Below, piece after piece: positions 1 through 64,000 of a DNA stretch of 64,000 bases (the first letter of the stretch is position 1; each line of letters begins with the position of its first letter). The notes beneath the pieces were generated by a model. It did no database searches. It was not told the origin of the DNA and saw only the letters and a program-made list of their open reading frames with translations. This DNA is from Roseivirga seohaensis. GTDB lineage: Bacteria; Bacteroidota; Bacteroidia; Cytophagales; Cyclobacteriaceae. The stretch covers positions 1 through 64,000 of the forward strand of contig NZ_LRPB01000023.1 in NCBI RefSeq assembly GCF_001592945.1. The letters are read 5' to 3'. Position numbers and translations under genes: made by a program.

Positions 1-1214
1 GCTCCATCTTTTATCGTTCCTCCATTCAATGTTAATGAATTGGTTGCAACGTAATCTAAGTCAGCACTAACATCGCCTGATTGTACTGTGTAATTGAAGG
101 TCAATGTATTCGAACCTGAGCCTGAAGTGTAGTCTGCTGCTCTATCTGTTGCTCCTGTTTCTAATGTTATTTGAGGTATACCTGTTACCGTAACCAACTC
201 CGAAAATGTAACCGTTACCGCTACTGCATCACCTACTTTGTAAGCGCCATTGTTCGTAGATGAATTTACGCTTGTAACCGTTGGCGCAACCGCACTAGCA
301 ATTACAGTGGTAGTATTGTCTGTGTCTGTATCTGTTCCATCATTAACAACCACTGTAAAGGTGGTTGTTTCTGAAGTAGTTGTTCTGTTGTCAGTTGGGT
401 TAAACACCAAAGCTCTTAAGGCTGTTTGCATGGCTGCAGGACTACGGCTTGAAATTGTGTATGGGCCTGAACCTGAAGAGGCTCCTGTAATTACACCTTT
501 GGCATTATCATCTAAAGTAATTGTTGCCGTTAAATTATCCCCATCAGCATCTGCAATGGTTATTCCCGAAAAAGGAGAAATGGTTGCATTGTCATTTACG
601 TTCTGCCCAGCAGTGGTGCCTCCAATGGTTGGGGCATTGTTGGATGAAGGAGTGGCTATCATTGTAGCTCCTACACCGCTAAAAGCACTATTCGCTATTA
701 TTGCTGTATACGGCCCAGCATTAAAGGTTTGACCAGCCCCATAATTACCTGGTAAACTTTGAATAACAGTACCAGCTGGAATAGTCAGTGTTTCTCCAGA
801 CGCAATTGTAGTAGAAGGCGCCAAAGAGAATACTATTACATCATCAGTTGTATGGATAAATGGACCATATGTAGCAGCGTAAGTCCCCATTAAAGTTACA
901 CTACCTGATTTACCTCCTGACGTTGTGTAAGAAAGCCCAGTGGCAGTTCCAACTCCGCCCTTTGTAGGAGCAGAGTTGTACAAATTTTTAACAATAACAC
1001 TAAAAGAGTTTTGAACATTTGAGTAGTTTCCAGAAAACTGAAAGGTAGCTGGTTGATTCAACACCATCTTTAATCTATAATTACCTAATTCACCTGGCTC
1101 AACACTAAACGTGGCATCGAGTGTTTGAGCAGAAAGATGAAATGTTGATAGTAGTGATAGAAAGAAAAATACGATTAGGGAAAATGTTCTCCGACTTAAA
1201 CGAGCAGTAAGCAT
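1..1214 (-). CDS. Secreted repeat/adhesin-like surface protein (N-terminal part, runs off the window)
   Basis: The minus strand is open from an ATG at 1214 to the left edge (404 codons, no stop), so this is the 5' part of a larger gene. Residues 1-30 form a signal peptide: basic start, a long Leu/Phe/Ile core, then a cut near SAQT. The rest is rich in Thr, Ser, Gly and Asn and reads like stacked extracellular beta-sandwich modules. A stretch near residues 205-300 ([20 protein letters not shown], then [15 protein letters not shown]) resembles cadherin- or Ig-like repeats of large surface proteins, and a second module starts near APTVTSVNS. Acidic D-A-D-G-D turns suggest calcium binding. Such Bacteroidota proteins are usually exported by Sec and often end in a type IX sorting domain, which would lie outside the window. 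The exact function is unknown. The plus-strand open frame over the same region is a shadow. Confidence 0.75.
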
Positions 1215-1348
1215 GGTCTTCTTGAAAGTTAAAATGCTGTATAGTCACTATGACATATAAAGAGAAGACAATTAAGCAGAATGTAAGGTGATGACAGTTA
1301 GCCTACAGGTGGACAATAGGCGGACGAGAAAACTAGACAAATAGCAGA

Positions 1349-3121
1349 CTACGCCAAATTCGATAAAAAAACGAGCATTTCTTTGCTATCCACAAATCCT
1401 AATTTCTGTTTAAGTCGGTACTTCGACCTAATAACGCTGTCACTCGAAATATTGAGCAATGCAGCAATTTCCTTATTGGAAAGGTTGATTTTTAGAAGCG
1501 CCAATATCCTTTGTTCGCTGGTGGTTAATTTGATTTTCTTATGATTTTCAATCAATGAGAAAAAATTGGGATAAACCGCTTCGAAGTACATTACAAAAGC
1601 TGCCCAGTCTCTATCTCCATTGATCGCATTGTGCATTTTTGATATAAGGTCATTGATATCAGGACTATTGTGTTCGTCAGCTTGTAGCTTATCTTCTAAT
1701 TCAATTATATTTTTCTCTAGATTTTCGTTTTTCGACAATAGCCCTTTCGCATAAATCACCAATTTATCCTTTTCGGATTCATAATTATGTTGATTGAGCA
1801 TTACCTCTTGCTGTACCAAAAGCTTCTCTTTTTCATTTATCAAAAGTTTCAATTTCAACTTGTTGCGATTCCACATTGACCAAATAACCAGTAGCAACAG
1901 AATAATTGATATTACAAAAATTACTTGCCTACTTTTTATCACTTTAAGATGCTCTATTTCGAATTGTTGAAGACTAATTTCTTGTTGACTCTTTATTTTC
2001 TCAAACTCAAATTGTTTTGTCATTTGTTCAACCTCCTGTTTAGTCAATTTGCTAGCGATTGAATCTTTAAGAGCCACATGAAGTTTAAAATAATTCAAGG
2101 CCTTATCGTAGATGGCCAATGATTCATGTGCTTTAAATAGCAAGTCATAGATTTGACTTCTCAGGGCTAAATCCAAAAACACCTCCTTTTCAAGTGCTTT
2201 ATTTAAATAGTCAATTGCTGACTGAAAATCAGCCATTTCAATCAGCATTTCACTTCTATTTTTAAATACAAAAGCCTGACTGCGTTGATTATTCAATTGA
2301 ATCCATATCTTTTCGGCTCTATCATAATACTTGTTTGCATTGGGAAAATCTTTCAGTTGCGCATAAGCATATCCAATATTCATCAGCACATTGGCAACTT
2401 GAGCTTGGGATTCTGTAGACTCAAAAACGACTAAGGCCTCCTTGTAATACTCTAATGCAATTCCATAATCAAGATTTGTAGTGTTGATTATGCCTAGATT
2501 ACCATTAATTTGACCCAACCTAATCTTTGGAATTTCTGGGTGGTCTTCTACCAATTTCTTGGCCTCTAAGAGAAACTCTTCCGCACTAGAATAGTCTTTT
2601 AAAATTTGCTTAACAGAAGCGATATTAATAAGGTTTGATACTTCTAAGTCAACATTGTTGATCTTTCTAGCAGCCGCGATTCCAGCAAAAGATAACTCTA
2701 TCGCTTTGTCATAATTATTCTCTCTTATGTTGATGGCTACTAAGCTTAAATTGGAATATGCCAATCCATATTGAAAATCAAGAGCTTCTGAAGTAGTCTT
2801 TGCTTTGTTTAGAATATCCTTGGCCTCTTGAAATGAAGATCTCTGGTTGAAAATCACTCCCTGATTGATCCAAGCCATTACTTTTCCCTCTGGATAGTCT
2901 GTTTCTTCGGACAACTGGATCGCTTGATTGGACAAATCCATTGCTTCATCTGGGGTATTATACATCAAGCCTCGGGTAAGACTGTTTATGGCATCGATTT
3001 TCTCATTACCATCAAGTAACGGAATTTGCTTTCTTATACTATCAATTCTAGCCTGTTGTGAAAAAAGGTTTAGAGATAGAAGTGAAAAGGATATTATCCA
3101 ATATATAGTTGCTCTCAACAT
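1349..3121 (-). CDS. TPR-repeat membrane protein with C-terminal LuxR-type HTH (transcriptional regulator)
   Basis: The 590-residue product has a signal peptide or anchor at 1-21 and then about eight TPR-like helical hairpins to about residue 370. One transmembrane helix (IFVISIILLLLVIWSMW) follows, then a long charged coiled coil and a C-terminal helix-turn-helix (LTTSEQRILALLKINLSNKE, then IAALLNISSDSVIRSKYRLK). This one-chain sensor-regulator layout is common in Bacteroidota: the TPR part lies in the periplasm and the HTH in the cytoplasm. The ligand cannot be told. It lies directly upstream of, and in the same direction as, the secreted surface protein at 1-1214 (134-bp gap), so it may control that gene; this is inference from position only. 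Confidence 0.85.
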   Translation of the reverse strand: MLRATIYWIISFSLLSLNLFSQQARIDSIRKQIPLLDGNEKIDAINSLTRGLMYNTPDEAMDLSNQAIQLSEETDYPEGKVMAWINQGVIFNQRSSFQEAKDILNKAKTTSEALDFQYGLAYSNLSLVAINIRENNYDKAIELSFAGIAAARKINNVDLEVSNLINIASVKQILKDYSSAEEFLLEAKKLVEDHPEIPKIRLGQINGNLGIINTTNLDYGIALEYYKEALVVFESTESQAQVANVLMNIGYAYAQLKDFPNANKYYDRAEKIWIQLNNQRSQAFVFKNRSEMLIEMADFQSAIDYLNKALEKEVFLDLALRSQIYDLLFKAHESLAIYDKALNYFKLHVALKDSIASKLTKQEVEQMTKQFEFEKIKSQQEISLQQFEIEHLKVIKSRQVIFVISIILLLLVIWSMWNRNKLKLKLLINEKEKLLVQQEVMLNQHNYESEKDKLVIYAKGLLSKNENLEKNIIELEDKLQADEHNSPDINDLISKMHNAINGDRDWAAFVMYFEAVYPNFFSLIENHKKIKLTTSEQRILALLKINLSNKEIAALLNISSDSVIRSKYRLKQKLGFVDSKEMLVFLSNLA

Positions 3122-3211
3122 GCTTTAAAGATTCCGAAATTAACGATAAGTCTATCGCAGTCAAAATAATAATTTGAGAGACACCTTATTTTATTTTGAT
3201 CTCAAACAAAA

Positions 3212-3239
3212 GCCCTAATGCTTTATTGAGCAATGGGGC
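3212..3239 (-). terminator. Rho-independent terminator after the M14 peptidase gene
   Basis: GCCCTAATGCT (3212-3222) pairs with AGCAATGGGGC (3229-3239) with one mismatch and a 6-nt loop. On the minus strand the hairpin is followed by a T-rich run (CTTTTGTTT). It begins about 20 bp after the M14 gene's stop and separates that gene from the regulator gene further left. Confidence 0.6.
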
Positions 3240-3259
3240 CTGTTAATGTTTTATGGCGT

Positions 3260-5794
3260 TTACTGCCCTACAAAGAAAATTGAGTTGGCAACGAACAGCT
3301 TTCCGTTTTGCCAGAAGGCACGGAAAAGTGGGTTATCGGCCATGTAAACTATAGAACCTCTACCATAGCTTTCAACACCGAAGACTACAGATTTGGCTAG
3401 TCTTTCTTTGGCCTTATCTCCAGCTACTCCGCTAACGTAAGAGTCAACTCCTTCAATAATTCCAACATTACCCCCACCAGCTAAGTAAGCATAACGGCTG
3501 CTGTTGTTTTTTAAGGTGAAGTAGTAATCAGGATATCCGAAAGCAAGTGGATGAGTATTGTCCACTTTCAATTTAAAAATTGCGCCCGGTAAACGAGAGC
3601 TTGCGAAAAGATCACCTCTATCGGCATAAGGTGTTAATGCCTCTTTTTCCTTTTGTTCATCCGTTTTCTTATTGGCATCCTTCTCGTCAGAATCGCTGGC
3701 ATAAGTTTTTAAGCTGAAACCATCTTTTCCTGCAAAAGTGTTTATTGAACGTTCGATAGCGATGATCTTTCCTCCTCCGCGTACCCAACTTTTCACGTCA
3801 TCCATTCGGCTACCGCCCAAAGCACTTCCGTAAGAACCACTTGGCAATACCAAAGTATTGTAGTTGTCGAGGTTAATACGCCCGAAGTCGTTTACATCTA
3901 CCATAGTGATTGGGTAGTTCAACTCTTGTTCCATAAAATACCAAAACTCACCAAAACCAAGTGAAGAAGCACCATCTCCTCTTAATACCAAGATTTTAGG
4001 CGCATCCAAAAATTTCACTCCATTCGAACCAAAATCTTTACCCGTTTCCACAAAAGTAGTTGGGGTAGAAGTAAGATTTCTGTCGTAAGTTTTTGCGGCA
4101 TTTTTCACAATGTTGTCAAACTTACTGCCCATGTGCATGTTTCCTTTTCTGGTAATGATTAGCGTTCCAGGTGCATAAGAGTTGCCTGCTACTGAAAACG
4201 GCTCTTCTGCAAATCTTAATTTAATGTCGTTTTTAAGTAAATGCCCTAAGAACTTAGCATCCTCTAAAGTCTCCCACTTCAATAAATAAGCGGCTGGTTT
4301 GCTGCCTACGTTTACCTGACCTTGTGGTTTAGAGTACTTAGCTGGCTTTACGTCCATTTTGGTTTCAGTAGCATAGGCGTCTAATCCCATCATGTATGGC
4401 ACAGCCCAAGCGGTAATGTCATAGGTATCGGAAGTACTGGCAAAAGTATTTGGTTCGAAAAATGCCTGAACCAAAACTGCTTTAGGTTGAAAAGCACTAA
4501 TGATAATATCACCATTCTGAACACCAGCATTATCCGTTTTACCTGTTAGGTAATTAAATGAAGACACAGCCTTGCTAGAAGAACCAATGCCATAAACAAT
4601 TTGCTGGTTATCTAAAAAGTCAGTCAACTTTTTAAGTTTGTCTGGGTGGTTCGTTCCTCTTACGATATAAGTTTTATACTTGGCTTTAGGGTTGTTTACT
4701 GATTTATTAAAGAAGTTAGCAAACTCATCCACCATTTTTTCGCTGTATTTAGAAGCCGTTTCTACCGTAGACATTCCAGTAGTATAGTGGTGCGCAATTG
4801 CATCTTCTAGTTTCAAGGTGTCGCCCTCATCTGTAAGAATGGCCAAATCGCTGCTACCTTGCTCATAAGTCATTCCAATAGCTCCGTTGAACATCGGATA
4901 AGAGTCACCATAACTTGGGTACAGCATATCGAAGCTTTCTTTAGTAAAGAATAACCAACCGTTTTCGTCAAAATACTTGGCGTGGTTTTTACCAATAATG
5001 TCTTGAAAATCTCTTTGCCATTGCGTTACCTGATCGTGAACTGGCTCTGCAGCTGGCGCGAAATAATAAGGGCTATTGCTACCCTGCTCATGAAAATCCA
5101 CATGAATATGCGGCATTATAGTATTGTAGAATTTCATACGCTGCTGAGATTCTACTTGAGTTTGCCAAGCCCAGTCTCTGTTCAAATCAAACAAATAATG
5201 GTTTGCTCTTCCTCCTGGCCAAGGCTCGTTGTGTTCGGCAGCCTCTGGATTTGGATTGGGCGTAGTTCCTGCTACCTGATTGATCCAGTTAGAGTAACGG
5301 TCACGACCATCAGGGTTGATGCAAGGATCAAAAATCACCACCGTATTTTTCAACCACTCTCTTGAGGTTGTATTGTCTGGCCTTGCAATTTCATAAAGCG
5401 TTTTCATGGCCGTTTCTGTAGAGTTCGCTTCGTTGCCATGCACGTTATAACTTAACCATACAATCCCGATTTTCTTCCCAGAAGGCTCGCCTTCCATCAG
5501 CTTTGCTCTTTTCAGGTTATCGGTACGAATGGTTTCCCAGTTATCGATATTTTCTTGAGACGATACAATTGCGGCAACCAAAGGACGCAGCTCATTGGTT
5601 TGGCCGTACTGATGAATTTTTGCATTGCTCAGTTGATTGGTAACATACTCATAGTAGTCTACCACTTTATAATTAGGTGTAAATCGTGTACCCAATTTGT
5701 AGCCCAAAAATTCATCAGGGCTTTTAAGCGATTGCGCTTGGGTTTGAAAAAGTGTGAATGCCAAAAGGCACAGGCAGAGGAGTGTTCTTTTCAT
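3260..5794 (-). CDS. Secreted M14-family zinc carboxypeptidase
   Basis: An 844-residue exported metallopeptidase. From the ATG at 5794 the product starts with a clear signal peptide (MKRTLLCLCLLAFTLFQTQA); the longer frame to 5872 would put 26 unlikely residues before it, so 5794 is preferred. The M14 zinc site is visible: H119-x-x-E122 in NVHGNEANSTE and the third ligand H235 in VDFHEQG. E311 in TYEQGSSD fits the catalytic glutamate. The part after about residue 400 lacks further recognisable catalytic motifs and contains a Rossmann-like segment (VLRGDGASSLGFGEF) resembling the class-I glutaminase-amidotransferase-like domain seen in large bacterial M14 proteins. Its likely role is trimming of peptides outside the cytoplasm. 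It appears to be a single-gene unit with its own terminator. Confidence 0.9.
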   Translation of the reverse strand: MKRTLLCLCLLAFTLFQTQAQSLKSPDEFLGYKLGTRFTPNYKVVDYYEYVTNQLSNAKIHQYGQTNELRPLVAAIVSSQENIDNWETIRTDNLKRAKLMEGEPSGKKIGIVWLSYNVHGNEANSTETAMKTLYEIARPDNTTSREWLKNTVVIFDPCINPDGRDRYSNWINQVAGTTPNPNPEAAEHNEPWPGGRANHYLFDLNRDWAWQTQVESQQRMKFYNTIMPHIHVDFHEQGSNSPYYFAPAAEPVHDQVTQWQRDFQDIIGKNHAKYFDENGWLFFTKESFDMLYPSYGDSYPMFNGAIGMTYEQGSSDLAILTDEGDTLKLEDAIAHHYTTGMSTVETASKYSEKMVDEFANFFNKSVNNPKAKYKTYIVRGTNHPDKLKKLTDFLDNQQIVYGIGSSSKAVSSFNYLTGKTDNAGVQNGDIIISAFQPKAVLVQAFFEPNTFASTSDTYDITAWAVPYMMGLDAYATETKMDVKPAKYSKPQGQVNVGSKPAAYLLKWETLEDAKFLGHLLKNDIKLRFAEEPFSVAGNSYAPGTLIITRKGNMHMGSKFDNIVKNAAKTYDRNLTSTPTTFVETGKDFGSNGVKFLDAPKILVLRGDGASSLGFGEFWYFMEQELNYPITMVDVNDFGRINLDNYNTLVLPSGSYGSALGGSRMDDVKSWVRGGGKIIAIERSINTFAGKDGFSLKTYASDSDEKDANKKTDEQKEKEALTPYADRGDLFASSRLPGAIFKLKVDNTHPLAFGYPDYYFTLKNNSSRYAYLAGGGNVGIIEGVDSYVSGVAGDKAKERLAKSVVFGVESYGRGSIVYMADNPLFRAFWQNGKLFVANSIFFVGQ

Positions 5795-5948
5795 AAATGT
5801 AGAGTTAACAGCGAGGAATTTACGGCTAATTAATTTCTTGCCAAACTTGATTTTCCTGATTGGTAAAATCAAAATTAAGAAACCTCCTTTCTATAACTCA
5901 TAATAAGGTTGGCTTCTCTTATTGTTTGGCCATATTATAAGCCAATTC

Positions 5949-6446
5949 TCAGTTAACAGTTTCTAAAATTAGAGCCTTTGAATACCTTCCTTTTTCGCCA
6001 GCGGCAAATAACAAACGCGTTTCGCTTATTTCTTCTAATTCAAGAATAAAGAATTTAGATGCAAAATGAACTCCACTCCCCTCACCCCTTCCATGTTCTA
6101 GGTAAAACCGTCCTTCATCTTCAACATAGAAGTAAGAGACCGTGGCTACCTGTTCATCTGGGGACGCCCAATAACAGCCCAAACTGCCTAATGTAACCTC
6201 TACCTCTTCGGTTTCTGCCTTAAAAGTATAGATGTCATCCTTATAACAATCATTAAAAGCACTAAATTGAGTATAGGCATAATTATCATAATGAGCAGTC
6301 ACTCTCCATGACTTTTGAGAGTCGCCATATACCATTTTTAGTTGTTCTGCTGAGAACTTAATTTTTGGGGAGTCATCATCGTCTTTACAACCCATTAAAA
6401 AGGTAAAAGAAAGTAGTATGGCTAAAAAGTATTTTGGTGCTTGCAT
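5949..6446 (-). CDS. Small lipoprotein of unknown function
   Basis: 165 residues with a lipoprotein signal: a hydrophobic core FLAILLSFTFLMG followed by C20 and an acidic +2 region (CKDDDDSPK). The mature part is acidic with several aromatic residues and two further Cys. It looks like a small beta-rich envelope protein, such as the lipocalin-like lipoproteins common in Bacteroidota. I recognise no specific family. It stands alone, divergent from the 2H phosphoesterase gene. The Asp run after the lipidated Cys is typical of Bacteroidota surface lipoproteins. Confidence 0.75.
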   Translation of the reverse strand: MQAPKYFLAILLSFTFLMGCKDDDDSPKIKFSAEQLKMVYGDSQKSWRVTAHYDNYAYTQFSAFNDCYKDDIYTFKAETEEVEVTLGSLGCYWASPDEQVATVSYFYVEDEGRFYLEHGRGEGSGVHFASKFFILELEEISETRLLFAAGEKGRYSKALILETVN

Positions 6447-6554
6447 AAAGGGTTCAAATTTAAGCAGTCGTTACCAAAGGTTATGCCATAAACCTTAAAA
6501 TTGTACTTTGACACCTCTCTTCTTTTAAGAAAGAATTATTACGCCCAAAGACTC

Positions 6555-6582
6555 TTGTTCAAAAAAAGTAAACCTAATTTTG
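6555..6582 (+). promoter_or_regulatory. Candidate Bacteroidota-type promoter for the 2H phosphoesterase gene
   Basis: TAATTTTG at 6575-6582 fits the TAnnTTTG -7 consensus exactly, and a TTG lies at 6555-6557, 17 bp upstream of the -7 box (slightly short of the usual ~19). The -7 box covers the TTG codon at 6580 that would extend the open frame, so translation more likely starts at the GTG at 6601. Confidence 0.4.
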
Positions 6583-6600
6583 AATACTAAACCCACAACT

Positions 6601-7143
6601 GTGAACCGCTACTTCATCGCTATTCTTCCCACCGAACCTTTGGCTTCTGAAATCATGAAAGTCAAACAGTATTTTGTGGAAGCTTATGGAAGTAAGGGAG
6701 CATTGCGGTCGCCAGCGCACCTTACATTACACATGCCTTTTTTATGGAAAGCAAAAAAAGAAGCTCAACTGATTGATTTACTTGCACAGACAACTAATGT
6801 AAATTCATTTAAAATTGAACTGGATGGTTTTGGAGCTTTCCCCCCGAAAGCTGTTTTCATTAAAAATAAAACTTGTGCCGAATTAAGTGCATTTCAAGAG
6901 CAACTTACCCGCTTTACTTGGCGCGAAATGAAGCTTTTTAACCCCACACATAACCGTGGCTTTCATCCGCACATAACCGTGGCTTTTCGAGATTTAAAGA
7001 AGGAAGGTTTTTATAAAGCTTGGCCCGAATTTGAGCACAAAAGCTTTGAGGGCGAAATCGAAGTCAATTCTTTTTGGCTATTAAAACATGACGGCAAACA
7101 GTGGCATCCGTTTCACGAATTTGTTTTCAAGGCTGAAAATTAA
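6601..7143 (+). CDS. 2H phosphoesterase / 2'-5' RNA ligase-like protein
   Basis: About 180 residues with both signature motifs of the 2H superfamily: HLTL (H47, T49 counted from the upstream TTG at 6580) and HITV (H131, T133). Each His-x-Thr pair forms half of the active site, which acts on 2',3'-cyclic or 2'-5' phosphodiester bonds of RNA or nucleotides in the cytoplasm. The substrate cannot be read from sequence. The start is uncertain: TTG 6580 gives 187 residues, but a -7 promoter box overlaps it, so GTG 6601 is chosen. It converges with the next gene and overlaps its 3' end by 4 bp. Confidence 0.85.
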   Translation: MNRYFIAILPTEPLASEIMKVKQYFVEAYGSKGALRSPAHLTLHMPFLWKAKKEAQLIDLLAQTTNVNSFKIELDGFGAFPPKAVFIKNKTCAELSAFQEQLTRFTWREMKLFNPTHNRGFHPHITVAFRDLKKEGFYKAWPEFEHKSFEGEIEVNSFWLLKHDGKQWHPFHEFVFKAEN

Positions 7144-7799
7144 TTCCCGAAGGGAAGCACGAACAAATAGACTGCTGCAAAATGAAATGCGGTTCCGCCC
7201 ATAACAAAAATGTGCCAAATGGCATGATGGTATTTCAGTTTACGCATTAGGTAAAAAACCACGCCCCCCGTGTAGCACAATCCGCCATAAAGCATCAGGT
7301 TTACAGCTTCTGTAGAAATCAACTCTGACAAACGCGAGAATAGCATGAAGCCCAACCAGCCCATTCCCAAATAAGAAATGAGAGAAAGCACTTCGAGCTT
7401 TCCAGTAAAGAAAATCTTGAAAATGGTGCCTGCAAAAGCAATTGCCCACACAGCGATTAGCACATTCACCCCCAAGGCCTCTTCGCGAAGCACCACCCAG
7501 CAAAAAGGGGTAAAAGTACCAGCAATGAGAAAGTAAATGGCAATGTGGTCTAGTTTCTTATATAATGATTTTCGCTGTTGGGATTTAACGCTGTGATAAG
7601 CCGTTGAAGCAACATAAAGCAAAACCATGCTTAGGCCAAACACTAAGAATCCAACTTGTTTTTCAGTAGCATTTGCTGGGGTTTTGAATAATAAGAATAC
7701 CGTCCCAACAATCGCTAAAACAGCCCCAATTCCGTGCGTCCATGCGTTAGCCAATTCTTCTTCGGCAGAGTATGCTTCTAATTTTTGCTTATTTTTCAT
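7140..7799 (-). CDS. Hemolysin III / PAQR-family membrane protein
   Basis: 219 residues with seven predicted hydrophobic helices. It has the family's conserved polar marks: E-x-x-N-x-x-T-H near the N-terminus (EELANAWTHGIGA), a central S-T-A-Y-H-S, and H-x-x-W-H-x-F-V near the C-terminus (HHAIWHIFVMGGTAFHF). These His, Ser and Asp/Glu residues form the putative metal site of the CREST hydrolase superfamily. Bacterial members are inner-membrane proteins of poorly known function, and the hemolysin name is historical. The gene overlaps the end of the upstream K+ channel gene by 11 bp, so the two are probably co-transcribed. Confidence 0.9.
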   Translation of the reverse strand: MKNKQKLEAYSAEEELANAWTHGIGAVLAIVGTVFLLFKTPANATEKQVGFLVFGLSMVLLYVASTAYHSVKSQQRKSLYKKLDHIAIYFLIAGTFTPFCWVVLREEALGVNVLIAVWAIAFAGTIFKIFFTGKLEVLSLISYLGMGWLGFMLFSRLSELISTEAVNLMLYGGLCYTGGVVFYLMRKLKYHHAIWHIFVMGGTAFHFAAVYLFVLPFGN

Positions 7800-8613
7800 C
7801 TGGAAGTATTAACGCAGTGCCACAAAATTTGCAGTAGTGCGCAATTGCGTCATGCCCCGATTGATGGCAATTCGGACACTTTACTTTTTTTCTTTCAGCG
7901 TTGTCTTTAGTCAGTTCTGCGGTTACAATACCTGTAGGTACGGCTATAATTGCATAACCCATAATCATAATAAACGAAGCCAATGACTGACCAATTACAG
8001 TTTGCGGGGCAATATCGCCATAGCCTACCGTAGTAAGTGTTACAATGGCCCAATACATACTAACTGGAATACTGGTAAAGCCGTTTTCGCCTCCTTCAAT
8101 CATATACATGGCCGTTCCGGTAATCATTACTACCGTAAGTACCGAACCTAAAAACACTGTAATTTTATGCCTACTGGCCTTTAAAGCCCTAGCCAATTGC
8201 TCGCCTTCACCCACAAAGCGGCCTAGTTTTAAAATTCTGAACACCCTCAGCAATCTTAATGCACGAATAATAAGTAGGTATTGAGTTCCTGTAAAAACCA
8301 AGCTGATATAAGCCGGTAATACTGCCAGTAAATCAATAATTCCGTAAAAACTAAAAGCGTACTTTTTGGGGGTTTCAGAAACGTACAAGCGTAGTATAAA
8401 CTCAATAGAGAAACCTATGGTGAGTACCCACTCTACTATTTTAAAAAACTGACCATAATGCTCGTTAAGCGATTTTACGCTTTCTAATATTACAGCTAAA
8501 ACACTGATTACGATAGCCCAAAGTAAGGCCACATCAAAGGCTTTTCCAGCGGGAGTATCTGCTTCAAAAATTATGATATAGAGTCGTTGCCGAATACTTT
8601 TGGTCATACTCAA
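7789..8613 (-). CDS. Voltage-gated-type potassium channel subunit with zinc-ribbon tail
   Basis: 274 residues laid out as a six-helix Kv-like channel. The S4-like helix has regularly spaced arginines (RALRLLRVFRILKLGR, 117-132). The pore loop carries the K+ selectivity filter TVGYGD (195-200), and S6 follows at about 208-232. The tail holds a compact zinc ribbon with Cys pairs at 246/249 and 261/264 (CPNC and CKFC). It should form tetrameric K+ channels in the inner membrane. The zinc ribbon could be a cytoplasmic assembly or sensing module; that part is inference. It is first in a two-gene unit with the hemolysin-III gene. Confidence 0.92.
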   Translation of the reverse strand: MSMTKSIRQRLYIIIFEADTPAGKAFDVALLWAIVISVLAVILESVKSLNEHYGQFFKIVEWVLTIGFSIEFILRLYVSETPKKYAFSFYGIIDLLAVLPAYISLVFTGTQYLLIIRALRLLRVFRILKLGRFVGEGEQLARALKASRHKITVFLGSVLTVVMITGTAMYMIEGGENGFTSIPVSMYWAIVTLTTVGYGDIAPQTVIGQSLASFIMIMGYAIIAVPTGIVTAELTKDNAERKKVKCPNCHQSGHDAIAHYCKFCGTALILPDEK

Positions 8614-8807
8614 AAGTAATAATTATTTGTAGAAAGAACTTGAAGATATTCTTTACAAGATTTGGGTATCGTGCTACTGAAGTTTAGTTAAAGCTTAGGC
8701 TGCTGATTTGTCAAAGCCAAAATTACGATCTCTTCTTGTTTAATGTTAGAGCTATTGTACCACCGTTCGTACCACCTGTTTCATCTATTGTACCTGAGTT
8801 TGTCACC

Positions 8808-9209
8808 TCACTTGCTAAACACTATCTGATTTTTCTTATCATTTAGTTTTAACTCGTAAAGATCATTTGATTCAATAGTCGAAAGCACTTTCTTATACAG
8901 ATAAGCCTTTGATTCATCAGTTATGTTTGGAGAACCGACTGAGCCAGTTTTAGGATGGACAAACATCAGAATAAGCTGTTCATCTTTTATTAACAACAGA
9001 AAGTAAGCTCTATAGCCACCGCTACCACTCAACCTTTTCTTTATATATGGTGTGTTTTCTGAATTATTAAGCCTTGTACCAGACATCAATTCATCGACAG
9101 ACTTATTGAAAAAATAGTCTATCAGCAACTTTTCTAAGTCTTTGTAAGATTTTTTGTCCTTGAGCTTTTCAAACTCAACTTTGAAATCTTCAAGACACAA
9201 AATTTTCAT
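8808..9209 (-). CDS. RelE/HigB-like toxin candidate
   Basis: 133 residues. The core KKRLSGSGGYRAYFLLL followed by QLILMFVHPKTGSVGS resembles the central strands of RelE/ParE-fold toxins: a basic patch, G-G-Y-R, then two beta strands and a Pro-Lys turn. The family assignment is weak and structure-like rather than a clear match. It starts inside the stop of the upstream gene (TAATG, 1-bp overlap), the usual tight coupling of toxin-antitoxin pairs with the antitoxin first. If correct it is a ribosome-dependent mRNA interferase. It lies just outside the left end of the integrated element, next to a decayed attachment site, so it may belong to an older insertion. Confidence 0.5.
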   Translation of the reverse strand: MKILCLEDFKVEFEKLKDKKSYKDLEKLLIDYFFNKSVDELMSGTRLNNSENTPYIKKRLSGSGGYRAYFLLLIKDEQLILMFVHPKTGSVGSPNITDESKAYLYKKVLSTIESNDLYELKLNDKKNQIVFSK

Positions 9210-9658
9210 TATATCAAGGACAGCTTCTTTGTAGTTTCAACAAAATCAGGCACTTCCGGTAAGAAAAAAAAGACAGACTCCAAATCTTCATATGCCTCCT
9301 TTAAAGTATCTATAGAATACTTGAAGTTTTTGATTTCTTTTTTTGCGATACCCTTTGCTTTCAAATGATTTAAAGAAACATACTGTCTTATTAAAGTAGA
9401 GTGGGCGTCTTTGGCAGATGAAATCAAATCATTTATACGTATTAGATTATCATTATCTAAACCTGAAAACCAAGTTATGCCCTCCATTCTCTCTGAGATG
9501 TCAATAATCTTATCTGATTTTTCCTTTAGCCTTCTCTTAACATCCAAAATAGCATCTAAAAATCCGTCAACACTCTGCTCTTTCTTTTCTCTAAATGAGA
9601 AAGAACGCACTTCTTCAAACGTTTCTTCTATTCTAGTTCTAAACTCTAAAGTTTCCAT
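9209..9658 (-). CDS. Hypothetical protein, putative antitoxin partner of the RelE-like gene
   Basis: 149 residues, highly charged and almost all helical, with long Glu/Lys-rich heptad-like stretches and no Cys. No DNA-binding motif and no known family is recognised. It is translationally coupled to the RelE-like gene through a TAATG junction, and this is the reason to propose it as the antitoxin or accessory subunit. At 149 residues it is longer than most antitoxins, so another kind of complex is possible. Confidence is good that it is a gene, low for the role. Confidence 0.45.
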   Translation of the reverse strand: METLEFRTRIEETFEEVRSFSFREKKEQSVDGFLDAILDVKRRLKEKSDKIIDISERMEGITWFSGLDNDNLIRINDLISSAKDAHSTLIRQYVSLNHLKAKGIAKKEIKNFKYSIDTLKEAYEDLESVFFFLPEVPDFVETTKKLSLI

Positions 9659-9972
9659 ACTGTCCTAAGCTGCCTGAAATATAAGTATATAATATCTACA
9701 ATCAATAGTTAAGAGGCTTAAACAATTAAGCCCTTACTTTGAACAGCTACAACGTCAAGGTGTGAAAAATAGTTTAACAAAAACTAAGCCGCGCTACTTT
9801 GACACTAAACCTTACACCCACACATCTTCACGCACCCATCCCAACAACAATTACCACAGACTTTACAATACCTGATCTCTACTTCAAAACCCTCATATGA
9901 AGGAAAATCAGGAGATTCCAACTTAAGGACTCCTCTTTATCTTTAGTTATCGTATTCCTTGTGGTTCATTAA
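9659..9972. other. Non-coding stretch left of the integrase remnant
   Basis: 314 bp without a convincing gene. It contains an A/C-rich low-complexity patch (about 9800-9860; short runs such as CACCCACACATC and CACGCACCCATCC) that recalls the low-complexity insert in aroE at 42421-42480. Nothing else was recognised. It joins the toxin-antitoxin-like pair to the decayed integrase end. Confidence 0.4.
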
Positions 9973-10010
9973 TAGTTTCGATTGAAAATTGGCTTAAAAG
10001 AGACTCCCAT
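9970..10010 (-). pseudogene. 5' remnant of a tyrosine recombinase gene
   Basis: On the minus strand the ATG at 10010 opens MGVSFKPIFNRNY, identical to the first 13 residues of the intact integrase at 33685-34866, then meets TAA and TGA. Similarity to the intact gene stops at that point, so everything downstream has been lost. The fragment keeps the complete upstream attachment region to its right. It marks a second, now deleted, element once integrated at the same tRNA. Confidence 0.8.
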
Positions 10011-10162
10011 AATTTGTATAACATTTTGGATAACAATTTACGGGGACTAACAAGACAGGACAAGAGAACTAACACGCGATAACAGCAAATAAGCCACTGT
10101 TTTTCAGTGGCTTATCTCTTGTTTATACTTGTTAGTTATTGTTAAAAGTGATCCCGACAAGA
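9973..10162. repeat. Left copy of the 190-bp integrase-attachment repeat
   Basis: About 190 bp matching 34829-35017 at roughly 85% identity by eye, in the same orientation. It includes the integrase start, paired TAACATT/GGATAACAA motifs, the shared stretch CGGGGACTAACAA, the stem-loop at 10089-10115 and the 15-bp core GTGATCCCGACAAGA at 10148-10162. After the core the two copies part: the right one continues as tRNA-Arg, the left one into unrelated sequence. Confidence 0.85.
10089..10115. terminator. Stem-loop next to the left attachment core
   Basis: ATAAGCCACTG (10089-10099), loop TTTTT, CAGTGGCTTAT (10105-10115): a perfect 11-bp stem, duplicated at the right end behind the tRNA. There it could end the tRNA transcript; here it is a copy with no visible gene to terminate. 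Confidence 0.5.
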
Positions 10163-10261
10163 GTTATCAACCGATTGACTAACAGTTAAATATAAGAAAG
10201 TTGGGTAACATTATGGGTAACAAATTAATAGGTGTTAGAGTAACTACAATGGCAACAGTAA

Positions 10262-10365
10262 TGATTGGTTTATTTTTTCATTAAAAACCTTATTATAGGT
10301 ACTGTTCTGTACGTTTTTATAAACTGATCAATAACACGAGCTTAAACTAAGCTGTATATGCTTAG
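10262..10365. repeat. Left copy of a 104-bp imperfect direct repeat flanking dnaE-dinB
   Basis: It aligns without gaps to 14883-14986 at roughly 65-70% identity by eye. The best-kept block is GTACTGTTCTGTA followed by TTTTTATAAAC, preceded in both by TTGGTTTATTTT. The right copy is the AbiE promoter region; the left copy leads into the 3' side of dnaE, where no gene reads rightwards. Confidence 0.65.
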
Positions 10366-10423
10366 CTATTTTCTGGAGCTGTCGAAACAAAATGTAGGAG
10401 GTTGGGTAGATTTTCCACAAGGA

Positions 10424-13400
10424 TTATCCATTACTCGCATGTCTTGAGGCCAATGCTAAGCGAGGGTCATGGATAAATGGAAGCTTTTGCATAGCTACCA
10501 CTTCCAGACTGAAAAAATCAAACTCTTCTACCACTTTGCCTGTAATTTCATAAATACCTTTTCCTCTGAAAGGATACTTTGCTGCAACTGGAGGAAAGTG
10601 GGTACTGTCTATAAAGTGGCCTTCCCAGTCAATCCATGTCCCAAACTGCATTCGTTTTCCGCCCGAAGTGGTGGTGCTTTTTACGTGGATTAAGTAGCCC
10701 ACCATTTTTACCAGCTTGTTTTTATGTTGCTCCATTTCTCTTACCATCACCTCGTTTTCTGGCTGCTCTTTTAATAAATGGAAAGGGTTGCAAAGCGGAA
10801 AGCCAAGTAATTCAATTTGATCAAAAGCATCTTCCAACAGATCATAGTTGAGTTCAGGTAATTTATAGTGTTTTACTTCTGGGTCGAAAAGCATTTTGGC
10901 GGGTTTGGTTTTTTTCTGCTGACCTAACTTAAGGTAAGCCTCCCAAAGCAATTCCTTTTTGGTGTAGCCCGTAAAACGAAAAGCATTGATTCGGATAAGC
11001 AAGCTTAGCTGATCGAGTGAAATCTGTACCCTTTTCAAGAAGTGATCGAAGCTCATAAATACTCCGTTCTTTTGCCTTTCTGTGAGCACTTCCTGTACCG
11101 TATTTTGTTCTAACGCACCAATAAATGCCAAGCCCATAAAAATGGTGTTACCATAAATGGTACAGAGTTGTTCGCTTTGATTTACACAAGGCGCTTGAAT
11201 ATCGGCTCCGTGCATAAAAGCCTCGTGCGCATACAACTCCACACTATAGAAACCACCCCCGTTGTTCATGGTTGCTACCATGTATTCCAGCGGATAATAG
11301 GCTTTCAGAAAAAGGCTTTGGTAACTTTCTACAGCATAACTGGCCGAATGCCCTTTGGCAAAAGCATAGCCCGCAAAGCTTTCAATTTGCCGCCATATTT
11401 CTGCTGCCAACTGATGAGAATGCCCTTTAGCCGCACAGTTTTCAAAATACTTATCACGAACGCTTTGAAACTCCTCACGTGAACGATATTTCCCCGACAT
11501 GCCCCTGCGCAATACATCGGCCTCGGCCAAAGTAAGGTCGGCAAAGTAATGCGCCACTTTAATTACATCTTCCTGATACACCATTACGCCAAAGGTTTCG
11601 GGCATAATGCTCAACATGGTGGGGTGAGCTTCTTTCCGTTTTTCGGGTTCACGAAAACGCAGAATATATTGGCGCATCATGCCCGATTTAGCCACCCCAG
11701 GCCGAATGACCGAACTGGCCGCCACCAGGCCCAGGTACTCTTCCACCCTCAGTTTTTTGAGTAGCATGCGCATGGCGGGCGATTCTACATAAAAGCAACC
11801 GATCGCCTGCCCTTCGCGCAGCATGGCCTTGATTTTTGGATCTTTTTTAAACTGAGCAATATTATGAATATCGAAATGCGGGTCGTCAGGATGGTTTTTG
11901 GAAATAATTGACAAGCTCTCCTTGATTTTTCCCAAACCGCGCTGGCTCAGAATATCGAATTTATATAGGCCCACATCTTCAGCCACAACCATATCGAAAT
12001 GGGTGGTAGGAAAACCCTTGGGGGGAAGATAGGTAGCGGTATAATAATGGATGGGTTTTTCTGAAATCAGAATTCCGCCCGCATGAATACTCAGGTGACT
12101 GGGGAAATTTTCAATGTAATTTCCATAACGCAAAACCAGTAAATGTAGCTCGTCCAAGTCCTCCACTTTAGCCGACTGGATATGATCTATTTCGTGCGGA
12201 GGCACACCGAGTACTTTGCCCAGTTCACGCACAATGGCCCTAAACTGAAAAGTACTATAAGCAGCCAATAAGCTAACATTCTTAAATTCTGAAAAAATGA
12301 AGTTGGTAATGTCTTCTCTATCTTTCCAGGAGAAATCAATATCGAAATCAGGTGGATTTTTTCTATAAAGATTTATAAAACGCTCGAAATAAAGGTCGAG
12401 TTCTATGGGGTCTACATCGGTAATGCGCAGCAAATAGGCCACTACAGAGTTGGCTCCACTGCCTCTACCTACATAGAAATAGCCTTTGCTTCGGGCATAC
12501 TGACAAATGCGCCAATTGATTAAAAAATAAGACATAAAACCCTGTTGCTTGATCACCTCTAATTCCGTTTGAATACGATCTAGAATTTTCTGGGTCGACT
12601 GTGGGTAGCGGTAATCAAAACCTTCATTACAAAGCCTCTCCAACATTTGATAATCCGCCTCGGGACTACCGCAATAAGTGCGTTGATTTTTATTCAGATT
12701 TTCCCCTTCGAAATCAAAATGGACACTGCATTCATCCAATAGCTTTTCGGTATTGGTAATCATATAAGGATGATCGCGATACAGTTTCCTCAACTCACCC
12801 ACTGGTCGAATGAAATCCTCTGCGCTGCCTTCTTCTGTCTTAGGCAGCTTGCTCAGCAGTGTATTGTTGTCTATCGCCCGCAACAAACGATGGGCATTAA
12901 AGTCCTTTTTCAGAACAACCCTTTCCCCCGTTTCTTTATCAATTTTACTTCTGAATGTAGCCGTTGGCAACATCACCAGTTTGGTCTTTTCCATCTGGTG
13001 TGGTGGATAAACCAGCTTAATTAAATCGGCTGGCTTTATACCAATAAATTCATCTTCGCGAAGCTGAAAATGGGTATATTTCTGAAAAGGGTACACCACA
13101 AAAGCATGCTGAAAAGCTGGAGAACGATCTGGAATACATTCACCCGAATGAAGAAACTGAGAGAGGTAATCATTGAGTTCTTTAAACCCCTCATTGTTTT
13201 TGGCAATGGCTACAAACAGCTGGTCGGCTCCATTTCTGAAATCAATTCCCAAAACTGGTTTAATGTTATGTTTAGATGCTATTCGTACAAAATTGAGACT
13301 GGTAGCCGTGCTATTAATATCCGTTAATGCAAAAGTACGCACTCCAGCCTTCTGCATTTGAGCAAGCAGTTCGGCAGGTTTTATAGTGCCGTATTTAAAG

Positions 13401-13429
13401 CTAAAATAGGAATGGGTGTTGAGGTACAT
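10424..13429 (-). CDS. dnaE: DNA polymerase III alpha subunit, error-prone DnaE type
   Basis: 1001 residues, shorter than a replicative DnaE (about 1150-1200) and in the range of accessory DnaE2-like enzymes. It has an N-terminal PHP domain (from YLNTHSYFSFKYGT), the polymerase core with GRGSGANS at 321-328 and the catalytic aspartates D361, D363 and D365 in PPDFDIDFS, then finger and helix-hairpin-helix parts and a short OB-like end. The PHP metal set looks incomplete (S-Y-F-S-F where H-S-x-x-S is usual). It lies 24 bp after the Y-family polymerase gene in the same operon, the Bacteroidota version of a mutagenesis cassette: the Y-family enzyme or its partner inserts opposite lesions and DnaE extends. 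Being inside the mobile element, it is accessory to the host's replicative DnaE. Confidence 0.9.
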   Translation of the reverse strand: MYLNTHSYFSFKYGTIKPAELLAQMQKAGVRTFALTDINSTATSLNFVRIASKHNIKPVLGIDFRNGADQLFVAIAKNNEGFKELNDYLSQFLHSGECIPDRSPAFQHAFVVYPFQKYTHFQLREDEFIGIKPADLIKLVYPPHQMEKTKLVMLPTATFRSKIDKETGERVVLKKDFNAHRLLRAIDNNTLLSKLPKTEEGSAEDFIRPVGELRKLYRDHPYMITNTEKLLDECSVHFDFEGENLNKNQRTYCGSPEADYQMLERLCNEGFDYRYPQSTQKILDRIQTELEVIKQQGFMSYFLINWRICQYARSKGYFYVGRGSGANSVVAYLLRITDVDPIELDLYFERFINLYRKNPPDFDIDFSWKDREDITNFIFSEFKNVSLLAAYSTFQFRAIVRELGKVLGVPPHEIDHIQSAKVEDLDELHLLVLRYGNYIENFPSHLSIHAGGILISEKPIHYYTATYLPPKGFPTTHFDMVVAEDVGLYKFDILSQRGLGKIKESLSIISKNHPDDPHFDIHNIAQFKKDPKIKAMLREGQAIGCFYVESPAMRMLLKKLRVEEYLGLVAASSVIRPGVAKSGMMRQYILRFREPEKRKEAHPTMLSIMPETFGVMVYQEDVIKVAHYFADLTLAEADVLRRGMSGKYRSREEFQSVRDKYFENCAAKGHSHQLAAEIWRQIESFAGYAFAKGHSASYAVESYQSLFLKAYYPLEYMVATMNNGGGFYSVELYAHEAFMHGADIQAPCVNQSEQLCTIYGNTIFMGLAFIGALEQNTVQEVLTERQKNGVFMSFDHFLKRVQISLDQLSLLIRINAFRFTGYTKKELLWEAYLKLGQQKKTKPAKMLFDPEVKHYKLPELNYDLLEDAFDQIELLGFPLCNPFHLLKEQPENEVMVREMEQHKNKLVKMVGYLIHVKSTTTSGGKRMQFGTWIDWEGHFIDSTHFPPVAAKYPFRGKGIYEITGKVVEEFDFFSLEVVAMQKLPFIHDPRLALASRHASNG

Positions 13430-13453
13430 ATTAAACCAATTTTCAGTGATAGA

Positions 13454-14665
13454 CTATTGTCTCCTGTTCGGTAACAGCGGAGGTGGCTCTCCATTAAAAG
13501 GGTTGAAACGACTGATGGTTCTAGCTTCCATTCCAGCTGCGCGCATTACCACTCTATCACCATATTTATCGCGCATTTTGTCCATGGCATGGTACAGATT
13601 GAGTTGCTCTTCTATATCTTCAAAAAGGTTGATCTGGTAACTTCCTTCCACCAAATGACTAAAGCGGACTCCAATCAGTCTGACCAAAAGTCGTTTATGG
13701 TAGAGTTTATTAAACAACTCCAATACCTTCGCAATCAACACATGATCTGCAGAGGTATATGGAATTCGAGACTGAAGCGTATAAGTATTGAAATCAGAAT
13801 AGCGGACTTTGACAGTAACGCAAGAGGTGAGTTTTTGCCCCCTGCGTAACTGAAAAGCAAGATTTTCGGCCATGGCCAGCAGTATGCCTTTAAGTTTAAC
13901 CACATCAATAGTGTCTCGGTCAAAAGTTCTTTCGGTAGAAATTGACTTTCGTTCGTTGTAAGGCATCACTGGCGAATTGTCTAGCGCTTGGGCCTTCTTC
14001 CAAATACTCACCCCATTTTTGCCCAGCACTTTTTCCATCAGCTCCATGGGCATTTCCTGAATGGTCTTGATTTGCTTTACTCCCAAACTGTATAGGGTTT
14101 GTTGAGTTTTTTCACCCACCATCGGGATTTTACTGATGGAAAGCGGAGCAATAAAGGGTACTTCTGTGCCCAACTCTACCTTAATTTGATTGTTGGGCTT
14201 TGCTTCGCCTGTAGCTATTTTAGAAATGGTTTTATTCTTCGATAAACCAAAAGAAATAGGAAGCCCGGTTTCTTTAATAATCCGTTTACGTAGTTCCGAA
14301 GCCATGGTATAGCTATTGTAAAACTTATCTAAACCTGTTAGGTCAGCATAAAACTCATCGATAGATGATTTTTCGTAAAGCGGTACTGTCTCTTTTATGA
14401 TGTTGGTTACGTCCTCGGAATAATTGGTATAAGTAGCGGAATTACCACGGATTTGGATGGCATCGGGACAAAGCTCTTTGGCTCGTTTCATGGGCATGGC
14501 CGAATGCACACCATAAGCCCGCGCCTCGTAACTACAAGCCGCCACTACCCCGCGATCGGTAACCCCGCCAATAAGCACAGGCTTGCCAATAAGTCTATTA
14601 TCGAGCAGGCGTTCAACAGACACAAAAAATGTATCCAGATCGAGATGAAGGATCGTTTTTTCCAA
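13454..14665 (-). CDS. dinB: Y-family DNA polymerase (Pol IV/DinB-like)
   Basis: 403 residues. Catalytic acidic residues are in place: D9 in HLDLDTFFVSVE and D103-E104 in SSIDEFYADLTG. The fingers motif VAACSYEARAYGV, the helix-hairpin-helix around SKIPMVGEKTQQTLYSLGV and a little-finger domain with SISTERTFDRDT follow. The last residues (NLFEDIEEQL) resemble a beta-clamp binding peptide. It should synthesise across damaged bases in the cytoplasm. It is the first gene of a two-gene unit with dnaE. A perfect 38-bp palindrome lies 28 bp upstream of its start and is the obvious candidate for control. No LexA/S24 repressor gene is adjacent. Confidence 0.92.
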   Translation of the reverse strand: MEKTILHLDLDTFFVSVERLLDNRLIGKPVLIGGVTDRGVVAACSYEARAYGVHSAMPMKRAKELCPDAIQIRGNSATYTNYSEDVTNIIKETVPLYEKSSIDEFYADLTGLDKFYNSYTMASELRKRIIKETGLPISFGLSKNKTISKIATGEAKPNNQIKVELGTEVPFIAPLSISKIPMVGEKTQQTLYSLGVKQIKTIQEMPMELMEKVLGKNGVSIWKKAQALDNSPVMPYNERKSISTERTFDRDTIDVVKLKGILLAMAENLAFQLRRGQKLTSCVTVKVRYSDFNTYTLQSRIPYTSADHVLIAKVLELFNKLYHKRLLVRLIGVRFSHLVEGSYQINLFEDIEEQLNLYHAMDKMRDKYGDRVVMRAAGMEARTISRFNPFNGEPPPLLPNRRQ

Positions 14666-14692
14666 TTCAGTAGTCTTTCCAAAAGCTAACGC

Positions 14693-14730
14693 AAATCTAA
14701 TAATTTTAGTTAACTAAAATTATTAGATTT
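14693..14730. promoter_or_regulatory. Perfect 38-bp palindrome upstream of dinB-dnaE (candidate operator)
   Basis: Two 19-bp arms meet at GTTAAC (14709-14714) with no mismatch; the core reads TTTTAGTTAACTAAAA. It ends 28 bp before the dinB start, where a repressor would block transcription. Its length exceeds that of a single dimer site and may bind two dimers or form a cruciform. The regulator is unknown. Confidence 0.65.
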
Positions 14731-14882
14731 TATGATTGGAAATACTAAATTGGTTAAGGGTTATTAGTTATGAGAGAGCGTGATACCTATATTGTTGGTT
14801 TATCAAAATGTTAAATAACACTCTTCCTTATTTAAGTTTTTTACCAAAATCTTAAATAAGAATACTCTACTTGGAAGAAGAG

Positions 14883-14986
14883 TGGTTGGTTTATTTTGAC
14901 ATCAATAGTCGTACTATAAGTACTGTTCTGTATATTTTTATAAACCACTTAATAGCGTTGGTTTAAAATAAATCATATATTCGTAC
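14883..14986. repeat. Right copy of the 104-bp imperfect direct repeat (AbiE promoter region)
   Basis: Partner of 10262-10365. It contains the first AbiEi-type palindrome and ends at the abiEi start, so this copy looks like the functional parent and the left one the derived copy. Together they bracket the dinB-dnaE cassette exactly. Confidence 0.65.
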
Positions 14987-14999
14987 TGTGAGTACTGTT
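14911..14999 (+). promoter_or_regulatory. Two matched palindromic operators of the AbiE operon
   Basis: GTACT-ATA-AGTAC-TGTT (14911-14927) and GTACT-GTG-AGTAC-TGTT (14983-14999) are copies of one palindrome exactly 72 bp apart; the second covers the GTG start codon of abiEi. AbiEi antitoxins are known to bind paired inverted repeats in their own promoter and repress it, so these are probably the autoregulatory sites. Confidence 0.65.
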
Positions 15000-15770
15000 A
15001 ATACATCTAAAATAAACCAACTTCTTAAAATACAACCTAGAGGAACTGTACTTCTTGCCTCTTGGCTTGTAAGTAAAGGATATAGCTTCGACCTCCAGAG
15101 AAGGTATCGAGAAAGTCAATGGTTAGAGTCCATAGGATCTGGGGCCATGATACGCACAGGCGACCATGTAAATATATCAGGCGCTCTCTATTCCCTTCAA
15201 ACTCAACTGGGGTTATCAACTCACTTTGGAGGCAAGTCTGCCTTAGCTATGCAAGGCAAAGCCCATTATTTAGAGCTTTCAAGTAAAAGGGTTTACCTAT
15301 TTGGAACCAAAGGAGAAAACTTACCCACTTGGTTCATTCAGCATAATTGGGGAACCCAGATAGAATACTTCTCTACCAAGTTTTTAGATAGTACCTTAGG
15401 GCTCACTGAATTTCAGGTCAAAGAGTTCACTATAAAAATATCCAGTCCAGCTAGAGCTTTAATGGAATGCCTTTACCTAAGCTCAAACAATGAGGACTTT
15501 ACAGAATGCTATGAATTATTTGAGCCTTTAAACAATCTAAGGCCTGGCCAAGTGCAAGAACTTTTGGAAAGTTGTACATCCGTAAAAGTAAAGCGGTTAT
15601 TTCTCTACATGGCCGAAAAAGCAAAGCACAGCTGGTTTGAGTACTTGAACCTTGAGAAAATAGATCTAGGGCACGGAAAAAGAAGTCTTGTAGAAAATGG
15701 TGCTTATGTAAGCAAATACAAAATCACAGTACCTAAAGCATTGGAAAGTAATGGCGGAAGCACTCTATAA
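14988..15770 (+). CDS. abiEi: AbiEi-type antitoxin (type IV toxin-antitoxin)
   Basis: 260 residues from a GTG start; no ATG occurs until far inside the conserved part. The N-terminal winged-helix region (LASWLVSKGYSFDLQRRYRE, then WLESIGSGAMIRTGDHVNIS) and the following AALYSLQTQLG/GGKSALAMQG-type segment match the AbiEi family, whose N-terminus binds DNA and whose C-terminal part counters the toxin. It is made in the cytoplasm and represses its own promoter through the paired palindromes. The gene overlaps the toxin gene by 20 bp, so the two are translationally coupled. AbiE pairs act in phage abortive infection and in stabilising mobile elements. Confidence 0.88.
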   Translation: MSTVNTSKINQLLKIQPRGTVLLASWLVSKGYSFDLQRRYRESQWLESIGSGAMIRTGDHVNISGALYSLQTQLGLSTHFGGKSALAMQGKAHYLELSSKRVYLFGTKGENLPTWFIQHNWGTQIEYFSTKFLDSTLGLTEFQVKEFTIKISSPARALMECLYLSSNNEDFTECYELFEPLNNLRPGQVQELLESCTSVKVKRLFLYMAEKAKHSWFEYLNLEKIDLGHGKRSLVENGAYVSKYKITVPKALESNGGSTL

Positions 15771-16650
15771 ATCTCAGGTTTCACTACTGCTTCAAGTACT
15801 TCCTGAAGTGGCCAAAGAAGAATATTTTGCACTCCATGGAGGCACGGCCATCAACCTTTTTGTAAGAGACATGCCCCGTCTTTCGGTAGATATAGACCTC
15901 ACTTACATCCCTATTGAAGATAGAAATACATCCCTCAAAGGAATTGCCGAAGCCCTATTACGCATAAAGGGAAACATTACGAATATTTTACCTTCAGCAG
16001 ATATTCAGTTCCAAAAAGATATTTCAAAGCTTCAGGTTGTCAATCGAGGTGTTCAAATCAAGATAGAGGTTAATCAAACGAATCGAGGACTACTAGAGCC
16101 TCCTGCCAAGCTGGTTTTATGTAATAGTGCTCAGGAAGAATTCGATGCTTTTTGTGCTATGCAAGTAGTTTCTCTAGGTCAGCTTTATGGCGGAAAAATC
16201 TGCGCTGCCCTTGACAGGCAACATCCCAGAGATTTGTTTGATGTCCAATTGTTATTGGAAAACGAAGGTCTTACCGAAGAGATCAAAATAGGCTTGATCC
16301 TTTGCATACTTAGTAGCAATCGACCTATTCATGAGCTTTTAAGCCCAAACCTACTCGACCAAAGCCAGGCGTTTATTAATCAATTTGAAGGAATGACCAT
16401 TGACCCATTCACTTATCAAGAATATGAGGCAACGAGACTAGAATTGATAAAAACTGTTCAGAGCAACTTAGAAGACAAGGACAAGGAGTTTCTTTTAAGC
16501 ATTAGTAATGCTGAACCAGACTGGAGTATATACAACTTTGAACGTTTTCCTTCAGTCCAGTGGAAATTGCAGAATCTGATAAAATTGAAAACAGATAGCG
16601 CTGAGAAGCATCAAGAACAATACAGTATTCTTTTTTCTGCGTTATCATAG
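15751..16650 (+). CDS. abiEii: AbiEii nucleotidyltransferase toxin
   Basis: 299 residues. It shows the motifs of the AbiEii/DUF1814 nucleotidyltransferase fold: LHGGTAINLF (G30-G31-T32) and SVDIDLTY with catalytic D47 and D49, then the distal motif GGKICAALDRQHPRDLFDV. Characterised relatives transfer nucleotides to tRNA acceptor ends and stop growth; the present substrate is inferred. With AbiEi it forms a type IV toxin-antitoxin system on the element, fitting both phage defence and element maintenance. Confidence 0.92.
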   Translation: MAEALYKSQVSLLLQVLPEVAKEEYFALHGGTAINLFVRDMPRLSVDIDLTYIPIEDRNTSLKGIAEALLRIKGNITNILPSADIQFQKDISKLQVVNRGVQIKIEVNQTNRGLLEPPAKLVLCNSAQEEFDAFCAMQVVSLGQLYGGKICAALDRQHPRDLFDVQLLLENEGLTEEIKIGLILCILSSNRPIHELLSPNLLDQSQAFINQFEGMTIDPFTYQEYEATRLELIKTVQSNLEDKDKEFLLSISNAEPDWSIYNFERFPSVQWKLQNLIKLKTDSAEKHQEQYSILFSALS

Positions 16651-16774
16651 CAAAACTAATTCTGCGTTTATTTAGAATTTTGAATCGTGGCTATGCTGAT
16701 TGAATTACCAATTAGCCAATTTCTATTTCTCTCCTTAATAATAAAGATAGATGTATTAAAAAAGGGCTCATAAT

Positions 16775-17503
16775 CTAACGAATATAATTTATCAGCTTAC
16801 TAAAGTTTCTATCGACTACTTTTTCAGCTTGATCAATAGAACACTTCCATGTGCTGGCCAAATAGTCCAAAACAAGACTCACATTTTCCGGTTCAATAGG
16901 TACACCATCATTCTCGATGAAAGGCCCATCAGTTTCTGTTAATACATTTTCAAGAGGAATTCTTTCAACTATTTTTTGTCCGTTCCTACTCTTTATCATG
17001 GCAGGATTGATTGAAAAATAAAACCCACTCTCTGATATTTTATCAATTAATTTTAACGGACCACTATACCAATGGAAGATTGCCGATTGAATATTATGGT
17101 CAATTAAGAGTTCATAGACCTGACTCTCAGCCTTTCTAGAGTGTATGCTTAGTATTTTTCTCTCACCACTGATGCTATTCAGGATTCTTTTGAAGCTAGC
17201 TATTTGAATGTCCTTAGTTCTAATTCCTTCATACGAAAAGTCCAGACCAACTTCACCAATATAAGAAGTGTACTGCAATAATCTCAGAAAACCATCAAAC
17301 TCATGCTGGTGTTGATCTGCATGAAGCGGATGCATACCTAACGCCAATCGGATTTTCTTGTATGGTCTAACATATCTAAAGCCCATTTCAAAATGACTAG
17401 GTAAATTAGTCATCCCAATAACGGTAATTTGAGCTCTATCTATTTTTTTGAGCAGTCGTTCAGGGTTTGGGTATAAGTCAATGTGACAATGGGTATCTAT
17501 CAT
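16775..17503 (-). CDS. qatD: QatD, TatD-family nuclease of the Qat defence system
   Basis: 242 residues with the TatD metal-dependent hydrolase motifs: THCHID at residues 4-9, GEVGLDF, IHSRKAE, an FHWYSG strand and ETDGPF near the C-terminus. It starts on the last base of qatC and is the final gene of the operon. Housekeeping TatD would not sit in such a cluster; the order KAP-ATPase, QatB, QueC-like, TatD is that of the QatABCD anti-phage system first shown active in Escherichia coli. Its role there is presumed DNA or nucleotide hydrolysis; the mechanism is not established. Confidence 0.93.
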   Translation of the reverse strand: MIDTHCHIDLYPNPERLLKKIDRAQITVIGMTNLPSHFEMGFRYVRPYKKIRLALGMHPLHADQHQHEFDGFLRLLQYTSYIGEVGLDFSYEGIRTKDIQIASFKRILNSISGERKILSIHSRKAESQVYELLIDHNIQSAIFHWYSGPLKLIDKISESGFYFSINPAMIKSRNGQKIVERIPLENVLTETDGPFIENDGVPIEPENVSLVLDYLASTWKCSIDQAEKVVDRNFSKLINYIR

Positions 17504-18888
17504 TAAAGGCCAAGATGCTTTTTTAATTTCGAATTGCCTTTATCCGAAATCCATTTAATGATTTCCTTCCTGGAATTCACTACTACATCCGCATAAACAT
17601 CTAGTTTGGACTGCTCAATATTTCCATCTACTAAGAGATTCCTCTTAATTTTACCATTATCTAAATCTGTCTTGAGAAAATCAAATAGTGCTTTGATGTC
17701 TGGCCTAAGTTTATCAAAGGCTGTCGCCTTTAGCAGATCAATTCCAAAATCTTCATTATCCCAGAATTTTGCATGAAGGGCAGCTCTTCGGTAAATACAG
17801 GGCATACAAACACCACATTGTCCCGCTTCCCTATTATCCCAATGATACTTATGGCCTCTTTTCCCACACGACTTTGAATCCTTATAAGTTGACATCAAAA
17901 CAGTCTTATCTGAGGATTTATCAACCATACTACCCTTTGTCATAAACTCGAAAGGATTGAAGAGTCTCGTAGTGACTCCAACCGTTAGGAGAATATTTTC
18001 AAGAGAGCTAAGAAAGAAAGGGTGGGTGGTTCTAGTACTTAGTGAACTGGATCTGGAAGGAGTAAGAGGGTGGTTAAGAGAAATGGTGCCATTTTCCGGA
18101 ATTATAAGTTCATTTACTTTTGGCATTTTCCTTATTAGATATAAACCCAGGCTAATAAATAATAATGAACGGCTTCTTTGGTTAAGATCTCTCGAAACTG
18201 TCTTTCCAGTCGAAAGCTTACTTTCAACTTTGACTCTAGTTCTTATATGCTCATATCTACCGGGGTAATGTTTTGCAAATTTGCTTAGAATCTGGTCTTG
18301 ATCTGTCTTAGGTCCAGAGTAAGTGGAATCAAAATGTGATATTAAAACTCCCTTTTCTTTGTTACCTAACTTCTTTAGCTCATTTATTACTCCCATTAAT
18401 GAATCTAAGCCACCTGAAAAAAGACTTGCGAACTTATATTGATCATAGTCAAAGACTGGGATGTATTTCTTTCTTCGATTAGTTCGCTCCAGGTATAAAT
18501 TAGAAACAAGTAGAGGTTTAAATGTCAGGGTCCACAAATCTCCAGTTAAGAAACTTAGCATATCTTCAAATTCCGATTTGACTGAGGCCCATTTGTTAGT
18601 GTGCCGCACTGGAATCTCTAATTCAAAATCTCTAGTCCATCCATTGAATGACCATACCTTTCGGGCAAACAAATCATCAACTGCATATATTATGGAAGAG
18701 ATCAAAAACAGATCGAACTCTATTGAATCTGTCTCTTTCGTAAAGTCATATAATCTTTCAAAATCAGGAAAGGATAGACTTGCTTTAGTTTCTACACCAT
18801 CTTCCAAATATGAAATTTTAACATCCCCAAACTGCCCTTTTACAATAGGAGTGGAAGCTTCTACTTTAATTTTAATCATCATCCCCAA
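17503..18888 (-). CDS. qatC: QatC, QueC-like ATP pyrophosphatase-fold protein
   Basis: 461 residues, about twice the size of a housekeeping QueC. The ATP-binding PP-loop SGGLDS is at 158-163. The zinc cluster is C341, C358, C361 and C364 in GQCGVCMPCIYRR, as in QueC. The first 150 residues have no match I recognise. QueC makes the deazaguanine precursor preQ0; in Qat the product is unknown, though modification of DNA, RNA or a protein has been suggested. The gene overlaps qatB by 17 bp and qatD by 1 bp. A start at an internal Met (residue 3 or 4) would reduce the overlap slightly. Confidence 0.93.
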   Translation of the reverse strand: MGMMIKIKVEASTPIVKGQFGDVKISYLEDGVETKASLSFPDFERLYDFTKETDSIEFDLFLISSIIYAVDDLFARKVWSFNGWTRDFELEIPVRHTNKWASVKSEFEDMLSFLTGDLWTLTFKPLLVSNLYLERTNRRKKYIPVFDYDQYKFASLFSGGLDSLMGVINELKKLGNKEKGVLISHFDSTYSGPKTDQDQILSKFAKHYPGRYEHIRTRVKVESKLSTGKTVSRDLNQRSRSLLFISLGLYLIRKMPKVNELIIPENGTISLNHPLTPSRSSSLSTRTTHPFFLSSLENILLTVGVTTRLFNPFEFMTKGSMVDKSSDKTVLMSTYKDSKSCGKRGHKYHWDNREAGQCGVCMPCIYRRAALHAKFWDNEDFGIDLLKATAFDKLRPDIKALFDFLKTDLDNGKIKRNLLVDGNIEQSKLDVYADVVVNSRKEIIKWISDKGNSKLKKHLGL

Positions 18889-19618
18889 ATACCTTTAAGA
18901 CGTCTTCTTGGATATTAAAAATTATTCTTTCCCCATCACTAGAGCCCCAATCCACCTTATTCAATGGATTAGTCTTGTTCATTTTTGTAAGTCTGTTATC
19001 AATGAATTTCTTTATTTGACCGAATAAGTTTGAACATTCTGCTTTACCTTTCTCTTCCACTAACTTTTCATAGAACATTACAGAGAGATGCTCAAACACA
19101 TAATGTCCAAAATAATCAATAACTACCTCTTCTAAAGAACTCTCCTCCAGAGTAGCTTTCAGGGCTTCTTCCAATTCATCTGGTGTCTTTGCGTCCTCAG
19201 CAATTTTCTCAAGTAATTTTCTCGTTGCCTCTTTAGCTGCTTTGTCATCTATCGATCTGGCAGAGCCGCTACAATAGTCAATCAGATGGTTAATTATGTC
19301 TTCCGCTGATTTACCGGTTAGATCAGTTAACCCAGTATCTGCAAGAGCTTGTGTTAAATCTCCTCCGGATGACGAAAAGCCTCCTAAAAAGCTACCTAAC
19401 TTTTGAGCTGATCTTGCTCCTCCCTGCCCGGCTATTTTGGATTTGCCTCTGCCTGCATTTGATGCTCCCCCAACCACATTGACAAACTTGCTTAAAATTG
19501 AGCCAATATTTCTTTCTGCAATTTCACCGGTAGTACAACTTCTGGTTACTGAACTACTCAGATCGCCCCATTGAGGCTGCCCTTTAACTCTAGCTCGATA
19601 TGACTTTGAAGTACCCAT
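18872..19618 (-). CDS. qatB: QatB, Qat defence system protein
   Basis: 248 residues. The N-terminus MGTSKSYRARVKGQPQWGDL fits the QatB family (M-G-T-S, then an early P-x-W-G). A low-complexity Gly/Ser/Ala-rich middle (GGASNAGRGKSKIAGQGGAR) precedes a helical C-terminal part. No catalytic motif is known. It follows qatA by 3 bp and overlaps qatC by 17 bp, so its co-expression with them is nearly certain. Confidence 0.9.
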   Translation of the reverse strand: MGTSKSYRARVKGQPQWGDLSSSVTRSCTTGEIAERNIGSILSKFVNVVGGASNAGRGKSKIAGQGGARSAQKLGSFLGGFSSSGGDLTQALADTGLTDLTGKSAEDIINHLIDYCSGSARSIDDKAAKEATRKLLEKIAEDAKTPDELEEALKATLEESSLEEVVIDYFGHYVFEHLSVMFYEKLVEEKGKAECSNLFGQIKKFIDNRLTKMNKTNPLNKVDWGSSDGERIIFNIQEDVLKVFGDDD

Positions 19619-19621
19619 AAT

Positions 19622-21496
19622 TTATAGATTAAATGCTTTGGCTGCTTTTCCTTTTGAATTTGAAAAGAACTTAGTAAGTGGCTCACCTAAATCAGGATGA
19701 GATTTAAACTCTGACAAACTTGAACCAATAGCGGCTGGCATCTTTGCAGGACTCATTACATTTAGAAGCTCTCTATACAACCCTATACTTCCAGGTATAC
19801 CTTCTTCCATAAGAAGGATGAATATTTCATGCGCTCGGTGACTGTCAGGCTGTTTTTTAATTGAATTGATTGCAAAGTCAAGGAACTGTTCAAGTTCATG
19901 GTCTATCATTGGTTTTATTTCATCTCCAATTATCTTTCTAGAAACGGAGGCACTAATATTTTCCTGATCTAGTTTCTGATACACCATTTTTACAATCGGT
20001 GAAATAAGACTTGCCCCTGTGATAGTAGATGCTACATTGTCTCTTGAAAGCCAGAAATAATCCCTTAAATCAACTTCGCTGAAGTAAGGTTCGACTTTCA
20101 ACCACTTTATAACCTTATCTTTAGCCCATAACTTATAACCTGAATTAATGGCTTCCTTTGCCTCAGAAAAACTAACATCCAGCGTTTTTTTCTCTAATTC
20201 TTGAAGCTGAACTGACTTACCTTCCTGAGTAGACTGCCAATCATAGAGTTGTCTAAAAAGATCTATTTCAGTGTATTCAAGAATCATTAATTTGGCCAAA
20301 ACAGCCTCATTAAAGCCTGAAATAGATGCAATTTTGGACAGCTTATTTCTTAAAGTGAAGGTGTTTAAAAATCGCTTTATCTGACGGGGATTGCCATAAA
20401 GACTTTGTGTGATTATTGGGGCTAGAGCGGGAATAGATCCTAGGCTTGATTTTAATTGCTCATATTCCTCATTAGTCACGATGGGCTTTAAGTTGACCAG
20501 GCCAAAGACTCCATACCTATTTTTTGATCTAAAATCCTTAAAAGAGACAAGAACCTTCTCGAAGCTTTTTGGCTCCAATTCTCTCTTTGAGATTAAAAGG
20601 GAAATATATGTCTCTACTTCAGAGTCAGAGAGCTTGGGCAATGAATATGGTACTTGTATTAACTTCTCCAGATAGTCATCAACTATACGAGTATTGTTTC
20701 TGACCTCACCTTCTTCATTATCATTTAATCGATATCTAGCACGTATGGCATGTCGTACGATTCTTGGATCAGCACCAATTACAAAAGCAGTATTGTCAAC
20801 ATTTAAGAAAAGTTTAATTGCTTCCAAGTTTTCAATAATTCTGTCAGTCGTGCATCTGTCCAAATCATCGATAACAACTATAAGCTTCTTTATCTTTGAA
20901 GTCTCGATCAATTCTTTGAATTCTTCCCTAAAATCTCGAATAAGAACAGTTCCATAGTCCTCATTTGGGGAGTCCTTCAAAAGTGATTTAAGAAATTCTT
21001 CAGGCTTATCTCCTTTCAGTTTGTCCGAAATGTCGGAGGCGCTCAAGCTACCCAATTTCTGTGTTAGATATGGTATCAAAGAAACTCCTCCGGTGGCATA
21101 TGCCGTGGCAGCTGGAATAACTACATTTTTGAATCCCAAGCCAGCAATACGAAGCCAATTGACAGACTTTATCATTGAAGAGGCTTTGTCTCTGACCTTT
21201 TTGTCAAACTTTTTATTTTCTTCAAATTCCTTCAAGATCGACTCTAGAAGAGCTGCCTTAGCGTCATCATAGCCCTCGAAGAGCCAACCATTGAAATAAA
21301 GAACAAACGTACCCTCATCCTTATTTTCAAGATTCTTGGTTAGTATCTTAAGAATACTAGATTTGCCACTGCCCCAATCACCAAATACACCAATAGTGAT
21401 TGGCAATAAGTTGTTATCTTCTAATACTTCGGTAATCAGCTTAGCATGTACATCATAGCCTAAGAGATCTTCCGTAGTTTCATTGTCTGACCACAT
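19622..21496 (-). CDS. qatA: QatA, KAP-family P-loop ATPase
   Basis: 624 residues. Walker A GDWGSGKSS at 39-47 and Walker B LIVVIDDLDRC (D210, D211) define the KAP NTPase family. A hydrophobic pair around residues 116-145 (GLGFKNVVIPAATAYATGG) is the membrane-associated insertion typical of KAP proteins. The ATPase region runs to about 390 and a helical C-terminal domain follows. It is the first Qat gene and starts 8 bp after an SH3-DUF3761 gene. It is thought to be the regulatory or sensor ATPase of Qat; that role is inference. Confidence 0.93.
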   Translation of the reverse strand: MWSDNETTEDLLGYDVHAKLITEVLEDNNLLPITIGVFGDWGSGKSSILKILTKNLENKDEGTFVLYFNGWLFEGYDDAKAALLESILKEFEENKKFDKKVRDKASSMIKSVNWLRIAGLGFKNVVIPAATAYATGGVSLIPYLTQKLGSLSASDISDKLKGDKPEEFLKSLLKDSPNEDYGTVLIRDFREEFKELIETSKIKKLIVVIDDLDRCTTDRIIENLEAIKLFLNVDNTAFVIGADPRIVRHAIRARYRLNDNEEGEVRNNTRIVDDYLEKLIQVPYSLPKLSDSEVETYISLLISKRELEPKSFEKVLVSFKDFRSKNRYGVFGLVNLKPIVTNEEYEQLKSSLGSIPALAPIITQSLYGNPRQIKRFLNTFTLRNKLSKIASISGFNEAVLAKLMILEYTEIDLFRQLYDWQSTQEGKSVQLQELEKKTLDVSFSEAKEAINSGYKLWAKDKVIKWLKVEPYFSEVDLRDYFWLSRDNVASTITGASLISPIVKMVYQKLDQENISASVSRKIIGDEIKPMIDHELEQFLDFAINSIKKQPDSHRAHEIFILLMEEGIPGSIGLYRELLNVMSPAKMPAAIGSSLSEFKSHPDLGEPLTKFFSNSKGKAAKAFNL

Positions 21497-21504
21497 ATCT
21501 AATG

Positions 21505-21900
21505 TTATTTGCCTTCAACCCTCAAAAGAACCTTTGTAGACTTGGTTCGCCAACTAGAAACTCCTCCATGACGGGAACATGCACCGCGGCCAGTAGCACT
21601 AGAGCTCGTTCCATCTTTACACGTGGCGCCAATTCTATAAGAAGAAATGCTTGTTACTGCTTTACCCTCTTTCAGAAAACTCTTGCTAGCGTATCCAGTT
21701 TTGTCACCGAATTTAATTTTATACCACTCGCCTGATTCCTCTAGCATAGTGACATTGTCGTATTGCGAAAGGGTTTGGATAGATTTTGATTCTATACTTG
21801 GCCCAACCCTTAAGTTGAGTGAGCTTGAAGACACATAATAGCTCTGGCCCATAAGGGCACAGTGTATAAAGCAAAGAGCTAAAGCAATGATAAATTTCAT
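21505..21900 (-). CDS. Secreted SH3-like protein with C-terminal DUF3761, leading the Qat operon
   Basis: 131 residues from the ATG at 21900, which gives a clean signal peptide (MKFIIALALCFIHCALMGQS); the longer frame to 21936 adds 12 residues and is less likely. A bacterial SH3 domain follows (SLNLRVGPSIESKSI ... WYKIKFGDKTGYASKSFL). The C-terminal part has the DUF3761 signature (GATCKDGTSSSATGRGACSR, then HGGVSSW) with two Cys. Such proteins lie in the periplasm or at the cell surface and may bind peptidoglycan. The stop is 8 bp before qatA, so it is probably transcribed with Qat. It is not one of the four known Qat proteins. Confidence 0.8.
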   Translation of the reverse strand: MKFIIALALCFIHCALMGQSYYVSSSSLNLRVGPSIESKSIQTLSQYDNVTMLEESGEWYKIKFGDKTGYASKSFLKEGKAVTSISSYRIGATCKDGTSSSATGRGACSRHGGVSSWRTKSTKVLLRVEGK

Positions 21901-21980
21901 ACTTGAAAATTTGAAATAAGAGTTTATTGCGGTCAATTTTAGATTGGCTGCAAGAGAGAATAGGGGTGACTGTATAGAAT

Positions 21981-22010
21981 AGAAAAAGCTTCAGTAATTA
22001 ACTGAAGCTT
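21981..22010 (-). terminator. Rho-independent terminator of the small Cys-rich gene
   Basis: AAGCTTCAGT (21986-21995), loop AATTA, ACTGAAGCTT (22001-22010), with a T-rich tail on the minus strand (TTTCT at 21981-21985). Its right arm includes the stop codon of the 49-residue gene. It separates that gene from the SH3-DUF3761/Qat operon. Confidence 0.7.
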
Positions 22011-22158
22011 AATTCTTGCATCCGTTTTTATCGCACGTCAATGAAGCTGAAGTATTCTCCCAATGAGATGAATGAGTATTAGTGTTTACTCCACATCCGG
22101 TAGTTCCACCTTTAGTACCTTTATGTACTTCTTTTGTTGGTATGTGTCTAACTGGCAT
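22009..22158 (-). CDS. Small 49-residue Cys/His-containing protein
   Basis: ATG at 22158, stop TAA inside the terminator stem. The product has no signal peptide. It is rich in Thr, Gly, His and Lys, with three Cys (one in TTGCGVN, two in LTCDKNGC) and four His (for example HSSHWEN). The Cys/His pattern suggests a small metal-binding or disulphide-bonded peptide. I recognise no family. Support comes from the exact fit of its stop to a strong terminator and from its place between AbiH and the Qat operon. It could be an accessory or immunity-type factor; that is speculation. Confidence 0.55.
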   Translation of the reverse strand: MPVRHIPTKEVHKGTKGGTTGCGVNTNTHSSHWENTSASLTCDKNGCKN

Positions 22159-22324
22159 AATATAAATGTTTTGGTTATTAATTCATTAAATGAAGTCTTT
22201 TGTCTAATAAGAAACAATACCCATATATAGGTATATTTTAACTTAACCATCAGTAAAACAACTCTTTATTCAACATTTTATCTCCCCATTTGATATATTT
22301 TCATAACTTAAAACAAAAACTTCG

Positions 22325-23521
22325 TTGAGCTCAATACCAAAAAATAAAATTATTCTCTTGGGTAATGGGTTTGATCTATCCCATAAGCTACCCACAAGTC
22401 TCGAAGACTTCGTGACCTTTTTGGTTAAGGAATTATTTGATGACGATCTTCAGGAAAAGAGTCCATTATTGGATAAAAATAAGGCACCAGCATTTCGTTG
22501 GGTGGTTAGTCAATTTAACAGTGAGGAAAGCATTGACTGGGACATATTAGTTAAATCCCAATTCAATCAATTTAATAGAATGATGACCAGATTCTGGAGT
22601 TCAAACCCAGACGCATCTCAACATACTGGACTGCCAATCCTAAGACAGGAAAAATATGGATCGTATCCTAATTTACTCTTCGAAAATAACCATCTATTTT
22701 GGAGAGCTTTATGCGACACTAATCAATTCAGATGGATAAATTTCGAACGAGCATATTACAAACGATTGACGGAACTTTGTAAAGATACTACTGGCCATTT
22801 CCATAGTAATCGAATTGAAGAAGTAAAAATTCTTAATGATCAATTTAATAAGATCAAATCCGAGTTTATTCGTTACCTAAAAACTTTGAATATTTCTCCC
22901 TCAATAGGCACTCCTGGTCATTCAAATTATCTTTACGAAGGCAGAATACACCAAAGGGAAGGTGAGCGGCTTGATTATAGAAATAATCAGGCAGAGTTCC
23001 AGTTAATTCTTAATTTCAATTATACTTCCTTACCTGAAAGAGTCTATCAGTTGAATAATTCTCCTGATAAACCGAAAACATCCATAATCAACATTCATGG
23101 GGATTTAGACAATCACAATCAAAATAACCCAATCATTTTTGGTTATGGTGATGAAATGGATGATGATTATCACCAACTAGAGTCATTAGAAGAAGATGAA
23201 GTACTTAGACATTTTAAAAGTACTCAGTACTCCAAGACACATAATTACCATCGATTACTCAGTTTTATCGAAATGGGTCCATTCCAAATAGATATTGTAG
23301 GCCATGGTTGCGGTATGACAGATCGAGTATTGTTAAATACAATATTCGAACATGATAACTGTGACCGCATCAAGATATTCCACTACAAGAATATCAACCA
23401 TTATACTGAAACTTATATGCATGTTTCAAGGCATTTTAATAAAGATAAAAAACACCTGCTAAGGCAAAGAGTTCTCCCATTTGATCCAAAAACGCCCTGC
23501 CCTCAGTGGGATGATAAATAA
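22325..23521 (+). CDS. abiH: AbiH-family abortive infection protein
   Basis: 398 residues from a TTG start; no ATG is near. The N-terminus IILLGNGFDLSHKLPTSLED is the AbiH hallmark (nucleotide-binding-like GNGFD, then L-x-T-S). Further family marks are LNFNYTSLPERVY, INIHGDLDNHN, IIFGYGDEMDDD and IVGHGCGMTDRVLLN. The fold is thought to be related to SIR2-like NAD-binding proteins. AbiH was found as a plasmid-borne abortive phage resistance protein in lactococci; its mechanism is not known. It is transcribed rightwards, with a 50-residue membrane protein gene 31 bp downstream. Confidence 0.9.
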   Translation: MSSIPKNKIILLGNGFDLSHKLPTSLEDFVTFLVKELFDDDLQEKSPLLDKNKAPAFRWVVSQFNSEESIDWDILVKSQFNQFNRMMTRFWSSNPDASQHTGLPILRQEKYGSYPNLLFENNHLFWRALCDTNQFRWINFERAYYKRLTELCKDTTGHFHSNRIEEVKILNDQFNKIKSEFIRYLKTLNISPSIGTPGHSNYLYEGRIHQREGERLDYRNNQAEFQLILNFNYTSLPERVYQLNNSPDKPKTSIINIHGDLDNHNQNNPIIFGYGDEMDDDYHQLESLEEDEVLRHFKSTQYSKTHNYHRLLSFIEMGPFQIDIVGHGCGMTDRVLLNTIFEHDNCDRIKIFHYKNINHYTETYMHVSRHFNKDKKHLLRQRVLPFDPKTPCPQWDDK

Positions 23522-23552
23522 TGAATACATATACCTTAATAAATAAAACTCT

Positions 23553-23705
23553 ATGGGAAAGGCTAATGATAAAATTGATTACGATTGGGGAATAAGTAAC
23601 GAGCAAAGAGCAAGAAGAAATAGACCTGATGGTTTTTGGGATAAAGTAGGTCCATTCATAATGGGTGTGGTTATTATTCTATTCATTATTAAATCATGTT
23701 CTTAG
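23553..23705 (+). CDS. Small single-span membrane protein downstream of abiH
   Basis: A 50-residue frame, ATG at 23553 and TAG at 23703-23705. The first 30 residues are charged (DYDWGISNEQRARRNRPDGF) and are followed by one strong transmembrane helix (VGPFIMGVVIILFIIKSC). Short membrane proteins next to defence genes often act as effectors or regulators, but nothing in this sequence proves that. Composition and the 31-bp gap suggest co-transcription with abiH. Confidence 0.5.
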   Translation: MGKANDKIDYDWGISNEQRARRNRPDGFWDKVGPFIMGVVIILFIIKSCS

Positions 23706-23746
23706 TATTTGGCTATTACCCTGCTTGAAGCTCTTTTTAAAGGATT

Positions 23747-23800
23747 ACCCCCCGTTCGCAAACGCGCAAACGCCCCTGCCAAACGCCAGCGAACGGGGGT
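23747..23800. repeat. GC-rich repeat cluster R1 (CGTTCGC/AAACGC) with inverted arms
   Basis: CCCCCGTTCGC (23749-23759) and GCGAACGGGGG (23789-23799) are perfect inverted arms, widened by ATTAC/GTAAT on the outside. Between them stand three AAACGC copies. The cluster is far more GC-rich than its surroundings. It is one of five such clusters, all inside this element. Confidence 0.7.
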
Positions 23801-23938
23801 AATAATCGGTTACAACGCAGCTTTTAACCATTCAATAAGTGCTTAAAACATTCAAAAAGGCAGTTTCTGCCAAATAACTATGCCCCTTAACTGAAAGGAG
23901 TTAATGAGTCAAAAATTCGGTTTGGCACGAAATTAGGC

Positions 23939-23968
23939 ACCCCCGTTTGCAAACGCCCCCGAACGGGC
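23939..23968. repeat. GC-rich repeat cluster R2, directly before a start codon
   Basis: CACCCCCGTTTGCAAACGCC then CCCGAACGGG; its centre CGTTTGCAAACG is a perfect 12-bp palindrome. It ends 8 bp before the ATG at 23976, so it takes the place of the translation initiation region of that gene. Confidence 0.65.
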
Positions 23969-23975
23969 TATTACT

Positions 23976-24683
23976 ATGGCAGAACCCAAAGCACAAACCC
24001 ACATTCAGCAGCTGGGATTTTTTGATAATGATCTCAACTCTAGTACTCACGACAATATAATGATCTGGCTTCAGAAGAATATTGACCAGGTTCTCAACAA
24101 CCTTTACTATACACCTTTTGAACGCTGGGAGGTTGAGAGAATGGTTAATTCAACCAAGGAAGAACTTCAAAGGCTATTACCACCAATGATTCAACAATTA
24201 AAATGGAGTGGAAACAAGCTTGAGGAACATCAAAAACTAATTGACTCACTCCAGAATTGGACTGGAAAAGAAATTTTGGAACAGGCTATCGAGCGGCCAC
24301 TAATTACTTCTCATAGTGTTAAATGGGAAATGACGGTTGAGAGAGAAGGACGAAGGGTTGGAGATAAATACACGCTCGGATTTATAGACATGCATGTTGC
24401 ATTTTCCTATATGGGCTATATGATAAAAGGCATCCCAATAGGGTCAAATCAAAAAAAAGAGATTGAAGAGTATTCGTTGCCCTATCTATTCTCATACTTT
24501 AATGATGATGAAGTATTCTTTGAAGTAAAAACCAAAATACCTTCAGTGGGGGCACTGCTTAGGCAAATCAACTTCTACAAGAGCTATAAGCCGGGTAAGT
24601 ATGTGGTGGTGTGCCCAGATGATAGGCATAAGGAGTTACTGGCCAGCCAAAATGTGGGGTTTGTTAAGGCGTTCGCTTTATGA
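23976..24683 (+). CDS. PD-(D/E)XK nuclease-like protein
   Basis: 235 residues. The N-terminal half is helical with no match I recognise. The C-terminal half has a restriction-endonuclease-like order: a strand ending in GFIDMHVAF, a later VFFEVKTKIPSVGALLRQIN (E-V-K, with a following Q-x-x-x-Y on a helix as in Cas4/AddB-type nucleases), and a closing strand KYVVVCPDDRHKELLAS. This suggests D and E-x-K metal-binding residues of a PD-(D/E)XK nuclease. The family is not certain. The final codons fall into GC-rich repeat R3 (GGCGTTCGC), so the C-terminus may have been rewritten by the repeat. It may be defence cargo or an element-processing nuclease. Confidence 0.7.
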   Translation: MAEPKAQTHIQQLGFFDNDLNSSTHDNIMIWLQKNIDQVLNNLYYTPFERWEVERMVNSTKEELQRLLPPMIQQLKWSGNKLEEHQKLIDSLQNWTGKEILEQAIERPLITSHSVKWEMTVEREGRRVGDKYTLGFIDMHVAFSYMGYMIKGIPIGSNQKKEIEEYSLPYLFSYFNDDEVFFEVKTKIPSVGALLRQINFYKSYKPGKYVVVCPDDRHKELLASQNVGFVKAFAL

Positions 24684-24788
24684 TAACAGGGCGTTTGCCC
24701 GTTTACAAACGGGGTTACAAGGCGTTCGCAAACGCCCGAACGGGGTAGAATCTAATTGTGCAACGCGTTTTCGAACGACCCAGAACGC
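24668..24788. repeat. GC-rich repeat cluster R3
   Basis: From GGCGTTCGC inside the end of the nuclease-like gene, through GGGCGTTTGCCCGTTTACAA, GGCGTTCGCAAACGCCCGAA and CGCGTTTTCGAACGACC, to AGAACGCCC. GGCGTTCGCAAACGCC is close to a perfect palindrome. It fills the space between two convergent genes. Confidence 0.7.
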
Positions 24789-24795
24789 CCAAATA

Positions 24796-25047
24796 CTACA
24801 TCTTTTTGTTATTGGCATCTACTTCACGCACGAGAAAATCTGGTTCAGTTATGGAAATTGTTACCCCAACTGGTAGGTAAAGTTGTTTTACCATTTCGTA
24901 CAGCTGCCTAGGATTTAGCTTTTTCTGCTTCTTCCCTGTGTTTTCTATTATATCAGCATCCTTCAGCCAGCCGTTGAACGTTCTAAGAGATACACCATAC
25001 ATATCGGCAAGTTCTGCCTTAGTGATTCCTGGAGATATTACTTTCAT
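24796..25047 (-). CDS. Small helix-turn-helix protein, paralogue 1 of 5
   Basis: 83 residues. An HTH-like core SPGITKAELADMYGVSLRTF, then NGWLKDADI, followed by KLNPRQLYEMVKQLYLPVG. The pattern G-I-T-x-x-x-L-A-x-x-Y, ~10 residues, W-L, ~15 residues, L-x-P-x-x-L is shared with four other small genes in the element. The first part should bind DNA; the second conserved part may be a dimer or partner surface. The overall layout recalls the Bacteroidota DUF4248 family, but this is a resemblance only. It lies 11 bp downstream of paralogue 2 in one operon. Confidence 0.65.
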   Translation of the reverse strand: MKVISPGITKAELADMYGVSLRTFNGWLKDADIIENTGKKQKKLNPRQLYEMVKQLYLPVGVTISITEPDFLVREVDANNKKM

Positions 25048-25058
25048 ATCATTTCAAT

Positions 25059-25301
25059 TTAAGTTGTAAGAGGTAAAGTTTTGAGGTATGGGACTCTGAT
25101 TTCTACGTCAACATCTGGAACCCCTACACTGGCAATAAATTCTGCCAACTCAATTGCCTGAAGATTCTTTTGATGGTTTACACCCACTTCTTTGAGCCAA
25201 TTGATAATCGTATCTACATCGCAATTGTAAAGCTTGGCCAGTTGTTGGCGTGTAGTACCTACCCTAATTGTTCTTTTTTGCTTCATGTTATAGCGTTTCA
25301 T
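25059..25301 (-). CDS. Small helix-turn-helix protein, paralogue 2 of 5
   Basis: 80 residues, or 75 if the Met at residue 6 is used. Core VGTTRQQLAKLYNCDVDTII, NWLKEVGVNHQKNL, then ELAEFIASVGVP, clearly related to paralogues 1, 3 and 5 at matching spacing. It is probably a DNA-binding protein of the element. Its upstream region is occupied by GC-rich repeat R4, which could hold its binding or promoter sites; that is inference. Confidence 0.65.
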   Translation of the reverse strand: MKRYNMKQKRTIRVGTTRQQLAKLYNCDVDTIINWLKEVGVNHQKNLQAIELAEFIASVGVPDVDVEIRVPYLKTLPLTT

Positions 25302-25312
25302 TTGAAGGTTTT

Positions 25313-25402
25313 AGGCGTTCGATGCCGTTCGCAAACGGGGTGAACGCGTTGGCGTACCGCGTTCGCAATAGCCCAAACGGCCTAACAAACGCACCAAACG
25401 CC
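25313..25402. repeat. GC-rich repeat cluster R4
   Basis: About 90 bp between paralogues 2 and 3, with GGCGTTCGATGCCGTTCGCA, AACGGGGTGAACGCGTTGGC, CGCGTTCGCAATAGCCCAAA and ACAAACGCACCAAACGCC. It repeats the same CGTTCGC, AAACGC and AACGGGG words as the other clusters. Confidence 0.7.
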
Positions 25403-25407
25403 TATTC

Positions 25408-25623
25408 TCATGCGTTGAAAATGGCTCTATTCGTCTCGTATGTTGGGCAGGTGTAATCATCAGGTAGGCCGTATTCATGAATAAACGAGGTAAGTTCTTT
25501 AGGACTTAGTGTCCTTTTGTGGGTAATCCCAATTTCTTCAAGCCAATAAGCAAGGGTTCTTCTATCGCTATTATAAATATTGGCCAGCTTCCTTCTTGTA
25601 ACCGGATAATTGATCTTGTTCAT
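25408..25623 (-). CDS. Small helix-turn-helix protein, paralogue 3 of 5
   Basis: 71 residues, the shortest paralogue. Core YPVTRRKLANIYNSDRRTLA, YWLEEIGITHKRTLSPKELT, SFIHEYGLPDD. The block IGITHKRTLSPKEL is almost the same as IGVTHSRTLKPKEV in paralogue 5, which shows common descent. Likely a DNA-binding regulator or accessory factor; target unknown. It follows a strong terminator and thus probably has its own promoter. Confidence 0.65.
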   Translation of the reverse strand: MNKINYPVTRRKLANIYNSDRRTLAYWLEEIGITHKRTLSPKELTSFIHEYGLPDDYTCPTYETNRAIFNA

Positions 25624-25674
25624 TACTACAATTTACGAACAATCATTAAAGAGTTCTCCAATAGTAATAAGCAA

Positions 25675-25704
25675 AAAATAGGGGCATCTACGCCAAGATG
25701 CCCC
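25675..25704 (-). terminator. Strong rho-independent terminator of the 26-kb operon
   Basis: GGGGCATCT (25681-25689), loop ACGCCA, AGATGCCCC (25696-25704): a perfect 9-bp stem, followed on the minus strand by TATTTTTTG. It lies 17 bp after the end of the gene at 25722-26111 and ends the operon that runs leftwards from about 28.8 kb. Confidence 0.85.
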
Positions 25705-25721
25705 TCCCAAATCAACAAGAA

Positions 25722-26111
25722 TCACTCTAAAGTATTCACCAAACCATTGAGTGATTTGTCTTCACCGTTTTTGGCCTTTACAACCATAACGGTACCCAAA
25801 GCTGCTAATGCTACTGCTGAAATAACCAAGGTTGCTTTTAAACCATTGCTCATTCCATTTGATTGTATACCTGGGGTATAGGCTTCAACCTGTGCTCTTT
25901 GAATCCTCAACCTTTCGGCCTCAAGTGCGGCCGCATTATTTTGTTGAGCTATTTCTTGCTGAATCCTGAGCGCTGCAATCTCTCTTTCAGATTGCTTTTT
26001 GGCTTGATTGCCTCCAATTAGATTGGAGACAAAATCAATTCCGCTGCCTATCCATTCGCCACCGTTTAGAGTAGTCTCTGGATTTTCATACTGTCCATAT
26101 TGATTGTACAT
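25722..26111 (-). CDS. Tail-anchored-like membrane protein of unknown function
   Basis: 129 residues. It has a polar, Gln/Asn/Tyr-rich N-terminus (MYNQYGQYENPETTLNGGEW), a Gln/Ala/Arg-rich coiled coil (about 40-75), and one transmembrane helix near the C-terminus (LKATLVISAVALAALGTVMV, about 90-112) with a short charged tail. No family is recognised. Small membrane proteins with Gln/Asn-rich starts occur in virions of tailless and filamentous phages, so a structural role in a satellite or membrane-containing virus is conceivable but unproven. It is the last gene before the terminator and lies 3 bp after the next gene upstream. Confidence 0.65.
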   Translation of the reverse strand: MYNQYGQYENPETTLNGGEWIGSGIDFVSNLIGGNQAKKQSEREIAALRIQQEIAQQNNAAALEAERLRIQRAQVEAYTPGIQSNGMSNGLKATLVISAVALAALGTVMVVKAKNGEDKSLNGLVNTLE

Positions 26112-26114
26112 GAC

Positions 26115-26768
26115 CTAGTATTTAGAAGGTTTTATTTCATCTTCTAAGAGGCCGGACAGGCTTGTTTCTTCCTCAATCTCCTCTTCAACTTCTTCATCGA
26201 AGTCTTCGATTTCAAGGGCTTCATCCAAAAACAGGATGTCATTTTCATCAAAATTCATTTTGATGATGTCGCCTTCTTCATATTGCTGAAGAATTTCCTG
26301 AAGCTTGTATATCAAGTCTTGAAGCCTGTGCCACATGAAGAGATTCTCGAAGACCTCTACATCATGGCCACAAAGCTCTTCTACTTGAGTTTGTAGCGTT
26401 CTTAATTTGCGGATGTACAAACTAAGTTCTTCAAATTTCCATTTGAAGCCCTGACTGTTTGATTTGAGGAAAACGAACAGTTTCTTCATGCTAATGACTT
26501 TACCACGCTTGGCACGAAGTTCTTGATCCTGTTTTTCACGTTGCTCAACTTCAAATTTTAACTTTTGGAATTCCAGTTCGCTTTTTCTTAAGTCGATAGC
26601 TTCCTGAGTCAGTGCTTGATCTTCCGCAATACCATTGAGGGTGTCATATTCATCCCTCCATTGTTCTACTAGGCTTTCGTCTAGTTCCAAATAGTCGGCA
26701 ACACTTTCATTGTCCCAACTTGCATCGAATAGCCCTACAGCTATTACTTTTTGTTTTTCGTTTTTCAT
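26115..26768 (-). CDS. Acidic coiled-coil protein of unknown function
   Basis: 217 residues. The N-terminal 45 residues look like a small HTH (GLFDASWDNESVADYLELDE), followed by long coiled coils (about 55-165) and a very acidic C-terminus (EEVEEEIEEET). There is no Cys beyond one and no catalytic motif. A putative DNA-contacting head plus a long coiled coil fits a terminase-small-subunit-like or scaffolding protein, but no family can be named. It is coupled to the membrane-protein gene 3 bp downstream. Confidence 0.65.
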   Translation of the reverse strand: MKNEKQKVIAVGLFDASWDNESVADYLELDESLVEQWRDEYDTLNGIAEDQALTQEAIDLRKSELEFQKLKFEVEQREKQDQELRAKRGKVISMKKLFVFLKSNSQGFKWKFEELSLYIRKLRTLQTQVEELCGHDVEVFENLFMWHRLQDLIYKLQEILQQYEEGDIIKMNFDENDILFLDEALEIEDFDEEVEEEIEEETSLSGLLEDEIKPSKY

Positions 26769-26876
26769 TTTATTTTGAGATTTTGTTATACTTTAAAATT
26801 AATAATTCATTTATTTATTATTTTAACAGATAGTACATGACCTTTGATTATCTGATTTAAACTGACATTATCAAAT

Positions 26877-27113
26877 TTATTCGTGGTACGGATGTCCAAG
26901 AATTTCGAATATTTTGGTGTATTCTTTCGGTGAAAACGTCTTTTTCCCCTTGGTTTCAAAACCTAGTTCCAATTCTATTTCTAGTAATACCTTGTTAAAG
27001 GAGTCTGCTCCAAGGCGATAGGCATTTCTTAAATGTTCCCTGGTTGCAAAGCCAATAAAGGGCTTAAGCTTCTCCCTCTTGGGGTTCATTCCCCCTGTTA
27101 TTGATTCTTTCAT
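26877..27113 (-). CDS. Small helix-turn-helix protein, paralogue 4 of 5 (most divergent)
   Basis: 78 residues; an internal Met at residue 9 is an alternative start. Core IGFATREHLRNAYRLGADSF, then KKTFSPKEYTKIFEILGHPY. The end F-S-P-K-E-Y, ~8 residues, L-G-H-P keeps the family spacing, although the HTH part has drifted and lacks the W-L pair. Its distance from the other four suggests an older duplication. Probably still DNA-binding. Confidence 0.55.
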   Translation of the reverse strand: MKESITGGMNPKREKLKPFIGFATREHLRNAYRLGADSFNKVLLEIELELGFETKGKKTFSPKEYTKIFEILGHPYHE

Positions 27114-27132
27114 TTTTATAGATTTAAGTTGA

Positions 27133-27357
27133 TTACTGATTTAAAGGGTCTAATACTGGAATTCGCATTTCACAATTTTCTGGTAGGCCATTGGCCCTTA
27201 CCAAAAGGGCAACCTCTTTAGGTTTTAAGGTTCTGGAGTGTGTTACTCCAATTGCGTGAAACCATTGGCTGAGCACATCAGGGGAAATATTATAAACATC
27301 TGCCAGCTGTAGCCGCGTTATCCCTGACCTAATTACTTTTTTGTTGTTCTCTTTCAT
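27133..27357 (-). CDS. Small helix-turn-helix protein, paralogue 5 of 5
   Basis: 74 residues. Core IRSGITRLQLADVYNISPDV, LSQWFHAIGVTHSRTLKPKE, VALLVRANGLP. The best consensus member of the family. Its start overlaps the stop of the DUF6371 gene by 4 bp, so it is translated together with a replication-type protein; this hints at a role in replication or its control. Confidence 0.65.
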   Translation of the reverse strand: MKENNKKVIRSGITRLQLADVYNISPDVLSQWFHAIGVTHSRTLKPKEVALLVRANGLPENCEMRIPVLDPLNQ

Positions 27358-28808
27358 GTTGACTTTATTTTGAGTTTGACATTATTTTGAGTTCTCTTTT
27401 TGACCTTTGGTAACCGTCCAGCATTGGCCTTCTTCGATTGCTGAAGCAATGCTTTCAAATCCATCAATCTGTTATAGTAAGGTTTGAACCTTGGCTTATC
27501 TCTTTGGGCTTTAATTATGGCCATATGGCGTTCAACCATTTTGACCACGTTCGTAATGTTGGTTGCTGGCTCAAGTTGAATTGGCTCTTGTGGAAGCTTG
27601 GCCTTAATGAAATAGCGCTCTAAGCTTTCTACCTGCCATTTGGGTTCTGGCTTAGGCAATGGTTGGGCATCTGGAGTTCTTGGCTGTTGAAAAAAAGGTT
27701 TGTTTAGGGCTACACCTTTTTCACTTTTTTCACCTTTGGGCTGAACCATCGGCTCAGGAACCGAAGGTATTTCTCTTTGCTTTGGTCTAAAGGCTCGCCA
27801 ATCTTGTTTGATAAGGAAGTCGGCAAGGTCAAGTCCTTTAGCCCGTTCTTGGTCGTTCGCGTTGCGTTCAAGCAAATCTGAAACTGTAAACTTGGTGCCT
27901 GGCATTGCTTTTTCAAATTCTACAGCCTTTTTACTCCACAGTTTAAAAGCATTGCCCGTTTTAGATAGATCCGGAAAGAGTACTACCCTACGCCCTTGCA
28001 GTACTTTACACTTCTCCAGCTTTAAGCTGCTAAGGTTAAAAACTGCCAACCACAAAAGATTACCTGGTTGATCAGGCAACCCAAAATAAAGTGTTGAATA
28101 GATTGCGGTTTTTGGGGCTTCAACTAAAGCCACTGGATTAACTGGGTACTTATCGAGCAAATGTTCCCCAAACAGGCAAGACACCTTTGTTTCATTCTTT
28201 AAATAATCCGCTAACCATTTTGGGATTTCATGACCCTGTTTTAGATAATGCTTTTCGGCAATAGAATGCAGAAAGTTTGTTTTTATAGTGCGGTTCTGTT
28301 GATCAAAGGTTTTTACCTGAACCGCCCGAACATTCCCCTTACGATCTATGTAGGGAATGGTGAGCGCACCCGACATATACCCTTTATTTAGTGTGCCCAA
28401 ATAATATAGCTCTACCACTTTCTCCACATCCTTTTCAGGGAAGGGAAAGGGGATGCCTTTTATTAGATTTTGGATGAATATGTTGCGTTCGTACCCGTTT
28501 GCTAATAGCGTTCGCTTAAGCACAGAAAAAGGAACGAACGCGTCCGCAAACGCGCGAACGGGGGTTGATTTACCAATACCTACCTTCTTTTCCTCTTGAA
28601 GGTCTTGATCTGGGTTGGCATAACCATCTTTATAAGGGTTAAGGTGATAGCCACAGTTAGCCTCACGATCACAGCGGCCATACTGTTCTGGCAGATAGTC
28701 ATTGGTAGCTTTCTCAACGTACCGAACAAAACGTTTTTTGCCACAACTGGGGCAGAGGTGTTTCTTACTGCCTGGCTCTAAGTGGTATATCTTACTCCCG
28801 TTTTCCAT
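27354..28808 (-). CDS. DUF6371 toprim-like replication protein
   Basis: About 484 residues from the ATG at 28808 (MENGSKIYHLEPG); the frame stays open to 28850 and would add 14 residues. The N-terminus has a primase-type zinc ribbon (CPSCGKKRF, then GRCDREANCGYH). A toprim-like region follows with VALVEAPKTAIYSTLYFG and VVLFPDLSKTGNAFKLW, the E and D positions of toprim nucleotidyl enzymes. The C-terminal 130 residues are Pro/Lys-rich. DUF6371 proteins pair with DUF3987 ATPases in many Bacteroidota elements and are presumed to serve primase-like replication. Residues coded at 28484-28564 derive from a GC-rich repeat (R5) read in frame, an insertion that did not break the gene. Confidence 0.8.
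   Translation of the reverse strand: MENGSKIYHLEPGSKKHLCPSCGKKRFVRYVEKATNDYLPEQYGRCDREANCGYHLNPYKDGYANPDQDLQEEKKVGIGKSTPVRAFADAFVPFSVLKRTLLANGYERNIFIQNLIKGIPFPFPEKDVEKVVELYYLGTLNKGYMSGALTIPYIDRKGNVRAVQVKTFDQQNRTIKTNFLHSIAEKHYLKQGHEIPKWLADYLKNETKVSCLFGEHLLDKYPVNPVALVEAPKTAIYSTLYFGLPDQPGNLLWLAVFNLSSLKLEKCKVLQGRRVVLFPDLSKTGNAFKLWSKKAVEFEKAMPGTKFTVSDLLERNANDQERAKGLDLADFLIKQDWRAFRPKQREIPSVPEPMVQPKGEKSEKGVALNKPFFQQPRTPDAQPLPKPEPKWQVESLERYFIKAKLPQEPIQLEPATNITNVVKMVERHMAIIKAQRDKPRFKPYYNRLMDLKALLQQSKKANAGRLPKVKKRTQNNVKLKIKST
28484..28564. repeat. GC-rich repeat cluster R5 inside a coding region
   Basis: GCGTTCGTACCCGTTTGC, AGCGTTCGCTTAAG, GAACGAACGCGTCCGCAAAC, GCGCGAACGGGGG. The same words as R1-R4, here in frame within the DUF6371 gene, coding a short segment around STPVRAFADAFVPF and TLLANGYERN between the zinc ribbon and the toprim-like part. 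Confidence 0.7.
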
Positions 28809-28919
28809 TTTCCATATTTGCCATTTGTTCCATTTTAAAGGAAAAGTCAATTTTCCATTCTTTCCATATGTTCCATTTCAATATGTAAATGGCATGAATG
28901 GAATAAATGGCAAATGGAA
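28803..28919. repeat. Iteron-like TTCCAT array, candidate replication origin
   Basis: Six TTCCAT copies on the plus strand (28803, 28810, 28828, 28853, 28862, 28871), then two inverted ATGGAA copies (28898, 28914) with related ATGGCA/GCCAT words, in an AT-rich spacer between the DUF6371 and DUF3987 genes. Direct repeats facing inverted ones beside replication genes is the usual look of an iteron origin; no function is proven. The first copies lie at or just inside the start of the DUF6371 gene. Confidence 0.5.
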
Positions 28920-30326
28920 TCATACAAGCTTCTTATAATGCCCATGTTCTAGCTTTTCTATTAATTTGATCTTGGTGAAGTCTTTTAAATAGTTGGTTAC
29001 GGTTCTCTGATGTAGACCTAGTTTATCTGACTCAAAATCAGCCTCTCGTCTTGTAAACTCTGACGGAAGAGAGGTGTAAAACTCTCTCTTTTTAGTATCA
29101 AGGTGCTCAGTTGGGTTTTTCTTCAAAAGGTGCGAATGCATGTGCAAAGAATGATCAATGAATGTTTTCGCAAGTGCTACTGCAATGTCAAAGTCCTTAC
29201 CTGAACAAACTTGATGCTTATTAGAATAGTCTTGATGCTCCCAAGTACGAAGGATAGTAAGTATTGAGGCTATTCGAGTGATGATAATTGCGGATCGGAA
29301 GATGATGCTTTTGACATCAGACCCGAAAGATCGGACATAGTACTTAGTCCATTTTGCGTATAAATCCTGTAGTTCATCTTCCTGATCAGGCTTCCATGAA
29401 AAGTGAACCTCGCCCCAGCTTTGACACTTTTCGTAAATCTGTAGTAATTCTTTTGAATAAGGCTCCAATTGATCAGCATAGGGTATTGGTTTTGATTTAG
29501 TGCCAAATACACTTCTAAACTCTTCATCCCCTTCGAAGTAATAGAACATAAAACGACTAAACAGGCCGTCTTCAGTATTGGGGATTATTCCTTTGAGCTG
29601 GCCAGGCGTTCCGCTAAGCGCTACTGAAAGGCATGGATTTTCAATTTCTTTATAGTTACCCGACCCTTTTCGGTTTTGAGAATGCGTTTCATGTTCAAAA
29701 GCCTTTCTCAACACATCGCTATACCCAGACCAGTCTTGTTTTAGTGTATTCCCTAATGTGTCGGCTTCAGACTCAAAAAGAATAGAACTTTGCATACGCG
29801 CCATAGTTTCCACAAAAGAAGCACTGCTACTATTCGCAGGGATAAATAGGTATTGATAATCTGGCTCCAATGGTTCATCTATAAATAGTCTATCCTTTGC
29901 CGGAGTGGCTCTATATCGAGAAATCTCTAGCTGATAGTCCTCCTTTTTTTTGTCATTTTCTTTTATGTATTTTCTTTGAATAGGCTGAGCCAAAAATTTA
30001 CCATAGTTCATTTTTCCTTTTCCACTAGCTGCTGGAGCAATAATGAATAAGAAAAGGTTATTCCAATATGTCTTACCATCATGTTGAAATTTAACACCGG
30101 GCATACAGCCGCTTAAAACTGTAATTGTGCTGGCAAGAAAAACATCCTTGTCTCTGCCATTATCAAAAAAGGCACAAGTCTCTTTAAGAAACTTAGGGAG
30201 TAGCTTATAGATATGCTCAGGAAATAGTGGAGTTTCTACTTTTTTGAGTACACCTTTAAAATTCTCTATTTCTTTAAGCAAGGGGTCAGGTACTTCTAGG
30301 CTCTCGTGCTTTGGCTCGATGGACAT
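28920..30326 (-). CDS. DUF3987 ATPase/helicase-like protein
   Basis: 468 residues. A P-loop-like APAASGKGK sits after a hydrophobic strand (LFLFIIAPAASGKG, about residue 95). Further family marks are FESEADTLGNTLKQDW, SDVLRKAFEHE, LSVALSGTPGQL and GLFSRFMFYYFEG. DUF3987 proteins are AAA+/DnaB-like and occur with primase-like partners in plasmids, phages and integrative elements. The C-terminal 60 residues form a winged-helix-like end (RREADFESDKLGLHQRTVTN). It probably unwinds or loads at the element's origin. Upstream of the DUF6371 gene in the same direction. Confidence 0.85.
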   Translation of the reverse strand: MSIEPKHESLEVPDPLLKEIENFKGVLKKVETPLFPEHIYKLLPKFLKETCAFFDNGRDKDVFLASTITVLSGCMPGVKFQHDGKTYWNNLFLFIIAPAASGKGKMNYGKFLAQPIQRKYIKENDKKKEDYQLEISRYRATPAKDRLFIDEPLEPDYQYLFIPANSSSASFVETMARMQSSILFESEADTLGNTLKQDWSGYSDVLRKAFEHETHSQNRKGSGNYKEIENPCLSVALSGTPGQLKGIIPNTEDGLFSRFMFYYFEGDEEFRSVFGTKSKPIPYADQLEPYSKELLQIYEKCQSWGEVHFSWKPDQEDELQDLYAKWTKYYVRSFGSDVKSIIFRSAIIITRIASILTILRTWEHQDYSNKHQVCSGKDFDIAVALAKTFIDHSLHMHSHLLKKNPTEHLDTKKREFYTSLPSEFTRREADFESDKLGLHQRTVTNYLKDFTKIKLIEKLEHGHYKKLV

Positions 30327-30400
30327 AGGGGAATGGTGAATTAGTTGTGAAATATGAATATTGGTTTAATACTCACGCGGCTGACTAAAATTTTGGAATT

Positions 30401-30427
30401 AGAAAAAAGGGACCGAAAAGCCCCTTT
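30401..30427 (-). terminator. Rho-independent terminator after the small coiled-coil gene
   Basis: AAAGGG...CCCTTT stem (30406-30411 with 30422-30427; 10-nt loop), followed on the minus strand by TTTTCT. It begins 7 bp after the stop of the gene at 30434-30790 and separates it from the DUF3987 gene. Confidence 0.75.
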
Positions 30428-30433
30428 AAATTC

Positions 30434-30790
30434 CTATGCAGCGTCTGCTACTTTTTTCTTAAAGTCTAAGTATTTCTTTTTCATTTTGTCACGCGCCTTT
30501 TCTGCTTGAACTAATTCCTTTTTCAGCATTGTGATGAACTCTTGAAAGTCAGATTGTTCTTGCTCTTTAAATTTCGAGGACATTGCCTCATATTGATGAA
30601 TAATCCTTTCATCATCCTCAGTCATGTTTTTATTCTGCCTAAGGCTTTCTACATGTTCTGCTACATGATGACTAATGCGCAGGGAGATTTGAATCTCTTT
30701 GATAGACTCAAGAATTACGTTTTTCTGATTTTCCGGTAGGTCATTGGCCAAGGTTCTTAACCTTTCCAAATTTTTAATTAAATTTGACAT
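30434..30790 (-). CDS. Small helical coiled-coil protein of unknown function
   Basis: 118 residues from the ATG at 30790 (MSNLIKNLERLRTLANDLPE); the longer frame to 30913 would run through the terminator of the preceding gene and is rejected. The product is almost fully helical, ending in Lys-rich KARDKMKKKYLDFKKKVADA. No family is recognised. The charge pattern would suit a nucleic-acid-binding or structural helper protein. It has its own terminator and so appears to be a separate early transcript. Confidence 0.65.
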   Translation of the reverse strand: MSNLIKNLERLRTLANDLPENQKNVILESIKEIQISLRISHHVAEHVESLRQNKNMTEDDERIIHQYEAMSSKFKEQEQSDFQEFITMLKKELVQAEKARDKMKKKYLDFKKKVADAA

Positions 30791-30821
30791 GATATAAGTT
30801 ATTAATGTGAATACATAATTG

Positions 30822-30853
30822 AAAAAGCATGGAGTCCAGTCCATGCTTTTTTT
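30822..30853. terminator. Bidirectional terminator after the excisionase-like gene
   Basis: AAAAAGCATGGA (30822-30833), loop GTCCAG, TCCATGCTTTTT (30840-30851); T-rich on both strands. It overlaps the stop of the HTH gene at 30852. Confidence 0.8.
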
Positions 30854-31130
30854 ATTCTCCTTCAAAATATCTGGCAACCTCTGAAGCTGGCACATAAATT
30901 TTTCTACCTCCATTTGGTCTGACTGTTTTTACCTTCCCATCAGCAACCAATTCATCGAATTTGGATCGTGCAATTTTAATCCTCTCCATGAACTCTTTCG
31001 AAGTGAGATACTCAGACCGATCCGTATTAGTCGAATCATGATTTGTTCGTATTGCTTCAAGTATCCTTTGTTGACCAAACTTGAGTTCGTCAAACTCACT
31101 CTTGGGAATAATTAAAAACTGAGTTTCCAT
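30852..31130 (-). CDS. Excisionase-type helix-turn-helix protein (HTH_17-like)
   Basis: 92 residues. The C-terminal half is a MerR/excisionase-like winged HTH: YLTSKEFMERIKIARSKFDE, then LVADGKVKTVRPNGGRKIYV and PASEVARYF. The N-terminal third is a short helix pair. In Bacteroidota integrative elements such genes act as excision or replication-control factors. It is divergent from the XRE repressor gene across an operator, in the position of an early lytic/excision gene. Confidence 0.8.
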   Translation of the reverse strand: METQFLIIPKSEFDELKFGQQRILEAIRTNHDSTNTDRSEYLTSKEFMERIKIARSKFDELVADGKVKTVRPNGGRKIYVPASEVARYFEGE

Positions 31131-31186
31131 AATAGTATATATTAGACTTTTAAGTAGATAAACAAACCTAACATATACCTAATTAA

Positions 31187-31223
31187 TACGCAAGGGAATT
31201 GTTTAAAATTATTACCTTGCGTA
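31187..31223. promoter_or_regulatory. Inverted-repeat operator between the XRE repressor and the excisionase-like gene
   Basis: TACGCAAGG (31187-31195) and CCTTGCGTA (31215-31223) are perfect inverted 9-bp arms 19 bp apart in the divergent spacer, placed to control both promoters. The XRE protein coded next to it is the likely binder. Confidence 0.65.
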
Positions 31224-31256
31224 CACAGTTAAGGTCAATAAAGACTTAAAATATAC

Positions 31257-31895
31257 ATGAGTGACTTCCTGAAAAAGATTAAAGAAATTCGATTAACCAA
31301 AGGATTGAATCAATCAGAGTTTGCCAATATGATAGGTATGAATCAAAGTAACTATGGTAAAATTGAAAGAGGGGAGTATCAATTAAGTGTCAATAAGCTC
31401 ATAGAAATTGCTGAAAAACTTGAAGTTCCTGCATTCAGTATTTTATTTGATGATGAAGATGATAAACGGATTTTTGATAAGGAAACGGAGCTTACTATTG
31501 AAGCATTAGAAAAGAAAATTGAGATATTGGAAATGTCAAATGAGCAGTTATTGAAAATCCTTGCTCTCAATGGCCAACAGGAAAAACAATCTGATATAAT
31601 CGTAAATCAGCTAAGGACACTTCTCAAGTATCAAGCGGCTAATAATAAAAGGCTCAAAGAGTTTATATCAAATTGGCTGGATAAACTTTCAGAAGCTGGA
31701 GAAGACCAGCTCCATAAGTTATATCCAGGCCTTACAAATGAACAACTTGACAGTCACATAGAGACCCTAAGACAGCATTTTGGATTAGACGTTGACGATT
31801 CTATTGAATCAGACCTCTGGGATGACCTTTTAGGAAAAATGGAAAATGCAGCCGAATTAACCGAGAAACTAATCAGGCAAAGTAAGGATTTGTGA
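31257..31895 (+). CDS. XRE-family repressor with long C-terminal coiled coil
   Basis: 212 residues. The N-terminal HTH_3 domain is clear (IKEIRLTKGLNQSEFANMIG, then MNQSNYGKIERGEYQLSVNK, LIEIAEKLEV). After a short acidic link a coiled coil runs from about 80 to 130 and a helical end follows. There is no S24 peptidase domain, so it would not be inactivated like LexA or CI; control by a partner protein is more likely. It probably represses the divergent excisionase-like gene through the TACGCAAGG inverted repeat, keeping the element quiet. Confidence 0.85.
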   Translation: MSDFLKKIKEIRLTKGLNQSEFANMIGMNQSNYGKIERGEYQLSVNKLIEIAEKLEVPAFSILFDDEDDKRIFDKETELTIEALEKKIEILEMSNEQLLKILALNGQQEKQSDIIVNQLRTLLKYQAANNKRLKEFISNWLDKLSEAGEDQLHKLYPGLTNEQLDSHIETLRQHFGLDVDDSIESDLWDDLLGKMENAAELTEKLIRQSKDL

Positions 31896-32025
31896 GTTTG
31901 AATTAAGTGATTTATCTGGCAGCTTTCTTCATTGAAAGAAAAAACTATTAATCAACTCATTCACTGTTAATAAAGTCTTATCCGTATTAATAGTTACTTC
32001 AATATTTTGTGTTAAATTGTCTATC

Positions 32026-32490
32026 ATGGCCAAACAAGCACAAAAAGGATTATCAGGTAATGCAGCAATACCGCATCAAATTCATATAGCCTACTTAGTT
32101 ACCAACATTAATAACAATCTTTTTTTTTCGAAGAACCTTAAATTCAAAAACAATATTTGTTCTGCAGAAACTAAAGTGCCCAAAGTTGATAATAAGCAAC
32201 CTGATGTACTAATATTCGACCCACGCACTTCTAACAGTGAAAAAATCTGGATTGAAGTATGTAAAAAACAACGCGGCCTGCTCCAAGGTGATAAAGATAA
32301 AATCAATTTGGCATTTAAGCGGTTACCTCATTTGAAAGAAGGTTTCATTTTCGTCTATGAACGTAATGAATGGTTAAAATATAGACGAACCAAAATGGAT
32401 TTTATCCGCAGTTCTAAATCTACGTGGTTGGGATTGGACTTAGCTGATTTGGTAAATACAATCCACCCCCAATCTTGGTTTAAGCCGTAA
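32026..32490 (+). CDS. Hypothetical protein, possible PD-(D/E)XK-like nuclease
   Basis: 154 residues from the ATG at 32026 (MAKQAQKGLSGNAAIPHQIH); a TTG at 32017 is possible. The middle has QPDVLIFDPRTSNSEKIWIE followed by VCKKQ: an Asp, then a strand with Glu and Lys, recalling a restriction-endonuclease-like site, though the E-V-C-K spacing is not the standard E-x-K. Next come a helix and a strand LKEGFIFVYERNEW. The family is not recognised. It lies with the DUF2806 gene between the repressor and the integrase, a usual cargo position. Confidence 0.6.
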   Translation: MAKQAQKGLSGNAAIPHQIHIAYLVTNINNNLFFSKNLKFKNNICSAETKVPKVDNKQPDVLIFDPRTSNSEKIWIEVCKKQRGLLQGDKDKINLAFKRLPHLKEGFIFVYERNEWLKYRRTKMDFIRSSKSTWLGLDLADLVNTIHPQSWFKP

Positions 32491-32613
32491 TCTGAAACTA
32501 TCAACAGTTCTTTTAAATTACCTTCAAAATGGTAGGTATTTAAGTTAACCTAGGTTTTGGTGGCTGAGTATATTCAGAGACTCCCTACAAACTTCAAAGC
32601 AATTAGCAGATAA

Positions 32614-33660
32614 ATGAACTCAAGAAACAATTCAAACTTGCCAGAAAAACAATATGAGGTCAAAACTTGGCTAGGTCAGTTTTTAGTAGAATTAAAGCAC
32701 ATAGAACTTCCTTCAGTAATTGAGGATAACCTAATCAGGTCCACTTGTAAGTTACTCACAGGCTTGACGGATATTCCAGCTGCATATTTACATGAATATA
32801 AAAGACGAATAGAAAGGGAAACAGAAGCCTTGGATATTCTTTCAAGAGCCAATGTCGAAAGTATAGTAAACTTTAATAAAAAAGACTCTGAGCTCATTGC
32901 AAGCACTGCAAATTACTACTCGATACAATTATACAAAGAGGCCGGAAACAGAAAGGCCATTCTAGAAAAGGCTATTTATCAGTTGGGGGATAAGACCTAT
33001 TCAGAGGATACCAATAAACAAATTGATGAAGATTGGCTTTCCAGATTTGCCAAAATAGCCAATGATGTTTCCAAAGAAGAGGTGCAACTCATATTGGCCA
33101 AGATACTTGCTGGAGAGATTTCCAAACCTGGTTCTTTTAGTACAATGACATTGAAAGTACTTGAAAGAATGGATAAGCGCGCTGCTGATCAATTCAGTGA
33201 ATTTTTAAGCTACTGTAGCAGTCTTACATTTACTGATAGCGTCATTATATTGGCTTACAAGAACTATCAAAGCCCCTATACTAAAGTCCTAAGAACGGCT
33301 ATTCCTCAGTTTGTGATGAACGCTGTCAATCAAGAATCGATTCCCACATTAGAGGACTTCTCTTTTCTTATAGATGTTGGGATTCTACGACCTATAATAA
33401 TTTCAAAAAAAATTCCGTTTTCTGATTTAAGGCAATTCCATATTGGTTCAACAGAGGTTTACTTAACTCGATTCAGACCTGAATTAATGGACGAAGATGA
33501 TGTGTCGTTTAGTTTGGAATGTATGGAGCTTACAACTGCGGGCAAAGAGTTACTTCCCTTTATTAAGCCCAATCCAGCGTTTAAAGAATACTGCGAGCAA
33601 CTAGATTATTATTTTCGGAAAAAAATGGGTTATGTATTAGAGTACCCAGACAAAGACTAA
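32614..33660 (+). CDS. DUF2806-like protein, candidate defence gene
   Basis: 348 residues, no signal peptide or membrane helix. The block LSRFAKIANDVSKEEVQLIL, AKILAGEISKPGSFSTMTLK fits the DUF2806 pattern (W-x-x-x-A-x-x-x-S, then W/L-A-K-I-L-A-G-E, then P-G-S-F-S-x-x-T-L). The first 100 residues are helical and the C-terminal part is mixed alpha/beta. Function is unknown. Related proteins are found scattered on mobile elements, so a phage-response role is plausible but not shown. It converges on the integrase gene, 24 bp apart. Confidence 0.7.
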   Translation: MNSRNNSNLPEKQYEVKTWLGQFLVELKHIELPSVIEDNLIRSTCKLLTGLTDIPAAYLHEYKRRIERETEALDILSRANVESIVNFNKKDSELIASTANYYSIQLYKEAGNRKAILEKAIYQLGDKTYSEDTNKQIDEDWLSRFAKIANDVSKEEVQLILAKILAGEISKPGSFSTMTLKVLERMDKRAADQFSEFLSYCSSLTFTDSVIILAYKNYQSPYTKVLRTAIPQFVMNAVNQESIPTLEDFSFLIDVGILRPIIISKKIPFSDLRQFHIGSTEVYLTRFRPELMDEDDVSFSLECMELTTAGKELLPFIKPNPAFKEYCEQLDYYFRKKMGYVLEYPDKD

Positions 33661-33684
33661 CTCAAAACCAACGAACTATTCCTC

Positions 33685-34866
33685 TCATTTAAAGTTAACG
33701 TTTTCAAACCCATTTAACTCATTAATAAAGTGGCTAGTACTGATGTCAAAATAGGTTTTGGTGGTTTTTGAGTTTTGGTGGCCAGCCATTTTAGCCACGT
33801 ATTCCCTAGGGTAACCCTTTGATATTAACAATTCACAAAATGTATGGCGGCCAACCTTGTTATAAAGCACCTTTTCTATTTTGGCCATTGGCCCAATTAC
33901 TTTAAGTGCTCTATTAAATGCCTGGTCTACAACTGTTGGAAATACTAAAGGAGAATTTTCAGCTTTGTACTTATTCAAAAGCCTAACTGCTTCAGGAAAC
34001 TTATACAAAGGCACAATATAACGGTAGCCATTTTTAAACCTCTCACTTACCAATAACAGCCCAGCTTCAGAGTTTATAAAATTCTCGGCCGTCAAACCAC
34101 GTACATCACTGTAGTAAAGCCCAGTCAAACACTGAAAGACAAATAGGTCCCGGTGCAGTTCTAAATATTGATCTTCCTTTTTCTCGAACTTAAGGTTTAC
34201 CAATGCTTCAATTTCTGAAATGGTAAGAGCTGTTCTTTTCACCACAGATACTGGCACCTCTAGCCTGACCTCAAAAAACGGATCACGAATTAAATAATCG
34301 TTTTTAAGCGCATGCCTGGCAATCTTCTTAAAGGGATCAAAGTACTTAGTTACAGTAGAGCCAACTAAACCTTTGCTCAACAAAAAATCTCTATACTCCA
34401 GAATAAGGCCTTCACCAAGTTCTTTGAATTTAATTTTTGGGTTAAACTCGCTGATATGCCTTTTGAAGGTGTTGTATTTCTTACGTGTATTCGGTGATTT
34501 AAATTTGGTGATCTTCAAATAATGATCGATGTAATCATTGAATGATTCCTTGTCTCCTTTCCTCTCAAAGAATTCTGACAGCTGCCGGAAAGTTACTGGC
34601 CGATCGAGAAAATGTAATTTATTCACATACTCCTGAAGCTCGCTCATTCGATCCATAAGCGCTTTGTTGAATAGGTGATTTTGCGGATGGCTATCCTTCA
34701 CCCATTTATTTTCACGCCCCTGCCAATACTTGCTCTCCAGCTTTGGAAGTTTGGGGTCAAAGAAGCGAACCTCCCTATCAATCGTTACTCGTAGGTGAAT
34801 TGAGTATCGGCCACTCTTTGTTTTTATATAGTTTCGATTGAAGATAGGTTTAAAAGAGACTCCCAT
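33685..34866 (-). CDS. int: Tyrosine recombinase (integrase) of the element
   Basis: 393 residues from the ATG at 34866 (MGVSFKPIFNRNYIKTKSGR); the longer frame to 34911 enters the attachment region and is less likely, and the left remnant also conserves the MGVSF start. An arm-binding N-terminus, a SAM-like core-binding domain (about 100-200) and the catalytic domain follow. GRHTFCELL, MAGHQNSKTT and the nucleophile in TYFDIS are present. The position of the first catalytic Arg reads TGLYYSDV (Tyr where T-G-L-R is usual), and the residue before the second Arg motif is K-V-G-R rather than H-x-x-R. Loss of the first Arg is known in IntDOT-like Bacteroidota recombinases. It integrates the element at the adjacent tRNA-Arg. 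Confidence 0.9.
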   Translation of the reverse strand: MGVSFKPIFNRNYIKTKSGRYSIHLRVTIDREVRFFDPKLPKLESKYWQGRENKWVKDSHPQNHLFNKALMDRMSELQEYVNKLHFLDRPVTFRQLSEFFERKGDKESFNDYIDHYLKITKFKSPNTRKKYNTFKRHISEFNPKIKFKELGEGLILEYRDFLLSKGLVGSTVTKYFDPFKKIARHALKNDYLIRDPFFEVRLEVPVSVVKRTALTISEIEALVNLKFEKKEDQYLELHRDLFVFQCLTGLYYSDVRGLTAENFINSEAGLLLVSERFKNGYRYIVPLYKFPEAVRLLNKYKAENSPLVFPTVVDQAFNRALKVIGPMAKIEKVLYNKVGRHTFCELLISKGYPREYVAKMAGHQNSKTTKTYFDISTSHFINELNGFENVNFK

Positions 34867-35017
34867 AAGTGTGTAACATTTCGGGTAACAATTTACGGGG
34901 ACTAACAACACAGGACAAGAGAACTAACATGCCTTAACACCAAATAAGCCACTGTTATTCAGTGGCTTATCTCTTGTTTACACTTGTTAGTTAGTGTTAG
35001 ATGTGATCCCGACAAGA
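34829..35017. repeat. Right copy of the integrase-attachment repeat (active side)
   Basis: Partner of 9973-10162, about 85% identical by eye. It covers the integrase start, paired GTAACATT/GGGTAACAA motifs that could be arm-type integrase sites, a stem-loop, and the core GTGATCCCGACAAGA at 35003-35017 inside the tRNA 3' end. Confidence 0.85.
34944..34970 (-). terminator. Stem-loop behind tRNA-Arg
   Basis: ATAAGCCACTG (34944-34954), loop TTATT, CAGTGGCTTAT (34960-34970): perfect 11-bp stem, 34 bp after the tRNA 3' end on the minus strand. The T tract is weak (TTTGG), so termination is likely but not certain. It is duplicated at the left end of the element. Confidence 0.55.
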
Positions 35018-35075
35018 ATCGAACTTGTATCTAAAGTTTAGGAAACTTCTATTCTATCCGTTGAACTACGGGACC
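35004..35075 (-). tRNA. tRNA-Arg (anticodon CCT)
   Basis: 72 nt. Acceptor GGTCCCG pairs with CGGGATC (one G-T), D stem GTTC/GAAT, anticodon stem GAAGT/ACTTT with loop TTCCTAA (anticodon CCT), T arm ACAAG-TTCGATT-CTTGT, discriminator A. CCA is not encoded. Its 3' part is the attachment site of the element; the tRNA stays intact because the element carries or restores the 3' end. Confidence 0.95.
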
Positions 35076-35104
35076 ATTCCCTTTTTTAAGAGGGGCAAAA
35101 TTAA

Positions 35105-36304
35105 TTAATAATATGTGTCTTTCAAGTAATTTGGAAAGATGGTCATGTGTTGTTTTTTCACCTTTTCGAAAATCACTTCACGCATTTCAGCAATGTTCTC
35201 TTTTTGTTCTGCAGAAATAAAAACTACGCTTTCGCCTTCAGCATTTAAGTAGGTTTTTTTCAACCTTTCTAGCGTCATGGGCGGATGTTCCATTTCCTCT
35301 TCTATTTCAGGGTCTAAAGACTCAACCAATTTGTCAATTTTATTAAAAATAATGATCGTTGGTTTATCAGCCGCACCAAGGTCTATCAAAGTTTGGTTTA
35401 CCGTTTCCATCTGATCCTGATAGTAAGGATGTGAAACATCCACGATATGTAAAAGAATATCGGCTTCTCTTACCTCATCCAAAGTAGATTTAAAAGATTC
35501 AATCAAATGTGTTGGTAGTTTTCGGATAAAACCTACGGTATCGGACAATAGAAACGGGATATCATCAATAGCCACTTTTCGCACGGTAGAATCTACAGTA
35601 GCAAAAAGCTTATTTTCGGCCAATACATCTGCCTTAGTCATTAAACGCATAAGGGTAGATTTACCAACATTGGTATAGCCTACCAAAGCCACACGTACAA
35701 TATTAGTTCTGGATTTTCGCTGAACTTCGTTCTGTAATTCAATTTTCTCCAGCTTCTTTTTCAGTACGGTAATTTGGTTTCGAATTTGTCTTCTATCCGT
35801 TTCAATTTCCTTCTCACCAGCACCACCACGTGTGGCAGTCCCTCCTCTTTGTCTTTCGAGGTGAGTCCACAGTCGTGTAAGCCTAGGTAATAAATACTTA
35901 GACCTTGCCAGTTCCACTTGCGTTTTAGCCTGAGCAGTCTGTGCTCTTTTCAAAAATATATCTAGAATAAGTAAACTTCGATCATAAATCTTGATCTGCA
36001 ATTCTCTCTCTATATTTCTAAGCTGTGAAGGGCTCAAGTCGTCATCAAAAATAATTACCTGTATACCTTCAGCCTTAATATAAGTATGGATTTCCTCAAA
36101 TTTACCTTTCCCTACAAAAGTTCTTATTTCAGGTTTATCAAGCCGTTGCGTAAACGATTTTTTAACCTCAAGCCCCATTGTATCGGCTAAAAAAGCCAAT
36201 TCATCTAAATATTCGATTACCTTTTCTTCTGGCTGCTCTCTATTAATCAAAGCCACCAAAACTGCGGTTTCTTTCTCAGTATCAGTTGTTAAATATCCTC
36301 CCAT
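35105..36304 (-). CDS. hflX: GTPase HflX
   Basis: 399 residues. The N-terminal HflX domain is followed by the Gly-rich linker RGGTATRGGAGEKEIETDRR, then the G domain: G1 GYTNVGKST, G3 DTVGF, G4 NKID, with FISAEQKENI near the G5 position. The C-terminal domain is short. HflX binds the 50S subunit and rescues or splits stalled ribosomes under stress. It is a single gene reading towards the tRNA, with no sign of transfer, and marks the return to core chromosome. Confidence 0.96.
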   Translation of the reverse strand: MGGYLTTDTEKETAVLVALINREQPEEKVIEYLDELAFLADTMGLEVKKSFTQRLDKPEIRTFVGKGKFEEIHTYIKAEGIQVIIFDDDLSPSQLRNIERELQIKIYDRSLLILDIFLKRAQTAQAKTQVELARSKYLLPRLTRLWTHLERQRGGTATRGGAGEKEIETDRRQIRNQITVLKKKLEKIELQNEVQRKSRTNIVRVALVGYTNVGKSTLMRLMTKADVLAENKLFATVDSTVRKVAIDDIPFLLSDTVGFIRKLPTHLIESFKSTLDEVREADILLHIVDVSHPYYQDQMETVNQTLIDLGAADKPTIIIFNKIDKLVESLDPEIEEEMEHPPMTLERLKKTYLNAEGESVVFISAEQKENIAEMREVIFEKVKKQHMTIFPNYLKDTYY

Positions 36305-36471
36305 AAAGCATCAAAATTACTATTTATCGAAACCATTTCTAAATTCAACTTATAAATCGCTTCATCAAACTAAAAAGTATAAACACCATATAAGGGTATA
36401 ATAGTTTTGCATAATCTTATGGTTTGATAAGACAGCTTAACGGCTTAAGTTTGAAAGGAATTTTTTACGCA

Positions 36472-37017
36472 ATGAAAATTATAGAAACTGGCTTTGATGG
36501 CCTATACGAAATTGAGTCTACTGTATTTGGAGATGACCGAGGGTACTTTTTTGAGTCATATAGAAAAAAGACCTTTGAAGAGCTCGGAATACAAGCAGAC
36601 TTTGTTCAAGACAATGAATCGTTTTCGGTGAAGGGTACATTACGAGGGCTTCATTTCCAAAGTGAGCCTTATGCACAAGCAAAACTTGTAAGAGTTGCTT
36701 TGGGTAAAGTAATGGATGTAGCTGTGGACCTAAGGCCAAATTCGCCAACTTTCGGAAAACACCATACCGTTATTTTAGATGCCAAAAAGCATAACCTGTT
36801 TCTAGTTCCCGTTGGTTTTGCGCATGGTTTTTTAGCTTTGGAAGACAGCGTATTTTCATATAAGTGTACCAACTACTACAATAAAGCGTCTGAAGGCGGT
36901 ATTTTCTGGAACGACCCTGAATTAAATATTGATTGGCAAATAGAAAATCCAATCGTGTCTGAAAAGGATAAACTTTTACCTAATTTTGCAGCGTATAAAA
37001 ACGCACCTCTATTTTGA
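36472..37017 (+). CDS. rfbC: dTDP-4-dehydrorhamnose 3,5-epimerase
   Basis: 181 residues from the ATG at 36472 (MKIIETGFDGLYEIESTVFG), which matches the family's start; the frame open from 36424 is rejected. Conserved marks: DDRGYFFESYRKKTFEELG, FVQDNESFSVKGTLRGLHFQ (active-site His), VDLRPNSPTFGKH and PVGFAHGFLAL. It epimerises dTDP-4-keto-6-deoxyglucose at C3 and C5 on the way to dTDP-L-rhamnose for surface glycans. The partner genes rfbA, B and D are not in the window. It leads an operon of surface and housekeeping genes. Confidence 0.94.
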   Translation: MKIIETGFDGLYEIESTVFGDDRGYFFESYRKKTFEELGIQADFVQDNESFSVKGTLRGLHFQSEPYAQAKLVRVALGKVMDVAVDLRPNSPTFGKHHTVILDAKKHNLFLVPVGFAHGFLALEDSVFSYKCTNYYNKASEGGIFWNDPELNIDWQIENPIVSEKDKLLPNFAAYKNAPLF

Positions 37018-37754
37018 GTATACTTTCTTTTCTAAAGCCAAAGGATACTTCTCCAGCTTCCGTTTTGCCAATCAAAACAGATATCCATTCTCATTTAATC
37101 CCTGCGATTGATGACGGTGTGCAGTCTATTGAAGAATCGATTACGGTTTTGCGCGAAATGGAAGCATTAGGCTATGAGAAGGTAATTACTACTCCGCATT
37201 CAATGCCTGGCACTTATGACAACTCGCCCGAGAATATTTATGCGGGGCTGGAAATCATGCGCGAAGCCATCAAAAAAGAGGGCATCAATATTCAATTAGA
37301 AGCCGCCACAGAATATTACCTCGATGAATCATTCGTAGAGCTTATAGACTCAGGCGCTCCATTAATGACTTTCGGAAAAAAATACGTTTTGTTTGAGACC
37401 CCATTTATGAACATGCCCCCACAGCTAAAAGAGGTCACCTTCAAACTGAGTTTAAAAGGTTACAAACCTGTTTTCGCCCATCCAGAACGTTATTTATACC
37501 TTATGCAAAGCGAGTATTTACTGGATGAGTTGATGGACAGAAATATTATTTTACAGCTGAACGTAATTTCCCTAACCGGCTGTTATTCTAAACCTGTTCA
37601 AAAGTTTGCAGAAAAGCTTATCGACATGAAAGCTGTGCAACTTATTGGTACAGACTGCCATAACATAGGGCACATTAACCTTTTGAAAGAGGCAGTAAAA
37701 ACAAAGTATTTTAAAAAATTAATGAACTTAGATCTTCTAAATAACACCCTTTAG
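37014..37754 (+). CDS. CpsB/CapC-family PHP phosphatase (tyrosine-protein phosphatase type)
   Basis: 246 residues from a TTG start overlapping the rfbC stop by 4 bp; no ATG exists before residue 60, and the first residues SILSFLKPKD resemble the usual M-x-S-F-F-K-K start. PHP metal motifs: TDIHSHLIPAIDDG, ITTPHSM, EAATEYYLDE, FAHPERYLYL and IGTDCHNIGH. These manganese-dependent enzymes dephosphorylate tyrosine on capsule-export kinases. The place after rfbC fits control of surface polysaccharide. Confidence 0.9.
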   Translation: MSILSFLKPKDTSPASVLPIKTDIHSHLIPAIDDGVQSIEESITVLREMEALGYEKVITTPHSMPGTYDNSPENIYAGLEIMREAIKKEGINIQLEAATEYYLDESFVELIDSGAPLMTFGKKYVLFETPFMNMPPQLKEVTFKLSLKGYKPVFAHPERYLYLMQSEYLLDELMDRNIILQLNVISLTGCYSKPVQKFAEKLIDMKAVQLIGTDCHNIGHINLLKEAVKTKYFKKLMNLDLLNNTL

Positions 37755-37758
37755 AACT

Positions 37759-38739
37759 ATGGTTTTTGTTACTGGCGCTACTGGCCTGCTCGGTAGCTTT
37801 ATTTGTAGAGAACTTATTAAAAATGGCCAGTCCATTCGCGCTGTAAAGCGAGAAAGCAGCCAACTGACTTTGATCGAAGATATTGCCGATCAGATTGAGT
37901 GGGTGAATGGCGACATGAACGATACCACTTTTCTGCTCGAAGCATTAAATGGGGTTGATGGGGTTATTCACGGAGCGGCTATCATCTCATTCGATAAAAG
38001 AGATGAAGACAGAATGTACAAAACCAATGTGCAAGGAACAGCCGATTTGGTAAATGCCTGCTTAAAAGCAGGAGTGAAAAACTTTGTGCAAATAAGTTCA
38101 GTAGCCGCTATAGGCAGAAAACCCGGCCAGAAATTTATTGACGAAAAAGATAAATGGGAGGGCACAGAATACGATTCTATTTATGCCCGATCTAAGTACA
38201 TGCAAGAACTAGAAGTTTGGCGTGGGGCCCAAGAAGGTTTAAATGTAAAAATCGTAAACCCTTCCGTAGTTTTAGGCCCAGGGCTTTGGGGTAGCGGAAG
38301 CACCTCCGTTTTTAAATATGCTTACGACAGCAAAACATTTCATCCAGAGGGCACCATCAATTTTGTGGATGTTCGCGATGTAGCCGAAATATGTGTTAAG
38401 CTACTTAATTCAAACATTCAAAATGAAAGGTTCGTACTAAATGCTGGCACAAAAGAATTCAAAGATTTCTTTAAAGAAGTAGCCAGCCGCTTTGGCAAAA
38501 AACCACCTACCAAACCAGTACCCTATTGGATGCTCAAAGTAGCTGTAAAATTAGAGTTTATCCGATCTAGAGTTATGCGCCAAAGCGCCCTAATCACAAA
38601 CGATACAGCTAGGCTGTCACGCATGCATTATCACTTCAAAAATGATAAAGTGAAAAAAGCTTTAAACTTTGAGTTTCGCCCTATGAACGAAACCTTAGAT
38701 TGGAGCGTTAGAGAACTTAAATCTATGCACAACCTTTAA
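37759..38739 (+). CDS. NAD-dependent epimerase/dehydratase (extended SDR)
   Basis: 326 residues. Rossmann motif VTGATGLLGSFICRELI at the start, NVQGTADLVNACLKAG, ISSVAAIGR and the catalytic Y-x-x-x-K in SIYARSKYMQELEVW. Related enzymes reduce or epimerise sugars or hydroxy-ketones; the class resembles dihydroflavonol-4-reductase-like SDRs. Substrate unknown. It follows the PHP phosphatase by 4 bp and belongs to the same operon. Confidence 0.88.
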   Translation: MVFVTGATGLLGSFICRELIKNGQSIRAVKRESSQLTLIEDIADQIEWVNGDMNDTTFLLEALNGVDGVIHGAAIISFDKRDEDRMYKTNVQGTADLVNACLKAGVKNFVQISSVAAIGRKPGQKFIDEKDKWEGTEYDSIYARSKYMQELEVWRGAQEGLNVKIVNPSVVLGPGLWGSGSTSVFKYAYDSKTFHPEGTINFVDVRDVAEICVKLLNSNIQNERFVLNAGTKEFKDFFKEVASRFGKKPPTKPVPYWMLKVAVKLEFIRSRVMRQSALITNDTARLSRMHYHFKNDKVKKALNFEFRPMNETLDWSVRELKSMHNL

Positions 38740-38835
38740 AAAAACACGGTTATAAACAGATCAGGAAAAAAAAGACAGGGCCGCATAGTTTGCCATTCAT
38801 TTATTCCTTACTTTGAATAAACCTTTCGAAAATAG

Positions 38836-40239
38836 ATGCAAGAAGACTATCCTAGCAGAGAAGAGGAACGTGGGCTGATCAAGAAATTCGAAGAGCAACT
38901 CAAGCAAAAGACATATAATTTTTTCGATATCACTGAATACGAAACTATTATTCAGTATTATATCGATCACCTTCAATTTGGTAAGGGCTTAAAAGCATGC
39001 AAGCTTGCCATCGATCAATTCCCGTTTTCTCAAGAAATAAGTTTACTAATGTCGCAATGCTACATTGGTAAAGAAAATTATCAAGAAGCCCTTAGGGTAA
39101 TTGATGAAGCTCAAAATTTGCATCCAAATGATGTGGAATTAAACACCGTAAAAGGAACTATCTATTCCTTTTTGGGAGAATACGAAAAAGCCGTTGAGCT
39201 CTTGCTGAACACGCTAGATTATGCCGAAGATAAATCGGAAGTGTATTATAACATAGGCCTTACCTACCAAACCAATTCAAAATACGAAGAGGCAATTGGT
39301 AATTACAAAAAGGCTATCGAGCTAAACTTAAACCACGAAAGCGCACTTTATGAACTTGCCTATTGCCTAGATGTAACTGGCAAGCTGGAAGATAGCGTTG
39401 ACTACTATAAGCAGTTTATCGATCAAGACCCCTATTCTACCTATGCTTGGTACAATTTGGGAATTGTATTGAATAAGCTAGAACGCTACGAAGAAGCGAT
39501 AAAAGCTTATGATTACGCCCTAGTAATTGACGACACTTTTTCATCAGCTTGGTTCAATATGGGCAACTCCTATATGAACCTCGATAAGTTTGATGAAGCT
39601 CTGGAGGCGTATAAAAATACGCTTACAAATGAAGGGCCATCGGCAGAAACTTATTGCTGCATTGGTACTGCCTATGAAAAACTCGAGCAATACGAGTTGG
39701 CCATGAAGTATTACCGAAAATCTACAAAACTAGATCAGTTTTATGAAGATGCTTGGTATGGAATAGGTTGTTGTCTCTCTGAACAAGACAAGTACTATGA
39801 GGCCATTCATTTCTTTAACAAAGCACTTAAGCTCGATCCAGAAAATGCCAATTATTGGTTGGCCATAGCCGATGCCGAACAGCATGTGGGTAATGTAGTT
39901 TCTAGCTTTGAAGCTTATCAAGAGGCGGCAATGCTAGAACCCAACAACGAAATGATTTGGCTTGATTGGTCGCTTATTTATTATGAGCAAGGCGAACACA
40001 TTAAAGCCATCGAATTGATTGATAGGGCTTTGGAAGAACTTCCAGAAAATTCTGATTTAATGTACAGAATGGTAGTTTACCAAATATCGGCAGGTAGATA
40101 CAAAGAAGCCTTTACTTATCTAGAAAATGCTTTAATTTTGGACTTTGAAAATCACGAAGTGCTTTTCGATTTCTTTCCTAAAATTGAAACCCAAAAAGCA
40201 TTATTTAAGATCATTGATCAGCACCGAAACAAAATTTAA
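38836..40239 (+). CDS. TPR-repeat protein
   Basis: 467 residues with about eleven tandem TPR motifs (for example YYNIGLTYQTNSKYEEAIGN, AWYNLGIVLNKLERYEEAIK, AWFNMGNSYMNLDKFDEALE), no signal peptide and no enzyme domain. It is a cytoplasmic scaffold of a kind highly conserved in Bacteroidota; its partners are unknown. Its stop is followed immediately by the ATG of the ComA-like gene. Confidence 0.9.
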   Translation: MQEDYPSREEERGLIKKFEEQLKQKTYNFFDITEYETIIQYYIDHLQFGKGLKACKLAIDQFPFSQEISLLMSQCYIGKENYQEALRVIDEAQNLHPNDVELNTVKGTIYSFLGEYEKAVELLLNTLDYAEDKSEVYYNIGLTYQTNSKYEEAIGNYKKAIELNLNHESALYELAYCLDVTGKLEDSVDYYKQFIDQDPYSTYAWYNLGIVLNKLERYEEAIKAYDYALVIDDTFSSAWFNMGNSYMNLDKFDEALEAYKNTLTNEGPSAETYCCIGTAYEKLEQYELAMKYYRKSTKLDQFYEDAWYGIGCCLSEQDKYYEAIHFFNKALKLDPENANYWLAIADAEQHVGNVVSSFEAYQEAAMLEPNNEMIWLDWSLIYYEQGEHIKAIELIDRALEELPENSDLMYRMVVYQISAGRYKEAFTYLENALILDFENHEVLFDFFPKIETQKALFKIIDQHRNKI

Positions 40240-41001
40240 ATGCACTACTTTTTAGAGAACGTGCCCGAAAGGACACAAAAACCAAGAGAAAAAGGCTTCA
40301 CCATGGTAATGGACAAAGGCCTAAGTGTAAGGCAAGCCGAAGATTTTCTTAGCGTAGGAGCTAATCATGTAGACATTATCAAATTAGGCTGGGCTACCTC
40401 ATATGTTACTGCCAACCTACAAGATAAACTGAATGTATACAGAGCTGCTGGAATTCCCTTTTACTTTGGAGGTACGCTTTTCGAAGCCTTTGCTGTAAGA
40501 AACCAATTTGACGATTACAGAAAATTATTAGACAAATTTCAAGTACCATTTGCCGAGGTTTCTGATGGTTCTGTAGAAATGGATCACGATAAAAAGTGTG
40601 AATACATCACTGAACTATCGAAACAAGTTACTGTACTTTCAGAAGTTGGATCTAAAGACGAGGAAAAAATTATTCCTCCGTATAAATGGATCGAGCTGAT
40701 GCAGAAAGAACTAGACGCTGGTGCTTGGAAGGTAATTGGCGAAGCACGTGAAGGAGGTAATGTTGGTCTTTTCAGGTCAAGCGGAGAGGTTCGTTCAGGC
40801 TTGGTTCAAGAAATTCTAACTAAGATTCCTTTTGAAAGAATTATTTGGGAAGCTCCACAAAAAGCGCAACAAGTGTACTTTATTAAGCTGGTGGGCGCCA
40901 ATGTAAACCTTGGAAATATTGCACCAGAAGAACTAATTCCATTGGAAACAATCCGTTTGGGTTTAAGAGGAGATACTTTCAATCACTTTCTGGATAAATA
41001 A
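40240..41001 (+). CDS. comA: Phosphosulfolactate synthase (ComA-like)
   Basis: 253 residues with the ComA TIM-barrel marks: RTQKPREKGFTMVMDKGLSV, VDIIKLGWATSYVT, YFGGTLFEAF, FAEVSDGSVEM, VLSEVGSKD and VIGEAREGGNVGLF. ComA adds sulfite to phosphoenolpyruvate to give phosphosulfolactate. Methanogens use it for coenzyme M; in Bacteroidota it may feed sulfonate or sulfonolipid (capnine) synthesis, which is inference. The adjacent genes do not encode the other known pathway steps. Confidence 0.88.
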   Translation: MHYFLENVPERTQKPREKGFTMVMDKGLSVRQAEDFLSVGANHVDIIKLGWATSYVTANLQDKLNVYRAAGIPFYFGGTLFEAFAVRNQFDDYRKLLDKFQVPFAEVSDGSVEMDHDKKCEYITELSKQVTVLSEVGSKDEEKIIPPYKWIELMQKELDAGAWKVIGEAREGGNVGLFRSSGEVRSGLVQEILTKIPFERIIWEAPQKAQQVYFIKLVGANVNLGNIAPEELIPLETIRLGLRGDTFNHFLDK

Positions 41002-41003
41002 GA

Positions 41004-41942
41004 ATGAAGAATATTAAGGAGCTCATTCTTCTCTACTTTAAAGGTATTGCCATGGGAAGTGCCGATGTAGTTCCTGGCGTTTCAGGAGGAACAATTGCTT
41101 TCATTACTGGCATTTACGAAACACTATTAAACGCTATTCGCAGTGTCGACCTTCAAGCATTACAATACTTGAAGAAATTTCAAATTAAAGCGCTTTGGAA
41201 ACACGTTAACGGAAACTTCTTGTTACCGCTTTTGGCCGGAATTGCCACCAGTGTACTTACCTTAGCTAAAGTAATTACCCATTTATTGGCTGAGTACCCT
41301 ATTCAAGTTTGGTCTTTCTTTTTTGGGCTAATTGTTATTTCGGCCCTTATTATTCTTAGGGAAATTAAACATTGGAATATTGGCGTTTTTGTAGCCATTG
41401 CCTTAGGTATTGCTATTGCTTATTTTATTACTTCGGCTACTCCGGCTGAAACCCCTGAATCTTCTTGGTTTTTATTTATAGCTGGAGCAGTAGCTATTTG
41501 CGCAATGATATTACCTGGAATTTCTGGGTCATTCATTTTGCTCATTTTCGGAAAATACGAGTTCATTCTCTCGGCTGTTAAAGAGTTTAGAGTTGTAGAT
41601 ATTGCCATTTTTGGCTTGGGCTGTATAATAGGCTTATTAAGCTTTGCCCGTTTGGTAAGTTGGCTTTTCAAAAAATACCACAACATTACAATTGGTGTTT
41701 TGTCTGGTTTTATGATTGGTTCACTTAACAAAGTATGGCCGTGGAAAGAGGCCATTGAAACGTATATTGATCGCCATGGCGACTTAAAGCCTTTGGTTCA
41801 AGTTAATGTTTTGCCTAACCAGTACTATGGAAAAACTGGTGCCGAACCTTTCTTTTTAGAAGCTATTTTATTTGCTGCTGCGGGCTTTCTTGTTGTATTG
41901 GCAATGGATAGGGTTGCAGCTGCACTAAACCCAAAAAATTAA
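41004..41942 (+). CDS. DUF368 / PopT-type undecaprenyl phosphate translocase
   Basis: 312 residues with about eight transmembrane helices. Family marks: KGIAMGSADVVPGVSGGTIA at the N-terminus and its internal repeat CAMILPGISGSFILLIFGKY in the middle, which suggests an inverted-repeat transporter. DUF368 proteins return undecaprenyl phosphate to the cytoplasmic side of the inner membrane for peptidoglycan and polysaccharide synthesis. That role fits the surface-sugar genes upstream. Confidence 0.9.
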   Translation: MKNIKELILLYFKGIAMGSADVVPGVSGGTIAFITGIYETLLNAIRSVDLQALQYLKKFQIKALWKHVNGNFLLPLLAGIATSVLTLAKVITHLLAEYPIQVWSFFFGLIVISALIILREIKHWNIGVFVAIALGIAIAYFITSATPAETPESSWFLFIAGAVAICAMILPGISGSFILLIFGKYEFILSAVKEFRVVDIAIFGLGCIIGLLSFARLVSWLFKKYHNITIGVLSGFMIGSLNKVWPWKEAIETYIDRHGDLKPLVQVNVLPNQYYGKTGAEPFFLEAILFAAAGFLVVLAMDRVAAALNPKN

Positions 41943-42710
41943 ATGCGGAAATTTGGACTGATCGGTTACCCTCTCGGCCATTCATTTTCGAAAAAACACT
42001 TCTCAGATAAATTCGAAAAAGAAGGGATTAAGGCCGAATATGAGCTTTATCCTCTCGAAGATATTGAGGAATTTCCTGCCTTAGTAAAAAACACTAAAGG
42101 CTTAGAAGGTATTAATGTTACCATTCCATACAAGGAATCGGTAATGAAATTTCTTGATGAAATTGATGAAAAAGCGGCAGCAATTGGCGCAGTAAACACT
42201 ATCAAAATTCAGAATGGAAAACTGAAGGGTTTCAATACCGATTATTTAGGATTTAAAACTTCGTTGGTAAAGTTTATCGGAGCCAACCCTATGCCCGAAA
42301 ACGCTTTGATTCTTGGAACAGGTGGAGCTTCAAAAGCCGTTCAAACTACCCTTTCAGACTTAGATATTCAATTCAAACTGGTCTCCCGCAATCCACAAAC
42401 AGATGAACTTTCATACCAAGACTTCAGCACATCCACACCCCAGCACTCCAACACTTTAACACCTCAGCACCTCAACACATACCAACTCATCATTAATACT
42501 ACGCCACTCGGCATGGCTCCCAAAACAGACGAGCTTCCTGACTTACCTTACCAGCAATTGACATCTGATCATTTCCTATATGATCTGGTGTATAATCCTT
42601 TAGTAACAGCATTTATGCAAAAAGGAATTGAAGCCAAATGCTGGGTAAAAAATGGATTGGAAATGCTACACGGGCAAGCGGAAGCCGCATGGGAGATTTG
42701 GAATAGGTAA
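41943..42710 (+). CDS. aroE: Shikimate dehydrogenase with a low-complexity insertion
   Basis: 255 residues. Substrate motif LGHSFSKKHF, INVTIPYKESV with the catalytic Lys, GAVNTI, NTDYLGF, nucleotide motif GTGGASKAV, and INTTPLGMAP. It reduces 3-dehydroshikimate with NADPH in aromatic amino acid synthesis. Unusually, residues ~160-180 (42421-42480) are a Thr/Pro/His/Asn repeat (STSTPQHSNTLTPQHLNTYQ) where other AroE proteins have a short turn between two strands. It looks like an in-frame low-complexity insert at a surface loop; all catalytic residues remain. Confidence 0.94.
   Translation: MRKFGLIGYPLGHSFSKKHFSDKFEKEGIKAEYELYPLEDIEEFPALVKNTKGLEGINVTIPYKESVMKFLDEIDEKAAAIGAVNTIKIQNGKLKGFNTDYLGFKTSLVKFIGANPMPENALILGTGGASKAVQTTLSDLDIQFKLVSRNPQTDELSYQDFSTSTPQHSNTLTPQHLNTYQLIINTTPLGMAPKTDELPDLPYQQLTSDHFLYDLVYNPLVTAFMQKGIEAKCWVKNGLEMLHGQAEAAWEIWNR
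42421..42480 (+). repeat. C/A-rich low-complexity insert in aroE
   Basis: About 60 bp built from near repeats of CAGCACTCCAACAC / CAGCACCTCAACAC separated by TTTAACACCT. It has no G-rich partner and stays in frame. Similar A/C-rich words occur near 9800-9860. Confidence 0.6.
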
Positions 42711-42806
42711 ATCCTTTCTCAATATAAGATGAATATCGCGATCGATAAGCAATAAATCTTTGGATACTAAATCAAATTTTATTTATTTGATTAAAAATAT
42801 AAATAA

Positions 42807-43496
42807 ATGACAAAAGTATCTTTTTTACTCGTATTGCTTCTTATCCTTTGTCACGCATCATACGCACAAGAATATTCAAAAAACACTTTTGAACTTAACG
42901 TGAATTATGGTCTTGCTGGCAACTTTCAGTTAGATTATGAGCAACCTCCTAATCAGGTTCCAGCTGGATTCGTGGCTATTAAGAATAAAAAATTCTTCGG
43001 TAGCATTGGTGGGATCGAATTCCAGTGGAATATTAAGTCTAGTAAGGCTTCGATCGGAATAAGCTACGATAGAGAGTCTCATATTGGTGTGAAAAAATAC
43101 GGCCAATATATTAACCAAAATACCTTCGTAGAAATCTCAGACTTCAAGCTCCGCCATATTAACGAAATGTTCAGCCTCTTCTACAAAAGAAAAATAAATG
43201 AAAAACTCATTTTTACGGCAGGTACTTTCTTCATTAGTCCTCAAATGCAAGAAATAGAATACTACTACGCAGCCAATGTTAACAACTCACAAATGGATGC
43301 TTATTTGATTTCTATTCAAGAAAGAAACGCCAGTAACTCTAACCTTATTGATGCTGGTATTTTTGTGGGCGCTGAGTACTACTTCTATAAATCAGGAAAT
43401 TTCCAAGTGGGAATACAATCGAGAATATATCACACTACAAGCTTAGGTTGGTTTGAAACAGTAACGTTTACACCAAAATTGAAATACACATTTTAA
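42807..43496 (+). CDS. Outer-membrane beta-barrel-like protein of unknown function
   Basis: 229 residues with a signal peptide (MTKVSFLLVLLLILCHASYA, then QEYSK). The mature part alternates polar and aromatic residues in short strands (IGGIEFQWNIKSSKASIGIS, GIFVGAEYYFYKSGNFQVGI) and ends in aromatic KLKYTF, the C-terminal Phe typical of outer-membrane barrels. No specific family. It stands alone between aroE and uvrB. Confidence 0.8.
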   Translation: MTKVSFLLVLLLILCHASYAQEYSKNTFELNVNYGLAGNFQLDYEQPPNQVPAGFVAIKNKKFFGSIGGIEFQWNIKSSKASIGISYDRESHIGVKKYGQYINQNTFVEISDFKLRHINEMFSLFYKRKINEKLIFTAGTFFISPQMQEIEYYYAANVNNSQMDAYLISIQERNASNSNLIDAGIFVGAEYYFYKSGNFQVGIQSRIYHTTSLGWFETVTFTPKLKYTF

Positions 43497-43571
43497 GCTC
43501 GTGAATGCCCAAAGCTGAGTATTTTTTCAATTCGTAAACTCAAAACTAATAATTGATGTTAGTTTTACTCT

Positions 43572-45593
43572 ATGGATTTTAAGATTACCTCTGACTTTGT
43601 TCCTACTGGCGACCAACCTGCGGCCATCAAGGCCTTAGCCGAAGGCGTTAATGCAGGCGAGGCCAGCCAAGTACTTTTGGGTGTTACGGGTTCTGGAAAA
43701 ACCTTTACCATTGCTAACCTTATTCAGGAGGTTCAAAAACCTACTCTAATCTTAAGCCATAACAAAACTTTGGCCGCCCAGCTTTATGGAGAGTTCAAGC
43801 AATTCTTTCCAGACAATGCTGTAGAGTATTTTATTTCCTACTACGATTATTATCAACCAGAAGCCTTTATTCCAGGTAGTAACCTTTATATAGAAAAGGA
43901 TCTTTCCATAAACGAAGAAATTGAAAAACTGAGACTCAGCGCCACTTCATCTTTACTTACTGGTCGAAGAGATGTAATTGTGGTGGCTTCCGTTTCATGC
44001 ATCTATGGTATAGGAAATCCAGAAGAGTTTGGTAAAAATGTAATTACACTACAAGTAGGTGATACAATTTCGCGCAACAAACTCCTTTTTGCTTTTGTTG
44101 ACATTCTGTATAGCCGAACCGAAGCGGAATTTAAGCGAGGCACATTCCGTGTAAAGGGCGATACGGTAGATATTTTCATTGCTTATGGTGATTTCGCTTA
44201 TCGAATTTACTTCTGGGGCGATGAAATTGAGGCCATTCAAATGATTGACCCAGTATCTGGAATGAAAATTTCGGACGAAAAAATCATCACTATTTTTCCT
44301 GCTAACCTTTTTGTAACAGGAAAAGATGTGTTGAATCAAGCCATTCATGAAATTCAGAATGACTTGGTAGAGCGCCTCCACCAGTTTGAAGATGACGGTA
44401 AATTTTTAGAGGCCAAGCGCCTAAAAGAGCGTACTGAATTTGATCTGGAAATGATGAGGGAATTGGGTTATTGTTCTGGGGTAGAAAATTACTCACGCTA
44501 TTTCGACAGACGCCAAAGGGGGCAACGGCCTTTCTGTTTGCTCGATTACTTTCCAGAAGACTTCCTGATGGTAATTGACGAAAGCCATGTAACCTTACCT
44601 CAGGTGCGTGCCATGTGGGGAGGCGATAGGTCTAGAAAAGAAAACTTGGTGGAATACGGCTTCAGACTACCATCAGCCATGGACAATCGCCCGCTAAAAT
44701 TTGACGAATTTGAAGGGCTGGCCAAGCAAACCATTTACGTAAGCGCTACCCCTGCCGATTATGAGCTCAACCTAACCCAAGGCGAAGTAGTAGAGCAGGT
44801 AATTCGTCCAACGGGCTTACTTGATCCTATCATTGAAGTGAGGCCAAGCCCTAACCAGATCGATGATATTCTGGAAGAAATTGATATTAGAGTTAAGAAA
44901 GAAGAGCGCGTACTCATTACAACTTTAACCAAAAGAATGGCAGAAGAACTGTCCAAATACTTGGAAAGGGCCAACGTAAAGGTGCGTTATATTCACTCAG
45001 AAGTAAGTTCACTGGACCGGGTTGAAATTCTTCGTGAATTAAGGCTAGGCATTTTCGATGTACTGGTAGGCGTAAACTTATTAAGGGAAGGGCTTGATTT
45101 ACCAGAGGTTTCATTGGTGGCCATTTTAGATGCCGATAAAGAAGGCTTTTTGCGAAACGAACGCTCTTTAGTGCAAACCATTGGCCGTGCGGCCCGAAAC
45201 CAAAATGGCATGGTAATCATGTATGCCGACCGAACCACGGTTTCCATGCAGCGCGCTATTGACGAAACCCGAAGAAGAAGGGCGATTCAGCAAGCTTATA
45301 ATGAGGAACACGGAATTACTCCAACCACCGTCAAGAAATCGAAAGAAGCCATTATGAATCAAACTTCGGTGGCCGATTCAAGAAAACAGAAAAAGAACTA
45401 CTATGCTGAAAGCGAAAGTATTTCAGTAGCTGCCGACCCTGTCGTGGCTTATATGGGCAAAGAAGGTTTGGAAAAAATGATTCAGAAAACCCAAAAATCG
45501 ATGGAAAAGGCTGCCAAAGAACTTGATTTTATTGAGGCTGCCAGATTGCGCGATGAACTTGCTGAACTGAAGGAATTACTTAGAAAGAAATAA
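43572..45593 (+). CDS. uvrB: Excinuclease ABC subunit B
   Basis: 673 residues, the usual UvrB length. Walker [11 protein letters not shown], the beta-hairpin region [24 protein letters not shown] box, helicase motif [29 protein letters not shown] and a C-terminal UVR domain ([20 protein letters not shown]) that contacts UvrC. UvrB checks and loads onto damaged DNA in nucleotide excision repair. It is complete and ordinary. Confidence 0.98.
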
Positions 45594-45691
45594 TCATTTC
45601 CAGCCATCTTCTCATTCAAAAATATTTCCATTCTCTTTCTGTGACCTTTTGTAAAATCCACGTCAAATGGCTCAAACACAGAAAATAAAAC

Positions 45692-46462
45692 ATGAAACAG
45701 CATATTATCATTGGAGTATTCATCTTGACATTGTTCAGTTGCTCTAATGAAAAAGAGAAAGAAGTATTGATGAATGAAAACTCAAGCCTTATTGCCAAAA
45801 TAGACAGCCTTTCTTTAGAAATAAAAAGTAGTCAAAAAACATCTGCTACTCTATTCAAGGCCATGACATTAATGGATTCAATTGATTTGGGTAGAAAAAT
45901 GCTCAGAGTAACTTTAGAGAATAGTGATTCTCAAGAAGACTTCATTGCTCATTTAACTGAACTGAAATCTTACATAGCGCAAACCTCTTTGCAGATTTCA
46001 AGTTTAGAAAAGTCATTAAAAAACTCGACAACGGCTCAAAACAATTATGCCAATAGCTTAAAAAAGCTAAAGGCCGAGTTTGAATCGCAAAAGAATGACA
46101 TTGCTCTTTTAGAGGCTAGATTAGATACAGAAACCAATAACAATCAAAAGTTGGTAGCATTGAATAGTATTCAGGCGGAAACCATCTTAAGCCAAGATGA
46201 AATGATTGAAGCAAAAACAATGGAATTAGAACTTTTGGATCAGCAAATTTCAGCCATGAAATCGGCCTTCCAAATTAGTGAGGCAGACTCCTATTTCACC
46301 AGAGGCGAGGCTTATGCTCTTGCCGCACAGAGAACAAAATTGGCGCCTAGCAAGAAAAAATCTACCTACAAACAGGCTTTAGAAAATTATCAAAAAGCAC
46401 TGGAATTGGGTAGAGAAGATGCAAAGCCCAAAATCGATTTGATAGCTAAGAAATTACACTGA
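45692..46462 (+). CDS. Coiled-coil lipoprotein of unknown function
   Basis: 256 residues. A lipoprotein signal (KQHIIIGVFILTLFSCSNEK, lipidated C17) is followed by a long coiled coil (about 25-190) rich in Ser, Leu, Glu and Lys, and a TPR-like C-terminus (YKQALENYQKALELGREDAK). It probably spans part of the periplasm from an envelope membrane. Function unknown; strong terminator directly downstream. Confidence 0.8.
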   Translation: MKQHIIIGVFILTLFSCSNEKEKEVLMNENSSLIAKIDSLSLEIKSSQKTSATLFKAMTLMDSIDLGRKMLRVTLENSDSQEDFIAHLTELKSYIAQTSLQISSLEKSLKNSTTAQNNYANSLKKLKAEFESQKNDIALLEARLDTETNNNQKLVALNSIQAETILSQDEMIEAKTMELELLDQQISAMKSAFQISEADSYFTRGEAYALAAQRTKLAPSKKKSTYKQALENYQKALELGREDAKPKIDLIAKKLH

Positions 46463-46487
46463 TAGGTTTTGAATTTTTGTTTGAGAG

Positions 46488-46520
46488 AAAGGGGTGTCAA
46501 AAGCATCCCTTTTTTTGTTT
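46488..46520 (+). terminator. Rho-independent terminator after the coiled-coil lipoprotein gene
   Basis: AAAGGGGTG (46488-46496), loop TCAAAAG, CATCCCTTT (46504-46512), followed by TTTTGTTTTTTT. Confidence 0.85.
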
Positions 46521-46552
46521 TTTTCGACCCAAACTCTGTTTAATTTGTTGGC

Positions 46553-47158
46553 ATGAACTCCATTTCAGAAGCAGAAAAAGAAGCCCTCAAAAACTACCTT
46601 AACCGCTATGTAGTTTTCGATGAAAATGAGTTCGAAATATTTCTGAAGCATTTAGAAAAGGTCACAATCGAGAAAAAGAAGTTTCTTTTGGAGCCCGATC
46701 AAGTTTGTCGCGCTCAATATTTTATTCTTAGTGGCTGTTTAAGAACCTTCTATTTTAATGAAAAGGGCATTGAACAAACCCTTCTTTTTGCCATTGAAAA
46801 CTGGTGGATTACTGAGCACGATAGTTTTGTGAACGAAAAGCCTTCCCAACATTATATTCAGGCATTAGAAGATGCCGAACTTCTAAAACTAGATAAAGCC
46901 AAAATGGAAGCACTCTACCTAAAAGTGCCAAAAGTAGAAAGGCTATTTAGGATTATAGCCGAAAAAACATTGATTGCATCTCTTAATCGCTTACAATTGA
47001 TTTTCAACCTGAGTAGGGAAGAAATGCTCGACAATTTTAATAATGCCACTGGGCCTTTTGCTCAACGAGTACCTCAAAAAATGCTGGCTTCCTATTTGGG
47101 CTTTACCCCAGAGTTCTTCAGCATGATTAAAGCCAAGAAAAAGAAGAAGGGAGAGTGA
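46553..47158 (+). CDS. Crp/Fnr-family transcriptional regulator
   Basis: 201 residues. An N-terminal cyclic-nucleotide-binding-like beta barrel (EKVTIEKKKFLLEPDQVCRA, then QYFILSGCLRTFYFNEKGIE) is followed by a long helix and a C-terminal winged helix (RVPQKMLASYLGFTPEFFSM). The cAMP phosphate-binding Arg motif is not clear, so the ligand is unknown. It reads into the AhpD-like and DoxX genes and probably controls them. Confidence 0.88.
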   Translation: MNSISEAEKEALKNYLNRYVVFDENEFEIFLKHLEKVTIEKKKFLLEPDQVCRAQYFILSGCLRTFYFNEKGIEQTLLFAIENWWITEHDSFVNEKPSQHYIQALEDAELLKLDKAKMEALYLKVPKVERLFRIIAEKTLIASLNRLQLIFNLSREEMLDNFNNATGPFAQRVPQKMLASYLGFTPEFFSMIKAKKKKKGE

Positions 47159-47238
47159 AAATCTATTTTCTTAAACTGGTTTAAGTATTAGCCAGCTCAC
47201 CGTTGCGAGATTTGTGTTATCACAAAACGCTAGAAATT

Positions 47239-47694
47239 ATGCAACGATTTTCACATTCAGAATTACCCCAAGGGCTGTACGAATCAGTATTTGGAATAGA
47301 AGAGTATCTAAAATCATGTGGTTTTGACCAGAAGCTTTTAGGCTTAATGAAATTCCGGGTTTCTCAAATTAACCATTGTGTATACTGTTTGGATATGCAT
47401 TACAAAGAAGCTATTGCCGCTGGCGAAACAGAACTCAAGCTCTATTCAATTTCGGCATGGAGAGAAGCTCCATATTATTCTAATAAAGAAAGGGCGGTAT
47501 TAAGCTATGCGGAAAAACTAACACTGCTGAGTAAGAATGAAGTAAGTGATGAGGATATTGAAAACTTGGGAAAATTTTTCTCCAGAAAAGAGATTGCTAA
47601 CCTTACCTTAGCCATTGCTCAGATCAATACATGGAATAGACTGATGGATGCTTTTAGGTTTGAGCCTGGAAAACACCGAGTAAACCAAAAATAG
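47239..47694 (+). CDS. AhpD-like carboxymuconolactone decarboxylase-family protein
   Basis: 151 residues from the ATG at 47239 (MQRFSHSELPQGLYESVFGI); an upstream TTG frame adds 12 unlikely residues. The active site CVYCLDMHYKEA has the C-x-x-C and downstream His of alkylhydroperoxidase D-type enzymes, which reduce peroxides with thiols. It is followed by doxX-like gene after 1 bp, the common pairing in oxidative-stress operons. Confidence 0.88.
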   Translation: MQRFSHSELPQGLYESVFGIEEYLKSCGFDQKLLGLMKFRVSQINHCVYCLDMHYKEAIAAGETELKLYSISAWREAPYYSNKERAVLSYAEKLTLLSKNEVSDEDIENLGKFFSRKEIANLTLAIAQINTWNRLMDAFRFEPGKHRVNQK

Positions 47695-47695
47695 T

Positions 47696-48121
47696 ATGAA
47701 AGCACACTGGATAAAAGTATTCTTGAGACTTGCCTTAAGCATGGCATTCCTTTCCGCAGTAGCCGACAGGTTTGGGTTTTGGCCTGAAGAAATTTCAACT
47801 TGGGGAAATATGGAGGCTTTTTTGGCTTATACAGGAAGTATGGTTCCATGGGCACCCGAAAGTTTAGTGCCCTTTATGGGTTGGAGCGCCACTATTCTAG
47901 AAGTCATATTTGCAATACTTCTTATCCTAGGTTTTAAAACCAAGCTTACTGCTCAATTGAGTGGTGTTCTGCTTCTGGTTTTTGGGTTATCCATGGTCTT
48001 TTCATTTGGTCTAAAAGCCCCGCTTGACTATTCAGTGTTTTCAGCCGCTGCTGCTGCATTTGGGCTTTCTTTAATCAAAGAACCCTTTTTAGAAATAGAC
48101 CAATTAACTGGGAAAAAGTAA
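47696..48121 (+). CDS. DoxX-family membrane protein
   Basis: 141 residues with four hydrophobic helices (for example LRLALSMAFLSAVADRFGFW, WSATILEVIFAILLILGFKT, LSGVLLLVFGLSMVFSFGLK). DoxX-like proteins are small inner-membrane proteins linked to thiol and oxidative stress. It starts 1 bp after the AhpD-like gene, so the two are one unit, closed by a hairpin at 48149-48181. Confidence 0.85.
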   Translation: MKAHWIKVFLRLALSMAFLSAVADRFGFWPEEISTWGNMEAFLAYTGSMVPWAPESLVPFMGWSATILEVIFAILLILGFKTKLTAQLSGVLLLVFGLSMVFSFGLKAPLDYSVFSAAAAAFGLSLIKEPFLEIDQLTGKK

Positions 48122-48148
48122 AAGGTTTCAACTTGTTCGCCATTTAAA

Positions 48149-48181
48149 AACAAAGGGTAGCAGAGATCGCTACCCTTTGTT
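48149..48181 (+). terminator. Stem-loop after the doxX-like gene
   Basis: AACAAAGGGTAGC (48149-48161), loop AGAGATC, GCTACCCTTTGTT (48169-48181): perfect 13-bp stem; the following T tract is short (TATATT). Confidence 0.75.
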
Positions 48182-48206
48182 ATATTATCGATTTAATTGC
48201 CAGTCT

Positions 48207-49442
48207 ATGAACAATCCTCAACTCGATCTCGATTTTGTTAGAAGTTACTTCCCTGCGCTTAGCAGTGGTTTTGTCTATATGGATAACGCAGGTGGTTCTC
48301 AAACCCTAAAACCTGTTGTGGAAAGAATTTCTGAATACCTGCTGAACTACGATGTACAGCACGGAGCTTCTTATGAAATTTCGCGCCTAGCGGGAGAGAA
48401 AGTGGGTTTCGCTACCAACGAAATGGCCAAGCTTGTGAATGCCAAAGACCCTAAAGAAATCGTGATGGGGCATTCCTCCACCATGATGTTCAGGCTTTTG
48501 AGCCTAACGCTTTCAAAAGCATGGAAAGCTGGAGACGAGGTAATCACCACCAATTCCGAACATGAATCTAACTGTTCTCCTTGGATGGATTTACAAGAAA
48601 AAGGCATTGTCGTCAAAATTTGGGAGGTAAACCCAGAAAGCCTAGAGTTTGAAATTGAAGACTTAAAGCAATTGCTTTCTGCCAAAACGAAACTGGTGAC
48701 CATGGTGCATGCCTCGAATATTTTGGGCACTATTAACCCAATTGCCGAAGTAGCCAAAGTGGTGCATCAAGCAGGTGCTTTATTCTGTGTGGATGGCGTT
48801 GCCCTGGCCCCTCATCGTTTGGTAGATGTGCAGGCTTTGGATGTCGATTTTTATGTATTCAGTTGCTATAAAGTGTATGGCCCACATTGCGCTTTGATGT
48901 ATGGAAAACTAGAAATTCTGGAGGCTATGGCAGGAATTAACCACTACTTTATTAAAGAAGTACCCTACAAACTTCAGCCTGGCAATAAGAATTTTGAACT
49001 GACCTACAGCATGGCTGGGCTTACGGAATATTTGAGAGATGTTCACGACCATCATTATACAAATGACACCAAGGCAGATGACCAATTGAAATTTCAGAAA
49101 AGCTTCGATTTGTTTGCCGCCCATGAAGAAGCGTTGGCCAATCGTTTTATGGATTTTCTAAAAACCAAAGACTCGGTTACCATTCTTGGCGTACAAAATG
49201 GGGATCAGAAAAGAAGAGTGTCCACCATTGCTTTTCATCATGATACTTTAAAAAGCGAAGCCATTGTTAAGCAAGTTGACCCGCACCGTATCGGTATTCG
49301 TTTCGGTGATTTCTATGCCAAAAAACTGGTGCAATCTCTCAACTTAGAAGCCAAAGGCGGCCCAGTTCGCGTCAGCTTTGTGCATTACAATACACTGGAA
49401 GAAGTGGATAGATTGATTGGGGTTTTGGAAGTGGTTTTATAA
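48207..49442 (+). CDS. Cysteine desulfurase-like aminotransferase (class V, PLP)
   Basis: 411 residues from the ATG at 48207 (MNNPQLDLDFVRSYFPALSS); the frame open from 48177 overlaps the preceding terminator and is rejected. PLP marks: YMDNAGGSQ, SEHESNCSPW, VDGVALAPHR and the Schiff-base Lys in FYVFSCYKVYGPH. It belongs to the SufS-like subgroup that may act as a desulfurase or another C-S lyase; the substrate is unknown, and no SUF genes are adjacent. Confidence 0.88.
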   Translation: MNNPQLDLDFVRSYFPALSSGFVYMDNAGGSQTLKPVVERISEYLLNYDVQHGASYEISRLAGEKVGFATNEMAKLVNAKDPKEIVMGHSSTMMFRLLSLTLSKAWKAGDEVITTNSEHESNCSPWMDLQEKGIVVKIWEVNPESLEFEIEDLKQLLSAKTKLVTMVHASNILGTINPIAEVAKVVHQAGALFCVDGVALAPHRLVDVQALDVDFYVFSCYKVYGPHCALMYGKLEILEAMAGINHYFIKEVPYKLQPGNKNFELTYSMAGLTEYLRDVHDHHYTNDTKADDQLKFQKSFDLFAAHEEALANRFMDFLKTKDSVTILGVQNGDQKRRVSTIAFHHDTLKSEAIVKQVDPHRIGIRFGDFYAKKLVQSLNLEAKGGPVRVSFVHYNTLEEVDRLIGVLEVVL

Positions 49443-49458
49443 AAAATGAATTGCTCAA

Positions 49459-49494
49459 AATTTTAAAGTGGTGGAATTTGACCACTTTAAAATT
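49459..49494 (+). terminator. Terminator of the cysteine desulfurase-like gene
   Basis: AATTTTAAAGTGGT (49459-49472), loop GGAATTTG, ACCACTTTAAAATT (49481-49494): perfect 14-bp stem soon after the stop. Confidence 0.7.
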
Positions 49495-49517
49495 CAAGAA
49501 GGTTTGCAATAAAACAA

Positions 49518-49545
49518 AAAACCACCCCTTTTCAGAGGTGGTTTT
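49518..49545 (-). terminator. Terminator of the superoxide dismutase gene
   Basis: AAAACCACC (49518-49526) and GGTGGTTTT (49537-49545); on the minus strand the stem is followed by TTTTGTTTT. Back to back with the previous terminator between convergent genes. Confidence 0.75.
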
Positions 49546-49568
49546 GAATTCATCAAGATTTTAGAATT

Positions 49569-50174
49569 TTACTTTCCTTCGTTGTATCTTCTGGTTACTT
49601 CGTCCCAGTTAATTACGTTAAAGAAAGCACTAATATAATCAGGTCTTCTGTTTTGGTAGTTCAAGTAATAAGCGTGTTCCCAAACATCAAGGCCTAAAAT
49701 TGGTTTTCCACCACAGCCTACATTTGGCATCATTGGGTTATCTTGGTTAGGAGAAGAGCAAACTTCTACTTTGCCTCCTGGGTGAACACAAAGCCAAGCC
49801 CAGCCAGAACCAAATCTTGTCGCTGCTGCTTTTGAGAAAGCATCTTTAAAGCCATCGAAAGAACCAAAAGCTGAATCGATTGCTGCGGCTAAATCGCCAG
49901 AAGGCTTACCTCCACCATTTGGAGACATTACTTTCCAAAAAAGATCGTGGTTATAATAACCACCACCGTTATTTCTTACTGCTGCATTGTCCATATGATT
50001 GGCCAAAAGCTCTTCAATACTTTTGCCCTCCATTTCAGTACCTTCAATTGCTGCATTCAGGTTGTTAGTATAACCTGCATGATGTTTATCGTGATGAATT
50101 TCCATCGTTCTTGCATCTACGTGCGGTTCAAGCGCGTCAAATGCATATGGTAAATCTGGAAGTTTAAATGCCAT
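49569..50174 (-). CDS. sodA: Superoxide dismutase, Fe/Mn type
   Basis: 201 residues. Metal ligands: H27 in EIHHDKHH, the second His in NHDLFWKVM, and D and H in [36 protein letters not shown] and FGSGWAWL are typical. It turns superoxide into peroxide and oxygen in the cytoplasm (no signal peptide). Whether it uses Fe or Mn cannot be settled by eye. Convergent with the desulfurase-like gene; tadA lies upstream. Confidence 0.97.
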
Positions 50175-50205
50175 GTTTATTTATGATTATATGTTGAACA
50201 AAAAT

Positions 50206-50655
50206 TTATGGTCTCAATTTAGCGAAAAACGATTTCATAAGCGCTTCGCTCTCTAAAGCAAACAAGCCACCTACCACTTCTGTTTTAGGATGTAGCAAGT
50301 TTCTGTCATGAATACTGTATCCTCTTCGAATATCCTTGGCTCCGTATACCAATTTGCCAAGTTGCGCCCAATATTGAGCTCCAGCACACATTACACAAGG
50401 CTCTAACGTAACATACAAAGTACACTCTTTTAAGTATTTTGCCCCCAAATAATTAAAGGCCGAAGTAAGTGCCAGCATTTCTGCATGGGCAGTAACATCA
50501 TTCAATTGCTCAGTTTGATTATACGCTCGAGCAATTATTCGTTTTTCAGCGACTACCACCGCTCCAACAGGGACTTCTCCCCTGTCGAAAGCCATTTGGG
50601 CTTGCTTTAAAGCCTCACCCATGAAAAACTCGTCTTTATGTACTGATAGTTCCAA
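50206..50655 (-). CDS. tadA: tRNA adenosine(34) deaminase
   Basis: 149 residues. Zinc and catalytic residues H57-A-E59 in TAHAEMLAL and P86-C87-x-x-C90 in LEPCVMCAGA. The length and the VPVGAVVV and YGAKDIRRGY motifs fit TadA, which makes inosine at the wobble position of tRNA-Arg(ACG), rather than a cytidine or guanine deaminase. Reads towards sod, 31 bp away. Confidence 0.92.
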   Translation of the reverse strand: MELSVHKDEFFMGEALKQAQMAFDRGEVPVGAVVVAEKRIIARAYNQTEQLNDVTAHAEMLALTSAFNYLGAKYLKECTLYVTLEPCVMCAGAQYWAQLGKLVYGAKDIRRGYSIHDRNLLHPKTEVVGGLFALESEALMKSFFAKLRP

Positions 50656-50776
50656 AGTTCAAACGTTTTATTTAGCCAAAGGGCTATTGAAAGCGAAAAT
50701 CTTTTCAGAATAAGTAAAGATTAAAAGTCTCTTTCGATTGAAGCCTAATATTAGCCCCATTTGCTAAAACAATTAC

Positions 50777-50784
50777 TAAATTTG
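50777..50784 (+). promoter_or_regulatory. Candidate -7 box of aspS
   Basis: TAAATTTG at 50777-50784 matches TAnnTTTG, 25 bp before the aspS ATG. No convincing -33 partner is seen. Confidence 0.3.
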
Positions 50785-50809
50785 CGGCTCAATTTTACGA
50801 AAGCATACC

Positions 50810-52555
50810 ATGTTAAGAACGCATACCTGTGGCGAATTAAGAGAAAGCAATTGCAACGAGCAAGTTACACTTTGTGGTTGGGTACAGCGGTCGCGCGATA
50901 AAGGCGGCCTTATGTGGACCGACTTAAGAGACCGATACGGAATTACTCAGCTTTCTTTTGAAGAAGGAAGTACACCTGCCGAAGTGTTGGAAACAGCCAG
51001 AAAACTAGGGCGCGAATTCGTTGTGAAAGCAACAGGAACCGTGGTGGAACGCTATTCTAAAAACGATAACATTCCTACAGGAAGCATCGAAATTAAAGTA
51101 GAAAGCCTAGAAATTTTGAATGGTTCAAAAGTACCTCCTTTCATTATTGAAGACGACACCGATGGAGGTGAAGAACTCAGAATGAAATACCGCTATTTGG
51201 ATTTACGAAGAAACGAAGTGCGCAGCAAACTGCAATTGCGCTCTAAACTGGCCATGGCTGTTCGTAATTACTTAGCCGAACAAGACTTTATTGAGGTTGA
51301 AACGCCTGTTTTAATCAAGTCTACGCCAGAAGGAGCTCGTGATTTTGTGGTGCCTTCTAGAATGAACCAAGGCGAATTTTATGCGCTGCCTCAATCGCCA
51401 CAAACCTTTAAGCAATTGCTGATGGTTTCTGGTTTCGACAGGTATTTTCAAATCGTAAAATGCTTTAGAGACGAAGACCTTAGGGCCGATCGTCAGCCTG
51501 AGTTTACTCAAATAGACTGCGAAATGTCTTTCGTAAATCAAGAAGACATTCTGAATACATTCGAAGGCATGACCCGCCACATGTTCTCTGCCGTAAGAGG
51601 TGTAGAGTTGGGCGACTTCCCTCACATGACTTATGCCGATGCCATGCGCAAATACGGCAACGACAAACCCGACATCCGTTTTGGGATGGAGTTTGTTGAA
51701 CTGAACGAGCTAGCACAAAACAAAGGTTTTAGCATTTTCGATCAGGCAGAATTGGTGGTTGGAATTTGTGCCGAAGGTTGTGCCGAATACACCCGTAAGC
51801 AATTAGACGCCCTGACTGATTTCGTGAAAAGACCACAAATTGGTGCCAAGGGTTTGGTGTATGTAAAATGCAATGCCGATGGCACTTTCAAATCTTCAGT
51901 AGATAAATTTTATTCTGAAGAAGACTTAAAAGCTTGGGCAGATAAAGCTGGAGCAAAAGCTGGCGACTTAATTTTAGTACTTAGCGGAACCGCAAACGAA
52001 ACCCGTAAACAAATGAGCGAATTGCGTTTGCACATGGGTAAAGAATTGGGCTTACGCGATAAAAATACTTTTCAGCCACTTTGGGTAATCGATTTCCCTC
52101 TATTGGAATGGGATGAAGAAACCGAGCGTTTCCACGCCATGCACCACCCATTCACTTCGCCAAAAGCGGAAGACATGGCTTTGCTCGATACCGACCCCGG
52201 AAAAGTAAGAGCCAATGCTTACGATTTAGTCATTAACGGTGTTGAAATTGGTGGTGGTTCAATCAGAATTCACGACAGAGCAACGCAGCAGCTGATGTTT
52301 AAACACTTAGGTTTTACTGAGGAAGAAGCCAAAGCCCAGTTCGGCTTTTTAATGGACGCTTTCGAATATGGTGCACCTCCACACGGTGGGATTGCCTTTG
52401 GTTTCGATCGACTGTGCGCCATGTTTGGTGGTTCAGACAGCATCAGAGATTACATTGCCTTCCCTAAAAACACTTCGGGCAGAGATGTAATGATTGATTC
52501 GCCTTCTACTATTGATGAAGCACAACTCAAAGAGTTAGGTATAAACCTGAGATAA
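50810..52555 (+). CDS. aspS: Aspartate-tRNA ligase
   Basis: 581 residues. OB-fold anticodon-binding N-terminus ([20 protein letters not shown]), class II motif 2 region [20 protein letters not shown], bacterial GAD insertion (about 300-400) and motif 3 [13 protein letters not shown]. It charges tRNA-Asp. Complete and ordinary for a bacterial AspRS. Confidence 0.98.
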
Positions 52556-52630
52556 GCCGTTTACTTAAAGTTTAGTTTTAAGATTTGGCCGTAGCGTTAA
52601 ATTCGTAAATTCGGGCGCGTCTAAAAACTG

Positions 52631-54703
52631 ATGAAAACCAAGCTTACAAAAAAATTCTACATGCGTATTAGCCTAGTGGTAGCCCTGCTGCTCTGGCTAA
52701 TCATGACGCTGTTGGATGTTTTGCAGGTTTTGGCCTTCAGAAGCGATGTCGATTTAGGTATTTCCCCTGTCGTCCCTGTCCTTATTATGGACTTCTTTTT
52801 TGTTTTTCTGGTGCTGTATTACCGCCTTAGAATCACAAGATTAGAAAGCACAGACTTTATAGATTACCTCTGGCGAGTGTTTGCTATAGGCTTGGTAGCC
52901 ACATTGGTTTCCGTTGCTATTGGACTATTCAACAGCTCTATTGCCGATTCTGCACTTTCCAAAAACCCATTCTTAGAGGAGGTACTTTTTAGCCTCAGGT
53001 TTGGGATGGTTTCTGTTTTTCTGATTTCCACTTTTACTGTATGGAAAAAGCTTATTCTCTACCAAAAATCTAAAAGATTGGTGTTATGGTGGAATGTGTT
53101 CGAAGGAATCGTGTTGCTTTCCATATTTTTCGACCTCACAGGTGCAGAACTTCAAACCAGTGATTTGTTCAAAGTTCTATTCGGTATAATTACGCTAATG
53201 GCCCTTATTCTATCGGCCAACTTAAAGTGGGTAGCTTACCTAAATTTTAAGCAAAAGTGGAAAAGCATTTTGCTCATTTTACTGATTACGATTTACCTTG
53301 GCTATTTCTTTACCTCAATTTATGTGCCCGGTGAGGACACAATGGATAATCTAAAATCCATTGATAACCTCTTTGTTATTTCGTTGTTTGTGTTCTTGCT
53401 TTTTTATAGCATTTTCTCACTTCTCGTAATTCTTTTCAACCTTCCTACCTCATCTGTTTTTGAGAAGAAGATGGAAGAAGCCATCAACTTCCAGCGCTTA
53501 AGCCAATCTATTCAACAAGGAGAGAACGAAAACCAGATTTTCGATATTCTCTTAACCAGCTCAATGAGTGCGGTATACGCTGATGCAGGCTGGTTAGAAA
53601 TCAATCGGAACAAGCAAGAAACTGAAGAGTTAGAAATCAGAAGAAAAAATCTGAGCCCTACAAACCGACTAGAGGTAATAGAACAAATCAAAACAAGTAA
53701 GCAAAAATCGGTACTTAAAAACCCGCTTTCAAAGGCCACAGAGCAAGACCAAACTTTAGTTGTTTTCAAGAAATCCAATTTCAGGTCAGTTCTTATTGTT
53801 CCTTTAGTAATTCAAGAAAAAGTGGCAGGCCACATGTATTTGCTTAACGAACTGAGCGATGGCTTTAACAAAGAGATGATTAACATCATCAATACTTTTG
53901 CCAGCCAAGCGAGCATTTCTATTGAAAACTTCCGCCTATTAGGCGAAGCGTTAGAAAACGAACGTTATAAAAAAGAGCTTAACATTGCCAAAAAAGTACA
54001 ACGAGCACTTTTGCCCGAGAACTTAGATCACGATTCTTGTTTCCAGATTCATGCTTATACTCAGGCTCCAGATGAAGTTGGGGGTGATTATTATGATACC
54101 TTTAAGCTGAGCGATCATAAGTTTGTTGTGGTTATTGGAGATGTTTCTGGAAAAGGAACCTCAGCCGCTTTCCACATGTCGCAAATGAAGGGCATTTTTC
54201 AAAGCTTGGTTCAGTTAGATCTTGCCCCCGATGAGTTTTTGGTAAAGGCCAACAAAGCCTTGAGTGGCTGTTTAGAAAAAACCTCATTCATCACACTTTC
54301 CTATTTTGTGATTGATACCGAGCGTAGATCGGTTGAATATTCTAGGGCTGGCCATTGCCCAACGCTCTTCTATTCTAGCCAAAACGCAAGTGCCGAATTC
54401 CTTGAAAACAAAGGACTTGGGTTAGGAATTTTACGTAACGACAGTTTTAAAAACTATGTATTCGTTAATAGAATGACTTTCCAAAAAGATGACATCATAG
54501 TATTATACACCGATGGCATTTCTGAAGCTTCCAATCATTCTGGAGAGGAATTTGGATACGAGAGGATGAAAAAAATATTGACCGAAAACGCCAAATACGA
54601 TGCGGTTTCAATTCAAAAAACATTTATTAAAAAGCTCTTTGAGTTTTGCGAGGATAAAAATTTAAATGATGACTACACTATGGTGGTGATCAAGTTCAAA
54701 TAA
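52631..54703 (+). CDS. Membrane-bound SpoIIE/RsbU-type PP2C phosphatase with GAF domain
   Basis: 690 residues. The first ~275 carry about seven transmembrane helices, then a GAF-like domain (about 290-440), and a C-terminal PP2C-SpoIIE domain (about 455-690) with DEVGGDYYDTF, VVIGDVSGKGTSAAF, SRAGHCPTLFY and VLYTDGISEASN, whose aspartates bind the metals. It should dephosphorylate the STAS protein coded 17 bp downstream, and so starts a partner switch in response to a membrane or GAF-sensed signal. Confidence 0.92.
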   Translation: MKTKLTKKFYMRISLVVALLLWLIMTLLDVLQVLAFRSDVDLGISPVVPVLIMDFFFVFLVLYYRLRITRLESTDFIDYLWRVFAIGLVATLVSVAIGLFNSSIADSALSKNPFLEEVLFSLRFGMVSVFLISTFTVWKKLILYQKSKRLVLWWNVFEGIVLLSIFFDLTGAELQTSDLFKVLFGIITLMALILSANLKWVAYLNFKQKWKSILLILLITIYLGYFFTSIYVPGEDTMDNLKSIDNLFVISLFVFLLFYSIFSLLVILFNLPTSSVFEKKMEEAINFQRLSQSIQQGENENQIFDILLTSSMSAVYADAGWLEINRNKQETEELEIRRKNLSPTNRLEVIEQIKTSKQKSVLKNPLSKATEQDQTLVVFKKSNFRSVLIVPLVIQEKVAGHMYLLNELSDGFNKEMINIINTFASQASISIENFRLLGEALENERYKKELNIAKKVQRALLPENLDHDSCFQIHAYTQAPDEVGGDYYDTFKLSDHKFVVVIGDVSGKGTSAAFHMSQMKGIFQSLVQLDLAPDEFLVKANKALSGCLEKTSFITLSYFVIDTERRSVEYSRAGHCPTLFYSSQNASAEFLENKGLGLGILRNDSFKNYVFVNRMTFQKDDIIVLYTDGISEASNHSGEEFGYERMKKILTENAKYDAVSIQKTFIKKLFEFCEDKNLNDDYTMVVIKFK

Positions 54704-54720
54704 AGAACGTATAAAAGCTT

Positions 54721-55065
54721 ATGTTAGAAATTGTACAGACCAATGAAAACAATTATATCTCTATTGCCGTAACAGGAGATGCAGATGCCAGTTCTTCCAT
54801 AAAGTTGGACAAGGGGCTTCGCTCGGCTTTTGACGAAAGCCATAGTAATATCATAGTAGATTGCACTAACCTTAACTATATTTCTTCTGCTGGGCTGGGC
54901 GTATTCATGTCCTACATCGAAGAAATTAATCAAACCAATACCACCTTTATTATTTACGGCCTATCCGAAAAAGTGCTCAAAGTTTTTGGCATACTCGGCT
55001 TAGACCAATTGCTTATAATTAGAAAAACAAAAGAAGAAGCTTTAGCGGAAATAAATGGCTTATAG
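54721..55065 (+). CDS. STAS-domain anti-sigma factor antagonist
   Basis: 114 residues, one STAS domain. The phospho-acceptor site is S56 in NLNYISSAGLGVF, as in SpoIIAA/RsbV. When unphosphorylated it would bind the HATPase kinase coded next, with which it overlaps by 11 bp. Third partner of the PP2C module. Confidence 0.92.
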   Translation: MLEIVQTNENNYISIAVTGDADASSSIKLDKGLRSAFDESHSNIIVDCTNLNYISSAGLGVFMSYIEEINQTNTTFIIYGLSEKVLKVFGILGLDQLLIIRKTKEEALAEINGL

Positions 55066-55474
55066 TTTTAACATACCTTACAGCAAAAACAAACTCAGGT
55101 TAATGCGGAAATTTGTAACCAAAGTGTTACATGAGCATTCTGTGCCTGATATTGAAACCAATATGATGGTGTTGGCAGTGGATGAGGTATGTGCAAACAT
55201 TATTATCCATGGCCAATGTTCAGACCTTGAAGATTACGTCAAAATTTCCATCAGCTTTAATAAAGAAGGTGTTTGGTTTGATATTATCGACAAAGGTGCT
55301 GCCTTCGACATTATAAAATACAACGAACCTATTTTGGGCGATTTAATCCGTACCAAACAAAAGGGAGGTGTAGGCATTATGTTGGTGAAGAAAATCATGG
55401 ACAAAATAGAATTTGATTCAAGCCCGAATCAAAACACCTTGCGCTTGTTCAAAAATGTGACTTTCGAAAAGTAA
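55055..55474 (+). CDS. Anti-sigma-type serine kinase (HATPase, RsbW-like)
   Basis: 139 residues with the GHKL ATPase boxes: N box VDEVCANIIIHG, G1 DKGAAFD, G2 GGVGIMLVKK. It should phosphorylate the STAS protein and, when not bound by it, hold a target. No sigma factor gene is adjacent, so the target may be elsewhere or not a sigma factor. Confidence 0.9.
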   Translation: MAYSFNIPYSKNKLRLMRKFVTKVLHEHSVPDIETNMMVLAVDEVCANIIIHGQCSDLEDYVKISISFNKEGVWFDIIDKGAAFDIIKYNEPILGDLIRTKQKGGVGIMLVKKIMDKIEFDSSPNQNTLRLFKNVTFEK

Positions 55475-55481
55475 CCCTGTC

Positions 55482-57398
55482 ATGCGTTTTCTAGCAATAT
55501 TCACTTTCTTTTTCTATTCCTTTGCCCCAATTATGGCTTTTCAAGAAAGCCAAAGCATAGCTAAGCTCAATGGTGTTTCTATTTCTAAAGCCGAATTTCT
55601 TTATGAGTTTAATAAAAACCATAAGGCAAATACACCTTTAGTTTACGATTCGCTTGAAAAGTATTTAAACCAATATATTGACTTTAAGCTGAAAGTATTG
55701 GCGGCTAAAAAAGCTGGTATTGGTAATTCAGAAACATTTCAGAATGAATACAATGGATACATCGCCCAAATTCAAAAGCCTTATTTACAAAACCCGGTAT
55801 CTGAAGAAGGGCTTATTTTAGAAGTGTATGATAGGCTAAAATATGAGGTTAATGCTTCACATATCCTTATCAGAATAGCCAACGAATCCAACCCTATGGA
55901 TACCTTGGCTGCTTATCAGAAAACAGACAGCCTAAGAAGTTTAGCCCTAAACGGAGCTGATTTTGCGCTCTTGGCTAAAACCAACTCACAAGATGGATCG
56001 GCCAAAAATGGTGGAAGCCTAGGCTGGTTTACTGCCATGTCTATGGTTTACCCTTTTGAAAATGGGGCTTATGAAACGCCCGTAGGTGGTATTTCGAAAA
56101 TTATCCGTTCGCAGTTCGGTTATCATATCATTAAAGTAAACGACAAGAGGTTAGCCAAAGGCAGGGTAAAAACTTCACACATTTTTCTGACTAAAAATGG
56201 CCGCTCAAGAGAAAGTGGAAACCAATTGATTAAAACGATTTACGATTCTATTCAAAACGGAGGCGACTGGAAAGCGCTTTGCAAACAATACACAGATGAT
56301 AGCCAAACGCGGCTCAATGGAGGTTCTCTACCTTATGCGGGAACTGGAGAATTACCAGATGAATTTTTAAAAGTTGCTTACAGCATTGAAACCCCTGGCG
56401 ATATTGCTCCGCCTTTAGAGGCATCATATGGCTGGCACATTATCCGCCTTGATGCCGTAGAAGAAATGCCTTCATTGGAAGAAATGAGAACGAAAATTTC
56501 TGAAAATATAAGACGTTCGGGTAGAAATCAATTATCACCAGAGGTATTGGTCAATAAACTCAAAAACGAAAACGGGTTTGAACAAGACTTACCTAAACTC
56601 CAAAATACCATAGCCCAAATTGCTGCTGTTGGTTTACCTAATTTAGATTTAGCCAGCCTCAACAATCAAACTGTTTTTAAAATCGGCAATAAAGAAATCC
56701 TGTATTCTGAATTCTTTAGATCGTTGGGCAATGCAAACCAAATTACCGTTACCACACTTTGGAACCGCTATAAGTTGTTTGAACGCGAGCAAATCATTCT
56801 TTACGAAGACAGCCTCGCTCCAGAAAAATATCCAGAATACGGATTTTTACTCAACGAGTATAAAGAAGGTTTAATGCTTTTCGAAATCATGGAAAAAGAG
56901 GTTTGGAATAAAGCTGCAGAAGATAGCATCGGCCTTAACTCCTATTTCAACTCAAACCAAAAAAACTATGTTGCTCCAGAAAGGGCTTCGGTTTGGGTTA
57001 TTGAGTCAGCCAATTCAGAAAGTCTTGAAAAGGTGGTTGATACTTTCAAATGGGATCAGAGTACTCCGTTTGAAAACGCACTTAAAGCTCAGCTTGAGCC
57101 TGAAGTATTTAGTGCGTTAAAAATTGCTAAAAGAACTTATCAACGAAAGGATTTACCTAATTTCGCACAAAACTGGAAAGAACATGTTCTTTTCAGTCAG
57201 CTTTCTGAAAAGCGAGTTTACGCCATTGAAGAAATAATCCCTAAAGGTTTATATCGTTTAGAAGAAATAAAAGGCCTTGTTATGGCCGACTATCAGGATT
57301 GGTTAGAAAAAGAATGGGTGAAATCTCTAAGAAAGGCCAATAGGATTGAAATTGACACAAAACTATTGAAGCAAATTGCTTCTGATGAAAAAAGGTAA
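55482..57398 (+). CDS. Periplasmic peptidyl-prolyl isomerase with two parvulin domains
   Basis: 638 residues. A signal peptide (FLAIFTFFFYSFAPIMAFQ), an N-terminal SurA-like helical part, and two parvulin domains (about 125-235 with ASHILIRIANESN, GSLGWF, FGYHIIKV; about 235-330 with TSHIFLTKNGR, GGSLPYAGTGELP, YGWHIIRL). A long chaperone-like C-terminus follows. It aids folding of outer-membrane proteins. First of three linked foldase genes. Confidence 0.9.
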   Translation: MRFLAIFTFFFYSFAPIMAFQESQSIAKLNGVSISKAEFLYEFNKNHKANTPLVYDSLEKYLNQYIDFKLKVLAAKKAGIGNSETFQNEYNGYIAQIQKPYLQNPVSEEGLILEVYDRLKYEVNASHILIRIANESNPMDTLAAYQKTDSLRSLALNGADFALLAKTNSQDGSAKNGGSLGWFTAMSMVYPFENGAYETPVGGISKIIRSQFGYHIIKVNDKRLAKGRVKTSHIFLTKNGRSRESGNQLIKTIYDSIQNGGDWKALCKQYTDDSQTRLNGGSLPYAGTGELPDEFLKVAYSIETPGDIAPPLEASYGWHIIRLDAVEEMPSLEEMRTKISENIRRSGRNQLSPEVLVNKLKNENGFEQDLPKLQNTIAQIAAVGLPNLDLASLNNQTVFKIGNKEILYSEFFRSLGNANQITVTTLWNRYKLFEREQIILYEDSLAPEKYPEYGFLLNEYKEGLMLFEIMEKEVWNKAAEDSIGLNSYFNSNQKNYVAPERASVWVIESANSESLEKVVDTFKWDQSTPFENALKAQLEPEVFSALKIAKRTYQRKDLPNFAQNWKEHVLFSQLSEKRVYAIEEIIPKGLYRLEEIKGLVMADYQDWLEKEWVKSLRKANRIEIDTKLLKQIASDEKR

Positions 57399-58260
57399 AT
57401 ACTACATATTGCTTATCATTTTACTTGCCGTTAGCTCATGCGAGTTTCTTGGTATGGAATCTGAAAGCAAAATGGACAACACCGAAAACCTTGTGGCAAG
57501 GGTGGGCAATACCTTTTTATATAAAACAGACATTAGTGATTTAACCGACCCCAGTATGTCTGAAGAAGACAGTGCTAGAATCACTGAGCGATTTATTGAT
57601 ACTTGGATAAAGAAGGAATTGTTTGTTAGAGAAGCATCCAGCAACAGCAAAATTGATCAGACTGAAATTCAAAGAAAAGTAGAAGCCTACCGCTATACGC
57701 TCATTTCTTATGAGTACCAAAAATTAATGGTAGAGCAACAGCTCAATCGAGAAGTAAGCGAAGAAGAAATTAAGCAATACTACAGCGACAATATTGACAA
57801 TTTTCAGCTTAGGCAAAATATTTTAAGAGGCCGATATTTAAAAATATTGCAGGCCGCACAAAAGAAAGCAGACGTAAGAAGGTGGATGAAATCCGATAGG
57901 CCAGAGGACTTAGAGTCGCTTAAATCTTATGGATTTCAATTTGCTAGCGACTTTTCTCTACAAGATTCTACGTGGATTAACTTTGATGATTTAACTAAAA
58001 ACTCACCTTTTTCCACTATTGAAAATAAGATTCAATTTCTAAGAAGAAACCGATACGTTGAAGAATCAGATTCTCTATATCTTTACCTTTTCAGAATTCA
58101 CGAATTCAAACTGTCTGAGCAGGTTTCTCCATTGGAGTACGTTAAGGAAGACATCAAGAATATTATAATTAACAAGCGTAAGGTAGAGATTGCCAAGAGT
58201 CTGGAGAATAAAGTTTATGAAAGAGCGAAAAAAAATGAGGACTACGAGATATATAAATAA
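57385..58260 (+). CDS. Foldase-like lipoprotein (SurA N-terminal fold, no clear isomerase core)
   Basis: 291 residues from the ATG at 57385, inside the end of the previous gene (14-bp overlap). Lipoprotein signal MKKGKYYILLIILLAVSSCE (lipidated C19). The helical N-terminus has the SurA/PrsA pattern (LVARVGNTFLYKTDISDLTD, FIDTWIKKELFVREA). The middle lacks the parvulin G-G-x-L-G-W strands, so it may act as a chaperone without isomerase activity. Confidence 0.82.
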   Translation: MKKGKYYILLIILLAVSSCEFLGMESESKMDNTENLVARVGNTFLYKTDISDLTDPSMSEEDSARITERFIDTWIKKELFVREASSNSKIDQTEIQRKVEAYRYTLISYEYQKLMVEQQLNREVSEEEIKQYYSDNIDNFQLRQNILRGRYLKILQAAQKKADVRRWMKSDRPEDLESLKSYGFQFASDFSLQDSTWINFDDLTKNSPFSTIENKIQFLRRNRYVEESDSLYLYLFRIHEFKLSEQVSPLEYVKEDIKNIIINKRKVEIAKSLENKVYERAKKNEDYEIYK

Positions 58261-59578
58261 AGGATTGGCAGCAATACTGTTTACAGTGCTTTCACTCAAC
58301 ATAACTTTTGGGCAAGAAGTAGTAGATAAGATTATCGCCAAAGTGGATAATCACATTATTCTTAAAAGCGAAATTGAACAGGCTTACGCTGGATTTCTAT
58401 CGAGTGGCGAGGCTGCAAACTTCACAGGAGATGCCCGCTGTTTAATTTTGGAGCAAATGATCGAAACTAAACTCATGCTTGCTATGTCTGAGATAGATTC
58501 TGTAGATGTAGATGCAGGAAGGGTAGATTACGAGCTCCAAATGAGAATGCAAAACATAGTTCAGCAAATGGGTTCGGAACGCGCTATTGAAGAAGCTTAC
58601 GGAAAGTCTATCGATCAACTGATGGATGAATTAAGACCCAACGTTGAAGAACAATTAAAAGTAAGTGCTCAGGAAGAGTTCATCTTAAGTTCAGTAACGG
58701 TTACCCCGGCAGAAATCCGTAAGTTTTACAATAATATTCCTAAAGACAGTTTACCTCTTTTTAACACCGAATTTGAAATTGGTGTAATTGTAAAAAAGCC
58801 TGTGCCAAACGAAGCTGAAGTACAAAAAGTAAAAGATCAGTTGATGAAAATTAGGGAAAGGGCTATGAATGGAGAAAATTTTGAAATCTTAGCCATTGAA
58901 AACTCTGAAGGCCCAAGTGGCCCCAATGGTGGTAATCTAGGTCTTGCTAAAAGAGGCCAGATGGATCCTGCTTACGAAGCGGGAGCCTTAGCGCTTAAGC
59001 CAGGCGAAATCTCTATGCCTGTGGTTTCCCAATTCGGAATTCACCTCATTCAGCTTATAGAAAAGCGTGGAAACGAATACAATTCACGCCATATTTTAAT
59101 TACTCCTAAACCAACCGAGCAAGATATTCAAAGAACTTCTAATGAATTAGATAGCCTTAGAACCCTTATATTATCCGATAGTATAACTTTTGCCTCAGCT
59201 GCGAAACAATTTTCAGATGATGAGGGTACAAAAGCAAATGGTGGGTTTTTGACTGGTCAGTTTGGAACCAATAAAATCTCAGCCGAGAACTTAGACCCAA
59301 CCATGTTTTTTATCATTGATGAAATGTCTGAAGGTGATATTTCAAAGCCAGAAATCATTGAAATGTTGGATGGCTCAAAAGCTGTAAGAATCATATATTA
59401 CAAATCTAAAGTAGGGCCACATAGGGCCAACATGACTGATGACTACGAAAAGTTAAGAGCAGCTACTTTGGGTATGAAGAAAGATCAAAAAAGAAGAGAG
59501 TATATTAAAGAAAAAATGAAAGAAGTTTACGTAATGGTTGATCCTGAATTTAACCGTTGCGGCATAACGAATAACTAA
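58217..59578 (+). CDS. surA: SurA-like periplasmic peptidyl-prolyl isomerase
   Basis: 453 residues from the ATG at 58217 (MKERKKMRTTRYINKGLAAI), or 447 from 58235; both overlap the previous gene. A signal peptide ends near NITFGQ, then VVDKIIAKVDNHIILKSEIE (the SurA N-terminal mark), two parvulin regions (GPNGGNLGLAKRGQMDPAYE, FGIHLIQL; then SRHILITPKPTEQD, ANGGFLTGQFG). It chaperones outer-membrane proteins through the periplasm. Third of the foldase trio. Confidence 0.93.
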   Translation: MKERKKMRTTRYINKGLAAILFTVLSLNITFGQEVVDKIIAKVDNHIILKSEIEQAYAGFLSSGEAANFTGDARCLILEQMIETKLMLAMSEIDSVDVDAGRVDYELQMRMQNIVQQMGSERAIEEAYGKSIDQLMDELRPNVEEQLKVSAQEEFILSSVTVTPAEIRKFYNNIPKDSLPLFNTEFEIGVIVKKPVPNEAEVQKVKDQLMKIRERAMNGENFEILAIENSEGPSGPNGGNLGLAKRGQMDPAYEAGALALKPGEISMPVVSQFGIHLIQLIEKRGNEYNSRHILITPKPTEQDIQRTSNELDSLRTLILSDSITFASAAKQFSDDEGTKANGGFLTGQFGTNKISAENLDPTMFFIIDEMSEGDISKPEIIEMLDGSKAVRIIYYKSKVGPHRANMTDDYEKLRAATLGMKKDQKRREYIKEKMKEVYVMVDPEFNRCGITNN

Positions 59579-59583
59579 TAAGA

Positions 59584-60549
59584 ATGGAAGAAGTAAAGTC
59601 GGAAGTAGCCCTTGCAAATAAATTTTTTGAGGATTTCAACATTCTTAAAAAGGAAATTTCAAAAGTAATTATTGGTCAAGATGAAGTAGTTAACCTACTT
59701 TTGACTTCGATTTTTTGTCAGGGCCACAGCCTTTTAGTAGGCGTTCCTGGCTTGGCTAAAACTTTACTGATTAGCACAATCTCTTCCGCTTTAGACCTAA
59801 AATTCAACCGAATTCAGTTTACTCCAGACTTAATGCCTTCAGATATTTTGGGGGCTGAAACTTTGGACAAAGACAGAAATTTCAAATTTATTCAAGGCCC
59901 AATCTTCGCCAACATTATTTTGGCAGATGAGATCAACAGAACTCCTCCCAAAACACAAGCGGCTTTGTTAGAGGCCATGCAAGAATATGCGGTTACAGTG
60001 GCTGGACAAACGTTTCCATTACAAAAACCTTTTTTCGTTCTGGCTACTCAAAACCCTATTGAACAAGAGGGAACCTATCCTTTACCAGAAGCTCAGCTAG
60101 ATCGTTTCTTATTCAACATTCAATTGTCATACCCATCATTTGCATCAGAAGTAGACATCGTAAAAGGAACAACTACCGATGAGCAAAAAATAGTGAATAA
60201 AGTACTGGGTGCTGAAGAAGTACTAGCCTACCAACATTTGGTACGTAGAGTGCCTGTTGCCGATAACGTAATTGAATACGCAGTAAATCTCGTTCACAAA
60301 ACCAGATTTGATTCAGAAAGAGCTCCTGCCATTACCAAAGAGTATGTAGAATGGGGTGCAGGGCCAAGAGCTTCGCAAAACCTAATTATTGCTGCCAAAT
60401 GTAATGCCTTGCTGAATAATAAATATTCGCCTGACATTGAAGACGTGAAAGCCGTGGCTAAACCAATCCTACGCCATAGAATCGTAAGAAACTTTAAAGC
60501 AGAAGCCGAAGGTATTACTATCGACAAATTGATCGAAGAGCTACTCTAA
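59584..60549 (+). CDS. MoxR-family AAA+ ATPase
   Basis: 321 residues. Walker A GVPGLAKTLL, Walker B IILADEINR, ATQNPIEQEGTYPLPEAQLD sensor region and RFLFNIQLSYPS. MoxR ATPases act as chaperones for maturation of complexes, commonly with VWA-domain proteins coded nearby; none follows here because the next gene is convergent (4-bp overlap). It starts 5 bp after surA. Confidence 0.93.
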   Translation: MEEVKSEVALANKFFEDFNILKKEISKVIIGQDEVVNLLLTSIFCQGHSLLVGVPGLAKTLLISTISSALDLKFNRIQFTPDLMPSDILGAETLDKDRNFKFIQGPIFANIILADEINRTPPKTQAALLEAMQEYAVTVAGQTFPLQKPFFVLATQNPIEQEGTYPLPEAQLDRFLFNIQLSYPSFASEVDIVKGTTTDEQKIVNKVLGAEEVLAYQHLVRRVPVADNVIEYAVNLVHKTRFDSERAPAITKEYVEWGAGPRASQNLIIAAKCNALLNNKYSPDIEDVKAVAKPILRHRIVRNFKAEAEGITIDKLIEELL

Positions 60550-61409
60550 GCCGAGTAATTATAAAATCCTTTTCCTGATTTACGGCCATGATGGCCAGCA
60601 TCAACCTTTTGCTCTTGAATACGAGAAGGTCTGAATTTTGGGTCTTGATGAAATGCATTGAACATTGAGGTGGTTACAGAAAAATTAGTATCCACACCAA
60701 TCAGATCCATCAGTCTAAAAGGGCCCATTTTAAAACCCGAAGCCTCTACAAGTCGATCGATTCCTTTCACATCAGAAACTCCTTCTTCCAGTACTTTTAA
60801 CCCTTCAACATAGAAGTTACGCGCTACTCGGTTAACAATAAAGCCAGGGGCATCCTTAGCCATAACAGGCACTTTACCTAATACTTTAGCCAATTCGTAA
60901 ACTACTTTTGAAGTATCGTCTGAAGTTGCTACCCCAGAAATTACCTCAACCAGTTTCATGATATGGGCAGGATTAAAAAAGTGCATTCCCACAAAACGCT
61001 CTGGGTGCCTCAAGTCTCTTGCTATTCTTGTAATAGGAATGGAAGAAGTGTTTGAAGCTAAAATGGTTTTGTCAGAATTCTGATTTTCTAATTTTTCAAA
61101 CAGCTCCTTTTTTACGTCAAGTCTCTCTACTATGGCTTCAATAATAATATCGGCCTTTAGTAATTCAAAATCGGTAGTAAAAGCAATACTAGAAAGTGCT
61201 TGATCTTTTTCTTCAGCAGTAACTTTACCTCGCTCAATTCCCTTATCTAGATTTTTGCCAATATTATTTTTAGCAGTGTCTAAAGCTGAAGACTGAAGAT
61301 CGTATAGCACAACAGTGTAGCCTGCCAAAGCAGAAATCTGAGCAATTCCCTGCCCCATAGTTCCTGCTCCAACTACACCTATTTTCTTAATATCCTCTAA
61401 TTGCATCAT
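60546..61409 (-). CDS. hbd: 3-hydroxybutyryl-CoA dehydrogenase
   Basis: 287 residues. Rossmann motif IGVVGAGTMGQGIAQISALA, FFNPAHIMKLVEVI with the active-site His/Asn region, and DAPGFIVNRVARNFY. It oxidises or reduces 3-hydroxyacyl-CoA in fatty acid or butyrate metabolism. It overlaps the end of pheS by 4 bp (pheS is upstream) and the 3' end of moxR. Confidence 0.94.
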   Translation of the reverse strand: MMQLEDIKKIGVVGAGTMGQGIAQISALAGYTVVLYDLQSSALDTAKNNIGKNLDKGIERGKVTAEEKDQALSSIAFTTDFELLKADIIIEAIVERLDVKKELFEKLENQNSDKTILASNTSSIPITRIARDLRHPERFVGMHFFNPAHIMKLVEVISGVATSDDTSKVVYELAKVLGKVPVMAKDAPGFIVNRVARNFYVEGLKVLEEGVSDVKGIDRLVEASGFKMGPFRLMDLIGVDTNFSVTTSMFNAFHQDPKFRPSRIQEQKVDAGHHGRKSGKGFYNYSA

Positions 61410-62425
61410 AATGAATTGAACTGCTTTAAAAAGCGAATGTCATTTTCCGTAAACAAACGTAAATCTTTAATTCCGTACCGAAGCATGGTAATACGCTCTA
61501 TTCCCATTCCAAAGGCAAAACCAGAATACACAGAAGAGTCAATACCGCAGTTTTCTAGCACATTTGGGTCTACCATTCCGGCACCGCCAATTTCTACCCA
61601 ACCGCTGTATTTACAAATATTGCATCCTTCGCCATGACATATCTGACAAGAGATATCAATCTCTGCACTTGGTTCTGTAAAAGGGAAATACGAAGGCCTA
61701 AATCGTACTTGAGTATCTTTGGTATACATTTCCTTAGCGAAATGGTAAAGCGTTTGCTTTAAATCGGCAAACGAAACACCTTTATCTATGTATAAACCTT
61801 CCATTTGGTGAAATACACAATGCGCTCTGGCAGAAATCGCCTCATTTCTAAAAACCCTTCCTGGAGAAAGCGTTCTGATAGGAGGCTTCTCATTTTCCAT
61901 TACTCTAATCTGAACAGAAGAGGTATGTGTTCTTAAAGCGATGTCGGGGTTTTTCTCTAAAAAGAAAGTATCCTGCATTTCTCTGGCAGGGTGATTTTCA
62001 GGAAAGTTCAGTGCAGTAAAATTGTGCCAGTCATCTTCAATTTCAGGCCCAGAAGAAACATTAAAACCAATTCTTTCAAAAATTTCGATGAACCTTTGGC
62101 GCGTTGCGGTTAATGGATGAATTGTTCCAAACTGACTTTCAATTGGTGGTAAAGTAAGGTCTGGGTGATCTTCCGTCTTCTTCGACCCAGATTTTAAACT
62201 ATCAATATGAAACTGAAAGCGTTCTTCAGCAAGGTTCTTCAAAGCATTAACATCTTGTCCGTAAGCCTTTCTTTCTTCAGCCGGAACGGACTTCATGTTA
62301 CCGAAAAGCTCACCAATAACACTTTTTCGGCTAATGAATCTCATTCTATAAGCTTCTAGTTCCGCTTCAGAACTTACCACAAAAGCTTCTACCTCTTTCT
62401 TAATTTCTTCGATCGAATTCGACAT
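61406..62425 (-). CDS. pheS: Phenylalanine-tRNA ligase alpha subunit
   Basis: 339 residues. N-terminal coiled coil, motif 1 region HPLTATRQRFIEIFERIGF, motif 2 PGRVFRNEAISARAHCVFHQ with the substrate site, a Cys cluster (CQICHGEGCNICKYSGW) and motif 3 GFAFGMGIERITMLRYGI. PheT, the beta subunit, is not in the window. The divergent spacer to galE is 73 bp. Confidence 0.97.
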   Translation of the reverse strand: MSNSIEEIKKEVEAFVVSSEAELEAYRMRFISRKSVIGELFGNMKSVPAEERKAYGQDVNALKNLAEERFQFHIDSLKSGSKKTEDHPDLTLPPIESQFGTIHPLTATRQRFIEIFERIGFNVSSGPEIEDDWHNFTALNFPENHPAREMQDTFFLEKNPDIALRTHTSSVQIRVMENEKPPIRTLSPGRVFRNEAISARAHCVFHQMEGLYIDKGVSFADLKQTLYHFAKEMYTKDTQVRFRPSYFPFTEPSAEIDISCQICHGEGCNICKYSGWVEIGGAGMVDPNVLENCGIDSSVYSGFAFGMGIERITMLRYGIKDLRLFTENDIRFLKQFNSL

Positions 62426-62480
62426 ATTGCATTAGTATTTCGGTACAAAAATAGGGTTTGATATTAATTAATCCCTCTAA

Positions 62481-62495
62481 GCTTCTAAATTTGTG
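62481..62495 (+). promoter_or_regulatory. Candidate -7 box of galE
   Basis: The spacer just before galE reads CTTCTAAATTTGTG, with TAAATTTG fitting TAnnTTTG. It ends only a few bases before the ATG at 62499, so the transcript would have a very short leader. Confidence 0.25.
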
Positions 62496-62498
62496 TTT

Positions 62499-63518
62499 AT
62501 GCAGAATATCCTTGTTACAGGTGGTGCTGGTTATATAGGTTCCCATACCGTGGTTGAACTCCATAATGCTGGTTATAACCCAATAATCGTAGATAATTTA
62601 TCTAATTCTAGAAAGTCGGTTTTAACAGGGCTAAAGAATATCACTGGCAAAGATTTTACTTTTTATCAAATCGACTGTAATGATAAGGATGCATTTAGGC
62701 AAGTTTTTAAAGCACACGAGATTTCTGGCGTAATACATTTCGCTGCATATAAAGCGGTGGGTGAGTCTGTAGCTAAGCCTTTAGAATACTATGAAAATAA
62801 TGTGGGTTCATTAATGACCCTTATTCGTTTGATGAAAGAGGAAGGTGTTGAAAAATTAATTTTCTCTTCATCTTGTACGGTTTATGGCCAGCCCGACCAA
62901 CTGCCTGTAACGGAACAAAGCCCAAAGAAAACGGCAGAATCACCATATGGCAATACTAAACAGGTTTGTGAAGAAGTTATTGAAGACACTTCTATTTCAG
63001 ACAAATCATTTAGAGCCATTGCCTTACGCTATTTTAATCCTGTAGGAGCACATCCTTCTTCGGAAATAGGAGAATTACCATTAGGAATTCCTAATAACTT
63101 GGTTCCCTTTATTACTCAAACAGCAGCAGGCTGGAGAGAGCAACTAACCGTTTTTGGAGATGATTACGATACTGAAGACGGTTCATGTGTTAGAGATTAT
63201 ATCCACGTAGTTGATTTAGCTAAAGCCCATGTTAAAAGCTTAGAATACCTAACCAAACACGCTAATTTGTCTTTCGACATTTTTAATATTGGAACAGGGA
63301 AAGGCAATACAGTTTTAGAAATTGTGAATACCTTCGAAGAAGTATCTGGAGTGAAGTTAAACTATAGAATAGGCGAAAGAAGAGGTGGAGATATAGAAAA
63401 AATTTACGCGGATGTGACTAAATCTTCTGAAACCTTAGGTTGGAAGACTGAGAAATCGTTGAAAGATTCGCTAACGGATTCTTGGAACTGGCAAAAAACG
63501 CTAAAGCAAGATGTTTGA
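62499..63518 (+). CDS. galE: UDP-glucose 4-epimerase
   Basis: 339 residues from the ATG at 62499 (a GTG 6 bp upstream is possible). NAD motif TGGAGYIGSH, SSSCTVYG and the catalytic Y-x-x-x-K in SPYGNTK, with RYFNPVGAHPSSEIGE and EDGSCVRDYIHV. It interconverts UDP-glucose and UDP-galactose for surface sugars. The ugd gene follows in the same direction. Confidence 0.95.
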   Translation: MQNILVTGGAGYIGSHTVVELHNAGYNPIIVDNLSNSRKSVLTGLKNITGKDFTFYQIDCNDKDAFRQVFKAHEISGVIHFAAYKAVGESVAKPLEYYENNVGSLMTLIRLMKEEGVEKLIFSSSCTVYGQPDQLPVTEQSPKKTAESPYGNTKQVCEEVIEDTSISDKSFRAIALRYFNPVGAHPSSEIGELPLGIPNNLVPFITQTAAGWREQLTVFGDDYDTEDGSCVRDYIHVVDLAKAHVKSLEYLTKHANLSFDIFNIGTGKGNTVLEIVNTFEEVSGVKLNYRIGERRGGDIEKIYADVTKSSETLGWKTEKSLKDSLTDSWNWQKTLKQDV

Positions 63519-63624
63519 TATTTATCATTAAAATCAGACCCCTTACCTAATGGATTGGCACGTTCAACTAAATTCAATGAATACAACCCTTATTTATCAA
63601 ACCTTTGTGAAAAATAATTAAGTA

Positions 63625-64000
63625 ATGAAAATAGCAGTAGTAGGAACCGGCTATGTAGGCCTAGTAACAGGAACATGTTTTGCCGAAGTAGGTATTGATG
63701 TAACCTGTATTGACATTGATCAAAAGAAAATTGATGGCCTTAAAGAAGGTATAATGCCTATATACGAACCTGGCTTAGAAACCATGGTTAAAAAGAACTA
63801 TGAAAAAGGGCGTTTGCATTTTTCAACCAATTTGGCAGAAAGCATTCAAGATTGTGAAACAGCATTTATTGCAGTAGGTACCCCTCCTGGAGAAGACGGA
63901 AGTGCTGACTTAAAATACGTTCTAGCTGTAGCCAAGTCGATTGGCGAAAATATGAACAATTACATGGTAGTGGTAACCAAAAGTACAGTGCCAGTAGGAA
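63625..64000 (+). CDS. ugd: UDP-glucose 6-dehydrogenase (N-terminal part, cut by the window end)
   Basis: ATG at 63625; 125 codons are visible and open to the edge. NAD motif [49 protein letters not shown] and STVPVG are typical of the UDP-glucose/GDP-mannose dehydrogenase family. It would make UDP-glucuronate for capsule or LPS sugars. Follows galE by about 106 bp. Confidence 0.93.

Follow-up and report, generated by a model that had tools for sequence, protein, structure and literature searches.

The origin iterons of SaPI and SCC islands lie directly downstream of a helicase gene (PMC7581432). In PLE, RepA binds the origin iterons; a phage nuclease, Odn, cuts them, needs semi-palindromic repeats for cleavage and mimics the specificity of RepA (PMC7145576, PMC8263062). 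The GC clusters of yeast mitochondria are short, GC-rich, palindromic sequences that merge and shuffle (PMC4478555). A literature search found no account of the word clusters considered below, a result that is not proof of absence.

The clusters, R1 to R5, lie in the window (the whole 64,000-nucleotide stretch of Roseivirga seohaensis DNA that was analyzed) on a mobile tRNA-Arg island that is 24.9 kb long and carries AbiE, Qat and AbiH genes. The island is integrated at a tRNA-Arg (CCT) gene (35003..35075, reverse strand). An imperfect direct repeat on the forward strand defines its ends: the attR-side copy (34910..35017) reaches into the 3' end of the tRNA gene, and the attL-side copy (10055..10162) marks the far end of the element. 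Next to the tRNA gene is a tyrosine integrase gene (33685..34911, reverse), and further in are genes for a DUF3987 helicase-type protein (28920..30326, reverse) and a primase-like DUF6371 protein with a zinc ribbon (27354..28850, reverse). The nuc gene (23976..24683, forward) encodes a 235-residue orphan protein with invariant D, E and K residues in GFID/EVKT...GELxRQ, PD-(D/E)XK-like by eye. Between nuc and the primase gene, all on the reverse strand, are four small paralogues, HTH1 (24796..25047), HTH2 (25059..25301), HTH3 (25408..25623) and HTH4 (27133..27357), an HTH-like protein, p78 (26877..27113), that aligns with the paralogue set, and two backbone proteins, mem129 (25722..26111), with a hydrophobic C-terminal stretch seen by eye, and p217 (26115..26768).

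All five clusters are given in forward-strand coordinates. R1 (23744..23804) contains one CGTTC and four RAACG words; the perfect inverted arms claimed for it hold for 11 bp (CCCCCGTTCGC/GCGAACGGGGG) and are then interrupted by one extra C, followed by ATTAC/GTAAT. R2 (23938..23972) includes a perfect 12-bp palindrome, CGTTTGCAAACG, and its final word stops a few bases 5' of the nuc ATG. On the other side of nuc, R3 (24666..24790), with two copies of a composite unit, has its first word in the last codons of nuc and otherwise fills the gap as far as the HTH1 gene, while R4 (25312..25404) occupies the gap from the start of HTH2 (25301) to the end of HTH3 (25408). R5 (28484..28566) is primase coding sequence, at codons about 95-123, in a variable stretch with about five more residues than the closest relative. 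The idea that R5 was cleanly inserted into this gene was considered and is unsupported: residues of the closest relative align across the stretch, about five fewer in number, in an alignment from which several wrong-strand rows were disregarded.

Word counts confirm the placement of the words made in the preliminary description. The five clusters total 376 bp and hold 17 of the 24 window copies of CGTTYGC, 7 of 9 of AACGGGG, 28 of 63 of CGTTYG and 10 of 46 of AAACGC, and their G+C content is 58.8%, versus 39.0% for the remainder of 23300-28900, as its GC-rich clusters in AT-rich surroundings had implied. That such repeats occur nowhere else in the window is true of clusters and not of single words. 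The composite unit CGTTYGCRAACGCSCRAACGGGG is common to R1-R5, and eight of the ten pairwise cluster alignments beat word-shuffled versions (p<0.05), pointing to a shared unit geometry; the pairs R2-R4 (0.085) and R2-R5 (0.10) did not at that level. As DNA, R1 alone has a significant predicted fold (z = -3.56); R2-R5 do not (z = -0.56, -1.95, -1.55 and -1.35), the last value belonging to an R5 fold in which three left words pair with three right words.

Density was measured as the largest number of RAACG/CGTTY words in 100 bp, with 60 dinucleotide shuffles of the window as control. The peaks are 9 in R3, 8 in R4, 7 in R5, 5 in R1 and 3 in R2, and the shuffle maximum is 5, so that R3-R5 exceed all 60 shuffles, R1 equals their maximum and R2 alone is unremarkable. 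A stricter scan for exact 6-mers flagged only R3 of the five, leaving R1, R2, R4, R5 and the CGTTYG units of a second island (G002, below) unflagged. Among 129 other fetched loci, at least 7 words per 100 bp were reached only in the G+C-rich locus L032 (9), and 6 in L061. In L032 the 28 CGTTYGC words, against 19.2 expected, are explained by composition. A GTDB-wide pattern scan matched at 23 loci, most of them from GC-rich genomes; L025, L026, L032 and L045 have at least 6 CGTT/AACG words per 80 bp.

Single words are spread through the 4.15-Mb genome (528 copies of CGTTYGC); the clusters are not, and their proposed confinement to the element was borne out. All four genomic sites of CGTTYGCRAACG fall in R1-R4 (reversed-pattern control, 1), and the three genomic matches to a three-word pattern are R1, R3 and R5 (control, 0); in 389 other genomes that pattern gave scattered matches in 38, about the control level. 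Of five same-strand triple-word matches in the genome, four are in clusters. The reversed pattern gave 11 there and 1 in the G002 genome, so the triple-word evidence is one of location and not of number. Clusters evenly scattered over the chromosome, named beforehand as the refuting result, were looked for and did not appear. Repeats of the REP/BIME and ERIC type are present in many copies over a chromosome, and REP sequences are accompanied by a Y1-type transposase (RAYT) encoded in the genome. Such genome-wide dispersed palindromes are rejected for R1-R5: the palindromic core is found only in R1-R4, matches outside the clusters number one of five for triple words and none of three for the three-word pattern. 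As for RAYT, no Y1-type Pfam match was found among the 29 window proteins scanned. A CRISPR array is ruled out as well, in agreement with the preliminary description, as unit and spacing lengths vary widely.

What is new here is an island in one further genome of the genus (G002), from another species, at the same tRNA-Arg(CCT) gene (C3:683338-701504), with same-word clusters around a nuc homologue. It adjoins the same GTPase gene, its integrase is 57% identical, and its homologues of Nuc, p217 and mem129 are about 41%, 51% and 40% identical. CGTTYG-word clusters surround the nuc homologue, and CGTTTGC is the top-ranked 7-mer over 18 kb of the island. Within its clusters word density peaks at 7 per 100 bp (60 shuffles: mean 3.6, maximum 6), a value equalled by 1 of the 129 other loci. 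Same-strand triple words gave four matches in G002, three of them in clusters, and four together in six other genomes. A 271-bp unit query matched in one of 19 genomes of the genus, at five places that are all in the G002 island. Three of the G002 units are duplicates of one another, and word counts there are therefore inflated. Clusters flank nuc in either island and delimit those nuc-mem129 segments in which the two differ; a pair of G002 orphan genes (10480-11624 of L254) lies between direct repeats of about 390 bp, 90% identical, that contain cluster words.

Across the islands, cluster alignments beyond the short words are no better than shuffled controls and long DNA homology is absent; R4 aligns best, with a score of 13.5 where the null averages 10.2 and peaks at 15.0. 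Homologue and pattern searches covered 265-390 genomes per query, and the homologue searches returned no near-identical island. The expected conservation in a related element is seen at the corresponding place and with the same word, in two islands and as short words only. Because same-word clusters surround the same gene in the G002 island, the clusters seem to be a genuine feature of the island at the DNA level, with a putative function. Elsewhere, nuc and mem129 had no tblastn match in 12 other related loci, among which truncated contigs leave the absence of nuc not firm. One related island in which nuc had no match (L343) carries a weak cluster, its 5 words per 100 bp equalling the density of R1. 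No such word cluster was seen in five distant relatives of nuc (L255-L258, L324) or in a phage relative (L325). Viral contigs yielded one nuc relative (L324) and none for primase, HTH2, p217 or mem129; a plasmid search with nuc and with 24660-25410, and a phage search with mem129, gave no match.

A second, different repeat system lies beside R5. The iteron-like array 28803..28919 has eight ATGGAA/TTCCAT words (z = -5.38), the last of which (28914-28919) abuts the 3' end of the helicase gene at 28920; the first primase codons as listed overlap it, with an ATG at 28808. It is thus placed, as in SaPI/SCC, directly downstream of a helicase gene, and is the probable replication origin. Of 20 loci scanned, 10 have an array at the end of a helicase-type gene (nine of DUF3987/DUF5906/VapE/DUF927 type, one AAA_25), two elsewhere and eight none; in nine other loci the arrays at such gene ends use other words. 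Because this unrelated array occupies the usual SaPI/SCC origin position, the CGTTYG clusters are probably not the replication origin. R1-R5 were themselves considered as SaPI/SCC-type origin iterons and set aside, as they do not lie directly downstream of the helicase gene.

The reading preferred here, at a probability of roughly 0.4, is that R1-R5, in one subfamily of tRNA-Arg integrative islands, are arrays of half-sites for a protein that the element encodes, possibly Nuc, and that they lie at cassette joints. The half-site core would be CGTTY/RAACG, arranged in the composite unit. An element-encoded DNA-binding protein would occupy the half-sites, perhaps as dimers on inverted pairs, and the best candidate is Nuc, an orphan PD-(D/E)XK-like protein with clusters flanking its gene, the one gene next to clusters in both islands. 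Small HTH proteins would come second. At gene joints the arrays could serve as regulatory or architectural sites; they may also offer homology patches for gain and loss of neighboring gene cassettes, and would grow by local duplication. Against this reading stand the number of islands with clusters (two), the variable spacing and the cluster within a gene, the last two unusual for operators. So do the shuffle-level alignments between the islands, the duplicated G002 units, the clusters missed by the exact 6-mer scan, the weak L343 cluster without a nuc match and the distant nuc relatives without clusters. The preliminary description had placed the clusters beside HTH genes, which holds in the window; in G002 the clusters come without HTH1-4 or p78, for which tblastn and a five-paralogue profile found no match there. 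That association is thereby weakened, and with it the HTH proteins as the obvious partner. A p78-like protein of 91 residues was noticed by eye in G002, away from the clusters.

A possible but doubtful alternative is that R1-R5 are copies of a tiny non-autonomous hairpin unit of no function for the island, which would spread within it by break repair or gene conversion and be tolerated where it falls between genes or in coding DNA of weak conservation. The GC-richness of the clusters amid AT-rich DNA, the unit common to eight of ten pairs, the inverted structures with the R1 fold, the occupation of gene gaps by R3 and R4, the position of R5 in a variable primase stretch and a likeness to the mitochondrial GC clusters (PMC4478555) are all consistent with it. 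However, the palindromic core is nowhere else in 4.15 Mb, R5 is no clean insertion, the folds of R2-R5 are not significant, and the G002 clusters have the same words and not the same units.

It is unlikely that the clusters are dedicated exchange sites, cut by Nuc or another element nuclease, with repair between clusters swapping cassettes, defence genes included. The clusters flanking nuc and bounding the differing nuc-mem129 segments in both islands, and the G002 orphan genes between word-carrying direct repeats, would suit such sites, as would a distant nuc relative that a phage carries with an annotated single-strand annealing protein gene on one side and an annotated Cas4-domain exonuclease gene on the other. 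Yet ordinary homologous recombination between repeats gives the same pattern, R5 bounds no cassette, cleavage is hypothetical, and the catalytic residues of Nuc are assigned by eye. Still less to be expected is the wider scheme in which the island's own nuclease and a conserved joint word would program the exchange of defence cassettes, with the origin word private to each island.

That the clusters are a further site for replication or maintenance (additional iterons, sites of single-strand initiation or an array for partition) is improbable. R5 lies in the primase gene, about 240 bp away from the probable origin array, and half-sites are many and in both orientations; against this, R1-R4 lie 3.4-5 kb off, a separate array is already at the usual origin position here and in nine other loci, and the Pfam matches of the scanned window proteins include no ParA-like protein. 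It is very improbable that the clusters act in transcripts, as hairpin terminators or processing sites. R1 folds well at a gene end (with DNA parameters only), same-strand triplets lie on the nuc coding strand in both islands, and R5 has 2 of 15 terminator-like consensus matches; those two are intragenic, R1-R4 have none, which removes terminators as a candidate, the HTH genes by R3 and R4 run opposite to nuc, and the tRNA is the only Rfam match at gathering level, others being sub-threshold. A packaging signal, raised at the outset, found no support, as no viral contig has the core unit and a phage search gave a single 30-bp match (E=0.06), which is not convincing for a site common to phage. 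Chance or composition is scarcely credible: composition-biased L032 has as many words, and the shuffles reach the densities of R1 and R2 taken singly, but they refute chance for R3-R5, and the second island has same-word clusters.

The broader question is how islands come by defence genes and exchange them. A shared word clustered at joints between conserved and differing genes, together with an orphan nuclease-like protein, makes one mechanism testable by binding and cleavage assays; if the exchange reading is true, the word clusters are joints where defence genes swap. In addition, the same two islands share their cluster word and yet each has an origin word private to it, an unusual contrast.

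T4-type mobile regulatory cassettes bring stem-loops as structured intergenic patches to the gene joints of a mobile genome, and R1-R5 resemble them as such patches. The locus resembles SaPI/SCC origins in its short-word arrays and in the helicase and primase genes of the island's own; in contrast to those iterons, the CGTTYG clusters are not downstream of the helicase gene, and the ATGGAA array is (PMC7581432). Semi-palindromic repeats in a mobile island are shared with PLE, where Odn is phage-encoded; Nuc is island-encoded (PMC7145576, PMC8263062). R1-R5 may be likened to mitochondrial GC clusters in that they stand out in G+C content, with a significant fold in R1 only; unlike them, they occupy no more than 5 kb of a single bacterial island, and their word recurs in a second (PMC4478555).

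The five CGTTYG word clusters of the window, R1 (23744-23804), R2 (23938-23972), R3 (24666-24790), R4 (25312-25404) and R5 (28484-28566), all lie within one integrative island on contig C22, part of a 4.15-Mb genome. The integrase gene (33685-34911) adjoins a tRNA-Arg(CCT) gene (35003-35075). Two copies of an imperfect ~108-bp repeat, at 10055-10162 and 34910-35017, give an island of ~24.9 kb; their exact blocks are up to 23 bp long and include 15 bp from the 3' end of the tRNA. Its cargo comprises a DNA polymerase III alpha-like gene and a Y-family polymerase gene, AbiEi/AbiEii, AbiH, and a gene set matching QatA, QatB (more weakly), QatC and QatD; its replication genes encode a DUF3987 helicase-type protein and a DUF6371 primase-like protein. 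The domain types look like those of a host in Bacteroidota.

Seventeen of the window's 24 CGTTYGC words fall in the clusters, for whose 376 bp the whole-genome count of 528 predicts ~0.05. The preliminary description had proposed five clusters of short repeats. Scored as words per 100-bp window against 60 shuffles, R3, R4 and R5 exceed every shuffle and R1 equals the shuffle maximum, but R2 alone is unremarkable; a stricter scan, for one exact 6-mer at least four times within 130 bp, flags only R3 among them. A unit, CGTTYGCRAACGCSCRAACGGGG, is common to the clusters, imperfectly in some, and 8 of 10 cluster pairs beat word-shuffled controls in alignment (p<0.05). Among 129 other fetched loci, at least 7 words occur in one (L032, with 9, a count that reflects composition), 6 in one (L061) and 5 in eight others. 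The further claim that the clusters are confined to the element held: CGTTYGCRAACG has four sites in its own genome, all in R1-R4 (control, 1), and a three-word pattern has three, in R1, R3 and R5 (control, 0). Across genomes, CGTTYGCRAACG is present in 20 of 59 searched, own included, at levels close to those of the reversed-pattern control, and the three-word pattern is scattered through 39 of 390 genomes of the order, again own included. None of 29 other primase loci has a CGTTYG cluster like R3-R5, the densest being L061 (6 per 100 bp) and L067 (5); CGTT/AACG reaches at least 6 per 80 bp in 4 of 42 loci other than its own (L025, L026, L032 and L045). The feature is real and island-specific at the DNA level, and its word recurs in a second island; its function is putative.

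That second island (C3:683338-701504) lies in G002, another genome of the genus, and carries a ~41% identical homologue of nuc (23976-24683, plus strand). Its integrase is 57% identical and adjoins the same tRNA-Arg(CCT) and the same GTPase gene; also common to both islands are p217 (26115-26768), mem129 (25722-26111), an HTH_17 protein and a DUF3987 protein. The cargo of the two islands (10055-35017 in the window) differs at this same site. In G002, GAACATAACCGAACACATTCGCGAACG abuts the nuc start codon, with five further units downstream (read by eye), and CGTTTGC is the top 7-mer over 18 kb of the island. The three densest 100-bp windows of a 54.9-kb region are three nuc-side units with 7, 6 and 5 words, against a shuffle mean of 3.6 and maximum of 6, so that the first alone stands above every shuffle; three of the G002 units are mutual duplicates, and no G002 CGTTYG unit is flagged by the strict 6-mer scan. 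A same-strand three-word search gave five matches in the Roseivirga seohaensis genome (four in clusters) and four in G002 (three in clusters), with 11 and 1 in the reversed control; six other genomes gave 4 matches versus 45 control matches. Cluster alignments between the two islands yielded nothing longer than words above shuffles. The islands have in common the word and where it lies, but no longer sequence.

Around nuc, the clusters lie at gene joints. R2 ends just before the nuc start codon, R3 and R4 almost exactly fill gene gaps, and in both islands the order runs mem129, clusters with differing genes, clusters, nuc, a cluster and differing cargo; nuc thus has, on either side, a differing segment bounded by clusters. 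Between nuc and mem129 lie HTH1-HTH3 (24796-25047, 25059-25301 and 25408-25623) in the window and two orphan genes in G002 (10480-11624 of its fetched locus, L254), the latter flanked by ~390-bp direct repeats (L254:9905-10292 and 11732-12120) that are 90% identical, carry cluster words and make the pair a possible cassette. A strong terminator-like hairpin (25680-25705; 10 pairs and a T-rich tail) lies between HTH3 and mem129, and 23400-29000 holds 15 terminator-like matches versus 5.2 in shuffles. The reading we favor, tentatively and with a probability of about 0.4, is that the clusters are putative binding half-sites at gene joints.

Candidate partners are the small HTH paralogues, which have no match in G002, and Nuc. 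Nuc (235 aa) has no Pfam or PADLOC match, no significant solved-structure match, and weak PHROG and NCBIfam matches; its invariant D, E and K and a GELxRQ motif look, by eye, like PD-(D/E)XK, and a conserved N-terminal motif reads GFxDxDL...HD...WL. It is an orphan family, found in 6 of 295 family genomes (own included) and one viral contig, with its C-terminal half in one phage, adjoining recombination genes. No CGTTYG clusters occur near the distant relatives in the viral contig, the phage or four family genomes (L255-L258), where, we would guess, the cluster word may differ, as origin words do. The viral contig has a TAAGTA word cluster (L324:3413-3542). By tblastn, nuc and mem129 have no match in 12 other related loci, some of them short contig ends or flanking stretches, and in 11 of the 12 the density stays below 5 words per 100 bp. 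The twelfth, L343 (integrase 40-41% identical, another tRNA), equals R1 with 5 per 100 bp at 3541, a density that either chance or a weak relationship may explain; these CGTTT/AAACG words (3541-3640) follow an HTH_17-type gene. In another related island, a small CGTTAC cluster (L342:6055-6105, read by eye) lies between HTH-like and p217-like genes.

That the clusters are self-spreading palindromes, a reading to which the common unit is pertinent, is less probable but still a live reading, the better of two such rivals. R5 also bears on it, occupying codons ~95-123 of the primase gene (27354-28850, minus strand) between the zinc ribbon and DUF6371. Residues of the closest primase relative (52% identity across 21-484) align with this stretch, about five fewer in number, so the words occupy this part of the gene through small insertions and substitution, not as a block. 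The locus of that relative (L226:3396-12500) has dispersed CCCGACC (12 copies) and AGGTCGG (10), with 0.5 and 0.7 expected and a few more beyond this range. Two further loci have very strong dispersed words, AAGTATA in L303 (39 copies in 18 kb versus 2.4 expected) and ACGTAG/CTACGT in L241 (57 places in 20 kb), which are possibly genome-wide. Exchange sites, the other live reading, which the differing segments and word-bearing direct repeats call to mind, are less probable still.

R1-R5 are probably not the origin, the strongest array of the window being of a different word: an eightfold inverted ATGGAA/TTCCAT array (28803-28919; p = 2e-11, uncorrected; fold z-score -5.38) that abuts the DUF3987 helicase gene (28920-30326, minus strand) at its 3' end. 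A scan of 20 loci, the window and 19 fetched, found an array at the end of a helicase-type gene in 10, and the word is a different one in every case: ATGGAA (window), GGGACA (L254), ACTACA (L340), GTAGAC (L342), GGAAAC (L229), AGTGCA (L230), TACGCA (L232), GGAGTA (L346), AGTAAC (L347) and GTCAAC (L350). In two loci the array lies elsewhere (L226, a 30-bp tandem, and L324), and eight have none at that threshold. The distance to the gene end ranges from overlap (L229) to ~180 bp (L346), and the adjoining genes encode DUF3987, DUF5906, VapE-like, DUF927 (below Pfam's cut-off) or AAA_25 domains. The helicase-end word differs between the window island and that of G002, whereas the CGTTYG word is common to both. 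According to PMC7581432, the origin iterons of SaPI elements directly follow the helicase gene on its downstream side, and an SCC helicase binds a region of this kind; an array of a private word at the end of a helicase-type gene looks like an origin rule for such islands.
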